Shown here in pieces: positions 1-64,000 of a DNA stretch of 64,000 nt. Under the pieces are notes generated by a model. The model searched no databases and had not been told where the DNA came from. It worked only from the letters and a program-made list of their open reading frames with translations. How positions within the stretch are numbered: position 1 is the first letter of the stretch; every line of letters begins with the position of its first letter. This DNA is from Krasilnikovia cinnamomea. Lineage in GTDB: Bacteria > Actinomycetota > Actinomycetes > Mycobacteriales > Micromonosporaceae. The DNA lies in contig NZ_SHKY01000001.1 in assembly GCF_004217545.1 (NCBI RefSeq), forward strand, positions 1,240,001-1,304,000. The letters are read 5' to 3'. The position numbers were made by a program, and so were the translations under genes.

Positions 1-2
1 GC

Positions 3-1313
3 GGCCAGCACCACAAGCCGGAGGTGCACAGCGTGGAGAATCCGGCTGACTGGGTGACTTTCTCCTCCGATGCCGTGACTACGGTTACCGGGCATCGACC
101 AGGTCTCTGGGGAGCGGACTTCCTGTGGTACGACGGCCATCAGGACCAACTGGTCGCCGAGGCGAAGAAGCAATGGCAGGCCGGCTCTTTGGTGACCCTC
201 ATGTGGCACCAGTGCCGGCCTAAGGTTTCTCCGGGCATCTGCACCAAGGACCCCCGGACGGGTACACCCGGCGAGACGTTGACTGATGCCGAGTGGACGG
301 AACTGTTGACCGACGGCTCGACGCTCAACCGGGCGTGGCGGCGGGACCTCGACGAGGTGGCCGGCTACCTGCTCCAGCTACGCGATGCGGGCGTCGGCGT
401 GCTGTGGCGGCCTTATCACGAGATGAACGACGACTGGATCTGGTGGGCAGGGCACGGCGAGCGCAGCCGGCGGCTTTACCAGATGATGCACCACTACTAC
501 GACAGCTTGGGCCTGACCAATCTCGTCTGGGTCTGGAACGTCGTTGACAAGGAAACGGACGCGTGGGCCAGTTATCTGCCGTCCGCGCCCTACGTCGACG
601 TGCTGTCGCTCGACCTTTGGCACAGCTGCATCGTCGGGACGGTCGACAACTGCCAAGAGTGGGACGGTGATGAGCCCACCACCACCGAATACGACATGCT
701 CGTCCGCCTCGCGGCGGGTCGCCCGGTCGCCCTCGGCGAGACGAAGAAGGTGCCGACCGAGGCCTTGCTGACCCGCCAGCCTCGTTGGTCGTGGTTCATG
801 CAGTGGCCGGAATACGACGCCGAGAACCCGCCGGCTCGGCTGCGCGCGACCTACGCCGCCAAGGCAGTGCTCGACCAGGCAGACCTGCGCCGTGCCACGC
901 CAGCCGAGCCCGGCGCCGATCTTGCGAGGAATCGGCCGGCTTATGCCAAGACCAGCGAGAATTCCTGGATGGGGGCGCGTTGGGCCACGGACGGCGACAG
1001 CCGCACCCGCTGGGGCAGCACCTACTTGGACGATCAGTGGATCTACGTCGAGCTGGCGGAGGCCGCGGTGGTCCGCCGCGTCCGCTTGGATTGGGAGACG
1101 GCACGCGCCAAGAAGTACCAGGTCCAGCTCTCCGCCGACGGCAGCACTTGGCGGACGGTAGCCACGCTGACCGACACCAGCACCTCGCCGACACTGCGCG
1201 ACATCATCATCGACGACTCAACCCCCGCGAGGTACGTGAAGATCTACGCCTGGGAGCGGCTCGACGCGAGGTACGGCTATTCGCTCTGGTCGATAAGCGT
1301 GTACGGCGACTGA
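3..1313 (+). CDS. Secreted GH26 beta-mannanase-like glycoside hydrolase with C-terminal F5/8C carbohydrate-binding domain, 5' truncated
   Basis: The reading frame is open from base 3, so the true start and the expected signal peptide lie before the window. The first residues visible (GQHHKPE) already belong to the catalytic domain. Numbering from the GTG at 24, HEMN at residues 132-135 carries the likely acid/base Glu133, and Glu239 in ALGET fits the nucleophile of GH26 (clan A, retaining). Residues about 297-429 look like a discoidin/F5/8C (CBM32-type) domain that would bind the polysaccharide. The expected role is extracellular hydrolysis of beta-1,4-mannans. GH26 also contains xylanases and lichenases, so the substrate is less certain than the fold. 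No related sugar-uptake genes follow it in the window. Confidence 0.85.
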   Translation, partial: GQHHKPEVHSVENPADWVTFSSDAVTTVTGHRPGLWGADFLWYDGHQDQLVAEAKKQWQAGSLVTLMWHQCRPKVSPGICTKDPRTGTPGETLTDAEWTELLTDGSTLNRAWRRDLDEVAGYLLQLRDAGVGVLWRPYHEMNDDWIWWAGHGERSRRLYQMMHHYYDSLGLTNLVWVWNVVDKETDAWASYLPSAPYVDVLSLDLWHSCIVGTVDNCQEWDGDEPTTTEYDMLVRLAAGRPVALGETKKVPTEALLTRQPRWSWFMQWPEYDAENPPARLRATYAAKAVLDQADLRRATPAEPGADLARNRPAYAKTSENSWMGARWATDGDSRTRWGSTYLDDQWIYVELAEAAVVRRVRLDWETARAKKYQVQLSADGSTWRTVATLTDTSTSPTLRDIIIDDSTPARYVKIYAWERLDARYGYSLWSISVYGD

Positions 1314-1352
1314 ACCCCGCACCCAGGAGACCCATGCCGGGCGTCCGGGGAG

Positions 1353-1500
1353 GTGACCGACCGGAATCCGCTAGCGGCCGTTCGCGCGGGCCTCTGCGAC
1401 TCACAAACGGTGAAGTCCTCGGGAAGCGGAACGTCGATCGCCTCGTCCGGCGGATCCGCCAGGGCGGTCAAGTTCGTCAGCAACATCGCCACACACTATT
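1353..1500 (+). pseudogene. Possible remnant of an IS5-type transposase
   Basis: At 1398-1421 the plus strand encodes DSQTVKSS, which resembles the conserved DSQxVK segment around a catalytic Asp of IS5-family DDE transposases. The expected glycine-rich continuation is not recognisable, and no terminal inverted repeats or other transposase motifs were found. The rest of 1314-1726 shows no convincing gene: frames on both strands are short and unlike known proteins. I read it as decayed mobile-element DNA, with modest confidence because only about eight residues support the call. Confidence 0.3.
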
Positions 1501-1726
1501 GTCGCAGGCCACCAGTCAATTTCGTTGCCCGCTTAGCCGTACGCACCCAACAGCTCCGGCCAGGAAGTCTTGGTTGGCGCTGATCGGCAGGCGCGGCCCC
1601 TTGACGGACATCCCACCTAACGGCGGTGGCCCCAGGGGGCCGACCCGGTATGCCGTTCCGCCTGCACGTCCTGCTGCGCACAGTCCGTCAGCACCGAGGC
1701 CAGCTGCGGTTCCGGCAAGACCGGCG

Positions 1727-2194
1727 TTACGGCTTGACGCAGCTGGAACTGCTGCGCAGTGTGGCTTTGATGGTGCCATCGCTGCCGCGAGCGACGAGGA
1801 TACCCAGCTGGAATCCGTCGTCAGGATGTTCGACCACGAGCTCCGGCACGTCCGGGCTCGAGCGATCGTCACGGGCAACCTTGTAGCCGGCACTCTCCCA
1901 GTACTTGGCGAGGGTCGCGATGGTCTGGTCCACCGGCCAGCCCGACGAGAACGCGATGTTGTAGTCCGTCTCGACCATCACGTTCCCGTCGTCACACGGC
2001 AAGCCGTCCTGCGCGAATTCCTTGACCAGGGTGGCCCCCGGCGGAAGCTGCGCGAAACTCTCCTGCGCGCGCTGAGCGACCCGCTCGATCGCTTGCTGCT
2101 TGGTCACGGTCGGTTCCATGTCACATCCAGTCGTGAGAAGCGCTGCGGTGAGCGCGGTGACGATGACGGCTGCCCTTCGGCGGATGCGGGTCAT
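1727..2194 (-). CDS. Putative lipoprotein, last gene of the WXG100/hydrolase operon
   Basis: This 155-residue protein has a basic N-terminus, a hydrophobic stretch and a lipobox-like LLTTGC, so it is probably a lipoprotein on the outer face of the membrane. The remainder is a small soluble domain with three more cysteines (two near the middle in LPCDDG, one near the C-terminus) and no family I can name. The start is fixed by an ATGA overlap: its ATG (2194-2192) overlaps the TGA of the upstream DUF1023 hydrolase gene, which implies translational coupling. Being coupled to a likely type VII-exported hydrolase, it could be an accessory or immunity lipoprotein. That role is inferred from position only. 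Confidence 0.7.
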   Translation of the reverse strand: MTRIRRRAAVIVTALTAALLTTGCDMEPTVTKQQAIERVAQRAQESFAQLPPGATLVKEFAQDGLPCDDGNVMVETDYNIAFSSGWPVDQTIATLAKYWESAGYKVARDDRSSPDVPELVVEHPDDGFQLGILVARGSDGTIKATLRSSSSCVKP

Positions 2195-3906
2195 GACACC
2201 TGCCCACCCTTCCCGATGACGATCTTGGCAATGTTCGCACGACTCGGGTTGCCCTGCTCCCAGTACGAGTTGGAGTGATTCTCGACCGGGTTCCACCACG
2301 ACTTGTTGTCCGTGGTGAACGTAGTGGCGCCGAAGGCAGAGTTGGTCGGGTCGACACCGAAACGCTTGAGATCGCCAATGCCGGTGACGTCGATGGCGTC
2401 GAGGGGTGAGGTACTGGCGTACACGTGTTCCTTCCCCGCCTTCTGCCACGACACCTGACCGCCGGGCTCCGTTACCTGGTTCTCCACCTTGAACCCGTCG
2501 GCGCCTTCCACCCAGCCCACCCCGGGGCTACCCAGAAAGACGATGTCGTTGGCGGCCAGACCCTCACGGGCGGCGTACCCGACGACGGTACTGCCGTAAC
2601 TGTGCCCGAGGACCGTGTTGTGCGACGGCGGGCCGTCGTGGGTGGCACGCAGACCGGCCTGGAATTCCCGCAGGGCGGGTGCGCCCGAGTCCGCATAGTC
2701 CGACGACCCGGCGTTGGTCACGGCGTCCGGAGCGTCATAGTCCAGCCAGTAGACCGCCGAGGTCTTCCGCCCGGGGTCCATCTGGTTGGCGTCGACCGCC
2801 ATCCGGTCGGTGCGCTCCAGGTCAGTGGCGATCCCGGCCACGTCCGAGGTGGTACCAGGGGTGAAGGTGACGACGTTGTCGGCGGTGTCCGGGTTTCCGA
2901 CGGCGACGATCGCCCTGCCGTCACCGGCGGCGGACAAGCCCATCAGGTACGCACCCGGCTTGTCGGGGTCATCGAGGCGGGAACTGATCGCCTCCATTCC
3001 ATGGAGCTTGTCCGCGATCTCCGACCGCTGAACTCCCAGCTTCAGCATCTCGACGTCCATCGAGGTTCGCGGGTCGGACGTGTCCGGGTACACCTCATGG
3101 ATCCGACCCTGGTCGAACATGCTCTGCAGGTACTGCAGGCGGGCGTCGATCGGGGAGAGTTGTTGCTTCGACAGATCGATCTCGCGCTGCAGCACGGACC
3201 GGTTAGCGGTGTCGCGGTCGGTGACCGGGACGCCGTTCATCGACCCGACAAGGTACGGGAACTCCAAAATCGCCTGCTCCTGCTGCAGCGGAGTGAGCGA
3301 GTCCCACCAGCCCTTGACCTCGGCCGGCGAACGCTTGGCCTGCGCCTCGAGATCGGTCCGGGAAACGTTCTGCAGGCGCCCGGTGCCGAAACCGGTGCGC
3401 GCGTTCGGCAGGTTCACCCGGATCGCGTTCATCGTCGACTCGTCGAGGTCCACGGCCCGCTCGATGATTGACTGCAACTGCTGCACGTACGACGAGATCG
3501 TCTGCCCGATCTGCTGCCCGCCGCTGGAGTCCGACGCCAGCGCCGTACCCGCCGCGACCGTGCCGGCGGCCAGGTCGACGACGAAACCCCGGCCGGTCGC
3601 TTCGGCGGCGATTTGCCGGGCCATCTCCTGCAGGCCACGCACCGTGTCCGCGTGCGTACGCAACGCCTGACCGATGCGCCGTGCCGGCGGCTCGGTGTTA
3701 CTGGCCTCGGCCAGCAGATCCCGGTTCGCCGCCTGTGCGGCCTCCGCGGCGGGGCCGAGCTGCCACGCGTCGGGCAGGTCCCGGCTGCCTCGGATCAGTT
3801 CCTCGCATGCGTCGTCGAGGTCACCGGCCATCGCCAGCCACGCCTCAGCCGCGATGTGGATGCGGCCCGGGTCGGCATCGAGCAGGGTTTGCATGGTGAA
3901 TGCCAT
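2191..3906 (-). CDS. DUF1023-type alpha/beta hydrolase with WXG100-like helical N-terminus
   Basis: The protein has 571 residues. The first 180 or so are Ala-rich amphipathic helices resembling WXG100/LXG-type export regions. The C-terminal half is an alpha/beta-hydrolase of the DUF1023 kind, with the nucleophile elbow GHSYGS and Ser436 as nucleophile; HSNSYW near the C-terminus may supply the catalytic His. No signal peptide is visible, which fits type VII-like export together with the small WXG100 protein encoded 9 bases upstream. Its stop overlaps the start of the lipoprotein gene behind it. DUF1023 proteins are predicted lipases or esterases; the substrate here is unknown. Confidence 0.75.
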   Translation of the reverse strand: MAFTMQTLLDADPGRIHIAAEAWLAMAGDLDDACEELIRGSRDLPDAWQLGPAAEAAQAANRDLLAEASNTEPPARRIGQALRTHADTVRGLQEMARQIAAEATGRGFVVDLAAGTVAAGTALASDSSGGQQIGQTISSYVQQLQSIIERAVDLDESTMNAIRVNLPNARTGFGTGRLQNVSRTDLEAQAKRSPAEVKGWWDSLTPLQQEQAILEFPYLVGSMNGVPVTDRDTANRSVLQREIDLSKQQLSPIDARLQYLQSMFDQGRIHEVYPDTSDPRTSMDVEMLKLGVQRSEIADKLHGMEAISSRLDDPDKPGAYLMGLSAAGDGRAIVAVGNPDTADNVVTFTPGTTSDVAGIATDLERTDRMAVDANQMDPGRKTSAVYWLDYDAPDAVTNAGSSDYADSGAPALREFQAGLRATHDGPPSHNTVLGHSYGSTVVGYAAREGLAANDIVFLGSPGVGWVEGADGFKVENQVTEPGGQVSWQKAGKEHVYASTSPLDAIDVTGIGDLKRFGVDPTNSAFGATTFTTDNKSWWNPVENHSNSYWEQGNPSRANIAKIVIGKGGQVS

Positions 3907-3915
3907 CTGCGCCGC

Positions 3916-4239
3916 CTACCGAACGCCGGGGTGAAGGTGCCCAGCAGCGGTGACTCGACCGGCGGCAGCACGGTCGGTACTCGTGTACTCCCTGGCGGAC
4001 TGACTCAAGGACGCCCCGTGGGCATCGACCTGGGCGGCGAGATTGCCCACGAACGTCGACCACGCGTGTTCGGCCTCGGCCAACGCGTCACCGGTCCCCC
4101 AACCCCGCAGAGCACCGACGGCACCCACCTGCCCGGCATGAGCGCCGAACGCCTTCGAGAACTTCGCCGACGACTGTTGCACCGCGGCGCCGACTCTCTC
4201 CAGCGCCGCCGGATCGACCTGTCCGGTCGGATAACCCAT
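3916..4239 (-). CDS. WXG100-like (ESX-type) small secreted protein
   Basis: This 107-residue protein is mostly helical and carries WGTGDALAEAE at its centre, resembling the WxG turn of ESX/WXG100 proteins, which form helical hairpins and are exported by type VII secretion. I chose the ATG at 4239 because a strong GGGGAGG site sits about ten bases upstream; longer starts would add implausible Arg-rich sequence. It is the first gene of a three-gene operon, followed after 9 bases by the DUF1023 hydrolase and then the lipoprotein. It probably acts as the hydrolase's secretion partner. No EccC-type ATPase or other secretion machinery is present in the window. Confidence 0.65.
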   Translation of the reverse strand: MGYPTGQVDPAALERVGAAVQQSSAKFSKAFGAHAGQVGAVGALRGWGTGDALAEAEHAWSTFVGNLAAQVDAHGASLSQSAREYTSTDRAAAGRVTAAGHLHPGVR

Positions 4240-4505
4240 GACCCCGCCGCCTCCCCGTGGCACGCAAGCCGCCACGGCCGCGCACACGGACGGTACAACA
4301 CCCGCCGGACGATCATGGGGGCGCTGACGCCGTCGTGAACCACTCGCGTACTCGAATGTCCGGATGCGCCCGGGTTCACCGTGCAATTGCCGACAGTTTG
4401 CCTGCAGCAGGATCTCACCGAGCGTCACGGTGTCGGCCTTCGTCGGAGATGGTCTGCATGTGTCTGGACGACGGTGCACCGCTACCAGCCGGCTCGCGAC
4501 AAGGC

Positions 4506-4940
4506 CTACCTGAGCTTGCAGCCTTCGAAGGCGAGAGAACGAGTTGCGGTGGCCGCGACCTCGGTGCAGACCTTGCGGTCGATCCGGAAGCCGCCGTAGG
4601 GGTCCTGGCTCATGTCGATGGTGACGGCGATCAGGCCCGAATCGTCCGTGACGTACTCCTCACGCACCGGATTGCCCTCGGTTGAAGGCGCAGTCCGCTC
4701 GAGCCTGGCCGCCCGCTTCGCTCGATGCGCGTCGAGGAAGCACGTCACCGGCGGCTCCGGCATCTCCTCGCCCTGGCGGAGAGTGAAGCTGCCGCAGTCG
4801 GACACGGCCGGCTCCGGAGACAAGGCTGGCGACAAGGACGGGGTCGCCGCAGAAGGCGACACCGGCCCGGCCGACGGCGGGGCGGCACAGCCGGCGACCA
4901 CCAGCAGAAGGACCACACCCACGAGACGCATCACGACCAT
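4506..4940 (-). CDS. Putative small lipoprotein, unknown function
   Basis: The protein (144 residues from the ATG at 4940) has a textbook lipoprotein signal, MRLVGVVLLLVVAGC, followed by a Pro/Ser/Ala-rich linker and a domain of about 90 residues with four cysteines (in SDCGS, TCFLD, KVCTE and EGCKL). The even number and spacing suggest disulphides outside the cell. ATG 4931 is an equally good start. The gene lies 266 bases upstream of the WXG100 operon on the same strand and may be transcribed separately. No family was recognised. Its size and Cys pattern vaguely recall small septum-associated or immunity-type lipoproteins, but this is not evidence of function. Confidence 0.65.
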   Translation of the reverse strand: MVVMRLVGVVLLLVVAGCAAPPSAGPVSPSAATPSLSPALSPEPAVSDCGSFTLRQGEEMPEPPVTCFLDAHRAKRAARLERTAPSTEGNPVREEYVTDDSGLIAVTIDMSQDPYGGFRIDRKVCTEVAATATRSLAFEGCKLR

Positions 4941-5141
4941 GTGACGCGTCTCGGCCGCCAGAGGTTCCGGCCGGCCTACGTCCCGCCGGCGCCCACCAGC
5001 GAGCCGCTCGCGTCGGCACGTCGGTCCGAGAGCTATACACGCTGATGTCCGCGGTCGTCGACGCCGCACGTCCCCACCTGAACCAGACAGATCCATTGGG
5101 GCACCCTCCGTGCGGGAGCAGGCGGGGTGATACCCAATTTC

Positions 5142-5169
5142 TTGACATAGCACTATTTATCCTTAATGC
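5142..5169 (+). promoter_or_regulatory. Probable sigma-70 type promoter for the GNAT-like gene
   Basis: A perfect TTGACA (5142-5147) is followed after 16 bases by TAATGC (5164-5169), in an AT-rich island unusual for this genome. It lies about 75 bases before the ATG at 5245. The rest of 4941-5244 holds no gene that I can support. Confidence 0.55.
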
Positions 5170-5244
5170 TGCATGGGCTCATTCCCCCCCTGTCATGCCC
5201 GGTGCACCCAGCATCCCCCGCTGGCACCGTCAAGGAGCCCCCAG

Positions 5245-6066
5245 ATGTCCTATGCCCTCGACGACGACACCCTCCGTGAGCTCTGCGCCGTGGCGCTGAG
5301 CGAACACGCGTCGGAGAACCGTTTCGTCGCCCTGGCCCTCGCCACGCACGACCCGCTGGCCGACATCGCGCGGACCGTCGAGCGGATCGTGTTCGAGGAG
5401 TCGTTCGGGCTGGACGAGGCCGCGATGATCGCCGAGTACACCCCGTACGAGGAGCAGAGCTACTTCTTCCTGGTCCTGGACCGGGAGACCGGGATGCCGG
5501 CGGGCGCCGCACGGGCGATCGAGGGTGGCGGCAAGACCCTGGACGACGCGCCCGACCTGATCGGTGTGTCGTTGTCCGAGATCGTCGAGACGCACGGCAT
5601 GCACGACGGCGGCAAGATCTGGGACTACGCCACGCTCGCGGTACTCCCCCGCTACCGCGCCGATCGCAACGGCCTGACGGTCAGCAGCATGCTCTACCGT
5701 TCGTTCATCAATGCCGGCCACCGCTGGGACGTCCGGCACGTCGTCTGCATGCTCGACTCGGCCGCCTTCCGCAACCTGGACATGCTGGGCGTCCGGTTCA
5801 TCCCGATGGCCGGCTCCACGCCGTTCGAGTACCTCGGCTCGCCCGCGAACCGCGCCCTGTACATCCCGTTCGAGGAGATTGCCCGCTCAATGGGCGATAT
5901 GGCCGAGCTGCTCAGCCAGCCCGAGGTCCCGGACGCCAACGGCCGCCGCCGGCCCGGGGCCCGCCGCCTCACCCAGCGCCTGGCCGCCCAGGTGTCCTCC
6001 GGCGACGGCCTCGATCCGCACATCGACATGCCGGGCTTCGAGCGGCGCCAGCACCCCCGCTCCTGA
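5245..6066 (+). CDS. GNAT-fold acyltransferase-like protein
   Basis: This 273-residue cytoplasmic protein has a segment around residues 65-175 with the feel of a GNAT or autoinducer-synthase fold: a strand with FLVLDRETGMPAGAAR, then WDYATLAVLPRYR where GNAT proteins place the acetyl-CoA-binding strand, then a helix. The pyrophosphate-loop motif is not canonical (RYRADRNG), so activity is uncertain. The start at 5245 is preceded by AAGGAG and a good promoter; an upstream in-frame ATG at 5173 would put coding sequence almost on the promoter. It converges on the basic amino acid decarboxylase gene. A role in N-acylating an amine or amino acid is conceivable but unproven. Confidence 0.55.
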   Translation: MSYALDDDTLRELCAVALSEHASENRFVALALATHDPLADIARTVERIVFEESFGLDEAAMIAEYTPYEEQSYFFLVLDRETGMPAGAARAIEGGGKTLDDAPDLIGVSLSEIVETHGMHDGGKIWDYATLAVLPRYRADRNGLTVSSMLYRSFINAGHRWDVRHVVCMLDSAAFRNLDMLGVRFIPMAGSTPFEYLGSPANRALYIPFEEIARSMGDMAELLSQPEVPDANGRRRPGARRLTQRLAAQVSSGDGLDPHIDMPGFERRQHPRS

Positions 6067-6166
6067 CTCATCGGCGAGCAGTGCTGCGACAGGCCCGGAT
6101 TCAGCCTGCGAATCCCCTTTCGGCAGGCGAGCACCCTGACGTCACTTGTCGTGCTGCCGGGCTGGT

Positions 6167-8428
6167 CTACGAGTCAAGCAGGCAAGCGACCGTACGATCG
6201 CCGGTGCCCTCGTCATCGACGCCGTGGGTGATGCCGGTGAAGCCGGGCCAGCGCTGGGCCAGGACCTGTTCGTGCCGGAGGAAGCGCACGATCGTCGCGC
6301 CGATCCGCTCGCCGGGAACCAGCAGCGGAATTCCCGGCGGGTACGGGGTGAGAAGCACCGCGGTCGTCCGGCCCGCCAGCTTGTCCAACGGCACGTGTTC
6401 GACGTGCCCGGCGGCCATGGCGGTCCACGCGTCGGCCGGGAGCGTCACCTGCTCCACGGGCTCGGTGTAGATCGTCGTGGTCAGCTCGGCGAGGTCGGCG
6501 TCGCGGTAGGTGGTGTGCAGGGCAGCGCAGAGGTCCCGTAGTCCGAGCCCCGCGTAACCGGGATACGCGGCGGCGAACGCCGGCATGAGCCGTTCGATCG
6601 CGGCGTTGCCGTCGTAGGCGCTCTTGAAGCGGTGCAGTTCGGCGACGAGGGAGTTCCAGCGGCCCTTGGTGATACCGATGGTGAAGAGCACGAGCAGCGA
6701 GTACAGGCCGGTCTTCTCCACCACCACACCGTGTTCGGCGAGATAGCGCGCCAGCACCACGCCCGGGATGCTCGGTGAGCCGGGTTCGCTGAACTCGCCG
6801 CGCACGGTCAGGCCCGGCGTCGTCAGCGTGACCTTGATCGGGTCGAGCATGGTGAAACGGTCGTCGACCTGGTCGAAGCCGTGCCAGGGCGCGTCAGTGG
6901 TCAGCTCCCACTCGGAGCGTTCGGGCAGTCCCGTCCGGGGCGGGGTGTCCGGTCCCCAGACGCCGAACCACCAGTCGTCGCGTTCCTCGCCGACGCGGAT
7001 GATGGTGCGGCGGAACTCCATCGCCTCCATGATGCTTTCCTCGACCAGGGCGGGGCCACGTTTGCCGGCCATCATCTCCGCGGACACGTCGCAACTGGCG
7101 ATGATGGCGTACTGCGGGCTGGTCGAGGTGTGCATGCGGTACGCCTGGGCCAGAACCCGGCTGTCGAAGTGGCCGCCGGTGGTGTCCTGGACGAGGATCT
7201 GGGACGCCTGGGAGAGCCCGGCGAGGAGTTTGTGGGTGGACTGGGTGGAGTAGACCACGGTCCGGTCGGTGCGGTCGCGGTTGTTGGCGACACCGTGCAT
7301 GCCTTCGTACATCTCGTGGAAGGCGGCGTGCGGCAGCCAGGCCTCGTCGAAGTGGAGGGCGTCGACGATGCCGTCCAGGCTTTTCCTCAGTTCGTCGGCG
7401 CGGTAGATGATGCCGTCGTAGGTGGATTGGGTCAGGGCCAGCAGGCGGACCCGCTTGCTCTTGTCGGCGACCAGAGGGCTGGCGTCGATCTTGGCCTGGA
7501 GTGCGGCGGCGGTGAACTCGCTGCGTGGGATGGGTCCGATGGTGCCGGCCTTGTTGCGGGTCGGCATCAGGTAGATCGGTACGGCTCCGGTGAGCACGAT
7601 GGCGTGCAGGACCGACTTGTGGCAGTTGCGGTCCACCGCCACGACGTCGCCCGGCCCGACCAGCGAGTTCCACACGATCTTGTTCGAGGTGGAGGTGCCG
7701 TTGGTGACGAAGTAGAGGTGGTCGGCGCGGAACGTCCGGGCGGCGAGGCGTTCGCTGTCCGCGATGGGGCCGGTGTGATCGAGCAACTGCCCCAGTTCCT
7801 CGACGGCGTTGCACACGTCGGCACGCAGCAGGTTCTCGCCGAAGAACTCGTGGAAGAGGGTGCCGATGGGGCTTTTCAGGAACGCGGTGCCGCCGGAGTG
7901 GCCGGGGCAGTGCCAGGAGTAGGCGCCGTCGTTGGCGTAGCGCATCAGCGCCGCGAAGAACGGCGGTGCCAACTGACCGAGATAGTGGCTGACCTCCCGC
8001 AGGATCTTGCGGGCCACGAAGTCGGGAGTGTCCTCGTAGGCGTTGACGACGCCGTCGATGCGGGAGAGCACCGTCTGCGGAATTCGTCGTGCCGTCACCT
8101 GCTCGCCGAACAGCAGGAGCGGAACACGGTCATTGTGTACGCGGACGGCCTGCACGAACTCGGCTGCCGCGCGGACGGCGGCCACGTCGGAGGGTTCCTC
8201 GGGCCCGTCGTGAGACCGGCCGACGGTGAGCTGCAGCGTGTAGAGAACAGCCGAGCTCGACCGGGCTACGTGTGCCAGCGTCGCCAGCCGCTCGGTGCCC
8301 CGCCCTTCGTAGCCGAACCGCGCGATCTCCAGACCAGCCCGGATCAGCGCTGCCTCGAGAAGTTCCAGTGGCCGTTGCGCCCCGGCGGGGCCTTCCGCGG
8401 GGGTGACGATCGTGACCGGGAACGACAA
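6167..8428 (-). CDS. Large PLP-dependent Orn/Lys/Arg decarboxylase (fold type I, group III)
   Basis: The 753-residue length matches the inducible bacterial arginine, lysine and ornithine decarboxylases (about 710-760). It has an N-terminal wing domain (about 1-125), then HCPGHSGG near the start of the PLP domain, the cofactor-site Asp in HFDEAW, and STHKLLAGLS with Lys400 as the likely Schiff-base lysine. The C-terminal domain follows from about residue 590. It should decarboxylate a basic amino acid to a diamine or agmatine, consuming a proton, as in polyamine synthesis or acid resistance. Which amino acid is used cannot be told from these motifs. No antiporter gene lies next to it, which argues mildly against a dedicated acid-stress pair. 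Confidence 0.85.
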   Translation of the reverse strand: MSFPVTIVTPAEGPAGAQRPLELLEAALIRAGLEIARFGYEGRGTERLATLAHVARSSSAVLYTLQLTVGRSHDGPEEPSDVAAVRAAAEFVQAVRVHNDRVPLLLFGEQVTARRIPQTVLSRIDGVVNAYEDTPDFVARKILREVSHYLGQLAPPFFAALMRYANDGAYSWHCPGHSGGTAFLKSPIGTLFHEFFGENLLRADVCNAVEELGQLLDHTGPIADSERLAARTFRADHLYFVTNGTSTSNKIVWNSLVGPGDVVAVDRNCHKSVLHAIVLTGAVPIYLMPTRNKAGTIGPIPRSEFTAAALQAKIDASPLVADKSKRVRLLALTQSTYDGIIYRADELRKSLDGIVDALHFDEAWLPHAAFHEMYEGMHGVANNRDRTDRTVVYSTQSTHKLLAGLSQASQILVQDTTGGHFDSRVLAQAYRMHTSTSPQYAIIASCDVSAEMMAGKRGPALVEESIMEAMEFRRTIIRVGEERDDWWFGVWGPDTPPRTGLPERSEWELTTDAPWHGFDQVDDRFTMLDPIKVTLTTPGLTVRGEFSEPGSPSIPGVVLARYLAEHGVVVEKTGLYSLLVLFTIGITKGRWNSLVAELHRFKSAYDGNAAIERLMPAFAAAYPGYAGLGLRDLCAALHTTYRDADLAELTTTIYTEPVEQVTLPADAWTAMAAGHVEHVPLDKLAGRTTAVLLTPYPPGIPLLVPGERIGATIVRFLRHEQVLAQRWPGFTGITHGVDDEGTGDRTVACLLDS

Positions 8429-8578
8429 GGTGAACGCCCTCTCGGCGGGTGGCTGGCGCAGCGGGGCAGGTGCATCGCCGTGAACCTAGCCAGGACGTGG
8501 GCGGCCCGGGCGGGGAACCCGTGCGGGTCCCCGAGCCGGGTGACATCCACATGCGGTGTCGCAGAGCCTGCGCGACTC

Positions 8579-9157
8579 TCATTTCAGAGGGCCCTCGCTT
8601 CCCGACCGCCACTCCCGCCGGAGTAGCCCGTACACCCAGGAGTCCGAGACGTCGCCGTTCACGACGCAGTCTTCCCGCAGCGTGCCTTCACGTACGAAGC
8701 CGAGCTTCTCCAGGACCCGGGCCGATGCCGCGTTGCGCGTGTCGGTCTCGGCCTGGACCCGATTCAGGTTCAGCGTGTCGAATGCCCAGTGCAGCACGGC
8801 GCGCGCGGCCTCCGTCGCGTAGCCGTGGCCCCATGCCGCATCGTCGAAGCAATAGCCCATCGCCGCGCTGCGGTAGTCCGGGTTCCACCGGTTCAGGCTG
8901 CACCAGCCGATGAACGCCCCGTCGGAGGCACGGTCGACAGCTAGCCGCGCCCCGGTGCTTTCCTCCGCCATCTGCCGGCACGCCGTGATGAACCGCTCGG
9001 CCCGGGCACGTTCGGTCCAGGGCGGCGCGTCCCAGTAGCGCAGCACGTACGCACTGCTGTGCAGCGCGAAGAGGGCGTCCGCGTCCGCGTCGTTGAAGGG
9101 GCGCAGTCGCAGGCGCGCGGTCTGGAGCGTGGGCGTAGGCAGGGACATACGTGCCAT
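8579..9157 (-). CDS. GNAT N-acetyltransferase, RimJ/RimL type
   Basis: The protein (192 residues) shows the usual layout of the RimJ/RimL branch: LQTARLRLRPF at the N-terminus, a strand with IGWCSL, the acetyl-CoA loop region GYCFDDAAWGHGYATEA, and the closing NAASARVLEKLGF motif. It transfers an acetyl group from acetyl-CoA to an amine, typically a protein N-terminus or a small molecule. The acceptor cannot be predicted. I chose the ATG at 9157, with GAGAGG just upstream; ATG 9148 is possible. It is divergent from the metal-resistance cassette and appears to be a single gene. Confidence 0.85.
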   Translation of the reverse strand: MARMSLPTPTLQTARLRLRPFNDADADALFALHSSAYVLRYWDAPPWTERARAERFITACRQMAEESTGARLAVDRASDGAFIGWCSLNRWNPDYRSAAMGYCFDDAAWGHGYATEAARAVLHWAFDTLNLNRVQAETDTRNAASARVLEKLGFVREGTLREDCVVNGDVSDSWVYGLLRREWRSGSEGPLK

Positions 9158-9238
9158 GTTGCCTCTCGTGCGGGGCGGCCCCGCAAACGAGAATGGCGAT
9201 GCCGATCCCCCCAACCCGGGCTACTCGGAAGTGGGGAC

Positions 9239-9270
9239 TTGAATTCGGTACCTAGGTACAGGCTTACCGT
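9239..9270 (+). promoter_or_regulatory. MerR-type promoter and operator of the metal cassette
   Basis: TTGAAT (9239-9244) and TACCGT (9265-9270) are separated by 20 bases, longer than a normal spacer, and the spacer contains the perfect palindrome GTACCTAGGTAC (9248-9259). An over-long spacer with a central dyad is the known layout of MerR-controlled promoters. The first A of the ATG at 9277 lies seven bases after the -10 box, so the transcript is probably leaderless. The likely regulator is the MerR protein encoded at 10155. Confidence 0.7.
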
Positions 9271-9276
9271 CGTTGC

Positions 9277-10155
9277 ATGGCGCTAATCGAGCTGAGGCAG
9301 AGCGGTGGGTGCGGGTGCTGCGGTCCCGCCGATAGATCAACTGGTGCAGCGAGCGGGGCCGGCGCCGACGAGGACGGCTCCACGACGCGGATCCGGTTCG
9401 TCGCGGGGGCCGAGCAGCTCGGCATTGCCGGCGACGACCTCGCCGCCCTGGTGACGCTGTTCCATCGTGGGGACTGCGCGGCGGTGCGGCGGCACATGGC
9501 GCAACTGGTGCAGGCGAGGCTGGCCGCCGCCGAGCTGCGGGTGGTGGAGCAGATCGAGCAGGCCGCCCGCGTTCAGGCCGGGGCGGGCGGGCTCGGTCCT
9601 GGATCGGGTCCGGCGGATGCGGGGTTGCCGGGTGCGGTGACCGAGCTGACCGCGCTGGTGGCGCGGCTGCAGGGCGCCGCGCATCGGTTGGCGCAGCCCA
9701 CCGGCAGTGGGGCGTGCGACGCGGACTGCCCGTGCGTGACCGCCGCATCGGCAGTATCGAGTCCACGGATCCCCGCGAGCCGCGCCGCCCTGTCCGGCAG
9801 CGAGCTGAACGGTCCGGACCTGGTGTGCACGATCGAGGGCGGGATCGACGCGATGCGGGCCAGGATCACCGAGTGGCAGGCCGTCCTGGGCCGGGCGACC
9901 GGGCGCGAGCCCGCCGACGGTGGAGTGGTCCTGAGCTTCAGCCACGACCCGGCGGTGACTGTCGAGCTGGCCCGGCTGGCCGCCGCCGAGTACGCCTGCT
10001 GCTCGTTCTTCACCTTCACCCTGATCGTGGGCCCGGACGGGGTGCGGTTCACGGTGACCGCCCCGCCCGACGCGCAGGATGTGGTGACCGCCTTGTTCGG
10101 CGGCCGGGCCGAGGCCGGGCTGCCCTTGGGTACGCGCGGGAAGGCGGCTGCCTGA
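9277..10155 (+). CDS. Metal-responsive protein: MerR-type sensor half without DNA-binding domain, plus extra C-terminal domain
   Basis: This 292-residue protein begins with a Cys-rich tip (GGCGCCG). Residues about 45-95 and 118-150 then form helices resembling the dimerisation helix and metal-binding tail of mercury-type MerR proteins, ending in CDADCPC. No helix-turn-helix precedes them. The C-terminal part (about 205-285) carries EYACCSFFTFTL, a double-Cys motif seen in actinobacterial proteins near mercury genes. It could bind Hg(II) or a similar soft metal as a buffer, delivery protein or modulator of the neighbouring MerR. It is first in a tightly packed operon: its TGA overlaps the ATG of the MerR gene by one base. 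The transcript appears leaderless, which fixes the start. Confidence 0.6.
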   Translation: MALIELRQSGGCGCCGPADRSTGAASGAGADEDGSTTRIRFVAGAEQLGIAGDDLAALVTLFHRGDCAAVRRHMAQLVQARLAAAELRVVEQIEQAARVQAGAGGLGPGSGPADAGLPGAVTELTALVARLQGAAHRLAQPTGSGACDADCPCVTAASAVSSPRIPASRAALSGSELNGPDLVCTIEGGIDAMRARITEWQAVLGRATGREPADGGVVLSFSHDPAVTVELARLAAAEYACCSFFTFTLIVGPDGVRFTVTAPPDAQDVVTALFGGRAEAGLPLGTRGKAAA

Positions 10156-10589
10156 TGCACGACATCGAGAACCGGCGCCTGCGTACCGGCGAGGTCGCCG
10201 CACGCGCGGGAGTGAACATCCAGACCCTGCGCTATTACGAACGACGGGGGCTGATCGCCGAACCGCAGCGCAGCCCCGGCGGGCACCGCACCTACCCGGC
10301 CGACACGGTCACCCTGCTCGGGGTCATCAAGGCCGCCCAACGCCTCGGCTTCACCCTCAACGAGGTGGCCGAGCTGCTCGACACCGGCCGGCGCGGACAC
10401 CCCACCCGGGACCTGAAAGCCCGCGCCACGGAGAAGATCACCGAGGTCGACCGGAAGATCGCCGACCTGACCACCATCCGGGACGCGCTCAGGAAGGTGG
10501 TCGCGGCCGGCTGCGACAGCCTGACCCACTGCACCTGCCACGACTGCCCCCTGCCGTTCGCCGAACTCGCCGAGGGAGACCCGCGATGA
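10155..10589 (+). CDS. MerR-family metal-responsive transcriptional regulator
   Basis: The 144-residue protein has an N-terminal winged helix-turn-helix (LRTGEVAARAGVNIQTLRYYERRGLI) and the MerR wing (PGGHRTYPADTV), then a long dimerisation helix and a Cys-containing tail (CDSLTHCTCHDCPLP). The five cysteines at the C-terminus fit a soft-metal sensor such as Hg(II). The ATG at 10155 shares a base with the previous stop, and its own stop overlaps the next start (ATGA at 10586), so it is translated as part of the operon. It probably binds the dyad at 9248-9259 and underwinds that promoter when metal is bound. Confidence 0.85.
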   Translation: MHDIENRRLRTGEVAARAGVNIQTLRYYERRGLIAEPQRSPGGHRTYPADTVTLLGVIKAAQRLGFTLNEVAELLDTGRRGHPTRDLKARATEKITEVDRKIADLTTIRDALRKVVAAGCDSLTHCTCHDCPLPFAELAEGDPR

Positions 10590-10834
10590 CCGTCCAGAAG
10601 GTCACCACCGGGCTCGCCGCCCTCGCGTGCGCCGCCTGTTGCGCGCTGCCGCTGCTCATCGCCGCCGGGGTCCTCACCGGTGCCGGCGCCGCCCTGGCCG
10701 AGAACCTCCTGCTCGCCACCTCCGGGGTGCTGGTGGCCGCGGCCTCCGGGATGTGGTGGCTGCACCGGCGCCGTACCGCCCGCAAGACGGCGGCCGGTGC
10801 GGGTGGCTGCGCGGGCGGCACCTGCGGCTGCTGA
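10586..10834 (+). CDS. MerT/MerF-like small mercury transport membrane protein
   Basis: This 82-residue membrane protein has two predicted transmembrane helices (about 8-30 and 36-58). The first carries the vicinal pair ACCALPLL, the hallmark of MerT/MerF mercuric transporters that pass Hg(II) across the inner membrane. The C-terminal tail has three more cysteines in GGCAGGTCGC, which could hand metal on. It is coupled to the MerR gene by a 4-base overlap. No mercuric reductase (MerA) or lyase (MerB) gene is visible nearby, so if this is a mercury system the reductase is elsewhere; another thiophilic metal is possible. Confidence 0.7.
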   Translation: MTVQKVTTGLAALACAACCALPLLIAAGVLTGAGAALAENLLLATSGVLVAAASGMWWLHRRRTARKTAAGAGGCAGGTCGC

Positions 10835-10906
10835 CCTTGCGGCGGGAGGCGACTTGGGAGCAAGCCCCGAGCGCCCCGGCCGGGACGAGTCTGCTGCGAT
10901 ACCACT

Positions 10907-11239
10907 GTGACGATCATCCGCTCGCTGCTGCTGTTCAGCATCGCCGCCCTCGCCGAAATCGGCGGGGCCTGGCTGATCTGGCAGACCGTGCGCGAACACC
11001 GCTCGGCCTGGTTCGCCGCCGCCGGGGTCATCGCCCTCGGCGCCTACGGGTTCGTCGCCGCGTTCCAACCCGACCCGCACTTCGGCCGGGTCCTGGCCGC
11101 ATACGGCGGCGTATTCGTCGCCGGCTCGCTGGGCTGGGCCGTCGTCGTCGACAAGTTCCGCCCCGACCGCTACGACATCGCCGGCGCTCTACTCTGCCTG
11201 GCCGGCGTCACCGTCATCATGTACGCCCCGCGCACCTGA
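10907..11239 (+). CDS. UPF0060 (YnfA-type) small integral membrane protein
   Basis: The 110-residue protein matches the UPF0060/YnfA family in length and motifs: [14 protein letters not shown] in the first helix, [17 protein letters not shown] in the third, and [20 protein letters not shown] in the fourth. Four helices span the cell membrane. The family is related in fold to small multidrug transporters, and its substrate is not established. GTG 10907 is the start. It lies 72 bases after the MerT/MerF-like gene on the same strand and may be a late member of the metal operon. Confidence 0.85.
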
Positions 11240-11310
11240 CTCACACCCGCGGTGAGCTGGTGGTTCAACCATGTTGGCGTCCGTACCCATCGGCATCTCC
11301 GTCAATTACG

Positions 11311-12903
11311 TCAGTCGACGTCGCAGGCGCGGGGCCGGGGTTCCGGTGGCAGTCCCGCGACGACCCGGTTGCGGCCCTGCCGTTTCGCGACGTAGAGGTT
11401 GCGGTCGGCGGTGGACATGGCGCCCGCCGGGCTGGGCGGCGAGGTCTCCCCCGCTCCGGCGACGCCCATGCTGACGGTGACGCTCCGGCCGCGGGTGCTG
11501 CCCTGCCAGTCGTGCTCGCTGATGGCCTGCCGGATCCCGTCGACCCGCGCGGCCGCTTCGGCGACCGGGGTGGCGGGCAGCACGAGCAGGAACTCCTCCC
11601 CGCCGAGGCGGGCGACGAACCCGTCCGGGGCGGCCACGGCCAGGCCGTTCTCCAGTAGCTTCGCCACCTGTACGAGCACCTGGTCGCCGGTGTCGTGGGA
11701 CAGCTCGTCGTTGATCTTCTTGAAGTGGTCGATGTCGGTGATCGCCACGGTCAGTCCGGGGTCGGCGGCGATCAGCGCGGGCAGCACCTCGTCGACATAG
11801 CGGCGGTTGTGCAGGCCGGTGAGGGGATCGCGGCGGGCCTCCTCGCGGAACCGCTCGGCCGCCGTGCGGGCCTCGGCGGTCTCGAATTCGACATGCCGCG
11901 CCAGCACCTGAGCCTCCCGCGACGGGGAGCGCAGGCCCTCGCTGGCGGTCCGGAACGTCTTCTGCGCCGCGTACGCCGCGGCGAAGTCACCGCGCGCGGC
12001 ATGCAGTTCCGCCTGCTCCTCGTGCACCCGCAGCAAGAGACCCTGCTGGTCGCTCTGGGTACACAGCACCCGGCAGGCGTCCAGGCTGTCCTGGGCCCGG
12101 TCGGTGGCGCCGAGAGCGCGCTGGACCTGCGCCAGGCTGAGCAGGTAGTAGGGGAGGTCGTTGATCTCATCGACCTCCCCGGCCTCGTGGCGGGCGAGGC
12201 AGGTCTGCAAGGTTCGCTCGGCCTCCGCGTATTCGCCGTTGGCGGCCTGGATGTCGCCGATCGTGTGCAGCAGTCCGGGAACGAGCTCGATGTCGTGCGT
12301 TGCGGCGAGGTCCACCATCCGGTGCGCGACCTGTCCCGCTCGTACGAAATCCCCGATCTTGTACTCCGCGTAGGACCAGTTGTTCAGCAGGAGCACCAGG
12401 CGGTTCCATTCGTTGGCCTCGCGGGCGAGGCTCTCCGCCTGCCGGTAGCGCAGCCGGGCCGAGTCCATGTCGCCGGTGAAGGCCAGCGCGTCGGCCAACG
12501 TGACGCGGTGGCTGATGCGCAGGACCGCCGGGGCGGTGTCGTCCAGCAGTTCCACCCCGCTCAGGGAGTGCTCCAGGAACTTGGCGGCATCACCGGAGAT
12601 CCAGCGGATGGTCGCGAAGAGGATGTGCGTGCGGGCCTGCAGCAGGCGGTCGCCGCAGCGGGTGGCCGAGTCCATGATCTCGCCGAGCTGCCCGTCCACC
12701 CCCGCGACGTCGCCGGTCCGCACCCGCATCGCGACCTGCCAGAGGCGGGCGCGCATGAGCAGATGCTCGTCCCCCAGGGCCAGGGCCCGCTTTTCGTACC
12801 CGACCGCTGCGGCGTGCGCGGCCTCGGGGTCCCCGGTCCGGTCCACCTCGAGCGCGAGCAGGGCAGCCGACAGTTCCTCGGCGCTCATTCCGACGTCGTT
12901 CAC
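11311..12903 (-). CDS. TPR-repeat diguanylate cyclase (GGDEF), copy 1
   Basis: The protein (530 residues from GTG 12903; 536 from ATG 12921) has about 340 residues of TPR-like helices, a short coiled linker, and a GGDEF domain. Active-site features are intact: DPLTGLHNRRYVDE, DIDHFKKIND and RLGGEEF, so it should make c-di-GMP from two GTP in the cytosol. No clear RxxD inhibitory site precedes GGEEF. I favour GTG 12903 because the paralogue at 22811-24412 starts with the same pattern (VDEGALGPAELSAAL against VNDVGMSAEELSAAL). The TPR part probably binds a protein partner that controls activity. It is divergent from an AlpA-like gene. Confidence 0.9.
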   Translation of the reverse strand: MNDVGMSAEELSAALLALEVDRTGDPEAAHAAAVGYEKRALALGDEHLLMRARLWQVAMRVRTGDVAGVDGQLGEIMDSATRCGDRLLQARTHILFATIRWISGDAAKFLEHSLSGVELLDDTAPAVLRISHRVTLADALAFTGDMDSARLRYRQAESLAREANEWNRLVLLLNNWSYAEYKIGDFVRAGQVAHRMVDLAATHDIELVPGLLHTIGDIQAANGEYAEAERTLQTCLARHEAGEVDEINDLPYYLLSLAQVQRALGATDRAQDSLDACRVLCTQSDQQGLLLRVHEEQAELHAARGDFAAAYAAQKTFRTASEGLRSPSREAQVLARHVEFETAEARTAAERFREEARRDPLTGLHNRRYVDEVLPALIAADPGLTVAITDIDHFKKINDELSHDTGDQVLVQVAKLLENGLAVAAPDGFVARLGGEEFLLVLPATPVAEAAARVDGIRQAISEHDWQGSTRGRSVTVSMGVAGAGETSPPSPAGAMSTADRNLYVAKRQGRNRVVAGLPPEPRPRACDVD

Positions 12904-12962
12904 CGGCCCACCCCCAACCATCTCTCATCGGCCCCGGGCGTCCTGCGCTGAGACATTCACCC

Positions 12963-12991
12963 TTCATACCTACCTAGTCTCACGCTATAGT
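12963..12991 (+). promoter_or_regulatory. Probable promoter of a leaderless AlpA-like gene
   Basis: TTCATA (12963-12968), a 17-base spacer and TATAGT (12986-12991) form a good sigma-70 promoter. The first A of the ATG at 12999 is seven bases after the -10 box, so the mRNA would begin at or next to the start codon. Confidence 0.5.
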
Positions 12992-12998
12992 CGTGCGC

Positions 12999-13268
12999 AT
13001 GGTTGACCTGGGACCGCACCTCATGGGTGCACACGAGATCCGCGTCCGGTTGGGGGTCAGCCGGCAGCGGGCCTACCAGCTCACGAGCCGGAAAGACTTC
13101 CCCGCCCCGGCGGTCAAGCTGGCGATGGGGAACGTGTGGCTCGCCGTGGAGGTCGAGATGTGGATCAACACTTGCCGACCGGCCCGGTCACCACGGCGGG
13201 AGCCGTCACCGGCACCGACCGGTGGCGGTCCGGCGGACGACCGGCCCGCCGGGCCAGGCAGGCCTTAG
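12999..13268 (+). CDS. Small AlpA/excisionase-like helix-turn-helix protein
   Basis: The 89-residue protein starts with a helix-turn-helix of the MerR-like AlpA/Xis type: LMGAHEIRVRLGVSRQRAYQL, followed by a wing-like strand (FPAPAVKLAMGNVWLAVEVEMWI). The last 35 residues are Pro/Arg-rich and probably disordered. It should bind DNA. Such proteins act as excisionases or small regulators, and no integrase or attachment site lies nearby, so a regulatory role is more likely. The ATG at 12999 is preferred over GTG 12993 because the promoter places the transcript start there. It lies 62 bases before the double GGDEF gene and may control it. Confidence 0.6.
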   Translation: MVDLGPHLMGAHEIRVRLGVSRQRAYQLTSRKDFPAPAVKLAMGNVWLAVEVEMWINTCRPARSPRREPSPAPTGGGPADDRPAGPGRP

Positions 13269-13330
13269 CTCAGATCCGTCCCCGCGCGGCCGATGTTTGG
13301 GGCACCTCGACTGGAAGAAGGTCAGCGCAC

Positions 13331-15436
13331 ATGTTGCCCTCGGTGTGGAGGGGTGCCACCTCCGCTCGCCAGGGCAGGATCAGGGCGAGCGCCCTGCGTA
13401 CCATGCTGCCGCCAGCGGCGGCGATGATCTATGTCCTGGGTACGCCGGACGGGCCGCACCGCCGGGTCATGTTGGCGATCTCGGCGGGTATGGCTGTCAT
13501 GGCCCTGCTGGCCTGGGCGGGCGCCCCCGCGGTGGCGCGTTCGCGGCTGCGGGTGCCGATCCAGCTCGCCATTGCGGTCATGACCCTGGTCGGCGCCTCC
13601 GGACTCGCCCTGCTCGACGGTGGCGTGACCAGCCCACTCGCAGCCCTGGAACTGTTCTCGCTGGTCTTCTTCGCGGTCGTGCTGCCCACCCGCATGTTCG
13701 CCCCGATGGCGCTGCTCTGCGTCGCGGCGTACGCGACGGTGGCGCTGGCCGGCGGCGCCGCGCCGCCGGGCTTCGCGTGGGTCTTCGCCTTCACCTACGC
13801 CGGTGTGGCCTACCTCGCCATGCGGCACACGGCGACGCTGGCCTCGCTGCGCCGCCGGCTGGGCGCGGTCTCCCGGATCGACGCGTTGACGGGCTGCCTC
13901 AACCGTCGCGGCTTCGACGAGCGGCTGGACGCCGACTTCTCGGCCGCGGCCCGCCGCGGGGAGCCGGTCACCCTGATCCTGGCCGACCTCGACCGGTTCA
14001 AGGACGTCAACGACCGGCACGGTCACCGGGCGGGTGACCAACTGCTGGCCTGGACGGGCCGGACGCTGGCGCGCGGCATCCGCGGCAACGACTCCGTCGG
14101 CCGGATCGGCGGCGACGAGTTCGCCGCGGTGCTCGTCGACGCGGACGTAGACGACGCCCGTTCGGTGGTGGAACGGCTGCGTGCCGAGCTCGACCCGGTC
14201 TCGCCCGCCAGTATCGGTTACGCGTCGTACCCCGCGGACGCGGACAGCCTCGCGGCGCTGCGGCAGCTCGCCGACGAACGCCTCTACGCCGACAAGCTCG
14301 CCCGCCAGCCCGGCCCGCCAGCCGGTGAGTCCGCGGCGCGGGCGCGGGTCCAGATCGAGCGGCGCACGGCCCCGGCGGTCTCCGGGCGGGAACGGCGGCG
14401 GCGTTCGGTCGCGGACGGCGGCTGGCTGGCGGTCTCGATCTGTGCCATCGGGCTGGGCTATGTCGTCCTGTTCGCGCAGGGGCATCCGCACCGCCTCGGC
14501 ATGGGCACCCTGCTGGCGGCCGGCTGGCTGCTTGGGGCCATGGTCGTCGCGGGCGCCGAGAAGCTCAGCCGCTCCACGGCGCTGCGGTGGTGGATGGTGG
14601 GCTTCGGCCTGGTGGAGTTCGTGCTCTCCACCGGCATCGTCGCGTTCAGCGGCGGCGCGACCAGCACGCTGGCGGTCGGTCTGCTGGCGCCGATGCCGCT
14701 GATCGCGCTGAGCACCCCACCCCGGATCGGGGTGCCGCTGCTCGGCGTCGTCTCCAGTTGCTACCTGGCCGTCGCGGTGTTCGTCGGCGCGGACAGCCCC
14801 TGGCACGTCGCGGTGCACCTCGGCGGCACCATCGCGGTGACGATGGCCTGCGGGTCCCAGGGCGCCGAGGCCGGGCGGCAGCGCCGACGGCTGACCGAAC
14901 TGTCCCGCATGGACGCGCTGACCGGCATCCTCAACCGGCACGGATTCGAGCAGCGGTTCGCCGCCGCGCTGGCCCGCGCCGGCTCCGACCTCTCGCTGCT
15001 GATTCTGGACCTGGACCGGTTCAAGGACGTCAACGATCAGCAGGGGCACGCGGCGGGTGACGCGCTGCTCACCTGGGTCGCCGGCACGCTGCGGGCCACC
15101 GTGGCGCCCACCGACGTGGTGGGCCGCCTCGGTGGTGACGAGTTCGTGGTGCTGCTCACCTCCGCCGACGCGGCCGAGGCCGCGGCCACCGCCGACCGGC
15201 TGCGGTCGGCGCTGGCCGAGCGGACCTCCGCCAGCATCGGTACGGCCACCCTCGGCGCCCACGGCGGCGACTTCGACGCCCTGTACGCCCACGCCGACGC
15301 CGATCTGTACGCGCGCAAGCGTCGCCGCACCGCCGCACCGCCGGCACCGGCCCAGAACCGGCGCCGGACTCCCCGCGCCTACGGGCACCCCGAGCGCCGG
15401 GAAGCCGCCGCCCCGGACGAGTTGAGACCCGCATGA
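13331..15436 (+). CDS. Tandem membrane-GGDEF / membrane-GGDEF diguanylate cyclase
   Basis: This 701-residue protein consists of the same unit twice. Each half has a set of transmembrane helices (roughly residues 28-155 and 360-515) followed by a complete GGDEF domain with DALTGCLNRRGF/DALTGILNRHGF, DLDRFKDVND and IGGDEF/LGGDEF signatures. Both catalytic sites look intact. A GGDEF domain must pair with another to make c-di-GMP, so a fused pair could be active as a monomer. GAAGAAGG precedes the ATG at 13331. Its stop overlaps the next gene by ATGA, so a secreted protein is made with it. The membrane parts do not match a sensor family I can name. Confidence 0.85.
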   Translation: MLPSVWRGATSARQGRIRASALRTMLPPAAAMIYVLGTPDGPHRRVMLAISAGMAVMALLAWAGAPAVARSRLRVPIQLAIAVMTLVGASGLALLDGGVTSPLAALELFSLVFFAVVLPTRMFAPMALLCVAAYATVALAGGAAPPGFAWVFAFTYAGVAYLAMRHTATLASLRRRLGAVSRIDALTGCLNRRGFDERLDADFSAAARRGEPVTLILADLDRFKDVNDRHGHRAGDQLLAWTGRTLARGIRGNDSVGRIGGDEFAAVLVDADVDDARSVVERLRAELDPVSPASIGYASYPADADSLAALRQLADERLYADKLARQPGPPAGESAARARVQIERRTAPAVSGRERRRRSVADGGWLAVSICAIGLGYVVLFAQGHPHRLGMGTLLAAGWLLGAMVVAGAEKLSRSTALRWWMVGFGLVEFVLSTGIVAFSGGATSTLAVGLLAPMPLIALSTPPRIGVPLLGVVSSCYLAVAVFVGADSPWHVAVHLGGTIAVTMACGSQGAEAGRQRRRLTELSRMDALTGILNRHGFEQRFAAALARAGSDLSLLILDLDRFKDVNDQQGHAAGDALLTWVAGTLRATVAPTDVVGRLGGDEFVVLLTSADAAEAAATADRLRSALAERTSASIGTATLGAHGGDFDALYAHADADLYARKRRRTAAPPAPAQNRRRTPRAYGHPERREAAAPDELRPA

Positions 15437-16200
15437 CCCGCCGCCCGTACGTGCTGGTGGCCGTGGTCCTGCTGATCGTCGCCGGTGCACTGCCGGTGCC
15501 GCCGCGCCCGGCCGCCAGGGCGCCGCATGATCCGGGGAAGGTCTGTCTGGAGGCGAGCGTCGATCAGGTCGCCGTCGAACTACGGCGCCTGAACGGGCAG
15601 CACGACTCGACCCCGGCGGGCGGATACGAGCCGGGCGAGATTCCGGCCACGCAGATCGGGCCCAACCGTCTCGGCCCGGGCGAGTCGTACCGGCGGCGGG
15701 TCGGCGCCGACGACCTGGCGGCGATGCTGGGCTGGTCGGGCTCGTGTGAGCCCGCCGTCTCCCCCGACGCGCCGGACCCGCGCCCGGTCGGCTCGGACAC
15801 CGACATCGCCGCCCTGCTGGAACTCGGGCTGGCTCCCGGACGGTCGTCCACCGTCACCTTGACGGCCCGGCAGTGGCGCGCGGTCCTCGAACCGCTCGAC
15901 TTCGTCTCCCACCTGCCCGACGACCCGGACGGGGCGGCGACGGACCACGTGCCGGGGATCGTGGCGGCCGTCCGCGGCCGGATCCGCGCCGCGAGCGCGA
16001 GCCGCCCGGTGCCGGTCAGCCTGACCGGAGCCCAGTGGGTCAGCGTCGCGACGGAACTGGCCTCGTCTGCCAGCATCGCCGACGAGATGGCGGCCGAGGG
16101 CGACGGGATCCCGGACGGGTCGGCACTGTGGCGGCTGCTGGATCAGATCTCGACCCGGCTGGGCGGCCCGGCGCACCCGTCGCTCGGCTTCACCCGGTGA
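15433..16200 (+). CDS. Secreted protein of unknown function, coupled to the double GGDEF gene
   Basis: The 255-residue protein has a short signal-like N-terminus (RRPYVLVAVVLLIVAGALPVP) and then an exported region with two cysteines and two related Trp-containing stretches (TLTARQWRAVLEPL and SLTGAQWVSVATEL), which suggests an internal duplication. No known domain was recognised. The start overlaps the stop of the upstream cyclase gene by four bases, so the two are co-translated. It ends three bases before the stop of the convergent S8-type peptidase gene. A role as periplasmic partner of the membrane cyclase or of the peptidase is possible but inferred only from position. Confidence 0.6.
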   Translation: MTRRPYVLVAVVLLIVAGALPVPPRPAARAPHDPGKVCLEASVDQVAVELRRLNGQHDSTPAGGYEPGEIPATQIGPNRLGPGESYRRRVGADDLAAMLGWSGSCEPAVSPDAPDPRPVGSDTDIAALLELGLAPGRSSTVTLTARQWRAVLEPLDFVSHLPDDPDGAATDHVPGIVAAVRGRIRAASASRPVPVSLTGAQWVSVATELASSASIADEMAAEGDGIPDGSALWRLLDQISTRLGGPAHPSLGFTR

Positions 16201-16203
16201 GGG

Positions 16204-17538
16204 CTACGTCGGGAACGTGGCGCAGATGCTCGGCCAGTCGGCCCGCTCGCGGTTCTTCCACGGCGAGTCGACGGCCAGGTTGAGTACGGGGCTGCCGCTC
16301 AGATCCACGTACCCCAGTGGTGGGGTGCCCCCGCACGCCACCGTTCCGGTCTCCGCCAGGTACTTCGCTTCCAGCGTGCTGAGCCTCGGCGCCGCGAACG
16401 ACGTGCCGAAGCTGCCCGGGACCAGACCCGGCCCGGTGCCGTCGAGCTTGACCTCGCCGGAGTTGAGCCGGGCGGTCACGTCCTTGTCGCCGTCCGCGCT
16501 GGCGCTGACCACGAAGTCCCACAGGGCCGGCGCGAACGGGAACGGCAGGCCCCGGCGGATGAGGTTGGCCGGGTCGTGCGCCGTGTCGGGGTCCGCCTTG
16601 GGGTCGGGGTACTTCACGCCGTTGCCCGCCGCGCCGACCGGGATGACCTTCAGCGTGGCGCCGGACGCGCCGGGCTCGACGAACTGCTTGCGGAAGCCGC
16701 GCCAGCCGGGGTCGTCGTAGATCGTCGACAGCGGACGTTGCTCCACGCTGAATTCCTGGATGTCGATGGTCTGGTAGAACGCGCCCGCCAGGTAGGGGCG
16801 CATCGGGCCGAGCCCGTCGTCGCGCAACAGGGTCGCGGTGAAGCCGCCGGAGCGCACCAGGCCCGGGTCGAGTTTGCCCGCCGCGTCGAGGTAGCCCAGC
16901 AGACCGGCCTTCAACGCCGGGTCCTTCTGGATCATGGCATCGTAGGTCCGCAGCAGCGCGTCGAGGTCGGCGTCGTTCAGCCAGCCGACGACGTCGCACG
17001 GGATGACCACGAAACTCAGGTTCAGCACGAAGCGCTGGAACCCGTCGCGCCGCAGGGCCGTGATCCGGTCCCGGATTCCGTCGAGCAGGTCGTCCGTGCG
17101 GTACCGGTCGGTGTGCACGGCGACGAGCCGCGCCGCGTGGTGGGCCCCGCCGATCGGGAACTTCCACTCGGTCGTCGTCTCGATGGGCGGGCCGGGCACC
17201 GGCCGGGGCATCGTCGTGGATCCGACCGGCGGCTGGCCCAGGACGGCGGTCAGCTCGTCCGCCAGCACCCGGTACACCAGCTCCCCGTGGCCGTACGTGG
17301 AGACCGGCAGGTCGTCGCCCGCGCCGTTGGATCCGACGTCGTTGGTGCCGACCGTGCAGTTCTCGTCGCGGTCGCCCGGCTCGGCCTGGGGATCCTTGCC
17401 CAGCCCGAAGTCGTCGATCACGAGCACGGCGACGTCGCCGGGCCGGGATTCACCCGGTGCGGCCGCCGCGGCGCCACCGGCGACGGCCGGTCCGATCAGG
17501 ACAAGCAGGGCCAGCAGGGTCCCGTACGGGCGCTTCAT
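16204..17538 (-). CDS. Secreted S8 (subtilisin-like) serine peptidase
   Basis: The protein (444 residues from ATG 17538) has a signal peptide (MKRPYGTLLALLVLIGPAVAGG). Three motifs in subtilase order suggest the catalytic triad: Asp in VAVLVIDDFG, His in YGHGELV, and Ser in GTSFAAPRLS near residue 390. The large insert between His and Ser is longer than in classic subtilisins, and the usual HGTxVAG is replaced by GHGELV, so it is a divergent S8 member. No clear propeptide is seen. It is probably an exported protease or a protease-like protein. Its 3' end abuts that of the convergent secreted protein. Confidence 0.65.
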   Translation of the reverse strand: MKRPYGTLLALLVLIGPAVAGGAAAAAPGESRPGDVAVLVIDDFGLGKDPQAEPGDRDENCTVGTNDVGSNGAGDDLPVSTYGHGELVYRVLADELTAVLGQPPVGSTTMPRPVPGPPIETTTEWKFPIGGAHHAARLVAVHTDRYRTDDLLDGIRDRITALRRDGFQRFVLNLSFVVIPCDVVGWLNDADLDALLRTYDAMIQKDPALKAGLLGYLDAAGKLDPGLVRSGGFTATLLRDDGLGPMRPYLAGAFYQTIDIQEFSVEQRPLSTIYDDPGWRGFRKQFVEPGASGATLKVIPVGAAGNGVKYPDPKADPDTAHDPANLIRRGLPFPFAPALWDFVVSASADGDKDVTARLNSGEVKLDGTGPGLVPGSFGTSFAAPRLSTLEAKYLAETGTVACGGTPPLGYVDLSGSPVLNLAVDSPWKNRERADWPSICATFPT

Positions 17539-17611
17539 GCGAACCTCCGGCGATTCCGCGACTACCGGCAGCCTCGTCGGCCCGGCCGCCGTACGCAATG
17601 GATGTGACGGG

Positions 17612-18361
17612 TTATCGATCGCCGCGCAGCCGGTCGATGGCCTGCCGCAGACCGGCGTCGTCGCTGTGCCGCGCCTGCAGCCGGTCGAACGCGGCCCGCG
17701 CGTCGCGGCCCCGGCCGAGCGCCCGGCACGCCACCGCGAGCTCCCGGCAGGCGCGGTCGCGCAGCTGGGTCAGCCAGGACACGCGGTCGCGGACGAAGCC
17801 GGCGTCGGGCAGGCCGAGCAGCGGCGGCTCGGTCCACATCGCCAGCGAGCGCATCAGCAGGTCCACGGCGACGACGTCCTGGACGGCGGCGGCCCGGTAC
17901 ACGAGATCGGCGAACACGTGCAGGTCCACCTGGTCGTCGTCGAGCAGCAGCCGGTAACCGGTGCGGGCCGAGCGTTCGGTCACCAGCAGGGCCGTACCGT
18001 CGGCGTCGGGCCCCGGCGCGAGGCAGCGCCGCAGTTCGCCGATGCGCTTGTGCACGGCGACGCGCTGCTCGCGCCGGACCACCGCCGTCGGGTCGCTCCA
18101 GCAGTCCCGGTAGAGGTCGTCGGCGTAGACCAGGCCGCCCCGGGCCAGCACCAGGCGGGCCAGCATGGTCCGGCTGATCGGCGGCAGCAGGACCCGGGCC
18201 CCGTCGATGTCGGCCCGGAACACCCCGAACCCGGTGAACCGCAGGCGGGTCCGCGCCGTGGCGCTCCGGTAGTGCGGCGCCAGCGCGACCCGGTCACCCA
18301 CGTCGGCGCCACGGGCCGACGGGACGCGGTCGGTGTCACGTGCGAGAGCGGCGATGGTCAT
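17612..18361 (-). CDS. Short SARP-family (BTAD) transcriptional regulator
   Basis: This 249-residue protein has an OmpR-type winged helix (about 35-125; VRREQRVAVHKRIGELRRCL) followed by a bacterial transcriptional activator domain (about 130-245). It is the length of a minimal SARP and lacks the ATPase part of AfsR. ATG 18361 has an excellent GGAGGAAACCG leader. It is divergent from a STAND ATPase with TPRs, so the two genes together contain every part of an AfsR-type protein. It may activate the S8 peptidase gene just downstream, or other targets. Confidence 0.8.
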   Translation of the reverse strand: MTIAALARDTDRVPSARGADVGDRVALAPHYRSATARTRLRFTGFGVFRADIDGARVLLPPISRTMLARLVLARGGLVYADDLYRDCWSDPTAVVRREQRVAVHKRIGELRRCLAPGPDADGTALLVTERSARTGYRLLLDDDQVDLHVFADLVYRAAAVQDVVAVDLLMRSLAMWTEPPLLGLPDAGFVRDRVSWLTQLRDRACRELAVACRALGRGRDARAAFDRLQARHSDDAGLRQAIDRLRGDR

Positions 18362-18438
18362 CGGTTTCCTCCCGTGGTCGGTATGCCGCCCAGCCTGCGC
18401 CGCCGCTGCCGGCCCAGGACAGGGATGCGGCGGCAATG

Positions 18439-18467
18439 CTGACGGTTTGCGGACGGACTGCTGAGGA
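18439..18467. promoter_or_regulatory. Candidate SARP-type direct repeats between regulator and STAND gene
   Basis: CTGACGG (18439), CGGACGG (18450) and CTGAGGA (18461) start exactly 11 bases apart. Spacing and sequence resemble the much cleaner array at 40730-40769. The copies are degenerate, so this is a weak call. Confidence 0.35.
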
Positions 18468-18546
18468 TCGGCAGGCCGACAGCGATGTGCGGCGCGGCCC
18501 GCGCGTGCGGTTGGATGGACCATCGGCTCGAGCCGCGGGAGGAGCA

Positions 18547-20799
18547 GTGGCCGGATTCAGCAAGCACCGGTGGCCGGCCGACGGCCCGGAGCGCGAGCTG
18601 CTGGAGTACCTGGACGAGCTGCACCGCGCGCACGGCCAGCCCTCGATGGCCCGCATCGGCAAGGCGGTGGGGCTGGCGGCCGGCACGGTGTCGGCCTTCT
18701 TCACCGCGGCCCGCCCGATCGGGCCGGAACGGCTGGAGGCCGTCGTCGGGTTCCTGGGCGGTGACGCGGCGCGCGCGGAGCGGCTGCGGCGTTCGGCCGC
18801 CACGGTCCGCAACGACCGGCGCGCCGGCCTGCCGGTCCCGGCCGCGCGGTCCGGTTCTGGGCCCGGCTGGTCGGCCGCCGCCACCGACGACAGTACGACG
18901 CGGCTCGACGTCATCCTGTTCGACACCGCCGCGAACCGGCTGAACCGCCCGGAGCTGATGGTCGGCCGGCAGCGCCTCATCGAGACGGTGACCGCCTGGC
19001 TGGACGTCAACGGCCGGGTCCTGCTGTACGGGCTGGGCGGCGCGGGCAAGACCGCGATCGCGGCGACCGTCGCCGACCGGTACGTCGACGCGCACCGGGG
19101 CCCGTACGTCTGGATGCGCGTCGGCGACGCGGACGCCGACGTCGTCCTGGACGGGCTGGCGCGGTGCCTGTCCACGGCCTTCGGTACCGGGGGTGCCCTG
19201 CCGCCGCCGGGTGACGCCCGCCTGCTGGCGATCGAGGGTCAGGTGTCGCGGGCCGGGATCGGCCTGTGCGTCCTCGACGACGTGTGGAACCCGGCCGCCC
19301 TGCACACCGTCCTGCAGGCGATACCGGCGAACGTCGCGGTCCTGGTCACCTCCCGGCTCCGGCTGGGCGTCGAGCACCAGGTGGAGGTGGACGGGCTCGA
19401 GGCGGGCGAGGCGGTACGGCTGCTCGCCCATCACGCGCACGACGACGCCGTCGCGGCGCATCCCGACGCCGAGGCGCTGTGCCGGGACCTGAGATTCCAC
19501 CCCTACCTGATCGAGATCGCCGGGCACCGCCTGCGCCAGTACGCGCTGACCCCGGCCGAACTGCGCCGCGACGTCGACGGCTCCCCGCACGAGCTGGAGA
19601 TGCCCGCCGGGTTCGCCGCCCCCGGGCGGCAGAGCGGCCGGCGGCTGCTGGACACCACGATCGGCGCGCTGCCCCACGCCGACGCCCGGGACGCGCTGGC
19701 CGCGGTCGGCGCGCTGTTCAGCGGCAGCGTCACACCGGAGCTGCTCTCCTGCTACCTGGGCGTCGGCCTGGGCCGATCCCGGTCGGCGCTCAATGCCCTG
19801 GTCGACGTGAGCTTCGCGAAGCGCTCGGGCGGCACGTACGTCATCCATGATCTGACCGTGAGCTACGCCCGCACGGTGTTGCGGGACGACGGCGCCGGGG
19901 CGAAGTCGGCGGTGGCCGCCGTCCGCGATTTCGTGGCGGCCTACGCCGACGACCACGAGGTGATCGCCCGCGACCTCGACAACATCGTGGCGGCCGCGGG
20001 CCGGGCCCGGCACAGCGCGGTCGAGGACTTCGTCGCGATCGTGGAGACCCTGGCCGCGCGCGGATACCTCGACACCCACGGGCACACCCTGGCACTGCTG
20101 CGGCTGCTCGACGCGGCCATCGACCTGAGCCGGGCCCAACCCGGCACCGAACGGCTGCATCTGCTGCTGAGCAAGCGCGGCAACGCCAGCTTCAACGCCG
20201 GCGAGTTCGACGAGGCGGTCGGCTTCTACCGGGACGCGCTCGCGCTGGCGCCGACCGCGCAACGCCGAGTGATCATGCTCAGTGTCATCGCCAAGGCCCT
20301 GGCCGAGGCCGGGCGGCACGAGCCGGCCGAGGAGACGTTCGCCGAGGCGTACGCGCTGGCCGAGGCCGAGGCGGACGAGGTCGGCACGATGCGGGTGCTG
20401 GAGGCGCACAGCGTCGCGGCGTTCCGGCGACACGACTATGCCCGGGTGCGGGAGCTGACCGAGCGCGGCGTCCAGCTCAGCCGCGCCCTGGGTGACCGGG
20501 CGGCGGAGGCCATCTTCCTCAACAACCTCGGCTCGGCCACCTTCGAGCTGGGTGTCGAGACCGCGTTGCGCTACCACCACGAGGCGAAGGCGATCGCCGT
20601 GGACACCAGCAACGAACACATCCTCGCCATCACCCACCGGTGCATCGGCGCCGACTACCACGCCCAGGAGCAGTTCGACCGGGCCCGGCAGAACTTCGCC
20701 GAGGCGCTGCGACTCTACGGGCGGCTGGGCCAGACCCAACGCGAGGCGAAGGTGCGCCAGCTCATGCGCCAGTTCGGCTATCTGACACCGGCGGACTGA
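18547..20799 (+). CDS. STAND/NB-ARC ATPase with N-terminal HTH and C-terminal TPRs
   Basis: The 750-residue protein starts with a helix-turn-helix-like domain (about 10-70; RIGKAVGLAAGTVSAFF), then an NB-ARC ATPase with P-loop GLGGAGKT at 162-169 and Walker B LCVLDDVW near 240-247. The C-terminal 280 residues are TPR-like repeats. Such STAND proteins are nucleotide-driven switches that assemble on binding a ligand; in actinobacteria many regulate transcription. Start GTG 18547 is preceded by GGGAGGAG. It is divergent from a short SARP gene across 185 bases, and the pair resembles a split AfsR. A defence role is also possible for STAND proteins, but no effector domain is visible. Confidence 0.85.
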   Translation: MAGFSKHRWPADGPERELLEYLDELHRAHGQPSMARIGKAVGLAAGTVSAFFTAARPIGPERLEAVVGFLGGDAARAERLRRSAATVRNDRRAGLPVPAARSGSGPGWSAAATDDSTTRLDVILFDTAANRLNRPELMVGRQRLIETVTAWLDVNGRVLLYGLGGAGKTAIAATVADRYVDAHRGPYVWMRVGDADADVVLDGLARCLSTAFGTGGALPPPGDARLLAIEGQVSRAGIGLCVLDDVWNPAALHTVLQAIPANVAVLVTSRLRLGVEHQVEVDGLEAGEAVRLLAHHAHDDAVAAHPDAEALCRDLRFHPYLIEIAGHRLRQYALTPAELRRDVDGSPHELEMPAGFAAPGRQSGRRLLDTTIGALPHADARDALAAVGALFSGSVTPELLSCYLGVGLGRSRSALNALVDVSFAKRSGGTYVIHDLTVSYARTVLRDDGAGAKSAVAAVRDFVAAYADDHEVIARDLDNIVAAAGRARHSAVEDFVAIVETLAARGYLDTHGHTLALLRLLDAAIDLSRAQPGTERLHLLLSKRGNASFNAGEFDEAVGFYRDALALAPTAQRRVIMLSVIAKALAEAGRHEPAEETFAEAYALAEAEADEVGTMRVLEAHSVAAFRRHDYARVRELTERGVQLSRALGDRAAEAIFLNNLGSATFELGVETALRYHHEAKAIAVDTSNEHILAITHRCIGADYHAQEQFDRARQNFAEALRLYGRLGQTQREAKVRQLMRQFGYLTPAD

Positions 20800-20907
20800 C
20801 GGCACATCGGAAGCAGCCGCGGCATTGCTTCGCCAGCGGCGGTAGCCGTCTGCTTGGTCGGTCCACCCCGGGCGTTCGTCAGCAGCTCCTTCAGGAGAGG
20901 AACGGCC

Positions 20908-22740
20908 ATGAGATCACAGAACAGGCGGCCCACGGTGCTCGGCGTCGTGGCGCTGCTGACCTTGGTGGCATCCACGATCTGGGCGCCGGCCAGCGCGGCG
21001 CAGCCCCCACGTCCGGGCCGGCAGGACTGGCAGAACAGCATCGCCACGGCCCCCCGGCCGGGGCGGGGCTGCTACACCGCCACGTATCCGAGGCTCGTGT
21101 GGCGGCCGGTCGGGTGCGTCACCGCACCGGACATTCCGCAGCCACCGCGCCGTGGGCCCCGGCCCCTGGTGATCGGCAACGGCAGTGACATCGCGGCGCG
21201 GGTGCCGAGCGGGTTCATCTCGACCGCGATCGGCTCGTTCGACAGCGTCGTCAACGTGACCAGCGAGAGCGGGCCGATCGGCAACACCGGGCCGTCGATC
21301 GCCAACGCCTACACGCTGCAGCTCAACACCAACTTCTTCGCCAGTACGGCCTGCGCGGGCTCGCCGAACCCGGGATGCCAGGGCTGGCAGCAGTTCGTGT
21401 ACGGCAACGACGGCTCCTCCGGGGCCGCTTTCATCCAGTACTGGCTGCTGCGGTACAACGCGGCGTGCCCGGCGGGGGCCGGCTGGAACACCTTCTCGTT
21501 CACGGGTGACCCGGACATCTACTGCTGGAAGAACAACACCGGTGGCGCGGTCGGGGTGCCCAACCAGCCGATCACGAACCTCGGTGCGCTGAGCCTGTCC
21601 GGCCAGGTGAGCGGCGGCGGCGACAGCGTCACGCTGTTCAACGGGGCCACGGCGTACTCGCGGGTCGGCGACAACGCCGTCGACGCGGCCACCGGCTGGG
21701 ACACCGCCGAGTTCAACGTGTTCGGCTACGGCGGCAACAGCTCCGGCGGCGGCACGGCCACCTTCAACGCCGGGGCGGCCCTGACCGTACGGACCAGAAC
21801 CATCTACGGGGGCACGGCCGCGCCGCTCTGCGTGGCCACCGGCTTCACGGCGGAGAAGAACAACCTCAGCTTCGGTACGCCCGCCCCGGCGATGACGCCG
21901 CCCGGCCCGGCCGTCCAGTTCGTCGAGGACACCGTCGGCGGCGCCGCCACGAACTGCGCGGCGGCCACCACCATCGGCGACGTCCACGCGCACACCGTCG
22001 CCGGTCTGTCCTACGACTTCCAGGCCGTCGGCGACTTCGAGCTGGCCCAGGTCGGCCCGGACTTCGAGGTGCAGGCCCGGCACATCTCCGGGGCGCCGAC
22101 GTGGCCGAACGCCTCGGTCAACCAGGCGGTCGCGACGCGGATGGGCGGCACCACGGTGGCCGTGTGCGGCGGGCCGAGGCTCGTCGTGGACGGGCGCGAC
22201 GTCCAGCTGCGGGAGGGCAAGCCGCTGTCGCTGCCGTCCGGTGTGGACATCACGCTGGCGGGCGGGGCGTACGTGGTGACCGATCCGGACGGCAACAGTG
22301 TCCGGGTGACGCCGCACCACTCGCCCGACTACATGGACGTGGCGGTCGGCCTCGGCACCTGGCCGACGAGGGTGCGCGGGCTGCTGGGCAACCCGGACAA
22401 CAACGTCCAGCTGCTGGAGGCCAGCGACGGGACCGTGTTCAAGGTGCCGCTGTCCTTCGACGACCTGTACTACCGCTACGGCGACAGCTGGCGGGTCAAG
22501 CCGACCGACTCGCTGCTGGCTCCGTGCGGCACCAAGGTCGAGGAGAGCAACCCCGCGAAGCCGTTCTTCGCGGAGGACCTCGAGCCGAAGATCCGCGAAC
22601 GGGGAATGTCGATCTGCCGCCAGGCCGGAGTCCAGGATGCCTGGATCGGCGCCTGCACGCTCGACGTCGCGGTGCTCGGCGAGAAGGCGGCGGCGGTGTA
22701 CGTCGGCAAGCCGCCACCGGTCCTCGACGGTAACCGGTAA
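20908..22740 (+). CDS. Secreted protein with von Willebrand factor type D-like domain
   Basis: The 610-residue exported protein has a signal peptide (RRPTVLGVVALLTLVASTIWAPASAAQ). The middle (about 85-320) is Gly/Asn/Ser-rich with several Cys and aromatic residues and no family I recognise. The C-terminal part (about 350-545) has the marks of a vWD domain: GDVHAHTVAGLSYDFQAVGDF, a central strand region, and VRGLLGNPDNN. vWD domains bind calcium and mediate protein or surface contacts. AGGAGAGG precedes the ATG at 20908. It stands alone between the STAND gene and a convergent cyclase and is closed by a strong terminator. An adhesive or surface role is likely; partners are unknown. Confidence 0.7.
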   Translation: MRSQNRRPTVLGVVALLTLVASTIWAPASAAQPPRPGRQDWQNSIATAPRPGRGCYTATYPRLVWRPVGCVTAPDIPQPPRRGPRPLVIGNGSDIAARVPSGFISTAIGSFDSVVNVTSESGPIGNTGPSIANAYTLQLNTNFFASTACAGSPNPGCQGWQQFVYGNDGSSGAAFIQYWLLRYNAACPAGAGWNTFSFTGDPDIYCWKNNTGGAVGVPNQPITNLGALSLSGQVSGGGDSVTLFNGATAYSRVGDNAVDAATGWDTAEFNVFGYGGNSSGGGTATFNAGAALTVRTRTIYGGTAAPLCVATGFTAEKNNLSFGTPAPAMTPPGPAVQFVEDTVGGAATNCAAATTIGDVHAHTVAGLSYDFQAVGDFELAQVGPDFEVQARHISGAPTWPNASVNQAVATRMGGTTVAVCGGPRLVVDGRDVQLREGKPLSLPSGVDITLAGGAYVVTDPDGNSVRVTPHHSPDYMDVAVGLGTWPTRVRGLLGNPDNNVQLLEASDGTVFKVPLSFDDLYYRYGDSWRVKPTDSLLAPCGTKVEESNPAKPFFAEDLEPKIRERGMSICRQAGVQDAWIGACTLDVAVLGEKAAAVYVGKPPPVLDGNR

Positions 22741-22758
22741 CGGCATCGCCGCACCGAC

Positions 22759-22790
22759 CCTCTGGCCGGCCCCGCGTGGCCGGCCAGAGG
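22759..22790. terminator. Bidirectional terminator hairpin
   Basis: CCTCTGGCCGGCC and its exact complement form a 13-bp stem with a 6-base loop between two convergent genes. No T-tract follows, which is common in actinobacteria. Confidence 0.75.
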
Positions 22791-22810
22791 TGTGCTGGCG
22801 AACCGGTGGA

Positions 22811-24412
22811 TCAGGTGGCGCCGCGGTCGCGGTAGGCGCGGGGGCGCCGCTCGCGGGGCGTGCCGGCGACGACGCGGTTGCGGCCCGCGCGCTTGGCGGC
22901 GTAGAGGTTGCGGTCGGCGGTGGACAGCGCGGCCCCCTGGCTGCGCGGCGTGCTCTCGTTCACCCCGGCCACGCCGATGCTGACCGTCACGGGCAGATCC
23001 GCGGCGATGTCCCGCCAGTCGTGGTCGCCGATGGCCCGCCGGATCCCGTCCAGGTGCTCGGTCGCCGCCCCCACCCGGGTGGCGGGCAGCACCAGCAGGA
23101 ACTCCTCCCCGCCGAGCCGGGCGACGAACCCGCCCGGCGAGACCCGGGCCAGCCCGGAGTCCAGCAGCGCGGCGACGCGCACGAGGACCTGGTCGCCGGC
23201 GTCGTGCGACAGCGTGTCGTTGATCCGCTTGAAGTGGTCGACGTCGGCGATCGCCACGACCAGGTCCGGGTCGGCGGCGACCAGGCCGGGCAGCTCCTCG
23301 TCGACGTACCGGCGGTTGCGCAGCCCGGTCAGCGGGTCGCGGCGGGCCTGCTCGCGGAACTGCTCGGCCTCCTGGCGGGCCTCGGCGGTCTCGAACATGA
23401 CCTGCCGGGTCTGCGCCTGCGCCTCCCGCTGCTGCGAGCGCAGATTCTCGCGGGCCTCGAAGAACACCTTCTGCTCCGCGAACGCCGCGCCGAAGTCACC
23501 GCGGGCCGCATGCAGCTCCGCCTGCTCCTGGTGCACGCGGACCATGACCTCGGCCAGATTCCGTTCGGTGCACAGGTCGCGGGACGAGTCCACGCTGGCC
23601 TGAGCCTGGTCCAGCTCCCCCAGGCCGCGCAGCGCCCGCGCCAGGGTCAGCAGATATTCGGCCATGTCGTCGGCGTCGTCGCTGTACCCGGCGTGGTAGC
23701 GGGCGATGCACAACCGCATCGTCTGTTCGGCCTCGGCGTACTGGCCGTTCTCGATCTGGATCCCGCCGATGGTGTCCAGGGCCGTGGGATCCAGGTCGAA
23801 GCCGTGCGCCGCCGCGTGGGCCAGGAGCCGCCCCGCCACCTGTTCGGCGCGGGCGAACTCCCCGCCGGTGTACTCGACGTACGCCCAGTTGTTGAGCACG
23901 ACCGTGAGCAGTTCCCACTGCTCCAGCTCCCGGGCCAGCTGTTCCGTCTGGTGAAAGCGGGGCCGGGCCGCGTCGACCGGGCCGTTGAGGGCCAGTGACT
24001 CGGCCAGCCGGAGCCGGTGCGCCACCTGCATGTACGGGGTCGCGGTCTCGTCGAGCAGCTCGACCGCGCTCAGCGCGTGCTCCAGCATCTTGGCCGCGTC
24101 GCCGGCCAGCCGCTGGACGTTCCCGCAGGCCATGTGGGTGCGCGACTGCAGCCGCCGGTCACCGTGGGTAACGGCCCACTGGTGCAGCGCGTGGATCTGC
24201 CGGGCGGCGGTGGCAGTCTCGCCGGTGCGCAGCAGCATCCCGGCCGCGCACAGGCGGGCGCGGACCAGCAGCCGCTCGTCGCCGAGGGCCGTGGCGTGGC
24301 GTTCGAGCTCGACCGCGGTGGCGTGGCAGGCCTCGATGTTCAGGACGATCTGATCTTCGAGGGTCTCCAGCGCAGCCGACAGCTCCGCCGGGCCCAGCGC
24401 GCCCTCGTCCAC
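22811..24412 (-). CDS. TPR-repeat diguanylate cyclase (GGDEF), copy 2
   Basis: The protein (533 residues from GTG 24412) is a paralogue of the protein at 11311-12903, with the same order: about 340 residues of TPR-like helices, a linker and a GGDEF domain. DPLTGLRNRRYVDE, DVDHFKRIND and RLGGEEF are intact, so c-di-GMP synthesis is expected. The two copies are alike over the catalytic domain and the linker but clearly diverged in the TPR part (for example WNRLVLLLNNWSYAEY against WELLTVVLNNWAYVEY), which suggests different partners. The GTG start was chosen by matching the paralogue's N-terminus. An upstream open stretch to 24679 is Pro/Ser-rich and looks non-coding. Confidence 0.9.
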   Translation of the reverse strand: MDEGALGPAELSAALETLEDQIVLNIEACHATAVELERHATALGDERLLVRARLCAAGMLLRTGETATAARQIHALHQWAVTHGDRRLQSRTHMACGNVQRLAGDAAKMLEHALSAVELLDETATPYMQVAHRLRLAESLALNGPVDAARPRFHQTEQLARELEQWELLTVVLNNWAYVEYTGGEFARAEQVAGRLLAHAAAHGFDLDPTALDTIGGIQIENGQYAEAEQTMRLCIARYHAGYSDDADDMAEYLLTLARALRGLGELDQAQASVDSSRDLCTERNLAEVMVRVHQEQAELHAARGDFGAAFAEQKVFFEARENLRSQQREAQAQTRQVMFETAEARQEAEQFREQARRDPLTGLRNRRYVDEELPGLVAADPDLVVAIADVDHFKRINDTLSHDAGDQVLVRVAALLDSGLARVSPGGFVARLGGEEFLLVLPATRVGAATEHLDGIRRAIGDHDWRDIAADLPVTVSIGVAGVNESTPRSQGAALSTADRNLYAAKRAGRNRVVAGTPRERRPRAYRDRGAT

Positions 24413-24617
24413 CGGTCCACCACCCCCTTCGTCGCTGCGGGTACCGATCGGTCCCCTGCCCACCGGGCTGAAGCAATTCGGAGGCACGTGGGCGGGGACA
24501 CGTCCGGACGCACCTCCCGGTGGTGGCGGCGCGGATCGCGACGACCGGCCGTTCGGCGGTGGCATGCTCACCGCATGGGCGAGTGCCGACGTGGACGGGC
24601 TGGCGGCCGGGTGAGCG

Positions 24618-24992
24618 TCAGTTGCCGGCCGCGTCCAGCTCGGCGTGCAGCTCGTCCGGTGCGCGCATCCGCCAGGCATCGGTCACGAGCTCGCGGAGCC
24701 GCTCGACACCGACCCGGGTCAGGCGGAGCATCACCAGCGGCAGACCGTCGTAGCCGGCGGTGGTGAAGAACAGGTCGGGCTCGCCGAGCAGCAGCGCCTG
24801 CTTCTCGGCCTCGTCGCCCACGTACAGCACCGCGATGTCGGTGCGGATCACCCGTGGCTTTCCGGGACTGCGCTCGGGGTAGGACCAGACGAATCCCTTG
24901 CCGGCGACCCGGAAGTCGAACCCGTCGCTGTCGATCTCCACCACGTGCGGCAAGGCCAGCGCCAGGCGGCGAACGTCGTCGGCGTCAGCCAC
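24618..24992 (-). CDS. MmcQ/YjbR family protein
   Basis: The 124-residue protein fits the MmcQ/YjbR family: VRRLALALPHVVEID at the N-terminus, a KGFVWSYPERS strand, and a C-terminal segment with LRELVTDAWRMRAPDELHAEL where the family has its conserved Trp-Arg-x-x-Ala-Pro. Members have a CyaY-like fold and are annotated as DNA-binding, though their role is poorly known. GTG 24992 follows a perfect GGAGGAGG, which decides the start. The gene stands alone. Confidence 0.85.
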   Translation of the reverse strand: MADADDVRRLALALPHVVEIDSDGFDFRVAGKGFVWSYPERSPGKPRVIRTDIAVLYVGDEAEKQALLLGEPDLFFTTAGYDGLPLVMLRLTRVGVERLRELVTDAWRMRAPDELHAELDAAGN

Positions 24993-25069
24993 CCGTCCTC
25001 CTCCGGTACCCGCGGTTCGCGGTACCGAGGCTATCCTGCCCCGATGCGTCCCCCCTCGATCGGCTTCCC

Positions 25070-27019
25070 GTGCTGGCCAACGCGCTGAGCGGCTATCGGC
25101 TGGCGTTGATCCATGGGGGTCGGCTGCTGGCCGCGATACTGCCCCCGCTCGCGCTGTCCCTGATCGGGGCACTGGCACTGGATCTGTCGATGGGCCGGGA
25201 CCAGGTGGTGATCGTCGACGGCGGCCTGCTCGTCGGCGGCGGGGCCGACCCGCGGTGGTGGCTGAAGCTGGCGTTGGCCGTCGCCGCCTGGCTGCTGGCG
25301 CTGACGGCGGGGACGGTGACCGTGGTCGGCGCGCTGCGCGAACGCCCGGTGGATCCGCTCCGGGCGCTGGCGGTGGCCGTCCGGCAGTTCCCGGCGCTGG
25401 CGCTCGGCACGTGCGCGGTCGGGGGCGTCGCGGTGCTGGCGACGTGGGCGGTGGTCGGTGTCGCGGGCGCGGTCGATCATCCGTTCGGCATCGTCCTCGT
25501 GGTGGCGGCCGGGGCGATGATCGCGCTGGCGGTGGCGCGGACGCTGCTGGGGGTGGCCACCCGGGTCTTCGGCGGCTCCGCGTGGGAGCTGACCCGGGGC
25601 AGGGTGCTCGGCACCGCCGGGGCGTTCCTGCTCGGCGGCGTCGTGTGTCCGGTTCTCGCGTCGACCTTCGCCTACCGGCTGGCGACGTTGACGGCCTCGC
25701 CCGTGCTGGCGGATGTGCTGGACGCGGTCCTGCTGACCGGTGTCGTCGCCGTGCAGGCCGGCATCCTCGCCCACGTCTACGTGCGGCGGGTCGAACAGCG
25801 GTCGGACGGGGCGGATCTCGGCGCGCTCGACGCCCGGCTGGCGCCGCTGGCCGGCGGGCGGGTGGGCTGGGCCTGGCTCGGCCTGGCCGCGCTGGCGCTG
25901 CCCGTGGTGCTGTCGACCGGCGTCGCCGCGGCGAACCCCTTCGACGCGCCCGCGCTGCGGACCACCGGCTCGCCCGGGGGCGCGGTGGCCGTCGCGTGGC
26001 CGGCCGGGCAGCATCCGGTCATCGTCACCGACACGGCGGTGCGGTTCTGCGACACCGACCTGTGCGACCGCTACATCGACCGCGACGGCGGTCCGCCGGT
26101 GGTGGAGGGTTGGGGCACGGCCGGCATCGGACCCGACGGCGCGGTGGTCACGGCGGCGGTGACCGGCAGCGAGGACAGGGGCGGACCCTTCATCGAGTAC
26201 GGGCGGTGCACGCGCGCCGGCTGCATCCGGCAGTGGCTGCCGGTCCGCGCCTCGGCCAGGGAGCCGTTCGGTTGGCCCGAACTGGCCGTGTCCAGCGCGC
26301 CCGACGGCGCCGTCTGGTTCGCCCTGGCCATGCCGTCGCCGGAGGACCGGCCCGGGCGGCCGACGTACACGATCTCGTTGATCCGGTGCGCGCAGGTCCC
26401 CTGCGCCAAGCCCGAGCGGCACGTGGTCGGCACCACCGAGCGGACGCCGGCGGACGGCTTTCCGGACGGCCGGCGGGGCCGGCTGTCGATCGGCGCCGAC
26501 GGGCGTCCCGTCGCCGCGTTCTGGATCGGGCACTCCGTGCACGTGGTGACGTGCGACCCGGTCACCTGCGCCAACCCCCGGGCGACGGATGCCGACGCCG
26601 CCCCGCCCGACGCCCGGTGGAGCACGCCGACCGGGCTCGGTCAGGATGTCGTGTCGCTGCGGCACGGCGAGCTGCGCGTCGGCGGCGGCGGGGTCGTCCT
26701 GGCCGGCGACGTCGGTGCGCAGTCGGGTGCGATCGCCGTCGCGGGTTCCGAGCTGTACGCCACGGCAACCGTGGCCACCACCGCCGTCGCGGATCGGGAG
26801 CCGGGCCTGCGCGTCAGGGTGGGCAGGCCGCGCGGGCCATGGCAGCAGATCCTGTGGCGGTGCCCGCGGGCACAGTGCACGGAGCCCGAGCGCGTGCCCC
26901 TCGATCTGCCGGCCGACCCGCCCGGGCGGGAGGCGCTGGCGGTCGGCGGGGACGGCCGGGTGCTGATCGTCCGACCGGACCGCGTCCTGCTGGTCACGCC
27001 GCCACCGGCCGCCGGTTAG
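25070..27019 (+). CDS. Membrane protein with large exported C-terminal domain, unknown function
   Basis: From GTG 25070 the protein has 649 residues. The first 300 contain about seven hydrophobic helices and a cytoplasmic Arg-rich stretch (HVYVRRVEQR). A further helix around 265-285 leads into an exported domain of about 360 residues with paired cysteines (CDTDLCDRY, CTRAGC, CAQVPC, CDPVTC, CPRAQC) at roughly regular intervals, suggesting a beta-propeller-like repeat with disulphides. No family was recognised. The start is uncertain: there is no ribosome site before 25070, and an ATG at 25044 is out of frame by one base across a run of six C. It overlaps the end of the convergent MarR gene by four bases. 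Confidence 0.65.
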   Translation: MLANALSGYRLALIHGGRLLAAILPPLALSLIGALALDLSMGRDQVVIVDGGLLVGGGADPRWWLKLALAVAAWLLALTAGTVTVVGALRERPVDPLRALAVAVRQFPALALGTCAVGGVAVLATWAVVGVAGAVDHPFGIVLVVAAGAMIALAVARTLLGVATRVFGGSAWELTRGRVLGTAGAFLLGGVVCPVLASTFAYRLATLTASPVLADVLDAVLLTGVVAVQAGILAHVYVRRVEQRSDGADLGALDARLAPLAGGRVGWAWLGLAALALPVVLSTGVAAANPFDAPALRTTGSPGGAVAVAWPAGQHPVIVTDTAVRFCDTDLCDRYIDRDGGPPVVEGWGTAGIGPDGAVVTAAVTGSEDRGGPFIEYGRCTRAGCIRQWLPVRASAREPFGWPELAVSSAPDGAVWFALAMPSPEDRPGRPTYTISLIRCAQVPCAKPERHVVGTTERTPADGFPDGRRGRLSIGADGRPVAAFWIGHSVHVVTCDPVTCANPRATDADAAPPDARWSTPTGLGQDVVSLRHGELRVGGGGVVLAGDVGAQSGAIAVAGSELYATATVATTAVADREPGLRVRVGRPRGPWQQILWRCPRAQCTEPERVPLDLPADPPGREALAVGGDGRVLIVRPDRVLLVTPPPAAG

Positions 27020-27486
27020 AGGTACATCGCGCGCAGCCGGGGGGCGAGCGTCTCGTCGGGTCCACCGGCGACCGCGTTGAGCACGTCGCGCAGCGCGGCC
27101 ATCGCCGCTGCCCCGTGTGCGCGGGCCAGGCGCCGTTCGTAGCGCTGGTGGAACTGGCGCGCCGCCGCCAGCGCCGCGGCGCCCCGGTCGGTGAGCTCCA
27201 GGCGCTGCGCGCGCCGATCGTGGGGGTCCGGGGTACGGCGGACGTAGCCGCGCCGCTGCATGTCGTCGACGATCTGTGCCGCGGCCTGCTTGGTCACTTC
27301 GAGCCGGACGGCGAGCTCACTGATGGACATCGGGCTGGCGCCCAGAGCCCGGAACACGAACCCGTCGGAGCGGCCCAGGTCGTCGAAGCCCTGCTCCGCC
27401 AGGTGGCTTCGGAGGTCGCGCACGAAGTTCTGGTACGCGAGCGCCAGCAGGATGCCGAGATCAAGGGGTTGCGCTTGTGCCGCCAT
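27016..27486 (-). CDS. MarR-family transcriptional regulator
   Basis: The 156-residue protein has the MarR winged helix: MSISELAVRLEVTKQAAAQIVDDMQRRGYV, then the wing with DPHDRRAQRLELTDRG. Helices at both ends would form the dimer. It is divergent from a cupin gene across 58 bases that contain a strong tandem palindrome, so it probably represses itself and the cupin gene and is released by a small ligand. The ligand is unknown. Confidence 0.9.
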   Translation of the reverse strand: MAAQAQPLDLGILLALAYQNFVRDLRSHLAEQGFDDLGRSDGFVFRALGASPMSISELAVRLEVTKQAAAQIVDDMQRRGYVRRTPDPHDRRAQRLELTDRGAAALAAARQFHQRYERRLARAHGAAAMAALRDVLNAVAGGPDETLAPRLRAMYL

Positions 27487-27494
27487 GTCCTCAT

Positions 27495-27532
27495 GATAGA
27501 CAAGTCAGCTTGGACAAGCTGGCTTGTCTATC
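27495..27532. promoter_or_regulatory. Tandem MarR operator
   Basis: Two CAAG-N4-CTTG palindromes (27501-27512 and 27515-27526) sit side by side, and perfect outer arms GATAGACAAG (27495-27504) and CTTGTCTATC (27523-27532) enclose both. The array fills most of the gap between the MarR gene and the divergent cupin gene, so a bound repressor would block both. Confidence 0.75.
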
Positions 27533-27544
27533 TGGAGGAAACCG

Positions 27545-27919
27545 ATGCACATCATCCGCACCGCGCAGGCCCCGCGCTTCGAGGTGCCCGGCGTCGCGTT
27601 CACCGCGATGGCGGCGCCCAGCCGCGGTTCGGCCGACATCTGCACCTGGCTGCTCACCGTGGAGCCGGGCCTCAAGTCACCGGAGCCGCACACCCTCGAC
27701 GCCGACGAGGTCTTCATGGTCGTGTCCGGCACCGTCCAACTCGGCCTGGACGCCGAACCGCTCGGCCCCGGGGACGCGGCCGTCGTACCGGCGGGCGAGC
27801 CGATCCAGGTGTGCAACCCGGGCGCCCAGCCCGCCGAGGTGTACGTGGCGATCCGCGCCGGGTTCACCGCCCGGACCGCCGACGGCACCCCGATCGGCAC
27901 GCCGCCCTGGGCGCAGTGA
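27545..27919 (+). CDS. Small cupin-domain protein
   Basis: The 124-residue protein is a single cupin barrel: PEPHTLDADEVFMVVSGTVQLGLD resembles the first motif and PLGPGDAAVVPAGEPIQVCNPG the second. The metal-ligand set is incomplete (His and Glu in the first motif, no clear His in the second), so it may bind a small molecule rather than act as a dioxygenase. ATG 27545 follows GGAGGAAACCG. It is the likely main target of the divergent MarR protein, so it may bind or convert the MarR ligand. Confidence 0.8.
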   Translation: MHIIRTAQAPRFEVPGVAFTAMAAPSRGSADICTWLLTVEPGLKSPEPHTLDADEVFMVVSGTVQLGLDAEPLGPGDAAVVPAGEPIQVCNPGAQPAEVYVAIRAGFTARTADGTPIGTPPWAQ

Positions 27920-27922
27920 CAG

Positions 27923-27954
27923 TCGCCGGCCGCCGCACGGGGGACGGCCGGCGA
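27923..27954 (+). terminator. Terminator hairpin after the cupin gene
   Basis: TCGCCGGCCG and CGGCCGGCGA form a perfect 10-bp stem with a 12-base loop, three bases after the cupin stop codon. Confidence 0.6.
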
Positions 27955-28024
27955 TAGTCGAGTCAGGAACGACGGTGGTAGGGAGTCGTCAGGCCGCCGG
28001 CCCTGGTACCGGTCGGCCTGCGAC

Positions 28025-28432
28025 TCAGCCTCCGGCCTGCGACACGGAGCGGTCGATCAGCTCGCGCAGGGCATCGAGGTCCAGGTCGGTGACGTGTTTG
28101 ACGTAGAGGCAGCCCTTGCCGGTCTTCGGGTTGCCGAGGCGGGTCAGCAGGTCGTCGAAGGCGTCGAAGCCCTCCGACAGGTAGATGGTGATGGCCTGCT
28201 TGCGCGGGGAGAACCCGACGACAAACCAGTCCAGCTCCCGGCCGCTGGCGTAGCGCAGATGCCGCTCGCCGAAACCGACGATGGCATCGCCCCACATGGC
28301 GCCGGGCTCGCCCGTGACGCGGGTCATGAGATCCCGCACGGTGCGGGCGTCGCGGCGCCTGCCCTCATCGGCGAGGCCGTCGAGGAATTCATCGACACTG
28401 GCATCCGTACGTGTGGTCTTCAAGGTGGCCAT
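28025..28432 (-). CDS. DUF1801 domain protein
   Basis: The 135-residue protein matches DUF1801 in length and pattern: a helical start, MWGDAIVGFGERHLRY, WFVVGFSPRKQAITIYLSEG, and KTGKGCLYVKHVTDLDLDALRELI at the C-terminus. The family has a YdhG/MmcQ-related fold and no established biochemical role. The start is ATG 28432 (MATLKTT); ATG 28444 would add four residues. It stands alone between the cupin terminator and the peroxidase terminator. Confidence 0.8.
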   Translation of the reverse strand: MATLKTTRTDASVDEFLDGLADEGRRRDARTVRDLMTRVTGEPGAMWGDAIVGFGERHLRYASGRELDWFVVGFSPRKQAITIYLSEGFDAFDDLLTRLGNPKTGKGCLYVKHVTDLDLDALRELIDRSVSQAGG

Positions 28433-28493
28433 GACTCCGATCATCCGCCCTTTCGCCCGCGCCGGGCGGCAACGATGGCGTGCCGAAACGCAC

Positions 28494-28530
28494 GGAACCG
28501 GCGGTGCTGGTCGACAGCACCGCCGGTTCC
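28494..28530 (-). terminator. Terminator of the peroxidase gene
   Basis: A perfect 16-bp stem (GGAACCGGCGGTGCTG and its complement) with loop GTCGA lies 13 bases after the peroxidase stop codon. Confidence 0.8.
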
Positions 28531-28543
28531 GCTCGTCCTGCCC

Positions 28544-31500
28544 TTACCGGACGGTCGTGGTGACCGCCCGGGCCCGGCCCGTACCGGCCGCGTTGACGGC
28601 CTGCACGGTGCAGCGGTAGCGGGTGCCCGCCCGGACACCGGTGACCGTGAACGACAGGGCGCGGCGGCTACCCGACACCACGGTCACCACCGGGGCGCCG
28701 TACGGGCGGCCCTTGGCGTCCAGCCGCTGCCGGGTGATCCGGTACGCGGTGACCGGCGCGCCGCCGGTCGACGTGGGGGCCGTCCACCGCAGGGTGGCGG
28801 TGAGCTTGCCACCCTGCGGGCCCCGGGTGCCGGTGAGGCGCCCCGGTGCGCTGGGCGCGGTCCGCGGGGTCACCGCGGCCGAGCCGGCCGAGAAGGCGCC
28901 GGTACCGACCGAGTTCACGGCGCGGACCCGGAACCGGTAGGCCACTCCGTTGGACAGACCCGTCACCGTCAGGACGGAGGCCGCGGCCGACGTGGTGCGC
29001 AGCGCGCCGACCTGGCTGCCCTTCGCGTTGAGGACCTGCACCTCGAAGCGGGTGATCGGCGCGCCGCCGTCCTGCGCCGGGGCGGTCCACCGGACCGTGC
29101 CGACCCCGTTGCCCGCCGACGCCTGGCGGATCGTCGGCTGGCCCGGCGCGGTGCGGGTGACCGGCGGCACCGGGTCGGCCGGGTCGGTCGGGGTGCCGGG
29201 GTCCACCGGGGTGCCCGGGTCCGTCGGGGTGCCCGGGTCCGTCGGGGTGCCCGGGTCACCGGCGCCGATCGTGACGGCGTTGGAGGTCGCCGAGAAGTCG
29301 CTGGCCCCGGCGGCGTTGACCGCGCGGACCCAGAAGACGTACGACCCGCCCGGCACCAGGCTGCTGAAGGTGAGTTCGGTGGCGTCCGGCCCGGCGACGT
29401 CCACGTCGAGCACGATGCCGGACTCGGCGTCGAGCGCCTGCACCTCGTACCCGTAGATGTCGCTGCCGCCGTTGCGGGCGGGCGCGGTCCACCGGACCAC
29501 CGCGGTGCCGTTGCCGGTCGTGGCCGTGCCGATGGTGGGCGCGTCCGGGGCCACCGGGGTCACCGGCGAGTCGGGCGCGGCCACGGGGGTGACCGGCGCC
29601 GACGGCGCGCTGAACTCGCCCGGACCGGCGGGAGTGACGGGACGGACCCGGAAGGTCACCGGTACGCCGTTGGTGAGGCCGGTGACGACCATGCTGGTCG
29701 CCGTGGCGGGCGCCTCGACCAGCCGGGTCGTGGTGCCGTCGTTGACCTCGATCTCGTAGCCGGTGACGGTCGCCCCGCTGGCGTCCACGGGCACGGTCCA
29801 CAGGACGGTCGCCTCGGCGTCGCCCGCGAAGGCGGTGACGGCCGTGGCCGCGGTCGCCGCGGTGACCTCGACGGTCTGGTCGGCGAAGGCCAGCTTCTCG
29901 ACGTTGCGGATCGTGTCGGTGCCGTCCGGGCCGGAGACGATCAGGGCGTCGCCGACCGGGGTGACCGCGTACTGGTCGCGGTCGCCCGAGAAGACGGCGG
30001 TGTCCTCGCCACCGGTGCCGGTGCGGATCTCCCGTACGGTGACGATGTCCTTGGGGTTGATCTTGCCGGCGAAGACGTCGGCCTGCAGTTCGGCCATGCT
30101 GTTCGCGGTGCGGATCTCCTTGCCGTCGGCGTCGCGGACGCTGAGCCGGACGGTCAGGTAGCGGTCGCCGTCGATGATGTCGTCGCCGCCGCGACCCTCG
30201 ATGGTGTCGCTGCCGGGCCCGCCGAGCAGGATGTTGCCCTCACCCCACACGTTGCCGTGCAGGTCGCAGGGGCGCCCGGTCTGGTTGCCCACCGCGGAGG
30301 CCGCGATGGGCAGGCTGGTGACGACCTGGTCCAGGCCCTTGATCCGGGCGATGCCGTCGGCGTCGAGGGCGTCGCAGCCGAGGAAGCCGCCGCCGCCCCG
30401 GGTGGACGGGGTCACGTCGTCGCCGCGCAGGGTGTCGTCGTGCACGCCGCCGGAGAGCGCCTCGAGCTCGTTGTACCGGTCGCGGACCCCGACGGCGAGG
30501 ATGCTCAGGGGCAGCAGCGGGAGGTCCAGGTCGGCGTCCATCGGCTGGTCGTCGCCGCCCTGCTCGGGGCGCGCCGCGATGGACCAGTCGTAGCCGGAGC
30601 CGCCCGCGTTCTTCTCGATGCCGGGGCCCTGGACCCCGATGTCGTCGCCGCCCTCCATGTCGTAGTCGTCGTCGCCGCCCTGGCCGATCAGCACGTCGTG
30701 GCCGGGCTTGTTGGAGTCGTCCAGGAAGAACAGGTTGCCGCTGTCACCCTGCAGCAGGTCGGGCGAGTTGCCGCCCTCCTGCCAGTCGTCGCCGGCGTCG
30801 CCGAAGACGGCGTCCTCGCCGTCGCCGGCGTTGATGATGTCGTCGCCCTCGCCGCCGAACGTCTCGTTGGTGTTGGCGCCGCCGTTGGTGAAGTCGTTGC
30901 CGTCGCCGCCGAGCACGATGTCGAGGCCGGGGCCGCCGTCGATGGCGTCGTTGCCGGGGCCGCCCTTGCTGATGTCGTCGCCGCCGAGGTCGGTGAGGAC
31001 GTCGTCGCCCTCCCCGCCGAGCGCGATGTCGTTGCCCGCGCCGCCCTCGATGACGTCGTCGCCCTCGCCACCCCAGGCGGTGTCGTTGTCGTTGCCCGCG
31101 CTGACCCGGTCCCGCTCGTCGGTGCCGGAGAAGGTCGACTGGGCGTTGATGCCGGGCTTGTCGACGGTGTTGCGCGAGCGGTACTTGATGGTGCCGTCCG
31201 GCATGCGGATCAGCAGCGCCTTCTCGTCGCAGGCGGTGGCGGGGTCGTCGGCGACCAGGTTGCCGAACTGCTCGTACCCGGCCGGGGTGCCGGCGAGCTG
31301 GGACAGCTCGAAGGTGCAGTCGGCGGTCGCGAACGAGTCGGCCCGCAGGCTGTGCGCGGTGGTGGTGCGGCCGATCAGCTCGGCGAACGAGTTGCCCTCG
31401 AGCTGGGCGCGCAGGTTCATGCCGGGCGTACGGGCCAGGTAGTACAGCCGGTCGCCGTTCTGCAGGCGGGTGAGCTGCTCCTCGAACACGTAGTTGAAAG

Positions 31501-33907
31501 TGCTGCCGAGCAGGCCGCCGAACGGGTTGGTGACCTCGGCGAGACCGCCGATCCACAGGTCGACGTCGTCGAGTCCGGAGGTGGCCGGGGTCCAGGTGCC
31601 GGTGGCGTTCATGAACGCGGCGGCGTCGGCCGGCGGCGTGTCACCGGTCTGCGGGTCCACGATGGCGCGGGCCGCGGCCCGCTTCGCGGCGGCCGTGGTG
31701 GCCGCGACGATGCTCGGGTGCTTTCCGTACGCGGCGACGAAGTTCACCAGCGACTCGGGGTGCTTGAGGTGCTCACCGAGGTCGACCCAGCTGGTGTACG
31801 GGGCGAGCTGGCCGTCGTTGGTCTTCTCGTGCAGCTCGCGGCGGAAGTTGTTCAGCGACGGCACACCCTCGGAGCGGCCCCGGGCGATGTTGATCGCGGC
31901 GAGGTCCATCGGGAGGCCGAGCAGGTTGCTGCGCAGCGTGTCGGTCATGAACTCGTCGAGCTCGTTGCCGACCTGGCCGGACATGCCCATGACGATCTGG
32001 CCGGCGGCCTGCTCGGGGCTCAGCGTCCCGTTGTCGGTGTACGCCATCGGGTTGAGGAACCCGTCGAGCAGCGACAACGAGGCGTCGGAGCCGTCCTCGC
32101 GGATCCGCGAGATGCGCTCGGTGAGCATGGAGTGGCCGAAGCGGTAGACGGCGTGCGCGAACTCGGCGTACACGGCCGGGTTGAGCTCGGTCTGGGTGAA
32201 CGCGAACGGCTGGAACGGGTTGATCCCCGGCTGGATCTTGCGAGCGAACTCCTCGAAGACCAGGTGCTGGTACTCCATCTCGTTGACGAACCGGGCGGCC
32301 TGGAAGATCCGCTCGCCGTTCCAGGCGTCGCCGATCTGCCACTCGGACAGGGCGGTGCCGTCCTCGGTCAGGACCCGCTCGATGTCGCCGACGAGCCGGT
32401 TGTGCTCGGCGTGCCAGATCTCGTGCACGGCGGTGAGGCCGATGTTCTCGTTGGCCCGGCCGTCACCGGCGATGTAGTGGGCGTCGAGCATCTCGTCGTC
32501 GTACGTGCCGGCCGGCTGCCTGGCGAAGTCGGCGCTGGCGGTGTCGTCGTCGTCCTTGCGGGGCGCGACCGGCGCGGTGGCCGGGTTGTGGTCGGTGTCG
32601 ACCGGGCTCGGGTCGGCGTGGTGCGCGATGTCGGTCAGGAACGGCGTGTTGAAGTGCAGCGCGTCGGCGGGCACCCGGACCGGGTTCGCGGTGTCGCCCT
32701 CGACCAGGCCGGATCCGGTGACGTACTGCGGCAGGCCGCGCTCCGGGCCCGGGACGAACCTGCCGTAGGGATCGGCGAGGATCATCGGCACGTTGGTGAC
32801 GTCGGCGTCGGTGAGTTCGAGGCCGAGCAGTTCACGGGCCTGGCGCTTGGTGTCCTCCCAGGTGGGCATGCCGCCGAGCGGGCCGGAGAGCAGGTTGCCG
32901 GTGGTCACCGGGCGGCCCTGCGGGTCGTTGGCGTACTCGCGCAGGAAGACCTGGTGCGCGGCGTGCGAGGTGTACGCCTGGGAGAGGTCGACGAACGGGG
33001 TGTCGGTGTTGACCGCGTCCTGCACGTCGTCGGCGGTGCCGAGCTTGCCGTCGGGACCGGGCTGGTTGGCGGCCCGGGTGAGCACCATGAACCGCATCGC
33101 CGGGGGCACGTACCTGGCGTCGCCGGGCTTGGGGTCGTCGGCGGTGCCGGGGGTGGTGTCCGGCCCGGCGATCAGCGGGTCGTCGGCCTTGAGCGGCACG
33201 ATGACCGTCCCGCCGCCCTTGACGGTCTGGTCGATGCCGTGGTCGAAGAACTGCCCGAACAGCGTGAACCACGAGTTGTAAGGGGCGGACAGGCCGACGT
33301 CGGTGGTGACGTTGGGGATGAACAGCGTCTGGCCCTCGGTCGTCGGGGGCTTCGCGCCGCTCTGCGACCGGACCGGGTTGCCCGCGGCCGCGACGGCGGC
33401 CGGGTTGTTCGCGGTCTGGTCGGCGATCAGGTTGCTGATCAGCCGGGGCTGCGAGTCGACGACGGTGTTGTTCCTGGTCTTGTCCGCGTAGGTGGTGGAC
33501 ATCGCCGGGCTGCCCGGACCGAACATGTTCGCCGGGGCGGTCTCCGCGGCCTTGAAGGTCTTGCTGGCGAGCCGGGGGAACTTCTGGTCGGCGGCGCCGA
33601 ACATCTCCTGTCCGGCGGTGAGGTTGTTGCAGCTGCCATCGACCGTGCGCAGACCCTGCGAGAGCAGGGGGCTGGGCAGTTGGTCCGGCCCGTCGCCGAG
33701 CAGGGCGCCGCAGGGGCCGGTCGCGCTGGTGGTGTTCGCGACGTGCGCCTCAGCGATCTTGATCTGCTTGAGGATGTACGCCAGGTCGGCGGGGGTGACG
33801 GTGAAGCCCTGGCCGATCGGCGCGGCGGCGGCGGGGGTGGCGACGGCCGCACCGGCGACCAGGGTGGTGACCAGGGCACCGATGGCGGTGCGGAGGGGGA
33901 GCCTCAT
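28544..33907 (-). CDS. Secreted animal-type haem peroxidase with RTX calcium-binding repeats and four fibronectin III domains
   Basis: This 1787-residue exported protein starts with a signal peptide (cleavage near residue 29, AAAAP). Residues about 190-880 form a haem peroxidase of the animal (peroxidase-cyclooxygenase) superfamily: FGQFFDHGID with distal His223 and RFGHSMLTERI with proximal His592. Residues about 925-1240 contain RTX nonapeptides (GGEGDD, GGAGND and similar) that bind calcium and aid folding outside the cell. Four FN3 domains fill about 1350-1786, split by a (PTDPGT)n linker. Animal-type peroxidases with RTX repeats include the Mn(II)-oxidising MopA-type enzymes, but also others. 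RTX proteins are usually exported by type I systems, whereas this one has a Sec signal. It is likely co-regulated with the multicopper oxidase nearby. Confidence 0.9.
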   Translation of the reverse strand: MRLPLRTAIGALVTTLVAGAAVATPAAAAPIGQGFTVTPADLAYILKQIKIAEAHVANTTSATGPCGALLGDGPDQLPSPLLSQGLRTVDGSCNNLTAGQEMFGAADQKFPRLASKTFKAAETAPANMFGPGSPAMSTTYADKTRNNTVVDSQPRLISNLIADQTANNPAAVAAAGNPVRSQSGAKPPTTEGQTLFIPNVTTDVGLSAPYNSWFTLFGQFFDHGIDQTVKGGGTVIVPLKADDPLIAGPDTTPGTADDPKPGDARYVPPAMRFMVLTRAANQPGPDGKLGTADDVQDAVNTDTPFVDLSQAYTSHAAHQVFLREYANDPQGRPVTTGNLLSGPLGGMPTWEDTKRQARELLGLELTDADVTNVPMILADPYGRFVPGPERGLPQYVTGSGLVEGDTANPVRVPADALHFNTPFLTDIAHHADPSPVDTDHNPATAPVAPRKDDDDTASADFARQPAGTYDDEMLDAHYIAGDGRANENIGLTAVHEIWHAEHNRLVGDIERVLTEDGTALSEWQIGDAWNGERIFQAARFVNEMEYQHLVFEEFARKIQPGINPFQPFAFTQTELNPAVYAEFAHAVYRFGHSMLTERISRIREDGSDASLSLLDGFLNPMAYTDNGTLSPEQAAGQIVMGMSGQVGNELDEFMTDTLRSNLLGLPMDLAAINIARGRSEGVPSLNNFRRELHEKTNDGQLAPYTSWVDLGEHLKHPESLVNFVAAYGKHPSIVAATTAAAKRAAARAIVDPQTGDTPPADAAAFMNATGTWTPATSGLDDVDLWIGGLAEVTNPFGGLLGSTFNYVFEEQLTRLQNGDRLYYLARTPGMNLRAQLEGNSFAELIGRTTTAHSLRADSFATADCTFELSQLAGTPAGYEQFGNLVADDPATACDEKALLIRMPDGTIKYRSRNTVDKPGINAQSTFSGTDERDRVSAGNDNDTAWGGEGDDVIEGGAGNDIALGGEGDDVLTDLGGDDISKGGPGNDAIDGGPGLDIVLGGDGNDFTNGGANTNETFGGEGDDIINAGDGEDAVFGDAGDDWQEGGNSPDLLQGDSGNLFFLDDSNKPGHDVLIGQGGDDDYDMEGGDDIGVQGPGIEKNAGGSGYDWSIAARPEQGGDDQPMDADLDLPLLPLSILAVGVRDRYNELEALSGGVHDDTLRGDDVTPSTRGGGGFLGCDALDADGIARIKGLDQVVTSLPIAASAVGNQTGRPCDLHGNVWGEGNILLGGPGSDTIEGRGGDDIIDGDRYLTVRLSVRDADGKEIRTANSMAELQADVFAGKINPKDIVTVREIRTGTGGEDTAVFSGDRDQYAVTPVGDALIVSGPDGTDTIRNVEKLAFADQTVEVTAATAATAVTAFAGDAEATVLWTVPVDASGATVTGYEIEVNDGTTTRLVEAPATATSMVVTGLTNGVPVTFRVRPVTPAGPGEFSAPSAPVTPVAAPDSPVTPVAPDAPTIGTATTGNGTAVVRWTAPARNGGSDIYGYEVQALDAESGIVLDVDVAGPDATELTFSSLVPGGSYVFWVRAVNAAGASDFSATSNAVTIGAGDPGTPTDPGTPTDPGTPVDPGTPTDPADPVPPVTRTAPGQPTIRQASAGNGVGTVRWTAPAQDGGAPITRFEVQVLNAKGSQVGALRTTSAAASVLTVTGLSNGVAYRFRVRAVNSVGTGAFSAGSAAVTPRTAPSAPGRLTGTRGPQGGKLTATLRWTAPTSTGGAPVTAYRITRQRLDAKGRPYGAPVVTVVSGSRRALSFTVTGVRAGTRYRCTVQAVNAAGTGRARAVTTTVR
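29181..29252 (-). repeat. Four 18-bp tandem repeats encoding the Pro-Thr-Asp-Pro-Gly-Thr linker
   Basis: Units of 18 bases start at 29181, 29199, 29217 and 29235; the last two are identical. They encode a flexible six-residue repeat between FN3 domains 2 and 3 of the peroxidase. The number of units could vary by replication slippage without changing frame. Confidence 0.85.
30640..31130 (-). repeat. RTX nonapeptide-coding region
   Basis: Within the peroxidase gene this stretch encodes about a dozen GGxGxD-type nonapeptides, seen in DNA as repeated gtcgtcgcc and gccgcc blocks. Each loop would bind Ca2+ in a parallel beta-roll. A shorter group lies at about 30170-30240. Confidence 0.8.
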
Positions 33908-34011
33908 TGACGCATCTCCGTGGGAGTCGGGGAAAAGCGCTGAATTCGCACATCTTGGGCAGCGCCGGTGTGGTCCGGCTGCCGTCCCGCTCCCGTCCGG
34001 CTGAGGACACG

Positions 34012-34049
34012 CTGAAGGGCCGTCCCCGACTCCGGGAACGGCCCTTCAG
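34012..34049 (-). terminator. Terminator of the multicopper oxidase operon
   Basis: CTGAAGGGCCGT pairs perfectly with ACGGCCCTTCAG; after one mismatch, three further pairs close a small loop. It begins 14 bases after the stop codon at 34064. It lies within the upstream region of the peroxidase gene. Confidence 0.75.
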
Positions 34050-34063
34050 GCTGTGCTATTCGA

Positions 34064-34837
34064 TCAGTGGTGCCCGCCGCCGTGCTTGGTCAGGTCGGGC
34101 ATGCCGTGGGCCAGGTCCACGCCCGGACCGGGCTCGCTGGCCGCGACGGCCACCCGCTCGGCCGGCACCCGCGCGGCCCGGCCCATCGCCTGCCGTACGG
34201 CCTCGATCTGGCCGTCGGAAAGGACCGCGCCGAAGTACCGCACGGTCAGCCCGGCGGGCTGCACCGTGGTGACGTAGCTGTTCAGCGAGTCGGACAGCAC
34301 GCCCTCGGCGTCCTCGGCCGCCTGCGCCTGGGCCGGGGTGACCCCGGCAGCCGGGACGACCGCGAACGTCAGGTGGTGCACCAGCACCGGCCGCGCCGTG
34401 TAGAACCCGACGGTGGCGGGCTGGTGGTCGCGCATGAACCGGTCCGCGTCGCCCGCCGAGGCGCCCTCGGGCAGTACCAGCGTCAACTCCGGCACCACCG
34501 TCTCCAGCAGCCCCTTGTCGAACACCGCGAACGTCGCGTCGGTCAGCTCGCCGTACCCGTCCCGCTTCGCCGCGGCGCGCAGGTCGCGGGCGATCTGGCG
34601 CCGGTCGGCGCCCTTGACCGGGTGGATACCGATGGCCGCCCGCAGGCGCAGCATCGGGCCGTCATAACTCGTCGTGGCGAGCTCGTCACCGGCGTCGTCG
34701 TTGACCGGCCCGGCCGCCACGGCGGGGGCCGGCGTGGCGCTCCAGCCACCCCAGCCGCCCAGCGCGGCCGCACCGCACAGGATCAGCGCGACGGCCAGGC
34801 ACCAGCGCAGGCCGGTGTCCCGCTTCCGGCGGTCCAT
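34064..34837 (-). CDS. Membrane-anchored exported protein with His-rich tail, coupled to the multicopper oxidase
   Basis: The 257-residue protein has one N-terminal hydrophobic helix (WCLAVALILCGAAALGGWGGW) that serves as anchor or signal. The rest is exported and shows two similar stretches (ADRRQIARDLRAAAKRDGYGE and DGQIEAVRQAMGRAARVPAERV) and ends in HGMPDLTKHGGGHH, a probable metal-binding tail. No family was recognised. Its ATG shares one base with the oxidase stop (TGATG), so both are made together. It could deliver copper to the oxidase, act as electron-transfer partner, or tether it. The His tail supports metal handling, but the specific role is inferred. Confidence 0.65.
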   Translation of the reverse strand: MDRRKRDTGLRWCLAVALILCGAAALGGWGGWSATPAPAVAAGPVNDDAGDELATTSYDGPMLRLRAAIGIHPVKGADRRQIARDLRAAAKRDGYGELTDATFAVFDKGLLETVVPELTLVLPEGASAGDADRFMRDHQPATVGFYTARPVLVHHLTFAVVPAAGVTPAQAQAAEDAEGVLSDSLNSYVTTVQPAGLTVRYFGAVLSDGQIEAVRQAMGRAARVPAERVAVAASEPGPGVDLAHGMPDLTKHGGGHH

Positions 34838-36513
34838 CAGGTGCCCAGCGGGTAGCTGGGGGCGTACGTCGCGGGCCACGTCGCATCCGCGTCGTACTTC
34901 GGGGCGTCCATCTTGATCGGGTCGTTTGCGTTGATGTCGCCCACCGCAAACTGGATCATCATGTCGTCGTCCTCGTGGATGAGGTTGTGACAGTGCATCA
35001 TGTACCGGCCACCGGCGTTGCCGGGACCCGTGGTGAACTGCATGAGCACGCTGACCGTCTCGTTCTCGCCGAGGTAGAAGACGTCCTTGCCGCCGCCCTC
35101 CCAGGCGTGTGCCTGGCGGTTGGCGGTGGTGTTCCGGGCGATGATCTTGGCGTCGATCAGGTGGATGTGCAGCGGGTGGAACCAGCCGCCCGACTCGTTG
35201 ACCAGGTCCCAGATCTCGACGTCGTACGGCTTCGGGTTGGCGAAGACCCGCTGGAAGTTGGTCTTCTCGATGTCGTCCCAGGTCTCGCCGTTGATGGTCC
35301 AGACGCCGTGCTTGCGCTCCAGGCGCATGGAGCGGCGCGCCTTGGCCATGGCGGGGGTCAGCTTGTTGACGTCGATCGCGCCGAGGTTCGCGTACGGCTG
35401 CGGGCCGAGGTCCAGCACCGTGGGGATCTTGTACGTGTCCGCCGGGCCGGAGTCCGCGACGACCTCGAACTGCATGACCTTGCCGGTGTTGGCGAAGTCG
35501 ACGTTGTTCTTGTTGCTGAGGTTCCGCAGCTCGATCTTCTGGCCGGGCTTGTACTTCCGGAAGTCGATCAGCACCTCGTAGCGCTCGGCGGCGCCGTGCC
35601 GCCACGACGTCACGGCGTTGACCTTCGGGGTCATGCCGGCGTCGGTCCCGACGACATGGAACGCGTCACCGGTGCTCAGCGCGAACCGGAACGACCGGGA
35701 GATGCTGGCCACCAGCACCCGGAAGCGGTAGACGCGCGGCTTGACCTTCATCTTGGGCCACGGAACCCCGTTCACCAGGATCACGTCGCCCATGAAACCG
35801 GCGTTGTCCTCGCCGTCGAAGGCCACCGAGCCGTCGGCCTTGAACGCCATGTCGCTGACGATCAGCGGCACGTCGAACTCGCCCTGCGGCAACTGCGCCT
35901 GCTCGTACTTGTCGTGCAGGTGGTACATCGCCGCCAGGCCGGCGAACACGTTCTGGGCGGTGGTGCGGTGGTTGTGGTCGTGGTACCAGAGCGTGCGCGC
36001 CTGCTGCCAGTTCGGGTACTGGTAGACCTTGCAGTGGCCCGGGCGGGTCTGGTCGTTGGCGTAGCCGTCGTACTGCGGCAGCGACGCGGAGCCGTGCAGG
36101 TGGGTGACGGTGCTGAACTCGCGGCCGTGCAGCGGGTTCACGGTCAGCTTGTTCGCGATCCGCACCTCGGTACGGGTGCCCTGCTGCACCTTCAGGGTGG
36201 GGCCGGGGAAGATCCCGTTGTACCCGGCGATCTTCGTGGTCAGGCCGGGGACGATGCTGGCCGTGCCGACCTTCTGGGTGAGCGCGTACCGGGCGAACGG
36301 GCCCTTGGCGTCGACACCCTGCGCGTAGGGCAGGAGCACCGGCGGACGCCGGAACATGTTCGTGTACGGCGTGGGCCTGTTCTTCGCCGCGAGCGCGCTG
36401 GAGGCGGCGACAACCTCACCGCCGGAGGCCGCCACGATCAGACCGCCACCGCCGATGGCGAGTGCGCCCTTGAGCAGACCGCGGCGGGTCAGCTTTGAGT
36501 CAGTCATCCGCAT
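34837..36513 (-). CDS. Tat-exported multicopper oxidase
   Basis: The 558-residue protein carries a twin-arginine signal (TRRGLLKGALAIGGGG), so it is exported folded, with copper loaded in the cytosol. All four copper motifs are present: HLHG (138-141), WYHDHNH (176-182), HPLHIH (446-451) and HCHNLIHEDDDMM (507-519). It couples one-electron oxidation of a substrate to reduction of O2 to water. The architecture is that of three-domain CueO/CotA/bilirubin-oxidase-like enzymes; phenols, Cu(I), Mn(II) or bilirubin are possible substrates. M3 (36507) is an alternative start. Its stop overlaps the next gene by one base. It is divergent from a SARP regulator gene across 223 bases holding TGAGGT-type motifs. 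Confidence 0.9.
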   Translation of the reverse strand: MRMTDSKLTRRGLLKGALAIGGGGLIVAASGGEVVAASSALAAKNRPTPYTNMFRRPPVLLPYAQGVDAKGPFARYALTQKVGTASIVPGLTTKIAGYNGIFPGPTLKVQQGTRTEVRIANKLTVNPLHGREFSTVTHLHGSASLPQYDGYANDQTRPGHCKVYQYPNWQQARTLWYHDHNHRTTAQNVFAGLAAMYHLHDKYEQAQLPQGEFDVPLIVSDMAFKADGSVAFDGEDNAGFMGDVILVNGVPWPKMKVKPRVYRFRVLVASISRSFRFALSTGDAFHVVGTDAGMTPKVNAVTSWRHGAAERYEVLIDFRKYKPGQKIELRNLSNKNNVDFANTGKVMQFEVVADSGPADTYKIPTVLDLGPQPYANLGAIDVNKLTPAMAKARRSMRLERKHGVWTINGETWDDIEKTNFQRVFANPKPYDVEIWDLVNESGGWFHPLHIHLIDAKIIARNTTANRQAHAWEGGGKDVFYLGENETVSVLMQFTTGPGNAGGRYMMHCHNLIHEDDDMMIQFAVGDINANDPIKMDAPKYDADATWPATYAPSYPLGT

Positions 36514-36559
36514 TCTCCGCCTTCCACGTACCAGGTGGGCGAGAAGCTAGCGGCGGGCG

Positions 36560-36566
36560 CTGAGGT
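36560..36566 (-). promoter_or_regulatory. Single SARP-type heptamer facing the multicopper oxidase
   Basis: CTGAGGT on the plus strand reads ACCTCAG toward the oxidase gene, 47 bases before its start. It matches the repeat unit at 40730-40769. No good second copy at 11 or 22 bases was found, so it is tentative. Confidence 0.35.
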
Positions 36567-36623
36567 GTCCCGGTGGAAATCCTGTCGCCGGCACCGGGAG
36601 TGGCCGAAAGGACACACAGCAGA

Positions 36624-36652
36624 ACCTCAGCCGCGGCTGGATAAGACCTCAG
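36624..36652 (+). promoter_or_regulatory. Two SARP-type heptamers upstream of the SARP gene
   Basis: ACCTCAG occurs at 36624-36630 and 36646-36652, exactly 22 bases (two 11-base turns) apart, in the same orientation relative to the SARP gene as the four-copy array has relative to the PKD-type gene. A third related element (CTCAGGATCC, repeated at 36679) lies off phase. The pair may serve autoregulation. Confidence 0.5.
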
Positions 36653-36736
36653 GATCCGGCCGGGACGGGAGCGAAAGGCTCAGGATCCCCGGGGACTCAC
36701 CGATCGATGCATCCTGCAGAGGAGGTCATTCAGGCG

Positions 36737-38503
36737 ATGCGGGTCACGGTGCTGGGACCACTGACGGTCGCCGACGGCGACGGCGTCGTGCTGCCCGCCG
36801 GTGAGCTGCCCCGCCGCGCCCGTCAGGTGCTGGCGGTGCTGTCCGCCCGGCACGACCGCATCCAGTCGAAGGACGCCCTGGCCGACGCGGTGTGGGGCAA
36901 CGACCTGCCCGGCAACCACGTCGCCACGCTGGAACACTACGTGTCGATGATCCGGCGGCGGCTGCAGCCCGGGAGCAATGCGGCGTCGTGGTTCATCGTG
37001 ACCCGGGGCAGCGGCTACCTGTTCGACACCGGCCGCGCCGAACTCGACCTCGCCGAGCTGCGTACCCGGATCCGCGGCCTCGACGACCTCCCGCCGGAGG
37101 GCTCCGAGCGGCTGGCCGCGCACGGCCAGATCCTCGCCCTGGCCCGCCAGCTGCCGTTCCCGGAGGACCCGTACGCCGACTGGGCCGAGCCGGCCCGCAC
37201 CGAGGTCCAGTTCGCGGCGGTGAACGCGCTGCTGGCACTCGCCGCGGCCGCGCTGCCCGACGACCCCGCGCGCTCCCTGCGCCTGGCCCAGGAGGCGGTC
37301 GGGCTCAGCCCGTTCCTGGAATCGGGCTACCAGGCCGCCATGTCCGCGGCCGTGGCCATGGACCGGCCCGACGAGGCCCTGCGGATCTTCGACCGGTGCC
37401 GCCGGGTCCTCAACGAGGAGCTGGGGGTGCCGCCATCGGCCGAACTGGTCCGGCTGCAGGCCGCCGCCCTGGCGCACCGCCTCCCCCGCCCCGCCGAGGC
37501 CCAGCCCGCACCGACGCCACCCCCGACCGAGCCGGCCGTTTCCGCGCGGCCGGCCACCCCCCAGACCTCCGAGCTGGACCGGGCCGCCGTCGCACTGGGC
37601 GGCTTCGTGGGCCGCCAGCCGCTGCTGGACGTGCTGTTCGAACCGGCGGCCCCGCTGATGATGCACGTCGTCGGGCCGGTCGGCGCGGGCAAGTCGGCCT
37701 TCCTTACCGAGCTGGCCCGGCGCGCCCCCGGACGGGTCGGCATCGGGCACGCGGGATCGCTGGCCGGGGTGTTCCGGCTGGCGTGGCTGCGCGCCGCCCT
37801 GATCGACCTCGGCGCCGGCCCCGACGTCCTTGCGGCCGTCGACGGCGCCCGGCCGGACCGGGCGCTCGGCCCGGAGGACCTGGAGCTGATCGGTACGGTG
37901 TTCGACCGTCCCGAGCGGGTGTTCCTGGCCGTGGACGACGCGGCGGACCTGGACGCCGCGGGCGTCGCCGAACTCGCCTGGCTCAGCCGGCACTGCCCGC
38001 AGCTGCGCGTGGTGCTGACGTACCGCTACCCGTCGCAGGTCGTCGACCGGCCGCTGGCGGCCCTCGACACGGCGGTGGTGCTGCGGCTCGGCCCGCTCAC
38101 CCACGCCGAACTCGCGCCCCTGGGCGACGAGCGGGTGGCCGAACGCAGCGGCGGGATCCCCGCTCTCGTGCCGGTCGCGACCCGGCCGCCGGAGATCGCC
38201 TGCGCGGTCGCGATGCAGATCGCCCGGCAGCGCACCCGGTGGATGCGCGAGCCCGCCTGGGACGTGCTGCGCCTGTGCGCCGTGCTCGGCCCGCTCAGCG
38301 CCGCCGACCTGGCCCCGCTGACCGGCCGGCCCGTGCCGGAGGTGCTGACCGCCATCGACGACCTGGTGCACGCGCACCTGCTCAGCGACGGCCCCGGCGG
38401 CACGGTGCAGCACCGCAGCTCGCTGGTCCGCGACGCCATCCGGGAACAGGTGTCGCAGGCCTCCAGCGCGCACCTGCGGGAAAAGCTGGCGGCGGCCTCC
38501 TGA
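36737..38503 (+). CDS. SARP-family regulator with BTAD and P-loop ATPase domain
   Basis: This 588-residue regulator has an OmpR-type winged helix (1-95; LEHYVSMIRRRLQPG), a BTAD helical domain (about 100-245; EALRIFDRCRRVLNEELGVPPSAEL), a Pro-rich linker, and a P-loop domain with GPVGAGKS at about 313-320 and a Walker B-like VFLAVDDAADLD. It is shorter than AfsR and lacks TPRs. SARPs bind heptameric direct repeats at 11-base spacing and recruit RNA polymerase. GAGGAGG precedes ATG 36737. It lies among the peroxidase, oxidase and PKD-type genes, and ACCTCAG repeats occur in front of it and in front of the PKD-type gene, so it is the likely activator of this block. Confidence 0.85.
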   Translation: MRVTVLGPLTVADGDGVVLPAGELPRRARQVLAVLSARHDRIQSKDALADAVWGNDLPGNHVATLEHYVSMIRRRLQPGSNAASWFIVTRGSGYLFDTGRAELDLAELRTRIRGLDDLPPEGSERLAAHGQILALARQLPFPEDPYADWAEPARTEVQFAAVNALLALAAAALPDDPARSLRLAQEAVGLSPFLESGYQAAMSAAVAMDRPDEALRIFDRCRRVLNEELGVPPSAELVRLQAAALAHRLPRPAEAQPAPTPPPTEPAVSARPATPQTSELDRAAVALGGFVGRQPLLDVLFEPAAPLMMHVVGPVGAGKSAFLTELARRAPGRVGIGHAGSLAGVFRLAWLRAALIDLGAGPDVLAAVDGARPDRALGPEDLELIGTVFDRPERVFLAVDDAADLDAAGVAELAWLSRHCPQLRVVLTYRYPSQVVDRPLAALDTAVVLRLGPLTHAELAPLGDERVAERSGGIPALVPVATRPPEIACAVAMQIARQRTRWMREPAWDVLRLCAVLGPLSAADLAPLTGRPVPEVLTAIDDLVHAHLLSDGPGGTVQHRSSLVRDAIREQVSQASSAHLREKLAAAS

Positions 38504-38519
38504 GCAGGAGACCGCCGCC
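38488..38519. terminator. Bidirectional terminator overlapping the SARP stop codon
   Basis: GGCGGCGG-C-CTCCT pairs with AGGAG-A-CCGCCGCC around a GAGC loop, with one internal mismatch. The SARP stop TGA lies in the hairpin, and the convergent PKD-type gene ends 28 bases beyond it. Confidence 0.7.
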
Positions 38520-38546
38520 GCTGGTGTTGCTGTTTCGCTCAGCCCG

Positions 38547-40661
38547 TCAGTTGGTCACGCTGACCGCGAAGCCGAGCTGGCGGCCGCCGGTCGTCGAGAC
38601 GAAGCTGACCGTACGCACCGTGCCCGGGTTCGGGCCGGTCACCCGCAGGCTGAACGCCCCGGTCGCGTCCACGTTCGCCGTGCCGATGACCCGGCCGGTG
38701 AGCGTGCTGCCCAGCACCACGGAGACCCGCTGGCCCGCGAGGATGCTGCTGCTGCCCGAGATCCGCCACTCGTTGTTGCCGGTGCGGTAGCGCACCGCCA
38801 GCCCCGAGAACGTCTCCGGCTGCGGCGTGACCACGACCCGGTCGGTGCTCACCCCGGCCGCGTTGCGGACCGTCAGCTCCAGCACCACGGGGGCGTTGTT
38901 GTAGACGTACGTCGCGTTCGGGCCCGGAGCCGCGGGCAGCGCCTGCACCGGGTAGGTGAACGACGGCTTCGCGGACGTCGCGCCGGCCAGCGTCACCGCC
39001 GGGCCGGACACCTGGGTCCACGAGTAGGTCTCGGCCGCGGTCGACTTCGAGCCGTCGAGGGTGACCGCGCGGCCCCGCAGGATGCTCTGGTCGACACCGG
39101 CGTCGGCCTTCGGCGCGACCACATCGGTCACGTCGACCGATGTGGTCGCCTGGCCGGTACCGCCCGGCCCCTCGACGACGACCTTGAACTCGTACCGGCC
39201 CGGTGCCGTCGGCGCGAACGTCGCGAGCGAGGTCGCCGCATTCGTCAGCGTGACGGCCGTACCGGCGGTCTGCGTCCAGGTGTACTTGGTGATCTCACCG
39301 GCCGAGCCGGTGGCGTCCAGGCGCACGGTCTGGTTGACCAGAGCCGGGGTGTCGGCGGTCGCCGCGGCCACCGGGGCGGTCGGCAGGAACTCCCCACCGG
39401 TGCTGACCAGCGGAACGGTGGTGGAACCACCCGCGGCGGAGGTGACCGTGATCGCGGCCGGCGGGGCCGCGACGTTGCTGAACGGCGTCGCGGTGACCGG
39501 ACCGAACCCGGCGACCGACAGGGCCGGGTTGGCCTGCTTGTCGCTGGAGCTGGCCACCACCGTGAGCTGCTGCGTGTCCGCGTCGTACGCGGCCGTGGCC
39601 GTCACGACGTCGACCAGGGCCCGCGTCTTGTGCGTCGTCGGACGGTCGCTGACGTTGACCACCTCGACCTTCGGGTCCGCCGGCAGCGTCCCGGTGAGCG
39701 GGAACCGGCCGTAGTAGCGGCCGTTGTCGCCCCGCAGCTTGGTGTTGTGGAAGCCCAGCGCCGGGTCGGCCTGGATCTCGATGACCTGGCCCGGCTCGCT
39801 GCTGGCGAACACCTCTACCGTGCCGGTGCCGTTCGCGGCCCGGGTGTAGGTGGCCTGGTCGATGTCGACGCCCGCGTTGGTCGCGTAGCGGCCCTGGACA
39901 CTGAACAGGTCCGAGAAGCCGACCTGACCGAGCACCGCACCCGTGCTGGGGTCCAGCTGCTCGATGCGCACGAAGTTGGTGTTGTACGGGCTACCGACGA
40001 CCTTGTGGTCGACGCCCGGGTCGCCGGTGTACCCGGCGGGCGCGGCGGGGGCCACGGCCGGGTCCCACTTCAGGAACGGACCGATCCGGCTGTTGAAGGC
40101 CGAACCGAACGCGAGCGGGGCGGCACCGATGTCCTCGGTCATGTTCACCCCGCGGTCGTCGGCGACGATGTCGTCGATCCCGTACGGGTGGGTGATGCGG
40201 AAGCGCTGGCCCGCGGTGGCGTCGAAGCGGATCCGGACCCGGCCGAAGACCATCTGGTCACCGTCGATCGGCTCCTCGCGGGCGAACGCGGCTTCGAGGT
40301 TCATGCCGATGACCGCGCGCACGCCGTTGGTCAGAGTGACCTCGGAGCCGGCGAGCTGGTAGAAGGACTCACCGGGGAAGTTGTCCGGGAAGGACACCGG
40401 TGCGTCCGGGTCCGGCATCTCGTCGGCCGGGCCCGGGCAGAGCAGGTCGGCCGGGTCGGTGCACAGCTCCAGCCGGACGTTGTTGCTGTCGCGGTACCAG
40501 GCCGGGAAGCCGTGGTCGGCGATCGGGCCGACCTGCGTGAGCTTGCCGGACCGGGGGGCGCTCGGGGTGACGACCACCGCGGCCGCGGTACCGGCCAGCG
40601 GCGCCAACACCGCCGCGATCACGCCCAGCGTGACCGGCAGGCGGGCCAATGTCTTCTTCAT
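38547..40661 (-). CDS. Secreted protein with PKD-like domains
   Basis: The 704-residue exported protein has a clear signal peptide (KKTLARLPVTLGVIAAVLAPLAGTAAA). The first 360 residues form a domain I cannot name, with two Cys (LCTDPADLLCPG) and repeated mentions of fixed loops such as FGRVRIRFDATAG. Then come two PKD-like Ig domains (about 435-520 with ATGSAGEITKYTWTQTAGT, and 525-620 with DGSKSTAAETYSWTQVSG), and a final beta domain that resembles the end of secreted hydrolases. The four-copy SARP-type repeat lies 69 bases upstream of its start, making it the best candidate target of the regulator at 36737. It could be a substrate-binding or surface protein working with the oxidases. Confidence 0.75.
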   Translation of the reverse strand: MKKTLARLPVTLGVIAAVLAPLAGTAAAVVVTPSAPRSGKLTQVGPIADHGFPAWYRDSNNVRLELCTDPADLLCPGPADEMPDPDAPVSFPDNFPGESFYQLAGSEVTLTNGVRAVIGMNLEAAFAREEPIDGDQMVFGRVRIRFDATAGQRFRITHPYGIDDIVADDRGVNMTEDIGAAPLAFGSAFNSRIGPFLKWDPAVAPAAPAGYTGDPGVDHKVVGSPYNTNFVRIEQLDPSTGAVLGQVGFSDLFSVQGRYATNAGVDIDQATYTRAANGTGTVEVFASSEPGQVIEIQADPALGFHNTKLRGDNGRYYGRFPLTGTLPADPKVEVVNVSDRPTTHKTRALVDVVTATAAYDADTQQLTVVASSSDKQANPALSVAGFGPVTATPFSNVAAPPAAITVTSAAGGSTTVPLVSTGGEFLPTAPVAAATADTPALVNQTVRLDATGSAGEITKYTWTQTAGTAVTLTNAATSLATFAPTAPGRYEFKVVVEGPGGTGQATTSVDVTDVVAPKADAGVDQSILRGRAVTLDGSKSTAAETYSWTQVSGPAVTLAGATSAKPSFTYPVQALPAAPGPNATYVYNNAPVVLELTVRNAAGVSTDRVVVTPQPETFSGLAVRYRTGNNEWRISGSSSILAGQRVSVVLGSTLTGRVIGTANVDATGAFSLRVTGPNPGTVRTVSFVSTTGGRQLGFAVSVTN

Positions 40662-40729
40662 GGAACTCCTCAGCAGTTTCCGGGTCCGCCGACGATGGCC
40701 GAACGGCCCGTGGCAGCGGTCTCGTCCGG

Positions 40730-40769
40730 CTGAGGTTCGGTTGAGGTTGCGCTGAGGTCCGGCTGAGGT
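40730..40769 (-). promoter_or_regulatory. Four-copy SARP-type direct repeat (11-bp period)
   Basis: CTGAGGT, TTGAGGT, CTGAGGT and CTGAGGT start at 40730, 40741, 40752 and 40763, each exactly 11 bases apart. SARPs are known to bind heptamer direct repeats at this spacing. The array lies 69-108 bases before the start of the PKD-type gene. The remaining part of 40662-40984 contains the promoter side of the histidine kinase gene and no further gene; CCACC-TAG-GGTGG at 40920-40932 is a minor dyad. Confidence 0.75.
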
Positions 40770-40984
40770 TGACGGTGATCTTCCGGCCAGGGGTGGACGC
40801 TCCGGGAATTCTCCCGAGGGCCAAGTCGCCTATAACGCCACTGCCAGCTATCTACCGCCGGAAGGCCGCATACCGCTAAAACCGCGTACTGCTCGGAAGC
40901 GTCGGATTTCCCATCTTTCCCACCTAGGGTGGACTAGGACTCGGAACCGCGCCCGATCGATCCGGGCGCCGTGAGGGGCTACGC

Positions 40985-42874
<1,890 letters not shown>

Positions 42875-42901
42875 CGTCCGGCCTCCGTCCATTCCGGAGG
42901 G

Positions 42902-43579
42902 TCAGACCGGGCGGGCCACCGCGGCGAACGGCGAGAGCGTGAACCAACCGGGCAACGACCGGCGCAGGGCGGCGGGCCCCTGGATCTCCACGTCACCCGC
43001 CCGCAACGCGGCGGACCAGCTCAGGTCGCCCCGCCACACCCGCACCAGGCTGCGCAGGTCGGCGGTCACCGTGACGGCCACCGGGTGGCCCGGGTCGCCG
43101 TCGCAGACATCCACATCGTCCGGGGTGATGACGAGCCACCAGTCGCGCGATTGCGGCCGCGCATGGGGGAACCGGAACTGCACTACCGTCCGGCCGTCCG
43201 GGACGGCCTCCTGGTCGACGTGCCGGTGCATGTCCCACAGCAGCAGCTTGGGGTCGAGGTCCTCGTCGCCCAGCTCACCGATCCAGCGGGTACCCCAGGC
43301 GCCGAGCGCCTCCACCACCGGACGCAACTCGCGCCCCGCGGGAGTCAGCACGTACCGGACGTCGCCGCCGTCCGCGCGGCGTTCCACCACACCGGCCTTG
43401 ACCAGCTGCTGTAGCCGCCGCGACAGCAGGGTGGGCGACATCCGCGGCAGCCCGCGCCGCAGCTCGTTGAAACGCTCCGAGCCCGACACGAGCTCCCGGA
43501 CGACGAGCAGCGTCCAGCGCTCGTCGAGCAACTCCATCGCCTTGGCGACCGGGCAGAACTGCCGGTACGGAGACCCCAT
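42902..43579 (-). CDS. HxlR-family regulator with C-terminal SCP2-like ligand domain
   Basis: The 225-residue protein has an HxlR winged helix at residues 1-105: CPVAKAMELLDERWTLLVVRELVSG, RFNELRRGLPRMSPTLLSRRLQQL and the wing VRYVLTPAGREL. The C-terminal 110 residues resemble an SCP2-type domain (VTVTADLRSLVRVWRGDLSWSAALRAGDVEIQG), which may bind a hydrophobic ligand. It is divergent from a methyltransferase gene across 112 bases and probably controls it. The N-terminal Cys9 is in the position where redox- or aldehyde-sensing HxlR proteins have a reactive cysteine. Confidence 0.85.
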   Translation of the reverse strand: MGSPYRQFCPVAKAMELLDERWTLLVVRELVSGSERFNELRRGLPRMSPTLLSRRLQQLVKAGVVERRADGGDVRYVLTPAGRELRPVVEALGAWGTRWIGELGDEDLDPKLLLWDMHRHVDQEAVPDGRTVVQFRFPHARPQSRDWWLVITPDDVDVCDGDPGHPVAVTVTADLRSLVRVWRGDLSWSAALRAGDVEIQGPAALRRSLPGWFTLSPFAAVARPV

Positions 43580-43604
43580 GCCGAAAGGCTAGGGGTGGCG
43601 ACGC

Positions 43605-43636
43605 CCCCCGGTACAGATTTCGTACTAGTTCGGGGG
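43605..43636. promoter_or_regulatory. Candidate HxlR operator in the divergent promoter region
   Basis: CCCCCG (43605-43610) and CGGGGG (43631-43636) flank GTAC-N7-GTAC (43611-43625) between the two divergent genes. The dyad is imperfect at its centre, so the call is tentative. Confidence 0.35.
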
Positions 43637-43691
43637 ACGCCGGATTCCTAATGTCGGTTCCGGTCGCAGGGACCGACGAGGGGGAGAAGAG

Positions 43692-44534
43692 ATGAACACG
43701 CAGACGATCGCGCCGGCGCCCACCACCGCGGAGGCCGACCGTACGTTGAAGGCCAAGCACCGGGCCATGTGGGCCCTGGGCGACTATCACCGGGTGGCCG
43801 CCGAGCTGGTCGGCGACCTGGGCGCCGTGCTGGTGGACGCCTGCGCGGTGCGCCCGGGCGACCGGGTGCTGGACGTGGCCGCCGGGTCCGGCAGCGCCGC
43901 GATCCGCGCGGCACTGGCCGGGGGGCGGGTGATCGCCAGCGACCTGACGCCGGAGCTGTTCGAGCCCGGGCAGGCGTGGGCCGCCCAGCACGGCGCCGAG
44001 CTCACCTGGGCGCAGGCGGACGCGGAGAACCTGCCGTATCCCGACGGGGACTTCGACACCGTGCTGTCGTGTCTCGGGGTGATGTTCGCCCCGCACCACC
44101 GCAGCGCCGCGGACGAACTCGCCCGCGTGTGCCGCCCCGGCGGGACCGTCGGGGTGCTGAACTGGACGCCGGAGGGGTTCATCGGCCAGATGTTCGCGAC
44201 GATGAAGCCGTACGCGCCGCCGCCCCCGCCGGGCGCCCAGCCGCCGCCGCTGTGGGGCAGCGAGGAGCACGTCCGGGGGCTGCTCGGTGATCACCTCGAC
44301 GGGCTCACGGCGCGCCGTGGGTCGCTGCGGGTCGACCGGTTCGCCGAGCCGGCGGCGTTCGTCGAGTACTTCAAGGCCAACTACGGGCCCACGATCGCGG
44401 TGTACCGGTCGATCGCCGGTGAGCCGGAGTCGGTGGCCGCGCTCGACCGGGCCCTGACCGAACTGGCCTACCGGTTCCTGCGCGACGGCGTCATGGAGTG
44501 GGAGTACCTGCTGGTCACCGGCCGCCGCCGCTGA
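43692..44534 (+). CDS. Class I SAM-dependent methyltransferase
   Basis: The 280-residue protein has the Rossmann motifs of UbiE/Coq5-like methyltransferases: VLDVAAGSGSAAI (motif I), VIASDLTPELFEPG (motif II), ENLPYPDGDFDTVLSCLGVMF (motif IV region) and VCRPGGTVGVLNWTPEG (post-motif). It transfers methyl from S-adenosylmethionine to a small molecule, substrate unknown. GAGGGGG precedes ATG 43692. Divergence from an HxlR regulator with a ligand domain suggests it is induced by a compound it may detoxify or modify. Confidence 0.85.
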   Translation: MNTQTIAPAPTTAEADRTLKAKHRAMWALGDYHRVAAELVGDLGAVLVDACAVRPGDRVLDVAAGSGSAAIRAALAGGRVIASDLTPELFEPGQAWAAQHGAELTWAQADAENLPYPDGDFDTVLSCLGVMFAPHHRSAADELARVCRPGGTVGVLNWTPEGFIGQMFATMKPYAPPPPPGAQPPPLWGSEEHVRGLLGDHLDGLTARRGSLRVDRFAEPAAFVEYFKANYGPTIAVYRSIAGEPESVAALDRALTELAYRFLRDGVMEWEYLLVTGRRR

Positions 44535-44595
44535 CCTCCTCGGCCTCGGTGAACGGCCCGTCGGTCGCGGTGCTGGCCCCGACTTTCTGCCGCGA

Positions 44596-45888
44596 TCAGC
44601 CTGCGTGGTAGTCCGTGAGGATCTCGCGGAACTGCTTGGCGGTCTCGTCCAGGCCCCGCTGGACGCCGACCTTGCCCTGCAGGATGCGGCCGAGCGTGGT
44701 CTCGAACGGGGTGTACAGCTCGCCGCCCTTGGCGACCGCGGGCCGGGCCCGGGCGATCTCCAGCACCGGCTGGAACCCGGCGATGGTGGGGTTCCGCTTG
44801 ACCTCCGCGGTGTACGCCGAGGCGCGGGTGGGCAGGGTGCCGTTCTTGACCGCGACGGTGGCCTGGCTGGCCGCCGAGTTCATGAACCGGATGAAGGCGT
44901 GCGCCGCGGCCGAGTTCTGGCTCTTGGCGTACACGACCAGGTTCTGGCCGCCGGTGGGCGCGCCCGCCGTGCCGGAGCCGCCGGCCGGTACGGGGGCGAT
45001 GCCGAGGTTGCTCTTGTCCTTGAACGCCGGGCCGGAGTAGTCGTCCGGCACGGACCACGGTCCGTTGATCACCATGGCGACCTTGCCCTCCTTGAAGGCG
45101 GACTGCATGCCGCCGTACAGGTCGGCGTAGTTCGGCGCGACGGCCGCGCCGGAGGCGATCAGGTCCTGGGCGGTGCGGATGGCGGCGGTGACCTTCGGCG
45201 AGTTCACGGTGATCTTCTTGTTGTCGGCGTCGACCCAGTCGGTGCCCTCGCCGTACAGGAACGGCAGGAAGAAGTACGCGGCGCTGTTGAGGTAGAGGCC
45301 GTCGGCGCCGGTCTTGGCCTTGATGGCCTTGCCGGCCGCCTTGAGCTCCGCCCAGGTGCGCGGCGGGTTCGCGACGCCGGCCTTCTTGAACAGCGCCTTG
45401 TTGTACAGCAGGCCGAGCGTGTCGGTGACCTGTGGGGCGCCGTAGACGTGGTCCTTGTAGACGGTGGTGTCCAGCGGGCCGGGCAGGAAGTCGGGTTGGT
45501 CCTCAAGGGCGGGGGTGCCGTCCAGAGGTGCGATGGCGCTCGCGTTGACCAGCGCCGGGATGGCGCCGCCGTCGATCCGCAGCACGTCCGGGACGTCCTT
45601 GCCGGCGCCGGCGGCGGCGATGAACTTGCTCTGCGCCTCGTTGAAGTCGACGTAGACGTGGTTGACCTTCACCGCGGGGTACTTGGCCTGGAAGGCGGAG
45701 ATCAGCTGGTCGTACACCGGGCCTTCGGCCTTGGCGTCGGCGGTGTCCCAGTACGTGAGGGTGCCCGACACCTCGGTGGCCCGCATCGCGGCCTGCTGGT
45801 TGGCGACCTCGCCGACGGAGGTGCACGCGGTCAGCGTGAGTCCGAGTACCCCCACGGCGGCGACCGCCGACAATCCCGTACGACGCAT
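44596..45888 (-). CDS. Family 1 extracellular solute-binding lipoprotein (sugar ABC type)
   Basis: The protein (430 residues from ATG 45888) has a lipoprotein signal ending in LTLTAC and the two-lobed pattern of family 1 solute-binding proteins: GTLTYWDTADAK, DVPDVLRIDGGAIPAL, TDTLGLLYNKALFKKAG, and GKVAMVINGPWSVPDDYSG, which is close to maltose and other oligosaccharide binders. It should capture a sugar for ABC import. No permease or ATPase gene is next to it, so it is an orphan. A start at 45924 (GTG or ATG-like) would place extra residues before the signal and is less likely. It is divergent from a chemotaxis receptor gene. Confidence 0.85.
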   Translation of the reverse strand: MRRTGLSAVAAVGVLGLTLTACTSVGEVANQQAAMRATEVSGTLTYWDTADAKAEGPVYDQLISAFQAKYPAVKVNHVYVDFNEAQSKFIAAAGAGKDVPDVLRIDGGAIPALVNASAIAPLDGTPALEDQPDFLPGPLDTTVYKDHVYGAPQVTDTLGLLYNKALFKKAGVANPPRTWAELKAAGKAIKAKTGADGLYLNSAAYFFLPFLYGEGTDWVDADNKKITVNSPKVTAAIRTAQDLIASGAAVAPNYADLYGGMQSAFKEGKVAMVINGPWSVPDDYSGPAFKDKSNLGIAPVPAGGSGTAGAPTGGQNLVVYAKSQNSAAAHAFIRFMNSAASQATVAVKNGTLPTRASAYTAEVKRNPTIAGFQPVLEIARARPAVAKGGELYTPFETTLGRILQGKVGVQRGLDETAKQFREILTDYHAG

Positions 45889-46143
45889 GGTGCCCACCTG
45901 TCTTTCCAGCCGGATTCCCCGCACCGGGGCCCGGCGCTCGCCGATGTACAGCGCTCCATCGGGCCCCGACGCCGGGACATGACAGACCTGCCACCAATGT
46001 GAGATTTTCCATGATTTCGCACTTGACTAACCCGGAGGTGACCACTGGCCGATCGGCGGAACGTGGCGCCCAACCCGGCGCGGGCCGCCACCGCCGGTCG
46101 TCCCGGCTGACCCGTGCTGCCGGGCGATCTGGAACGAGGGCCC

Positions 46144-47772
46144 ATGAAGATCGACGCCGTCAAGCCGCCGCACCGCATTCCCACCCGGCTCGTCACGAGG
46201 TGGTTCGCCAACCGCCGGCTGGCCACCAAGATCATGCTCGCGGTGGGTTCGGTGGCCCTGGCCGCGGTGCTGGTCAGCATCTTCGCGATGACCCGGATGG
46301 CCCACCTGAGCAACAGCCTGGACCGGATGCGCTCGGTCAACGTGGCGGGCCAGGAGCGCCTCGACACCGTCCGGAAGGGCGTCCAGCTCGCCAACGGTGA
46401 CCTCGCGGCGTACCTGGCCGCGCGCGGCATCGACGCCAAGGCGCAGGTCGTCGGCCAGGCCAAGCAGGACGGGGCCGACCTGGACAAGGCGCTGGCCTCG
46501 TACCGGGCCGGCATCCGCTCCGACGATCCACGGCAGGTGGAGATCGCCAAGTTCACCCAGGCCTGGACGGACTACCAGAAGGTCCGCGACAACTGGGTCT
46601 TCAAGTCCACCGGCACCCCGGGCCCGTCGGTGATCCTGCAGTTCCGGCAGAACGCCGACCGGATGGGCGACGCCCTGAGCGCCCTGATCGGCAGTGAGCG
46701 GGCCAGCGCCGACGCGGCCGCCGACAAGGGCCGCAGCGAGTATCACACCGCGCTGACCGTCACCATCGTGCTGACCCTGGCCGCGCTGCTGCTGGGCCTG
46801 GCGCTGTCGTTGCTGATCGCCCGCCCGATGGTCCGCCAGCTTCGCGAGGTCGCCACGGCCCTGGAGGCGACCGCCGAAGGCGACTACACGCACACGCCGC
46901 AGGTGCACAGCAACGACGAGCTCGGCCAGATGGCCTCCGCGATGCAGCGCGCCTCGGAAGCCCTGCGCGCCGCCATGGGCACCATCTCCACCAGCGTCCA
47001 CAGTGTGGCGAACCACGCCAGCACGCTGACCGAGACCAGCATGTCGATCCGCGAACTGTCCCGCGAGGGATCCGCCCAGGCGTCCACGGTGGCGCAGACC
47101 GCCGAGGACGTCTCGCGCAACCTGCAGATGGTCGCGGCCGGCAGCGAGGAGATGGGCGCCTCCATCCGGGAGATCGCGGGCAGCGCGAACGAGGGTGCCC
47201 AGGTCGCCGCGCAGGCGGTCGAGGTGGCCGAGTCCGCGGGCCAGACCATCGCCAGCCTGGGCGCCTCCTCCGCCGAGATCGGCAGCGTGATCGCCACGAT
47301 CACCTCGATCGCGGCGCAGACCAACCTGCTGGCGCTGAACGCGACCATCGAAGCCGCCCGGGCGGGCGAGTCCGGCAAGGGCTTCGCCGTGGTCGCCGGT
47401 GAGGTCAAGGACCTCGCCCAGGAGACCGCCAAGGCCACCGAGGACATCTCGCGCCGGGTGGAGGCCATCCAGAGCGACACGGAACGCGCGGTCGCGGCCA
47501 TCGCCGAGATCAGCGAGATCATCAGCCGGGTCAACGGCCTGCAGGCCACCATCGCCTCGGCGGTGGAGGAGCAGAGCGCCACCACCAACGAGATGAACCG
47601 CAGCGTCGGCTACGCCGCGGCCGGCGGCGCCACGATCGCGGGCAACGTCGACGGCCTCGCCGGTGCCGCCGAGGCCACCGCCCGGGGTGTCGAGGACAGC
47701 CAGGTGGCCGCGGCCCAGCTGGCCGATCTCACCAAGGAACTGGACGCGATGATCGGCCGCTTCCGCTTCTGA
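46144..47772 (+). CDS. Methyl-accepting chemotaxis protein
   Basis: The 542-residue receptor has a transmembrane helix at about 27-50, an extracytoplasmic helical ligand domain (about 52-200), a second transmembrane helix (about 204-227), a HAMP domain (about 228-282), and a long signalling coiled coil. The hairpin tip includes [33 protein letters not shown], which contacts CheA/CheW. It would sense an external ligand and control flagellar switching. The ligand domain resembles four-helix-bundle types. No che genes are nearby. It is divergent from a sugar-binding lipoprotein gene, so that protein could present the ligand to this receptor; the pairing is inferred. GTG or ATG starts upstream (46114) are less likely. 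Confidence 0.9.
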
Positions 47773-47826
47773 TCGGTACGCCTGACCTCGGTTGAGACCG
47801 CCGACGAGAGGTCCGTGGGCGTACTG

Positions 47827-48606
47827 CTACCGGTGGATCCGCGCCACTCTGATCTCGGTGGACAGCGCGGGGGCGCCGTCGACCGGTGCCGGGTCGTCCG
47901 GGGTCGGCGCCACTCCCCCGGCCGCCACCCGGTCGAGCGTGTCCAGGCCCGCCGGATCGACGGTGCCGAAGATGGTGTAGTTCGGCCGAAGCGCGGAATC
48001 CGCGTAGACCAGGAAGAACTGGCTGCCGTTGGTGTCCGGGCCGGCGTTGGCCATCGCCAGCACGCCGCGCGCGTAGACGCGGCGGGCACCGGTCGGATCG
48101 GTCGGGGCCGGCGGCAGGTCGGTGGGCAGTTCGTCCTGGTAGCGATAGCCCGGTCCGCCCTCTCCCGTCCCGGTCGGGTCACCGCACTGCAACACCTTGA
48201 GCGTCGGGTACGCGGTGAGCCGGTGGCAGTGGGTCCGGTCGTAGAACCGATGACGGGTCAGGTGCAGGAAGCTCAGCACCGTGCAGGGCGCCTGGGCGCG
48301 GTCGAGCACCAACGGGATCGGTCCGAGGTTGGTCCGCAGGACGACATGGACGGTCCCCCGGCTCGGCGTACGCCGGGGGTCGGGGGGCAGCGGCACCGGC
48401 CGGGCGGCCGGGTCGTCCGGCGTCGGTGTGAACGCGCACGGACCGCCGGTGGGTTCCGTCGGGTCGGCGCCGTTCGCGGCCGCCGGGGACGCTCCGGCGA
48501 GGCTGGACCCGGCGATGACCAACGCGGCGAGCACCTGGCTGAGCGGCCGCATGCGGCGACGCGGACGATTGCGGACCACTTCGTCCTCCTTGGGCTTGGC
48601 TGACAC
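47827..48606 (-). CDS. Exported cyclophilin-type peptidyl-prolyl isomerase
   Basis: The 259-residue protein has an N-terminal signal (PLSQVLAALVIAGSSLAGASPAAA) and a cyclophilin domain at about 80-255: VLSFLHLTRHRFYDRTHCHRL, GVLAMANAGPDTNGSQFFLVY and NYTIFGTV. The first motif differs from the common FYDGxxFHRV, and catalytic Arg is retained in HRL. It should speed cis-trans prolyl isomerisation in exported proteins. GTG 48606 or ATG 48552 may be used; the latter starts right at the signal. It is a single gene. Confidence 0.85.
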   Translation of the reverse strand: MSAKPKEDEVVRNRPRRRMRPLSQVLAALVIAGSSLAGASPAAANGADPTEPTGGPCAFTPTPDDPAARPVPLPPDPRRTPSRGTVHVVLRTNLGPIPLVLDRAQAPCTVLSFLHLTRHRFYDRTHCHRLTAYPTLKVLQCGDPTGTGEGGPGYRYQDELPTDLPPAPTDPTGARRVYARGVLAMANAGPDTNGSQFFLVYADSALRPNYTIFGTVDPAGLDTLDRVAAGGVAPTPDDPAPVDGAPALSTEIRVARIHR

Positions 48607-48650
48607 CAGCCCTCGGTTTAATCGAAGTTCATGGATCGGTCAAGGGCGGC

Positions 48651-49595
48651 TCACCGCGCCCGGGCGGCGGCCACGTCGGCGGGCCGCTCGGCGTCGTCCC
48701 AGCCGAACAGGCCGCGCACGAAACGCCAGCCGCCCTCGACCACGTCACCGGCGTCGGTGACGACCCGGTCGGCGGTCAGCATCCACTCCCCGAGCAGCGA
48801 CGCGGCGCGGTCCATCGTGCGCCGGGCCTGCTCGAAGTCGTCCGGGTCGGCGCGCAGCTCCCACATCCGCAGCGCCTGCTGCCAGGCGTGCGCGCGGGTG
48901 ACGTTGACCAGCACGCGCTGGCTCCAGTCGTCCAGCGGCCCGACGAGCTTGTCCAGTTCGAGCTGCCAGGCGTCCGAGAAGCCCCGTCGCAACGGCTGGA
49001 TCTCGTCGTAGAAGATGTAGTTGACCAGCAGGTAGTCCGGTTCGATCCGGTCGCCGTCGGGCGCGCCGAGCTGGTCCCAGGTGGAGATCAGCGCGAGCGC
49101 CAGGTCGTGGTTGATGTGCGCGTTGACCCCGAGGATCGCGGCGACGAGCTGGCTCACCTCAAGGTCGTGCGCACGCTTGAACAGCACCTCCCAGACGTCG
49201 GGGGTGTCCTCGTCGTCGCAGTTCCACAGGTCCAGCGCGGCGAAGTAGCGCTTGGCGAACTCGACGTCGAGCAGTTCGAGGAACTCCGGGGAGGTGGCAT
49301 CGGTGCGCAGCGCCCCGTCGACGCGGCGGGTGATGGTCAGGTAGAGGTCGTTGAAGGCGGACACCCGGTTGTTGGCGGGGCTCGGGGGCAGGTCGTCGAG
49401 GATGCCCTGCACCGTCTCCAGCTTGGAGATCACGCCGGCGATCCCGGTCGGCGGCTCGTGCAGCGCCTCGGTCATCCGCAGCCGTAACGGCTCCCAGCCG
49501 CGCCCCGCCGGGATGGGCAGGTCCGACAGCGTACGCCGCCTTTCCCGGAGCATGTCTGCGCTGCTGCGGGCCAAGTCCCGATCGAAGGAAATCAC
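48651..49595 (-). CDS. DUF5995 family protein
   Basis: The 314-residue helical protein has features of the DUF5995 family: VSAFNDLYLTITRRV, EFLELLDVEFAKRYFAALDLW, AAILGVNAHINHDLALAL and NVTRAHAWQQALRMWEL. The conserved HINHD suggests a metal or cofactor site in a helical bundle. No function is known. It is cytoplasmic by sequence and divergent from a flavin-fold protein gene. Confidence 0.75.
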   Translation of the reverse strand: MISFDRDLARSSADMLRERRRTLSDLPIPAGRGWEPLRLRMTEALHEPPTGIAGVISKLETVQGILDDLPPSPANNRVSAFNDLYLTITRRVDGALRTDATSPEFLELLDVEFAKRYFAALDLWNCDDEDTPDVWEVLFKRAHDLEVSQLVAAILGVNAHINHDLALALISTWDQLGAPDGDRIEPDYLLVNYIFYDEIQPLRRGFSDAWQLELDKLVGPLDDWSQRVLVNVTRAHAWQQALRMWELRADPDDFEQARRTMDRAASLLGEWMLTADRVVTDAGDVVEGGWRFVRGLFGWDDAERPADVAAARAR

Positions 49596-49723
49596 GATTG
49601 CCAGCCTGCCGATTGCCGGGGCGCCGCACCACTGTGATGTCGGAAAAAGGTCGAGTGAAGCTCACACTTCTCGGACGAAAGAGGCCGGAAGACCCTGCGC
49701 GACACGGCGTGCGGTCGGCCACG

Positions 49724-50185
49724 ATGACGGAAGCCACCGTACCGATAACCGGCGAAAGCGCGCGAAGGGGGCGAAACCGCTTGGCCCGCCGTCCGCACCG
49801 GCCGCCCGCGCTGATCAACCGTGCGGTCCTGGCCGTGCTGCGCTCGACCCGGCTGCACCGGCTGCTCGACGCGGAACTGTGCGAGCTGCGGTACCGCACC
49901 GCCGACGGCACCCGTACCGTCGCCCTGCCGGTGCTGTACGCGGCCGACGGCGACCGGTACGTGGTGCTCGTCGGCGACGCCCCGGACAAGAAGTGGTGGC
50001 GGCATTTCCGCCGGGAGGCGCCGGTCGAACTGCGCCGTGGCGGGCTGGTCCGCAACGGCAGCGGCCGGATCCTGCCCCACGACGACCCGGCGTACGCGGC
50101 GGCGGTCCGGACCCACCAGGACAGGCATCACGTACCGGTGGTGGGCACCGACGAGGTGCTGCTGATCGAGGCGGGCGCGGGCTGA
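49724..50185 (+). CDS. Split-barrel flavin/F420-type protein, DUF385-like
   Basis: From ATG 49724 the protein has 153 residues. The segment LRYRTADGTRTVALPVLYAADGDRYVVLVGDAPDKKWWRHFRREAPVEL resembles the split beta-barrel of deazaflavin (F420)-dependent nitroreductase-like proteins, where a Lys/Trp loop contacts the cofactor. The start is unsure: ATG 49637 is possible, and neither has a strong ribosome site. The gene ends just before a long hairpin that also terminates the convergent hydrolase gene. Confidence 0.55.
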   Translation: MTEATVPITGESARRGRNRLARRPHRPPALINRAVLAVLRSTRLHRLLDAELCELRYRTADGTRTVALPVLYAADGDRYVVLVGDAPDKKWWRHFRREAPVELRRGGLVRNGSGRILPHDDPAYAAAVRTHQDRHHVPVVGTDEVLLIEAGAG

Positions 50186-50215
50186 GCCGCCCCGACAAGA
50201 TCAAGATGCGGCGAG

Positions 50216-50252
50216 GAAGTGGCGGCGACCGGACGGAGGTCGCCGCCACTTC
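50216..50252. terminator. Bidirectional terminator, 15-bp stem
   Basis: GAAGTGGCGGCGACC (50216-50230) pairs perfectly with its complement at 50238-50252 around a 7-base loop, between two convergent genes. Confidence 0.85.
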
Positions 50253-50264
50253 AGGCTGTGCCGC

Positions 50265-51863
50265 TCAGCGCAGCGGCAGCTCGAACCAGCTCGGTCCGGT
50301 CACCGTCACGCTCGCGTTCCGTGAGTTGGTGCCCTGGTAGAGCGGGTCCTTCGTGTCGACGACCAGCGAGAGGTAGTGCCCGGACGGCACGTCCCACGCG
50401 GTCAGTGGCAGCCGCAGGTCCAGCGTGATCGGCTCGCCCGGCTTGGCATCCACCCAGCTGATGGGCGCCTGCGTGATCAGCGCTCCCCGGCCGACGGCGT
50501 TGACGTCGTACAGATACGCCACGACGGTGCCGTTCGCCGCGCTGGGCCGCACGGTCAGGTGCATCCGGGGCATGCCGCGGATCGGCGTGGCGCGCAGCCA
50601 GTCGGTGCTCCACACCACGCCCCGGCGCCGGTCCACCGCGGGCAGCCAGGCGTGCGGCGTACGGCCGGTCAGCCCCTCGACGGTGTTGGAAAGGATCACG
50701 ACCCCGGAGTCCGCGACCGTGTCACCCGCGGTCGAGATCCGCTCGGACCAGTTCCCGGTGATCTCGTTGGTGCTCATCGGGCCGCTGCCGGTCCACCGCT
50801 TGTCGCCGAGGTGGTAGCGGGTGGTGGAACCGGTCACGTGCGCCCAGTCCGGGTACTGCTCCACCTTGCCGTGTGCGTTGCGGACCTGCAGCACCAGCGC
50901 GTCATCGGTGTCGATGCCGTTGTCGACGCCGTTGAGGTAGTGGCCGAACCAGCGGTGGGTGCTGGTCCACACGTGGTTGGGCAGCCCGGCGAGGCCGCTC
51001 ATCTCGGGTATGGCGTGGTCGCCCGGGGCGTACTCCAGGCGCTTGGGCCCGTGGTAGGCGTTGAAGAAGTCGACGTGCTGGTTGGGGCCGAACACGCTGT
51101 CCCCGTACGCTTGGGCCATCATGATCGCGGGGCGGTTCCGCTGGAGCTGGGCGAGGTAGGTCATCGCGGAGCGTTTGGCGCCGTACTCGATGAGGGCGGG
51201 GACGTTGCGCCCGGCGAAGAAGTCGTCCGCGATCGCCTTGAATTCGTCGCTGAGGCGACCGACGATCCGGCCGACGGTCAGCAGCAGCCAGGTGGACTGG
51301 ACATGCCGCGTCTGGTCGGCGTACAGCGACTGCACCAGGTCGGTCCAGCCGGACATCATGACCACGCTCCTGATGCGCGGGTCGTTGGCGGCGGCCAGCA
51401 GGCTGATGCCACTGCCGTAGGAGACCCCGCCGAAGCCGATGCGCGTGGGGTCGGTCGGGGTGTTGGCGATGAGCCAGTCGACGACGACCTTGGCGTCGTC
51501 GATGTCCTTCGGGCCGGCCACGTCGATCTTGCCGCCCGAGAACCAGAAGCCGCGCGTGGTGTACGACAGGACGACGAACCCGTCCTGCGCGAACTTCGTC
51601 GCCTGAACGAGGTATTCGGCGTCGCTGAGCCCCCAGCTGGCAGCGAACACGATCGCGGGGTGGTTGTTGCCGATCACCGGGGTCATCACGTTGGCTTTGA
51701 GGACGACGCCGTCGGATGCGGTGATGTCGACGAGCCGCAGCGCGGGACGCGCCGAGGCGACGGTGCTGGTGGCGGTGGTGGTGGCGACCGCCGCCGTTGC
51801 CGGGCCGCCGACGATCAGGAACATCACGGCGGCGAGCGAGGTCAGGATTCTGCGCAGCGTCAT
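50265..51863 (-). CDS. Secreted CocE/NonD (S15-like) alpha/beta hydrolase
   Basis: The protein (532 residues from ATG 51863) has a signal peptide (RRILTSLAAVMFLIVGGPATAA), then an alpha/beta-hydrolase core typical of X-Pro dipeptidyl-peptidase/CocE proteins: FGGVSYGSGISLLAAA with nucleophile Ser near 148, and a C-terminal jelly-roll (about 360-530; RMHLTVRPSAANGTVVAYLYDV). It should hydrolyse an ester or an X-Pro dipeptide bond outside the cell. ATG/GTG 51875 is an alternative start. Two palindromes lie in the 237 bases between it and the divergent AhpD-like gene. Confidence 0.85.
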   Translation of the reverse strand: MTLRRILTSLAAVMFLIVGGPATAAVATTTATSTVASARPALRLVDITASDGVVLKANVMTPVIGNNHPAIVFAASWGLSDAEYLVQATKFAQDGFVVLSYTTRGFWFSGGKIDVAGPKDIDDAKVVVDWLIANTPTDPTRIGFGGVSYGSGISLLAAANDPRIRSVVMMSGWTDLVQSLYADQTRHVQSTWLLLTVGRIVGRLSDEFKAIADDFFAGRNVPALIEYGAKRSAMTYLAQLQRNRPAIMMAQAYGDSVFGPNQHVDFFNAYHGPKRLEYAPGDHAIPEMSGLAGLPNHVWTSTHRWFGHYLNGVDNGIDTDDALVLQVRNAHGKVEQYPDWAHVTGSTTRYHLGDKRWTGSGPMSTNEITGNWSERISTAGDTVADSGVVILSNTVEGLTGRTPHAWLPAVDRRRGVVWSTDWLRATPIRGMPRMHLTVRPSAANGTVVAYLYDVNAVGRGALITQAPISWVDAKPGEPITLDLRLPLTAWDVPSGHYLSLVVDTKDPLYQGTNSRNASVTVTGPSWFELPLR

Positions 51864-51940
51864 GCCGGGCCTCACAGGAACGGAGCCACACCCCGGTCAG
51901 GGGTGGGCTGGGGGTGTCCGGCGGCGCCTACCGGGCGGAT

Positions 51941-51956
51941 GTTACCGTACGGTAAC
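51941..51956. promoter_or_regulatory. Perfect 16-bp palindrome, TetR-type operator candidate
   Basis: GTTACCGTACGGTAAC is its own reverse complement. It lies 78 bases upstream of the hydrolase start, where a TetR-type repressor could act. No TetR gene is in the window. Confidence 0.55.
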
Positions 51957-51981
51957 CGAGATGTTTCGCGTGACACAAGAC

Positions 51982-51997
51982 ATTGACAGTTGTCAAT
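51982..51997. promoter_or_regulatory. Second dyad, ATTGACA-GT-TGTCAAT
   Basis: Perfect 7-bp arms flank a two-base centre. The left arm contains TTGACA, a consensus -35 box, so a protein bound here would block a promoter. It lies 26 bases from the first palindrome in an AT-rich patch, about 104 bases before the AhpD-like gene. Confidence 0.5.
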
Positions 51998-52100
51998 TTT
52001 TATGCCTCGCGATTTCGCCCTGGACGGATGACGCGTCCGCGCTCCGGTGCTGCGATTCTCGCGACGTCACACCACATCTGTGCGACGATCGGAGAGCCGG

Positions 52101-52433
52101 ATGCCAGCCCAGGCACAGCTGCAGGAACTCATCCACGACCTGACGCAGGGCAGTGGCCCCGTACTCGAGACCCTGGCAAAGATGAACGCCGACACGATGC
52201 TGCAGGGCGGCCTCGACGAGCGGACCGCGGTCATGTCGCGGTTCGCCGCCCTCATCGCGCTGGACGCTTCACCCGCCTCCTACCTGGTCCACCTCGGGAT
52301 GGCCGACCAGCTCGGGATCGCACCGGAGGACATCCGGGGCGTGCTCATCGAACTGGCGCCCGTGGTGGGCAGCGCCCGCATCGTCTCCGCGGCCGCCAAC
52401 ATCGAGCGAGCGATCCAGCTCGCGTCCGGGTGA
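52101..52433 (+). CDS. AhpD/carboxymuconolactone decarboxylase-like protein lacking the cysteines
   Basis: The 110-residue helical protein resembles the carboxymuconolactone decarboxylase/AhpD fold (GGLDERTAVMSRFAALIALDASPASYLVHLGMADQLGIAPEDIRGVLIELAPVVG). It has no cysteine at all, so the CxxC-based peroxidase activity of AhpD is excluded; members without Cys may be decarboxylases or structural. GGAGAG precedes ATG 52101. It is first in an operon with an SCP2-like protein (41 bases later) and a debranching-type enzyme. Confidence 0.75.
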   Translation: MPAQAQLQELIHDLTQGSGPVLETLAKMNADTMLQGGLDERTAVMSRFAALIALDASPASYLVHLGMADQLGIAPEDIRGVLIELAPVVGSARIVSAAANIERAIQLASG

Positions 52434-52473
52434 GCGCCGCTGGGCGGCGCGCACAGCGAGGGGAACACACACC

Positions 52474-52851
52474 ATGGCTGATCCGATCAGCGACTTCTTC
52501 GAGGACCTGAGCCAACGCAAGCACGACCCCAGACTGAGCCACGTCACGGCGACGGTTCGTTTCGACATCGTCGACGGTCGGCAGACCGACTCCTGGCGGC
52601 TCGTCGTGCGGGACGGACAGCTCGAGGTGGAACCCGGTGACGGCGCCGCCGACGCCACCGTCACCGCCGAACGGACCGTCTTCGAGGGCCTCGTCAGCGG
52701 CACGGTCAATGCGATGGCGGCCCTGCTGCGCGGCGAACTCCTCCTGGAAGGAAACGCGAACCTCATCGTGTCGGTCCAGCGGCTCTTCCCCGGGCCACCC
52801 GGCGGGCGCTCACCACGGACGATCCCCGCGAAGGCGGGTGCCTCCTCATGA
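52474..52851 (+). CDS. SCP2 sterol-binding-like protein
   Basis: The 125-residue protein is an SCP2 domain: ISDFFEDLSQR, ATVRFDIVDGRQTDSWRLVVRDGQLEVEPGDGAADATVTAERTVFEGLVSG and a final AALLRGELLLEGNANLIVSVQRLF. Such domains form a hydrophobic pocket for lipids or other ligands. The start has AGGGGA upstream. Its stop overlaps the start of the debranching enzyme by four bases (ATGA), so the two are translationally coupled. The functional link between a lipid-type pocket and a carbohydrate enzyme is unclear. Confidence 0.8.
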   Translation: MADPISDFFEDLSQRKHDPRLSHVTATVRFDIVDGRQTDSWRLVVRDGQLEVEPGDGAADATVTAERTVFEGLVSGTVNAMAALLRGELLLEGNANLIVSVQRLFPGPPGGRSPRTIPAKAGASS

Positions 52852-54938
52852 CCGACGACGTACGGATCCTGGACGGCAACCACTTCGTCGTCAGCGACGG
52901 CCGCGGCGACATCGAGGCCTCACCGACCGACCCCGACGGCTTCTTCGCCAACGACACCCGGTACCTGTCGACCTGGGTGCTCACGGTCGACGGCCACCAG
53001 CTCTCCGCGCTGTCCGTCGACGACCTGCAGTACTTCGAGACGCGCTTCTTCCTCGTCGTGGGCACCGGCACGGTGTATGTCGACGCCAAGGTCTCGGTGA
53101 TCCGGCACCGCACCATCAGCGACGGCTTCCAGGAGCGGGTCAGCGTGCTGAACCACGCCGACGAGCCCGCCAAGCTGACCCTCAAGATCGCCGCCGGCAG
53201 CGACTTCGCGGACCTGTTCGAGGTGAAGGACGCCCTGAAGAAGAAGGGCACGTACCGCACCGAGGTGGAGGGCAACCGTCTGGTGCTGCACTACGAGCGC
53301 GGTCCCTTCCACCGGGGTACCGAGATCACCACCAGCGAGCCCGCGCAGATCACCCAGGACGGACTCACCTACGAGATCGAGGTGCAGCCGCACGACGAGT
53401 GGTCCACGGAACTGCGCGCCAACCCGCTGATGACCCACCGGAACGGCAACCCGATCGTCGCGAACGGCAAACACCGCGAACCTCGGGACCTGCACATGGA
53501 CCTGCAGGAGTGGATCGCGCGGGCGCCGAAGCTGGAATGCGACTGGGAGCCCTTGAAGGTCACCTACCGGCGCAGCATCGTCGACCTGGCCGCGCTGCGC
53601 TTCGCGCCCGCGATCGCGGGACGGCACAGCCTGCCCGCCGCGGGCCTGCCGTGGTTCATGACGATGTTCGGCCGCGACAGCATCTTCACCAGCCTGCAGG
53701 CGCTGCCGTTCGTCCCCGAACTGGCGGAGACCACGCTGCGGGTGCTGGGCCGGTGGCAGGGCACCCGGGTCGACGACTTCCGCGACGAGGACCCGGGCCG
53801 GATCCTGCACGAGATGCGCTACGGCGAGCTGAGCGCGTTCGAGGAACGGCCGCACACGCCGTACTACGGCAGCGCCGACGCCACCCCGCTGTACGTGGTC
53901 CTGCTCGACGAGTACGAGCGGTGGTCCGGCGACACCAACCTCGTCCGGGACCTGGAGTACGAGGCCCGCGCCGCACTGGACTGGATCGACCAGTACGCCG
54001 ACCTGATGGACAACGGCTACATCTCGTACGAGCGGCGCAACAAGGACACCGGCCTGGAGAACCAGTGCTGGAAGGACTCGTGGGACTCCATCGCCTACCG
54101 CGACGGCCGGATCCCCGGCTTCCCGCGGGCGACCGCGGAACTGCAGGGCTACGCGTACGACGCGAAGGTGCGCGGAGCGCGGCTGGCCCGGCTGGTCTGG
54201 CACGACAACGCGTACGCCGACCGCCTGGAACGGGAGGCCGCCGACCTGAAGCGCCGCTTCAACCGGGACTTCTGGGTCGCCGACGGCGACTACTTCGCGC
54301 TGGCCCTCGACGCGGACGGCAGCCGGGTCGACGCGCTCGCCTCCAACGTCGGCCACCTGCTGTGGAGCGGGATCGTCGAACAGGAGCGGGCACAGTCGAT
54401 CGCCAAGCACCTGCTCGGGCCCCGGCTGTTCAGCGGCTGGGGAGTGCGGACCATGGCCGAGGGCGAGCACCGGTACAACCCCATCGGCTACCACGTCGGA
54501 ACGGTGTGGCCGTTCGACAGCTCCATCATCGCGTGGGGCCTGCGCCGCTACGGCTTCAAGGAGGAGGCCGCCCGGGTCGCGGACGGCATCCTGGAGGCCG
54601 CGGAGTTCTTCAACGGCCGGCTGCCCGAGGCGTTCGGCGGCTACGAGCGCGCGCTGACGAAGTACCCGGTGCAGTACCCGACCGCCTGCAGCCCGCAAGC
54701 CTGGTCGTCGGGTGCGCCGTTGCTGCTGCTGCGTACGATGCTGGGCCTCGAACCGCTGGGTGAGCACCTGGTGGTGGACCCGGCGCTGCCCGAAGGGGTG
54801 GGCCGGGTGGAGTTGCTCGACATCCCCGGCAGGTGGGGACGCCTGGACGCGTTCGGCCGGGGCCGGGTGGCCCGCGCGCCCTCGTCCGTCAAGAAGGACG
54901 CCACGGAGTCCGAGCGGGCGGACGCGAGCGCACCCTGA
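52848..54938 (+). CDS. Amylo-alpha-1,6-glucosidase-like (glycogen debranching) enzyme
   Basis: The 696-residue protein has an N-terminal beta domain of the glycogen-debranching type (about 1-220; DPDGFFANDTRYLSTWVLTVDGHQL) and an (alpha/alpha)6 barrel (about 240-670) with GLPWFMTMFGRDSIFTSLQALPF, ENQCWKDSWDSI and GYHVGTVWPFDSSIIAWGL. It probably hydrolyses alpha-1,6 branch glucose or related glucosides in the cytosol. The coupling to an SCP2 gene and the convergent GH15 enzyme suggest a role in storage or compatible-solute carbohydrate turnover. GH100/GH63-like activities cannot be excluded. ATG 52848 overlaps the previous stop. Confidence 0.85.
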   Translation: MTDDVRILDGNHFVVSDGRGDIEASPTDPDGFFANDTRYLSTWVLTVDGHQLSALSVDDLQYFETRFFLVVGTGTVYVDAKVSVIRHRTISDGFQERVSVLNHADEPAKLTLKIAAGSDFADLFEVKDALKKKGTYRTEVEGNRLVLHYERGPFHRGTEITTSEPAQITQDGLTYEIEVQPHDEWSTELRANPLMTHRNGNPIVANGKHREPRDLHMDLQEWIARAPKLECDWEPLKVTYRRSIVDLAALRFAPAIAGRHSLPAAGLPWFMTMFGRDSIFTSLQALPFVPELAETTLRVLGRWQGTRVDDFRDEDPGRILHEMRYGELSAFEERPHTPYYGSADATPLYVVLLDEYERWSGDTNLVRDLEYEARAALDWIDQYADLMDNGYISYERRNKDTGLENQCWKDSWDSIAYRDGRIPGFPRATAELQGYAYDAKVRGARLARLVWHDNAYADRLEREAADLKRRFNRDFWVADGDYFALALDADGSRVDALASNVGHLLWSGIVEQERAQSIAKHLLGPRLFSGWGVRTMAEGEHRYNPIGYHVGTVWPFDSSIIAWGLRRYGFKEEAARVADGILEAAEFFNGRLPEAFGGYERALTKYPVQYPTACSPQAWSSGAPLLLLRTMLGLEPLGEHLVVDPALPEGVGRVELLDIPGRWGRLDAFGRGRVARAPSSVKKDATESERADASAP

Positions 54939-54950
54939 CGAAATGCCGGT

Positions 54951-54987
54951 CGCAGGGACTGACGGACGTGTCCCGTCAGGCCCTGCG
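54951..54987. terminator. Bidirectional terminator between the two carbohydrate genes
   Basis: CGCAGGG-A-CTGACGG pairs with CCGTCAG-G-CCCTGCG around a 7-base loop, one internal mismatch. It ends one base before the GH15 stop codon and lies 12 bases after the debranching enzyme stop. Confidence 0.75.
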
Positions 54988-54988
54988 G

Positions 54989-56857
54989 TCAGAGGCCGGC
55001 CAGGACGGTGCCGCGCCGCCCCACCGACGGGTGCCGGTCCAGCTCCCGATCCAGCGCGATCGCCGCGTCGATCAGAGCCAGGTGAGTGAACGCCTGCGGG
55101 AAGTTGCCGATCTGCTCGCCGGTGAGCGCGATCTCCTCCGAATACAGACCCAGATGGTTCGCGTACGTCAGCATCTTCTCGAACGTCACCCGCGCCTTGC
55201 CCAGCCGGCCCGCACCGGCCAGCGCCGTCACGTACGAGAACGTGCAGAGCGAGAACGTGCCCTCGGAGCCGCGCAACCCGTCCGGTGAGGCGGCCGGATC
55301 GTAGCGGTACACCAGGCTGTCGGTGACCAGCTCGGTGTCCATAGCGTCCAGAGTGGACAGCCACATCGGGTCGGCGGGGGTGACGAAGCCGACCGTCGGC
55401 ATCCGCAGCAGCGCCGAGTCCAGCACGTCCGTGGCGTAGTGCTGACGGAACGCGCGCCGGGTGGGGCTCCACCCCCGATCCATGATCTGCTGGTACACCG
55501 CGTCGCGCTCGCGCTCCCAGCGCGCCACCGGGCCGGGACGGCCGTGCTCTGCCGCCAGCCGGATGCCGCGGTCCAGCGCCACCCAGCACATCAGCCGCCC
55601 GTACGTGAAGTCCTGTCGCCCGCCGCGGGTCTCCCAGATGCCCTCCTCGGGCTGGTCCCAGTTCCCGGCCACCCAGTCGAGCAGCTCGCAGATCCGCAGC
55701 CAGCCCTGGTGGCCCGGGGCCAGCCCGTGCCGGTCCGCGACGTACAGGCTGTCCAGCGCCTCGCCGTAGATGTCGAGCTGCAGCTGGTCGGCCGCGCCGT
55801 TGCCGATGCGCACCGGGGCCGAGCCGCGGTAGCCCTCCCAGTGCTCCAGCGTCTCCTCGTGCAGGTCGCTGGAGCCGTCCACCCGGTACATGATCTTCAG
55901 CGGGCCGCCGCCGTTCTTGTCGGCCTGCTCGTCGACCCGGTCGCGCAGCCACCGGCCCAGCGCCGCCGCCTCGTCCGTGAAGCCCATGCCGAGCAACGAG
56001 TACACGGAGAACGAGGCGTCGCGGACCCAGGTGTAGCGGTAGTCCCAGTTGCGCTCGCCGCCGATCTGCTCCGGCAGGGCCGCGGTCGGCGCGGCGACCA
56101 GCGCCCCGGTCGGCGCGTACGTCATCAGCTTCAGCGTGATCGCCGAACGGTTCAGCGTCTCCCGCCACCGCCCCGCGTACGTGGAGCCGCGCAGCCAGCC
56201 TTCCCAGAAGTCGACGGTCTCCTCGAACAGGTGCTGCGCCTCCGCGACCCGCATCTGGCGCACCGGGCCCGCCGTACCGGTCTGCAGCATCAGTCCGCGC
56301 ATCTGCCCCGCGGCGAGCCGGACCTCTCCCCGCACGTCGCCGTCCTCGACCCAGGTCCGCGCGATCCGCTCGTCGTCCGCCTGCCGGACCAGATGCACCG
56401 TCACGGCGGTGCGGGGGCCTTCGAACACCGCGCCGTCCTCGCTCAGGTGCGTCTCGAAGTTCTCCCGGCCGTAGTCGAAACGGGGGGCGATGTCGACGGC
56501 GAACGTCATCTCGCCGCGTACGCACCGGACCATCCGCACCAGGCGGTGACTGGTCGTGGCGACCGCGCCCCCGACCGGCATGAAGTCGACGACCTCGCCG
56601 ACCCCCGCCTCGGTGAGGAACCGGGTGACCAGCACCGCGCTGTCCGGGAAGTACAGCTGTTTGGTGGTGAAGGCACCGGCCGCCGGCCGGATCCGGAAGT
56701 GACCGCCGCGCGCCGCGTCGAGCAGGGCGCCGAAGATGCTGGGCGAGTCGAAGCGGGGCGCGCAGAACCAGTCGACGCAGCCGTCCGTGCTCACCAGTGC
56801 CGCGGTCTGCAGGTCACCGATGAGGCCGTGGTCGGCGATGAGCGGGTAGTCAGGCAT
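54989..56857 (-). CDS. GH15 glucoamylase/trehalase-like enzyme
   Basis: The protein (622 residues from ATG 56857) has an N-terminal beta-sandwich (YPLIADHGLIGDLQTAALVSTDGCVDWFCAPRFDSPSIFGALLD) and a catalytic (alpha/alpha)6 barrel with RNWDYRYTWVRDASF, QPEEGIWETRGG (general acid Glu) and SEEIALTGEQIGNFPQAFTHLALI (general base Glu). This is the cytoplasmic type of GH15 found in actinobacteria, some of which are trehalases and others glucoamylases or dextran hydrolases. It inverts at an alpha-glucosidic bond and releases glucose. GGAAGGG is well placed for ATG 56857, not for GTG 56866. It converges on the debranching gene. Confidence 0.9.
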   Translation of the reverse strand: MPDYPLIADHGLIGDLQTAALVSTDGCVDWFCAPRFDSPSIFGALLDAARGGHFRIRPAAGAFTTKQLYFPDSAVLVTRFLTEAGVGEVVDFMPVGGAVATTSHRLVRMVRCVRGEMTFAVDIAPRFDYGRENFETHLSEDGAVFEGPRTAVTVHLVRQADDERIARTWVEDGDVRGEVRLAAGQMRGLMLQTGTAGPVRQMRVAEAQHLFEETVDFWEGWLRGSTYAGRWRETLNRSAITLKLMTYAPTGALVAAPTAALPEQIGGERNWDYRYTWVRDASFSVYSLLGMGFTDEAAALGRWLRDRVDEQADKNGGGPLKIMYRVDGSSDLHEETLEHWEGYRGSAPVRIGNGAADQLQLDIYGEALDSLYVADRHGLAPGHQGWLRICELLDWVAGNWDQPEEGIWETRGGRQDFTYGRLMCWVALDRGIRLAAEHGRPGPVARWERERDAVYQQIMDRGWSPTRRAFRQHYATDVLDSALLRMPTVGFVTPADPMWLSTLDAMDTELVTDSLVYRYDPAASPDGLRGSEGTFSLCTFSYVTALAGAGRLGKARVTFEKMLTYANHLGLYSEEIALTGEQIGNFPQAFTHLALIDAAIALDRELDRHPSVGRRGTVLAGL

Positions 56858-57020
56858 GGCAGTCACCCTTCCCGTGCTTTCGTCCGATCATTCGGCCGCG
56901 GCCGAGCGGCGGCATCATGCGCGGAGGATGATGCCCGCCCGCCCGCGCAGGGTGCAGGCTGCGCGGAGACGTCCGATGGTCTCGGCAGCGTGGCCGACTC
57001 GTACGGGAAGCAGGTACACG

Positions 57021-58544
57021 ATGGCTGAGAAGGTCACGTCGGGGCGGCCGTCGCGCGCATTGCGCCGGGTGCTGATCCCGCTCGCGCTGGCCCAGTTCAT
57101 CTGCAGCTTCGCCGGCTCCAACATGAACGTGATGATCAACGAGATCGCCAAGGACCTGGGCACCACGGTCCAGGGCATCCAGTTGGCGATCACGCTGTTC
57201 CTGCTGGTCATGGCGGCGCTGATGATCCCGGGCGGCAAGCTGACCGACAAGTTCGGCCGCAAACGGTGCCTGAACCTGGGCCTCGCCGTGTTCGGCCTCG
57301 GCGCGCTGATCAGCTCGTTCGCCCAGGGCCTGCCCACGCTCATCATCGGCTACTCGATCCTGGAGGGGATCGGGACCGCGCTGCTCATCCCGCCGGTCTA
57401 CATCCTCACCACGATGCTGTTCACCGACATCACCTCGCGGGCCCGCGCGTTCGGCGCCATCAACGGGATGGGCGGCATCGGCGCCGCCACCGGCCCGCTG
57501 ATCGGCGGCATCATCGCGACAGCGATCAGCTGGCGGGCCGCGTTCGTGTTCCAGGCGGCGATCATCGTGGTGATCGTGCTGTTGAGCCGCCGCGACGTGC
57601 GGGACCCACTGCCCGCCGAGCCGGACCGCCCGTTCGACTACACGGGCGCGGCGCTGTCCGCGCTCGGGCTCGTGCTCATCGTCATGGGCATCCTCGCGGC
57701 GGACAACAACGGCTGGCTGATGCTGGGACTGATGGTCGCCGGTGCACTCGTGCTGGCCTGGTTCTTCCTCACCGTACGGGCAAAGGAGCGCTCCGGCCGC
57801 GAGCCACTGCTGACCCTCGATCTGTTCCGCAACCGCACGTCGAACCTGGGCCTGGTCACCCAGAACATGCAGTGGCTGGTGCTGCTGGGCATCTCGTTCA
57901 CGATTTCGGCCTACCTGCAGGTGGTGCGCGGCTACAACTCCATCGAGACCGGCCTGATCCTCACCGCCGCCACGGTCGGGTTGCTGCTGTCGTCCGCCGC
58001 CGCCGAACGGCTCGCGAAGCGCCGCGCCCAGCGCACTTTGGTCATGGCGGGCTTCGTGCTGACGGCCACCGGCATCGTCCTCGGCATCGCCCTGGTCTCG
58101 GTCTCCACGTCGGTCTGGGCGTTCCTGCCCGGGCTGTTCCTGATCGGGGTCGGCGTCGGCGCGATGCTCACCCCGTCGGTGAACGTCGTGCAGTCGGCCT
58201 TCCCGGACGAGAAGCAGGGCGAGATCTCCGGGCTGTCCCGCAGCGTCTCCAACCTCGGCTCGTCGCTGGGCACCGCGATCGCGGGCACCATCCTCGTCGC
58301 CGGGATCACCAAGACCCCGGAGCGGTCGTACGCGCTGGCACTGACCGTGCTGGCCGCCATCGCCGTCGGCGGGTTGATCGCCGCGTCCTTCCTCCCGTCC
58401 ACCCGCCCCGCCGCCCCGGCGGCGGACGGGCTGCCCACCACGCCCCATCCCCACGCGAAACGGAGCGAACGCGGTATACCGGGATTCACCTCCCCCGATG
58501 GTGTGGACAAGAGCACAGCGACGCCTGACTCCAAAGCTGATTGA
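57021..58544 (+). CDS. MFS drug exporter, DHA2 (14-helix, EmrB/QacA-like) type
   Basis: The 507-residue protein has about 14 hydrophobic helices. Key marks: GGKLTDKFGRKRCLNLG (loop 2-3 motif of major facilitators) and ITSRARAFGAINGMGGIGAATGPLIGGIIA (motif C, antiporter type) plus RPFDYTGAALSALGLVLI in the middle. It should export a hydrophobic or cationic compound using the proton gradient. The start is ATG 57021 with a weak AAGCAGG site. It is divergent from the GH15 gene; no regulator gene is next to it. The C-terminus (about 465-507) is a charged, disordered tail. Confidence 0.9.
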   Translation: MAEKVTSGRPSRALRRVLIPLALAQFICSFAGSNMNVMINEIAKDLGTTVQGIQLAITLFLLVMAALMIPGGKLTDKFGRKRCLNLGLAVFGLGALISSFAQGLPTLIIGYSILEGIGTALLIPPVYILTTMLFTDITSRARAFGAINGMGGIGAATGPLIGGIIATAISWRAAFVFQAAIIVVIVLLSRRDVRDPLPAEPDRPFDYTGAALSALGLVLIVMGILAADNNGWLMLGLMVAGALVLAWFFLTVRAKERSGREPLLTLDLFRNRTSNLGLVTQNMQWLVLLGISFTISAYLQVVRGYNSIETGLILTAATVGLLLSSAAAERLAKRRAQRTLVMAGFVLTATGIVLGIALVSVSTSVWAFLPGLFLIGVGVGAMLTPSVNVVQSAFPDEKQGEISGLSRSVSNLGSSLGTAIAGTILVAGITKTPERSYALALTVLAAIAVGGLIAASFLPSTRPAAPAADGLPTTPHPHAKRSERGIPGFTSPDGVDKSTATPDSKAD

Positions 58545-58659
58545 TCTAGCCACTGAGCGTGAGGTAGCTTCGGCGCCGATCACGGGGAGTTACACAAGCA
58601 CACGTCGGTAGGACGTTGCCGTACCTCTCCTTCATGAGGTCGAGCCTCGGAGGAGATTG

Positions 58660-59697
58660 ATGAACTCACGCCTCACCCGCCCCTTGCTGACCATGGCCCT
58701 CAGCGGTGCCATGATCGCGGGCAGCGCCGCCGTACCCTCGCCGGCCTTCGCCGACACGCTGCCGGACACGACCGCTCCGGTCGGCGCGTTCACGCTGAAC
58801 ACGCCGGCGCTCTGGATCGGCCAGTCCGTCGTCCTGACCCAGGGCGCGGTCACCGACGACGTGAGCGCCCCGGAGCTGATCACGCGCAAGGTTACGTGGG
58901 GTGACGGCACGTCCAGCACGGTGGCGGCCGGCGCGGCCACGGTGGCGCACAGGTACGCGTCGAACGGCCGCTTCACGGTGACCGTGACCTACACGGACGA
59001 GGCGGGCAACAGCAGCACCGCCGCCTCCGCCGTGACCGTCACGACGCCGGGCACCTTCCGGATCAGCAAGACCTCGGTCTGGTGGTACGAGGACACCGTC
59101 GTCACGTTCTCGAACGTCCCCGCCGGCACCACCAAGATCGCCTTCGACAATGGCGACGGGTGGGTGCCGATCCTGAAGGGCAAGAACCAGAGCGTCACGA
59201 TCCTCTACCACACCCGCAAGAACGGCGGGCTCGTCAAGGGCCCGGTCACGCTGCGGGCGACGTTCTACAACAAGTACGGCGCCTCGTCCCCGATCCGGAT
59301 CGGCACGATCAACGTCAAGGTGGACAGCTGGCGCCCCGTCCCGAAGATCAAGAGGCCGCTGCGCCCCAGCCGGGTCAGCTCCTGGAAGTACGTCAAGGGA
59401 ACGGCGACCGACCGGGGCGCCGGTGCTTTCCGAGCCGAGGTCCACGTCACCCGGGTCACCGGCAGCAAGGTCTACTGCTTCACCTCTGCGCGGAAGTGGA
59501 AGCGCGTGCGGTCCGAGGCGCAGTTCAACAAGTACTGCACGCCGCCGCTCTACGTGAAGGTCAGCCGTGGCAAGTGGTCGCTGCGCGTGCCCGGCATCCG
59601 CAAGGGCAAGCTCTACGTCGAGGTGTGGGTGCAGGACCGGGCCGGCAACTGGAGCAGCAGGTCCGCCTTCACCACGGCCAAGCTCACCCGGAGCTGA
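58660..59697 (+). CDS. Secreted protein with a PKD-like domain
   Basis: The 345-residue protein has a signal peptide (LTRPLLTMALSGAMIAGSAAVPSPAFAD) and then a PKD-like Ig domain (about 35-125; VTWGDGTSSTV and HRYASNGRFTVTVTYTDEAGN). The remaining 220 residues are Lys/Arg/Trp-rich beta strands with two Cys (KVYCFTSARKWKR, FNKYCTPPLY) and no family I know. GGAGGAG precedes ATG 58660. It is a single gene with its own terminator. The basic surface suggests binding to an anionic polymer such as cell-wall teichuronate or nucleic acid, but that is speculation. Confidence 0.7.
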   Translation: MNSRLTRPLLTMALSGAMIAGSAAVPSPAFADTLPDTTAPVGAFTLNTPALWIGQSVVLTQGAVTDDVSAPELITRKVTWGDGTSSTVAAGAATVAHRYASNGRFTVTVTYTDEAGNSSTAASAVTVTTPGTFRISKTSVWWYEDTVVTFSNVPAGTTKIAFDNGDGWVPILKGKNQSVTILYHTRKNGGLVKGPVTLRATFYNKYGASSPIRIGTINVKVDSWRPVPKIKRPLRPSRVSSWKYVKGTATDRGAGAFRAEVHVTRVTGSKVYCFTSARKWKRVRSEAQFNKYCTPPLYVKVSRGKWSLRVPGIRKGKLYVEVWVQDRAGNWSSRSAFTTAKLTRS

Positions 59698-59706
59698 TCG
59701 TTCGCA

Positions 59707-59737
59707 GGCCGGGCATCCCCTTGCGGGATGCCCGGCC
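59707..59737 (+). terminator. Terminator after the PKD-type secreted gene
   Basis: GGCCGGGCATCCC and its exact complement form a 13-bp stem with loop CTTGC, nine bases after the stop codon. Confidence 0.85.
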
Positions 59738-59826
59738 TTCGCCGTACATGGGGATGGTCCGGAATCGATAGGGCCAGCTCGGACCCTATGTAGAAAATCT
59801 TGCGAGGGTCGGTTACGGTGTCCGGC

Positions 59827-60165
59827 ATGGCGAACCCGATACGGGTGACCGCGGCCGTCTCCAAGGTGCTGGCCGCGTTCCTCGAAGACCCCGAGGCAGA
59901 CCGCTACGGCCTGGACCTGATGCGTGCCAGCGGACATCCCAGCGGCACGCTCTACCCGATCCTGCTGCGCCTGCAGAACGCCGGTTGGGTCGAGGCGCAC
60001 TGGGAGAAGATCGACCCGGTCGCGGCCGGTCGCCCCGCCCGCCGCTACTACCGCCTCACGCCGGACGGGCAGCTCTCGGCACGCACCGAGCTCGCGGCCC
60101 TGCAGGCCCAGCTCAACCGAGGCCTCGGCGCGGCGACGCCGACCACGAACCCACGGACCGCGTGA
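59827..60165 (+). CDS. PadR-family transcriptional regulator
   Basis: The 112-residue protein has the PadR winged helix: KVLAAFLEDPEADRYGLDLMRASGHPSGTLYPILLRLQNAGWVEAHWE and the wing RPARRYYRLTPDGQ. It lacks the long C-terminal helix bundle and belongs to the short PadR type. It probably represses itself and the membrane protein gene that follows 7 bases after its stop. ATG 59827 lies at the end of an AT-rich promoter-like stretch. Confidence 0.9.
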   Translation: MANPIRVTAAVSKVLAAFLEDPEADRYGLDLMRASGHPSGTLYPILLRLQNAGWVEAHWEKIDPVAAGRPARRYYRLTPDGQLSARTELAALQAQLNRGLGAATPTTNPRTA

Positions 60166-60172
60166 GCGCGCG

Positions 60173-62209
60173 GTGAAGGCGAGGTCGGCATTGGACCGGT
60201 TCACCCGCTGGTGCCTGGCGCGAGCCGCCCGGCGCTGGCCCGCCGAGCTGCGCGACGAGATGCATGCGGAGTGGCTCGCCGAGCTGGCCGCGCTAGAAGC
60301 GGACCAGGCTACCGCGAAGCAACGGCTGGGGTTCGCCTTCAGCCTGCTCACCGCGCCACCGGTCCGCGACGCGAGCGGAGCGCCGCGCGGCTGGGGCGAG
60401 TCGCTGGCACCCGGCGCGCCGGCCGTCGGCCTGCTGGTCGCCGCACTGATCACGCTGGCCGTCTCCGACTACGCCGGCAACCTCGCCTCCTGGCTGCTCG
60501 ACCTGGCCGGCGCGGTGCCGGCCTCCTTCGGCGCCGACTGGCTGGTCGCCCTGGTCGCAGCCGTCATCACACTCGCCTGGTGCCTCCCGGCCGGGCGCTG
60601 GCTGGGCCGGCGCTGGCCGCTGTCGCGCACCGGCCGGTTCGGCGACGCGGGCCCGGCCGCGCTCGCACCGGTCGGGTTCGCGCCGATGGTGCTCCTCGGC
60701 GCGCTCCCCGATGGGGACCTGCCGCACCTGCTCGGCGTACTCGTCGGGTTGCTGGTCTGGGCGACCGGCACCGCGGCGGTGAGCGTCGCCGCGGTGCGTG
60801 CCGCCGGACGCGGCCGGGTCGCATTGCTGATGCTGCTCGGCGTGCCGGCGGTCAGCGCACTCGCCGCGGCGGCGTCCGCCGTTCCGTTCGCGCTGAGCAG
60901 CCGCGACGGGCAGGCCACGATGCTGGCGTCGCTGACCGGAACCGAGCCGCCCCCGGAGTTCGGGGAGATCGTGAACGGCCTCACCAGCCGTGGCTTCTAC
61001 TACCAGGGTCCGTGGGCGCTGGCGCTAGCCTGCTTCGCGGCGTTCACACTGGCCTACGGCTTCGGCGCGCTGCGCCCGCGCCGGGCAACGGCACCCGCGC
61101 CGACGACGGTCGCGGCGCCGAATGCGGCCACGCGGCGAGGGCCGTTCCCGCTGGCCGTCGTGGTGGCCGGGGCCGGCGCGCTCGCCGTGGCCGTGATCGG
61201 CTGGGCGTACACCCTGGCCGTCCTCACGCCGGGGATGCTCGACGTGTCGCAGTCCGCGCCGATGCCCGGCGGCGATGGCGAGCTCTACATGTGGACCGCG
61301 GAGCTGCGCGCCACCACGATCCTGCTGGCCACGCTCGGCATGCTGGTCGCCACCGCCGAGCGCCGGTTCGGCCCGGCGGGCACACTGCTGGTCGGCGCCG
61401 GACTCACGCTGGCGAACGCGGTGCTCAACCGGATGAACGTCAGCGGACCGGGCGGTCTGCGGCTCGCGTTGCTGGTCGGCGTGGTGCCGGTGATCGCCGG
61501 CTGGGTGGTGGCCGGGCGCGCCCCGCACGGCCGGCAACCCGACGCCGCGCTGCGCCGCGTGACGGTCGGCGCGCTGGTGGCGGTGAGCGTCGTTCCCCTG
61601 ATCACCCTGCAGGGGACTCCCGGCGTGAACCACCCGTTCCTGCCGGTCGGCCTGACGGTGACGACCATCGGCCTGGCGGTGGCCGGGATGCTGCTCGGGA
61701 TCGTCCCGGCGCTCGCGCTCAGCCGCCGCCCGGTACCGGTCTGGGCCGCGATCCTGCTGGTCGTGGTGCCCGTCGCGCTGACCGTCGGGGCCGGACTGAT
61801 CCCGCCGCCGCCGTCCGAAGACGACACCGGTGTCGGCGCGTACGCCGCCTTCGCCGCGCTGCCGCTCACGGTCGGGTGTCTCGCGCTGCTGCGCCGGCAC
61901 CGGGCGCGCCGCCCGTACCGGACCGCCGCGGTGTGGACCGGGCTGGCCCTGGCCGCGCTGCCCGGCACCGTCCTGATCATCGCCGGTGGCGGGTTGCTGC
62001 TGAACTTCGTGCCGAATCTGGTCTTCGCCATCGACGGCGGCGGCTACTCGTTCGACGGGCTGTCGTTCGTGCCGGGCGCGGCGACGCTGATGCTGCCGCT
62101 GGCCGCGCTGGCCGCGGCGCGCCTCGACGGATCGCGGGGGCGTGCTCCCTCGCCGGACCCCGATCCGTTGCCCGCACCCGAGTCCGCGCAGCGGTCGGCG
62201 CCGCGCTGA
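60173..62209 (+). CDS. Polytopic membrane protein with cytoplasmic N-terminal domain, PadR-linked
   Basis: The 678-residue protein starts with about 60 residues that resemble a permease-prefix domain (RFTRWCLARAARRWPAELRDEMHAEWLAELAAL), followed by roughly 16 hydrophobic helices with few charged loops. I recognise no transporter family. PadR-plus-membrane-protein pairs are common in actinobacteria, and the PadR protein is the likely regulator. GTG 60173 is the best start: it lies 7 bases after the PadR stop. Possible roles are export or membrane stress sensing. No ATPase is nearby. Confidence 0.7.
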   Translation: MKARSALDRFTRWCLARAARRWPAELRDEMHAEWLAELAALEADQATAKQRLGFAFSLLTAPPVRDASGAPRGWGESLAPGAPAVGLLVAALITLAVSDYAGNLASWLLDLAGAVPASFGADWLVALVAAVITLAWCLPAGRWLGRRWPLSRTGRFGDAGPAALAPVGFAPMVLLGALPDGDLPHLLGVLVGLLVWATGTAAVSVAAVRAAGRGRVALLMLLGVPAVSALAAAASAVPFALSSRDGQATMLASLTGTEPPPEFGEIVNGLTSRGFYYQGPWALALACFAAFTLAYGFGALRPRRATAPAPTTVAAPNAATRRGPFPLAVVVAGAGALAVAVIGWAYTLAVLTPGMLDVSQSAPMPGGDGELYMWTAELRATTILLATLGMLVATAERRFGPAGTLLVGAGLTLANAVLNRMNVSGPGGLRLALLVGVVPVIAGWVVAGRAPHGRQPDAALRRVTVGALVAVSVVPLITLQGTPGVNHPFLPVGLTVTTIGLAVAGMLLGIVPALALSRRPVPVWAAILLVVVPVALTVGAGLIPPPPSEDDTGVGAYAAFAALPLTVGCLALLRRHRARRPYRTAAVWTGLALAALPGTVLIIAGGGLLLNFVPNLVFAIDGGGYSFDGLSFVPGAATLMLPLAALAAARLDGSRGRAPSPDPDPLPAPESAQRSAPR

Positions 62210-62268
62210 GATGTGGAGTTCGGGTCGGCCACGCACCCGAAGCCATCAAGATCTCAACGGCGGCACGT

Positions 62269-63672
62269 TCAGGTGACCGGGACGTTGCGCAGGATCAGAT
62301 CCTTTCCCTGCGGCCAGAAGAAGTCATGGATCACCACCGTGACCGCCTTGGTCCGGGGGTTGGTGTCCCAGTCCACGAGGACCAGCTTGGTGCGCTGATT
62401 GACGGGTGGATTTCCGGTTCCGCTGCCGGTGAAGGGTACGTTTTCGAGCAGTGTGCCGTCCTTCGCGGTGACCGTGTACTGCATCCTGGAGTGGGTCGTT
62501 CCCTCGGTGACCGTCACGTAGCCGGTGATGGTGATGGAGGCCTGATGCCGGGACTTCGGGCCCTCGTTGGTCGTCCGTTTGATGCTCGTCAGTTCGAACC
62601 GGTAGCCGTATCCCTCGACCTTCCAGGGCCCCTGGCCTACAGCGTCGACGGTGATCTGCCGGGCCGGGGTGAACGGCGACGACGGCAGCCAACCCAGTAT
62701 CTCGTCCTTGTTGACGACCGCCTGCTGGACGGCGAATCCCAGTGCCGCCAGGAGCACGACGACCCACAGCATGCGGTAGCGCCGTGGCCGGCGGGAAACG
62801 GCGGGCATGGACGGACGCGACGGCGCCGGTGCGACGGGCCGGGCGGCGGTCAGCGCACGTCCGGCGACTGCCATGGGAACGGCCGGCGCCGCGGGCGGCG
62901 GTGCCTGCGGCGGCACGGGTACGGGCGCGGCCGGATCGAACGCACGGTTACGCGCCAACGCGAGGTTTCCGACGGTCTCCTTGTTCAGCTGGCTCGGTTC
63001 CGGCAGGTTCTGCGCCCGCATGGAGAGCTGAATCTGGTGGTAGATCGCGTGAAGTGACAGCAGCGGAAACGGCCCGGGTATGCCCTTCTCGAGGACACGC
63101 AGGAGTTCGCCGGTGAACCGGGTGTGCCGGCCATCCGGCGACGTCGCCAGGGCCGCCTGGTGCCAGCGCGTCGCGGTCATCACATAGGTGCCCGAAATCT
63201 CGATCATGCCGAGGACGTCACCGCTCATCAACGCCCGCCCGCTGTAGCAGCAGTCGAGGACGACCACCCGGCTCGCGCTCGGGTAGACCGGGCTGGCGAG
63301 GAAGATCTCCCGGATGTCGCGGTAGTTCAGCGCGGTTACGAAAGGACGGTCCGGGTGAGTGTCGCGCATCGCCAGATGCAGTTCGCCGCTGCGGTGACCG
63401 GCCAGCCCATGCCCGGCGAAATAGATCAGCAGGGTGTCCCCGGCGCGCTCCGCCCGATCGTGGAGCACCTGCAGGACATGGCCCGCGTCGGGCGGGTCGA
63501 GGATCAACTCGCAGCGGTCGGGCGGCAGGCCGCCAAGGCCCGGATCGGTCAACGCGGCCCGCAGGTCGACGAGGTTGTCGCGCACCGTCGGCAGGTCGTC
63601 GAGATGGCGATACCTGCTGACGCCGATGAGGACCGCGAACGATCGAGCCGGATCTGGCAGTCTGGTGTGCAC
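62269..63672 (-). CDS. Caspase-like protease with transmembrane anchor, paired with an EACC1-like protein
   Basis: The 467-residue protein begins with a caspase-fold domain (about 10-215): catalytic His88 in YFAGHG and the Cys pair in VLDCCYSG, with Cys142 the likely nucleophile. A Pro/Ala-rich linker leads to one transmembrane helix (about 301-320) and a C-terminal beta domain of about 140 residues. The caspase part would lie in the cytosol and the C-terminal part outside. Start GTG 63672 follows the stop of the upstream gene directly. Bacterial caspases in this context act as effectors of conflict systems that degrade proteins upon activation. The C-terminal domain may sense an external or envelope signal; this is inference. 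Confidence 0.85.
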   Translation of the reverse strand: MHTRLPDPARSFAVLIGVSRYRHLDDLPTVRDNLVDLRAALTDPGLGGLPPDRCELILDPPDAGHVLQVLHDRAERAGDTLLIYFAGHGLAGHRSGELHLAMRDTHPDRPFVTALNYRDIREIFLASPVYPSASRVVVLDCCYSGRALMSGDVLGMIEISGTYVMTATRWHQAALATSPDGRHTRFTGELLRVLEKGIPGPFPLLSLHAIYHQIQLSMRAQNLPEPSQLNKETVGNLALARNRAFDPAAPVPVPPQAPPPAAPAVPMAVAGRALTAARPVAPAPSRPSMPAVSRRPRRYRMLWVVVLLAALGFAVQQAVVNKDEILGWLPSSPFTPARQITVDAVGQGPWKVEGYGYRFELTSIKRTTNEGPKSRHQASITITGYVTVTEGTTHSRMQYTVTAKDGTLLENVPFTGSGTGNPPVNQRTKLVLVDWDTNPRTKAVTVVIHDFFWPQGKDLILRNVPVT

Positions 63673-64000
63673 CTATGGGCCCGGTTCGATGACGCCCAAG
63701 GCCTCGCGCACCAGCCGCGCTGGGTCGGCGGTGTTGCTGACGCTGAGCTGCGCCTTGCCGTTCGGGCCGCTCACGATGACCACGTCGGAGCGCTTGAGCC
63801 GCGCACGCTCCTTCAGATAGTCCAACACCGCCTGGACCATCGGGGTGCAGGCGCGGGCCAGCACGGCCGCCGTCGCCATCACGCCGATGACGGTCTCCGC
63901 GCCCATCGTGCCGGGGGCGGACGACATGCCTCGCAGACGCAGGTGCCCTCGCAACTCCGGAATCTCGCCGAGCCGCAACCACAGCGATTCGACGTCGGCG
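63673..64000 (-). CDS. EACC1-like (effector-associated constant component) protein, truncated by window end
   Basis: The frame is open to base 64000, so the N-terminus is outside the window; visible sequence starts ADVESLWLRLGEIPELRGHLRL. The features match the small EACC1 proteins found next to caspases, trypsins and other effectors in actinobacteria: a short N-terminal region with RLxEIPELRGxLRL, a central hydrophobic helix (ETVIGVMATAAVLARACTPMVQAVLDYL) and a C-terminal DVVIVSGPNGKAQLSVSNTADPARLVREALG. The fold and biochemical role of EACC1 are not established; it is thought to couple a sensor to an effector. Its stop is immediately followed by the GTG of the caspase gene. Confidence 0.7.
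   Translation of the reverse strand, partial: ADVESLWLRLGEIPELRGHLRLRGMSSAPGTMGAETVIGVMATAAVLARACTPMVQAVLDYLKERARLKRSDVVIVSGPNGKAQLSVSNTADPARLVREALGVIEPGP

What the first reader, a model, noticed from the sequence alone, without database searches (positions are those of the whole stretch)
40730..40769. Four CTGAGGT-type heptamers at exact 11-base spacing
Seen: CTGAGGT, TTGAGGT, CTGAGGT, CTGAGGT start at 40730, 40741, 40752 and 40763. Known: SARP regulators bind heptameric direct repeats separated by 4 bases. Inference: this is a binding site of the SARP encoded at 36737, in front of a secreted PKD-type gene. Four near-identical copies in perfect phase are unlikely by chance.
Basis: partly seen in the sequence, partly recalled or inferred. 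Interest (0 to 1): 0.8.

Follow-up and report, generated by a model that had tools for sequence, protein, structure and literature searches.

The report
SARP operator switching on secreted oxidases
In a bacterium close to Actinoplanes, four near-identical 7-base words, each 11 bases (about one DNA turn) after the last, are the likely binding site of a neighbouring antibiotic-type regulator (a SARP), which would switch on a predicted secreted-protein gene together with a peroxidase and a copper oxidase instead of an antibiotic pathway.

Summary
The array is real and is best read as a SARP operator. On the working (minus) strand it is ACCTCAG x3 plus ACCTCAA at 11-bp steps, continued by two degenerate units to a -10-like CATCGT, upstream of the PKD-protein gene. 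The exact pair pattern occurs nowhere else in the 7.6-Mb genome. A motif learned only from PKD promoters of 14 other genomes put its five best 11-bp hits in this 64-kb window at upstream regions of one cluster: PKD protein, RTX haem peroxidase and the multicopper-oxidase (MCO)/SARP divergent region. In 33 of 36 promoters the repeats keep helical phase with an NANNNT -10, as reported for AfsR. PKD genes beside the SARP carry the array in 22 of 23 loci (21 under leave-one-out), those without it in 0 of 11, including two 67%-identical orthologues in genomes with no SARP match. Binding, activation and the inducing signal are untested, and the MCO operator here is weak. The peroxidase has MopA-like architecture and the MCO resembles bilirubin oxidase and CotA, so Mn(II) oxidation is a possible, unproven output.

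The parts
40726..40769 (-). Four near-perfect 11-bp operator units ACCTCAGCCGG ACCTCAGCGCA ACCTCAACCGA ACCTCAGCCGG (the reported array)
40704..40725 (-). Two degenerate in-phase units (ACGAGACCGCT, GCCACGGGCCG) linking the array to the -10
   Evidence: similar degenerate units are visible in orthologous promoters
40692..40697 (-). Predicted -10 element CATCGT, 10 bp after the last in-phase heptamer
38547..40661 (-). Predicted secreted protein with PKD domains (704 aa); modelled as a chain of beta-sandwich (Ig-like) domains
36737..38503 (+). SARP: OmpR-type DNA-binding domain + BTAD + AAA-like region (ORF can be extended to 36707)
36556..36588 (-). Weak MCO operator: in-phase GCGACAGGATT TCCACCGGGAC ACCTCAGCGCC; only the last unit is a good heptamer (8.9 bits as a 22-bp pair)
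36544..36549 (-). Predicted -10 element TAGCTT of the MCO promoter, 10 bp after ACCTCAG
36613..36653 (+). SARP-side repeats CACACAG-N4-ACCTCAG-N15-ACCTCAG (11- and 22-bp register); possible autoregulation, no in-phase -10 seen by eye
34837..36513 (-). Multicopper oxidase with a Tat-like N-terminus (read by eye), closest solved relative bilirubin oxidase
33964..34018 (-). Peroxidase operator: CCTTCAGCGTG TCCTCAGCCGG ACGGGAGCGGG ACGGCAGCCGG ACCACACCGGC
33952..33957 (-). Predicted -10 element CAAGAT of the peroxidase promoter, 10 bp after the last in-phase heptamer
28544..33907 (-). Predicted secreted animal-type haem peroxidase with RTX repeats and fibronectin III domains (1787 aa)

Best explanation
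The four heptamers are the likely operator of the SARP encoded next door at 36737-38503, which would bind them side by side on one face of the DNA and recruit RNA polymerase to the promoter of the predicted secreted PKD-protein gene. Shown here: the repeats, their 11-bp phase, their phase to a -10-like hexamer, matching operators at the peroxidase promoter and in the MCO/SARP region, conservation of this in SARP-carrying relatives, and absence of the array where no SARP lies next to the PKD gene. Inferred: that this SARP is the protein that binds, that it activates as AfsR does (one protomer per 11-bp unit, sigma region 4 docking on the SARP), and that the AAA-like C-terminus gates it. The regulon would be a set of secreted oxidoreductases (RTX haem peroxidase, multicopper oxidase) plus an Ig/PKD-type protein, not a biosynthetic cluster.
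For: (1) Uniqueness: the exact pair pattern occurs only here in 7.6 Mb. ACCTCAG-N15-ACCTCAG occurs exactly twice, here and in the SARP/MCO intergenic region (reversed control 0). CYTCAGS pairs at 11 bp: 4 genome hits, two of them the PKD and peroxidase promoters (control 1). At 22 bp: 2 hits, both in the cluster (the reversed control also gives 2, so place counts here, not number). (2) Out-of-sample motif: a matrix from 14 other genomes' PKD promoters puts the five best 11-bp hits of this window in the cluster (14.5-20.8 bits, next 9.0). (3) Leave-one-out scans: 49 hits above 14 bits in 15 SARP loci (about 306 kb; about 3.7 expected at the chance rate). 48 lie upstream of PKD, MCO/SARP or peroxidase genes, and one before a CopC-like gene preceding PKD. 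Eight PKD loci without a neighbouring SARP (160 kb) gave 0. (4) Co-occurrence: 22 of 23 PKD loci with the SARP score above 14 bits, 0 of 11 without. In genomes held out of training it is 8 of 9 versus 0 of 11. L100 and L101 have 67%-identical PKD genes, no SARP match at E<=1e-60 and no array. (5) Geometry: NANNNT starts 17 bp (modulo 11) from a heptamer start in 33 of 36 promoters, and all 10 TANNNT found are in that phase; AfsR sites are described the same way. (6) The SARP aligns with AfsR over DNA-binding domain and BTAD.
Against: No binding or expression data exist. AfsR's base-contacting T88 and R92 align with His and Met here, and its phosphate-contacting R87 with Glu, so specificity cannot be transferred. 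A SARP paralogue with a nearly identical recognition helix (L034/L122) has no hit above 14 bits within 16.6 kb. The own MCO-side site scores only 8.9 bits. In 5 of 23 SARP-MCO loci (L061, L064, L112-L114) the intergenic region scores only 5.5-7.5 bits, and in the own locus and L060 the best hit there faces the SARP, not the MCO. In G006 the PKD gene lacks the array, which sits before the preceding CopC-like gene. Under leave-one-out the PKD promoter of L080 falls below 14 bits, which makes 21 of 23. Stray strong hits exist: 51602 in this window (15.6 bits, inside a peptidase gene) and 1430 bases upstream of PKD in L102 (19.0 bits). With 2 mismatches allowed, ACCTCAGN4ACCTCAG gives 28 genome hits against 19 for the reversed control. 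The genomes are related, so counts are not independent. I had seen the -10 spacing by eye before counting it. In 3 of 36 promoters the phase slips by one base.
Confidence: 0.85

Rival explanations
1. The arrays are bound by another OmpR-fold regulator, such as a PhoP-like response regulator or a global AfsR-type SARP encoded elsewhere, and the cluster SARP is a bystander.
For: OmpR-fold proteins commonly use direct repeats of about 11 bp (recalled). The review states that AfsR and PhoP share the afsS site. The own genome has 59 loose first-look candidates for SARP-like proteins.
Against: Arrays follow this particular SARP: present in 22 of 23 linked loci, absent in 11 of 11 unlinked, although genomes without it such as G604 and G597 still give 113 and 119 loose first-look candidates. 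Of 20 window proteins scanned (of 46 predicted) only the SARP has a Trans_reg_C domain. In G030, where SARP and PKD are on different contigs, the array sits at the SARP's divergent promoter and not at PKD.
Confidence: 0.1
2. The array is a neutral short tandem duplication (11- or 22-bp minisatellite) without regulatory function.
For: Tandem Repeats Finder reports it as a 22-bp x 2 repeat with 90% matches.
Against: Related species keep YTCAG cores and the 11-bp phase while aligned PKD-promoter identity has a median of 42%. Of all 1024 pentamers, the six with three or more 11/22-bp pairs (TCAGC, CCTCA, ACCTC, TCAGG, CTCAG, CAGGC) all overlap the word ACCTCAG(C/G). The same motif is at other, non-homologous promoters and in phase with the -10.
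Confidence: 0.02
3. The SARP binds the array but as a repressor, or mainly to set its own level, so the enzyme genes are not activated by it.
For: The review mentions a medium SARP (Atr32) with a negative effect. The own SARP side also has an 11/22-bp repeat set without an in-phase -10.
Against: The repeats sit upstream of, and in fixed phase with, poor -10 elements, the activator geometry described for AfsR.
Confidence: 0.08

Closest known systems
AfsR and the afs box of the afsS promoter (PMC10936776, passages read)
   Same: Two 11-bp direct repeats in the -10/-35 spacer and a poor NANNNT -10 (CACTGT). From the reported box (-40 to -19) I compute 17 bp from repeat start to -10, as here, assuming the -10 spans -12 to -7 (recalled convention). 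The reported -35 TTCAGC resembles the (C/T)TCAGC core.
   Different: AfsR is 993 aa in a PDB entry, with NOD and TPR domains and a target (afsS) of secondary metabolism. Here the protein is 588-598 aa, both base-contacting residues differ, arrays have up to six units, and the targets are predicted secreted enzymes.
PimR operator (SARP-LAL; PMC5930380, passages read)
   Same: Heptameric direct repeats with 4-bp spacers, three in the main operator, cooperative monomer binding.
   Different: Heptamer CGGCAAG; PimR's site does not overlap the -35; the target is an antibiotic-pathway regulator gene.
Medium SARPs (CdaR, CpkO, FdmR1; PMC10972967, passages read)
   Same: About 600 residues; that medium SARPs carry DNA-binding domain + BTAD + an NTPase-type domain is from the passages.
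   Different: The described ones belong to biosynthetic gene clusters; here the cluster holds a haem peroxidase, a multicopper oxidase and a PKD protein.
EmbR (PDB 2fez)
   Same: SARP-type DNA-binding + BTAD protein; recalled as controlling cell-wall genes, so non-antibiotic SARP targets are not unheard of.
   Different: Matches only residues 13-266 here, at 31 bits.
MopA-type Mn(II)-oxidising haem peroxidases (PMC6247904, passages read) and Mn-linked multicopper oxidases
   Same: Animal-type peroxidase domain followed by RTX calcium-binding repeats; multicopper oxidase as a possible partner activity.
   Different: Mn(II) oxidation by these proteins is untested; here both genes lie beside a SARP with shared operator motifs. 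P. putida GB-1 mnxG and mcoA promoters are described with predicted sigma-54 and IHF sites (PMC11930936, passages).

Membership tests
SARP operator | Heptameric direct repeats at 11- or 22-bp spacing | tested here: met
SARP operator | Fixed distance of the promoter-proximal repeat to the -10 | tested here: met
   33 of 36 promoters in phase, all 10 TANNNT in phase; the -10s are predicted, not mapped
SARP operator | Cognate SARP gene nearby and co-occurring | tested here: met
   22 of 23 versus 0 of 11 loci, 21 of 23 under leave-one-out
SARP operator | Direct binding of the SARP (gel shift or footprint) | not testable with these tools
   Bench assay needed
SARP (protein family) | OmpR-type DNA-binding domain plus BTAD | tested here: met
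   Trans_reg_C 39.4 bits (cut-off 26.2), BTAD 49.2 bits (cut-off 22.1)
Medium SARP | About 600 aa with an ATPase/NTPase domain | tested here: inconclusive
   598 aa from the longest ORF; AAA_16 29.5 bits, below its cut-off of 32.6
AfsR (equivalog) | About 1000-aa SARP with NOD and TPR domains | tested here: not met
   598 aa; NCBIfam AfsR model 53.3 bits against a cut-off of 1430
PHO-box / OmpR response-regulator site | Response regulator with Trans_reg_C domain in the neighbourhood | tested here: inconclusive
   None among 20 of 46 window proteins scanned; the hybrid kinase at 40985 has no DNA-binding domain. The other 26 proteins and distant regulators were not scanned
MopA-type long peroxicin | An_peroxidase domain plus RTX calcium-binding repeats in one long protein | tested here: met
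   An_peroxidase 207.5 bits, HemolysinCabind 56.1 bits, 1787 aa
MopA-type long peroxicin | Mn(II) oxidation activity | not testable with these tools
   Bench assay needed
MopA-type long peroxicin | PERCAL calcium-binding motifs | not tested
   Motif known only from the passages

The most novel reading that the evidence does not exclude
A SARP, the archetypal antibiotic-pathway switch, has been recruited in the Actinoplanes lineage to run an extracellular metal-oxidation programme: a MopA-like RTX haem peroxidase and a bilirubin-oxidase/CotA-like multicopper oxidase, with a PKD scaffold protein, are switched on together from AfsR-geometry operators to oxidise Mn(II) or phenolics outside the cell.
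Probability: 0.3. Interest if true: 0.75.

Novelty: new variant of a known kind. Interest (0 to 1): 0.6.

Why it matters
SARPs are known mainly as antibiotic switches (recalled; the review passages treat secondary metabolism). Here one regulator, its target promoters and their operators can be followed across more than 20 genomes, with natural absences of the SARP as controls, which gives a testable model for how SARP specificity evolves. If the peroxidase and multicopper oxidase act on Mn(II), this would be a one-regulator switch for two classes of enzyme linked to Mn oxidation. A 2025 paper's abstract calls the regulatory mechanisms of Mn biomineralisation unknown (PMC11930936), although its text cites proposed MnxS1/S2-MnxR regulators in P. 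putida.

Tried and rejected
Considered and rejected: a mechanical tandem repeat; a site for the divergent hybrid kinase gene at 40985, because that gene matched only in the own locus among L026-L035 and L036-L057 (flanks of about 1.5 kb), while the conserved repeats follow PKD; a PHO-box reading (no nearby response regulator with a DNA-binding domain in the 20 of 46 window proteins scanned).

Led nowhere: the fold search of the PKD-protein model (mean pLDDT 89.7) returned, in the 50 rows shown, mostly Ig-like or other multidomain chains with query TM-scores of 0.10-0.22, so the N-terminal region remains without a function. The phylum scan for the SARP found it in 1 of 396 genomes at E<=1e-100, the own one. 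Literature: no listed paper from searches describes this cluster or a SARP controlling a haem peroxidase/multicopper oxidase set, judging by titles, term counts and abstract starts; several lists were capped (one search listed 15 of 7,905, one search listed 10 of 1,019). The BoxA paper (PMC5315471) is not held, so that BoxA is a bilirubin-oxidase-type enzyme is recalled; PMC12896264 (passages) lists BoxA of Arthrobacter sp. QXT-31 and animal haem peroxidases among experimentally characterised Mn-oxidising proteins.

Rows dropped and choices: the -10 phase test listed 38 promoters and tested 36 (MCO of L026 and PKD of L080 skipped, no coding-strand hit above 14 bits then). Its own-MCO row starts at a single heptamer that I picked by eye. 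Not listed there: MCO of L081 and L083 (no hit above 14 bits), peroxidase of L031 (start unresolved) and L033 (gene not found), all of L079. L079 was left out of matrix training. Leave-one-out drops the species itself, not its close relatives (L032 and L033 promoters are 80% identical). Start codons of PKD homologues whose alignment began inside the protein were extrapolated. The Fisher values printed ignore phylogeny and include training promoters, so I do not use them.

Full report
Observation. The exact pair pattern has no other match in the 7.6-Mb genome. In the window, 3 matches with up to two mismatches are found, all exact and all in this array; shuffles give a mean of 0.52 and 2 of 100 reach 3. 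On the strand of the gene behind it, the array reads ACCTCAGCCGG ACCTCAGCGCA ACCTCAACCGA ACCTCAGCCGG, followed in phase by ACGAGACCGCT and GCCACGGGCCG, then CATCGT 10 bp after the last in-phase heptamer.

Neighbourhood. Leftwards lie the PKD-protein gene (38547-40661, minus), the SARP (36737-38503, plus), a multicopper oxidase (34837-36513, minus) and a 1787-aa RTX haem peroxidase (28544-33907, minus). The closest named relatives are Krasilnikovia sp. M28-CT-15 proteins at 85-94% identity. SARP, MCO and PKD genes lie together in 8 of the 10 loci, in Couchioplanes caeruleus and Actinoplanes/Paractinoplanes species (all but L034 and L035); the peroxidase was found in 7 of those 8, not in L033. 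The divergent kinase gene at 40985 is not conserved there.

Sister operators. ACCTCAG-N15-ACCTCAG occurs exactly twice in the genome: in the array and in the SARP/MCO intergenic region. CYTCAGSN4CYTCAGS occurs four times (reversed control 1), two of them at the PKD and peroxidase promoters. The 22-bp version occurs twice, both in the cluster, but its reversed control also gives two. With two mismatches allowed, ACCTCAGN4ACCTCAG gives 28 hits against 19 for the control, so a wider weak regulon can be neither seen nor excluded by these patterns.

Blind motif test. I trained a tied 8-column matrix on PKD promoters of 14 other genomes and scanned this window. At 11-bp spacing the five best hits were PKD (three), peroxidase (34000-34018) and the SARP side (36613-36631), at 14.5-20.8 bits, with 9.0 bits next. 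At 22-bp spacing the two best were PKD and the SARP side (20.8 and 20.1 bits), then 15.6 bits at 51602, inside a peptidase gene. The own MCO-side site reaches only 8.9 bits.

Leave-one-out scans of 15 SARP loci gave 49 hits above 14 bits in about 306 kb. 48 lay upstream of the PKD, MCO/SARP or peroxidase genes (two of these face away from the MCO or peroxidase: L026 9927 and L083 15723), and one, in genome G006 (L079), lay before a CopC-like gene that precedes PKD. Eight PKD loci without a neighbouring SARP gave none. First-order Markov sequence gives about 0.24 hits per 20 kb.

Spacing test. In 16 SARP-linked PKD promoters, 17 YTCAG pairs are 11 or 22 bp apart on the coding strand; shuffles gave a mean of 0.044 and a maximum of 2 in 500. 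The opposite strand had none, and eight promoters of unlinked PKD genes had no YTCAG on the coding strand. Among all 1024 pentamers in 11 divergent representatives, the six with three or more 11/22-bp pairs (TCAGC, CCTCA, ACCTC, TCAGG, CTCAG, CAGGC) all overlap ACCTCAG(C/G).

Co-occurrence. In the genus, 30 of 67 genomes have a PKD homologue, 26 of them a closer orthologue (E<=2e-181), and 23 of 67 have a SARP match at E<=1e-60. Of those 23, 22 also have the PKD orthologue. The 23rd, G616, has SARP, MCO and peroxidase with arrays at the MCO and peroxidase promoters.

Over 34 PKD loci, 22 of 23 with the SARP alongside score above 14 bits upstream of PKD, and 0 of 11 without it do, the best of these being 7.1. 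Of the 11, five are orthologues at 57-67% identity and six are homologues at 39-44%. Fourteen of the 23 were training genomes; with each scored by a matrix that left it out, L080 falls below 14 bits, giving 21 of 23. In genomes never used for training it is 8 of 9 with the SARP, some of them close to training species, and 0 of 11 without. The exception, L049, is G006. One stray 19.0-bit hit lies 1430 bases upstream of PKD in L102.

The sharpest controls are L100 and L101: PKD orthologues with 67% identity, directly followed by an MCO on the same strand, no SARP match in either genome (19 of 113 and 19 of 119 first-look candidates scored), and no hit in 14.0 and 18.3 kb. In G030 the SARP lies on another contig; the array (CGCTCAG, GCTTCAG, GCCTCAG) is at its divergent promoter, ahead of an ORF with an FKBP domain, and not at PKD.

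Not every promoter fits. Of 23 SARP loci with an MCO, 18 score above 14 bits in the 250 bp before the SARP (in the own locus and L060 the best hit faces the SARP), and five (L061, L064, L112-L114) score 5.5-7.5. Of the SARP loci without MCO, G030 scores 19.1, L070 3.5 and the paralogue L122/L034 -0.9.

Geometry. In 36 promoters of PKD, MCO and peroxidase genes, NANNNT hexamers fall mainly in one phase class: 36 in the class 17 bp from heptamer start (modulo 11), against 1-11 in each of the other ten classes. 33 promoters have at least one there, and all 10 TANNNT found, all at MCO promoters, lie in that class. I had noticed this spacing by eye before counting it. The three exceptions (PKD of L028, L081, L083) have a one-base slip between repeat groups; by eye their last group is again 10 bp from NANNNT.

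For AfsR, a 22-bp box at -40 to -19 of two 11-bp repeats with a -10 of CACTGT is reported, and SARP repeats are said to sit 8 bp from the -10 at 11- or 22-bp steps (PMC10936776, passages). Taking the -10 as -12 to -7 (recalled convention), AfsR also has 17 bp from repeat start to -10.

Protein. The SARP aligns with AfsR over DNA-binding domain and BTAD. AfsR's base contacts T88 and R92 correspond to His and to Met/Val/Leu in all 18 SARP sequences compared (paralogue L034 included), while S91 and R94 are kept. The contact scheme is therefore inferred by geometry, not by residue identity.

Mechanism (inferred). One SARP protomer per 11-bp unit, cooperative side-by-side binding, and sigma region 4 docked on the SARP at a weak promoter, as in AfsR. 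The AAA-like C-terminus (below its Pfam cut-off) may gate activity as ATP binding does in AfsR. The input signal is unknown.

Output. The peroxidase has the architecture of MopA-type long peroxicins. The MCO's nearest solved relatives are bilirubin oxidase and CotA, and some database names for relatives read 'spore coat protein A, manganese oxidase'. The PKD protein models as beta-sandwich domains without a telling fold match. Mn(II) or phenol oxidation outside the cell is plausible but unproven.

Novelty. The operator is a standard SARP operator in layout. What appears new is the regulon: none of the listed papers in searches describes it, judged from capped listings. I rate it a new variant of a known kind.

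Noticed in passing
L034:4660-4760 (also L122): A SARP paralogue in Actinoplanes sp. TBRC 11911 with nearly the same recognition helix has three repeats of about 21-22 bp (TTTCYGTTACCGCRGG..) in front of a divergent gene that looks like a short-chain dehydrogenase (by eye), instead of YTCAG arrays.
   Followed up: partly
window 34005-34060: The distal heptamer of the peroxidase operator overlaps the 3' arm of a strong hairpin (-40.4 kcal/mol) that looks like the terminator of an upstream gene; several relatives show a similar CCTTCAG at the end of a GC-rich inverted repeat, by eye.
   Followed up: partly
L079:9458-10066: In genome G006 a small CopC-like gene (23.0 bits, just under the Pfam cut-off of 23.3) precedes PKD and carries the array 66 bp upstream with an in-phase CATCGT.
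   Followed up: yes
own genome position 1015444-1015461 (L094:1501-1518): TCTTCAGCCGG CCTTCAGGGTG in front of a 135-aa ORF with an in-phase TAATTT: a possible distal target of the same SARP. The other extra hit, at 6972979, shows no in-phase -10 by eye.
   Followed up: partly
L125:7387-11319 and L126:5384-9316: In two genomes without a SARP match the PKD and MCO genes sit in tandem on one strand, as if the SARP had been inserted between them elsewhere or lost here.
   Followed up: partly
L075:11077-12614: In G030 the SARP orthologue is on a different contig from PKD and its array faces an ORF with a C-terminal FKBP domain.
   Followed up: partly
L102, 1430 bases upstream of PKD: A 19.0-bit 22-bp-spaced motif hit far from the PKD promoter, unexplained.
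   Followed up: no
window 9277-10155: 292-aa ORF with no Pfam match at E<=0.001.
   Followed up: no
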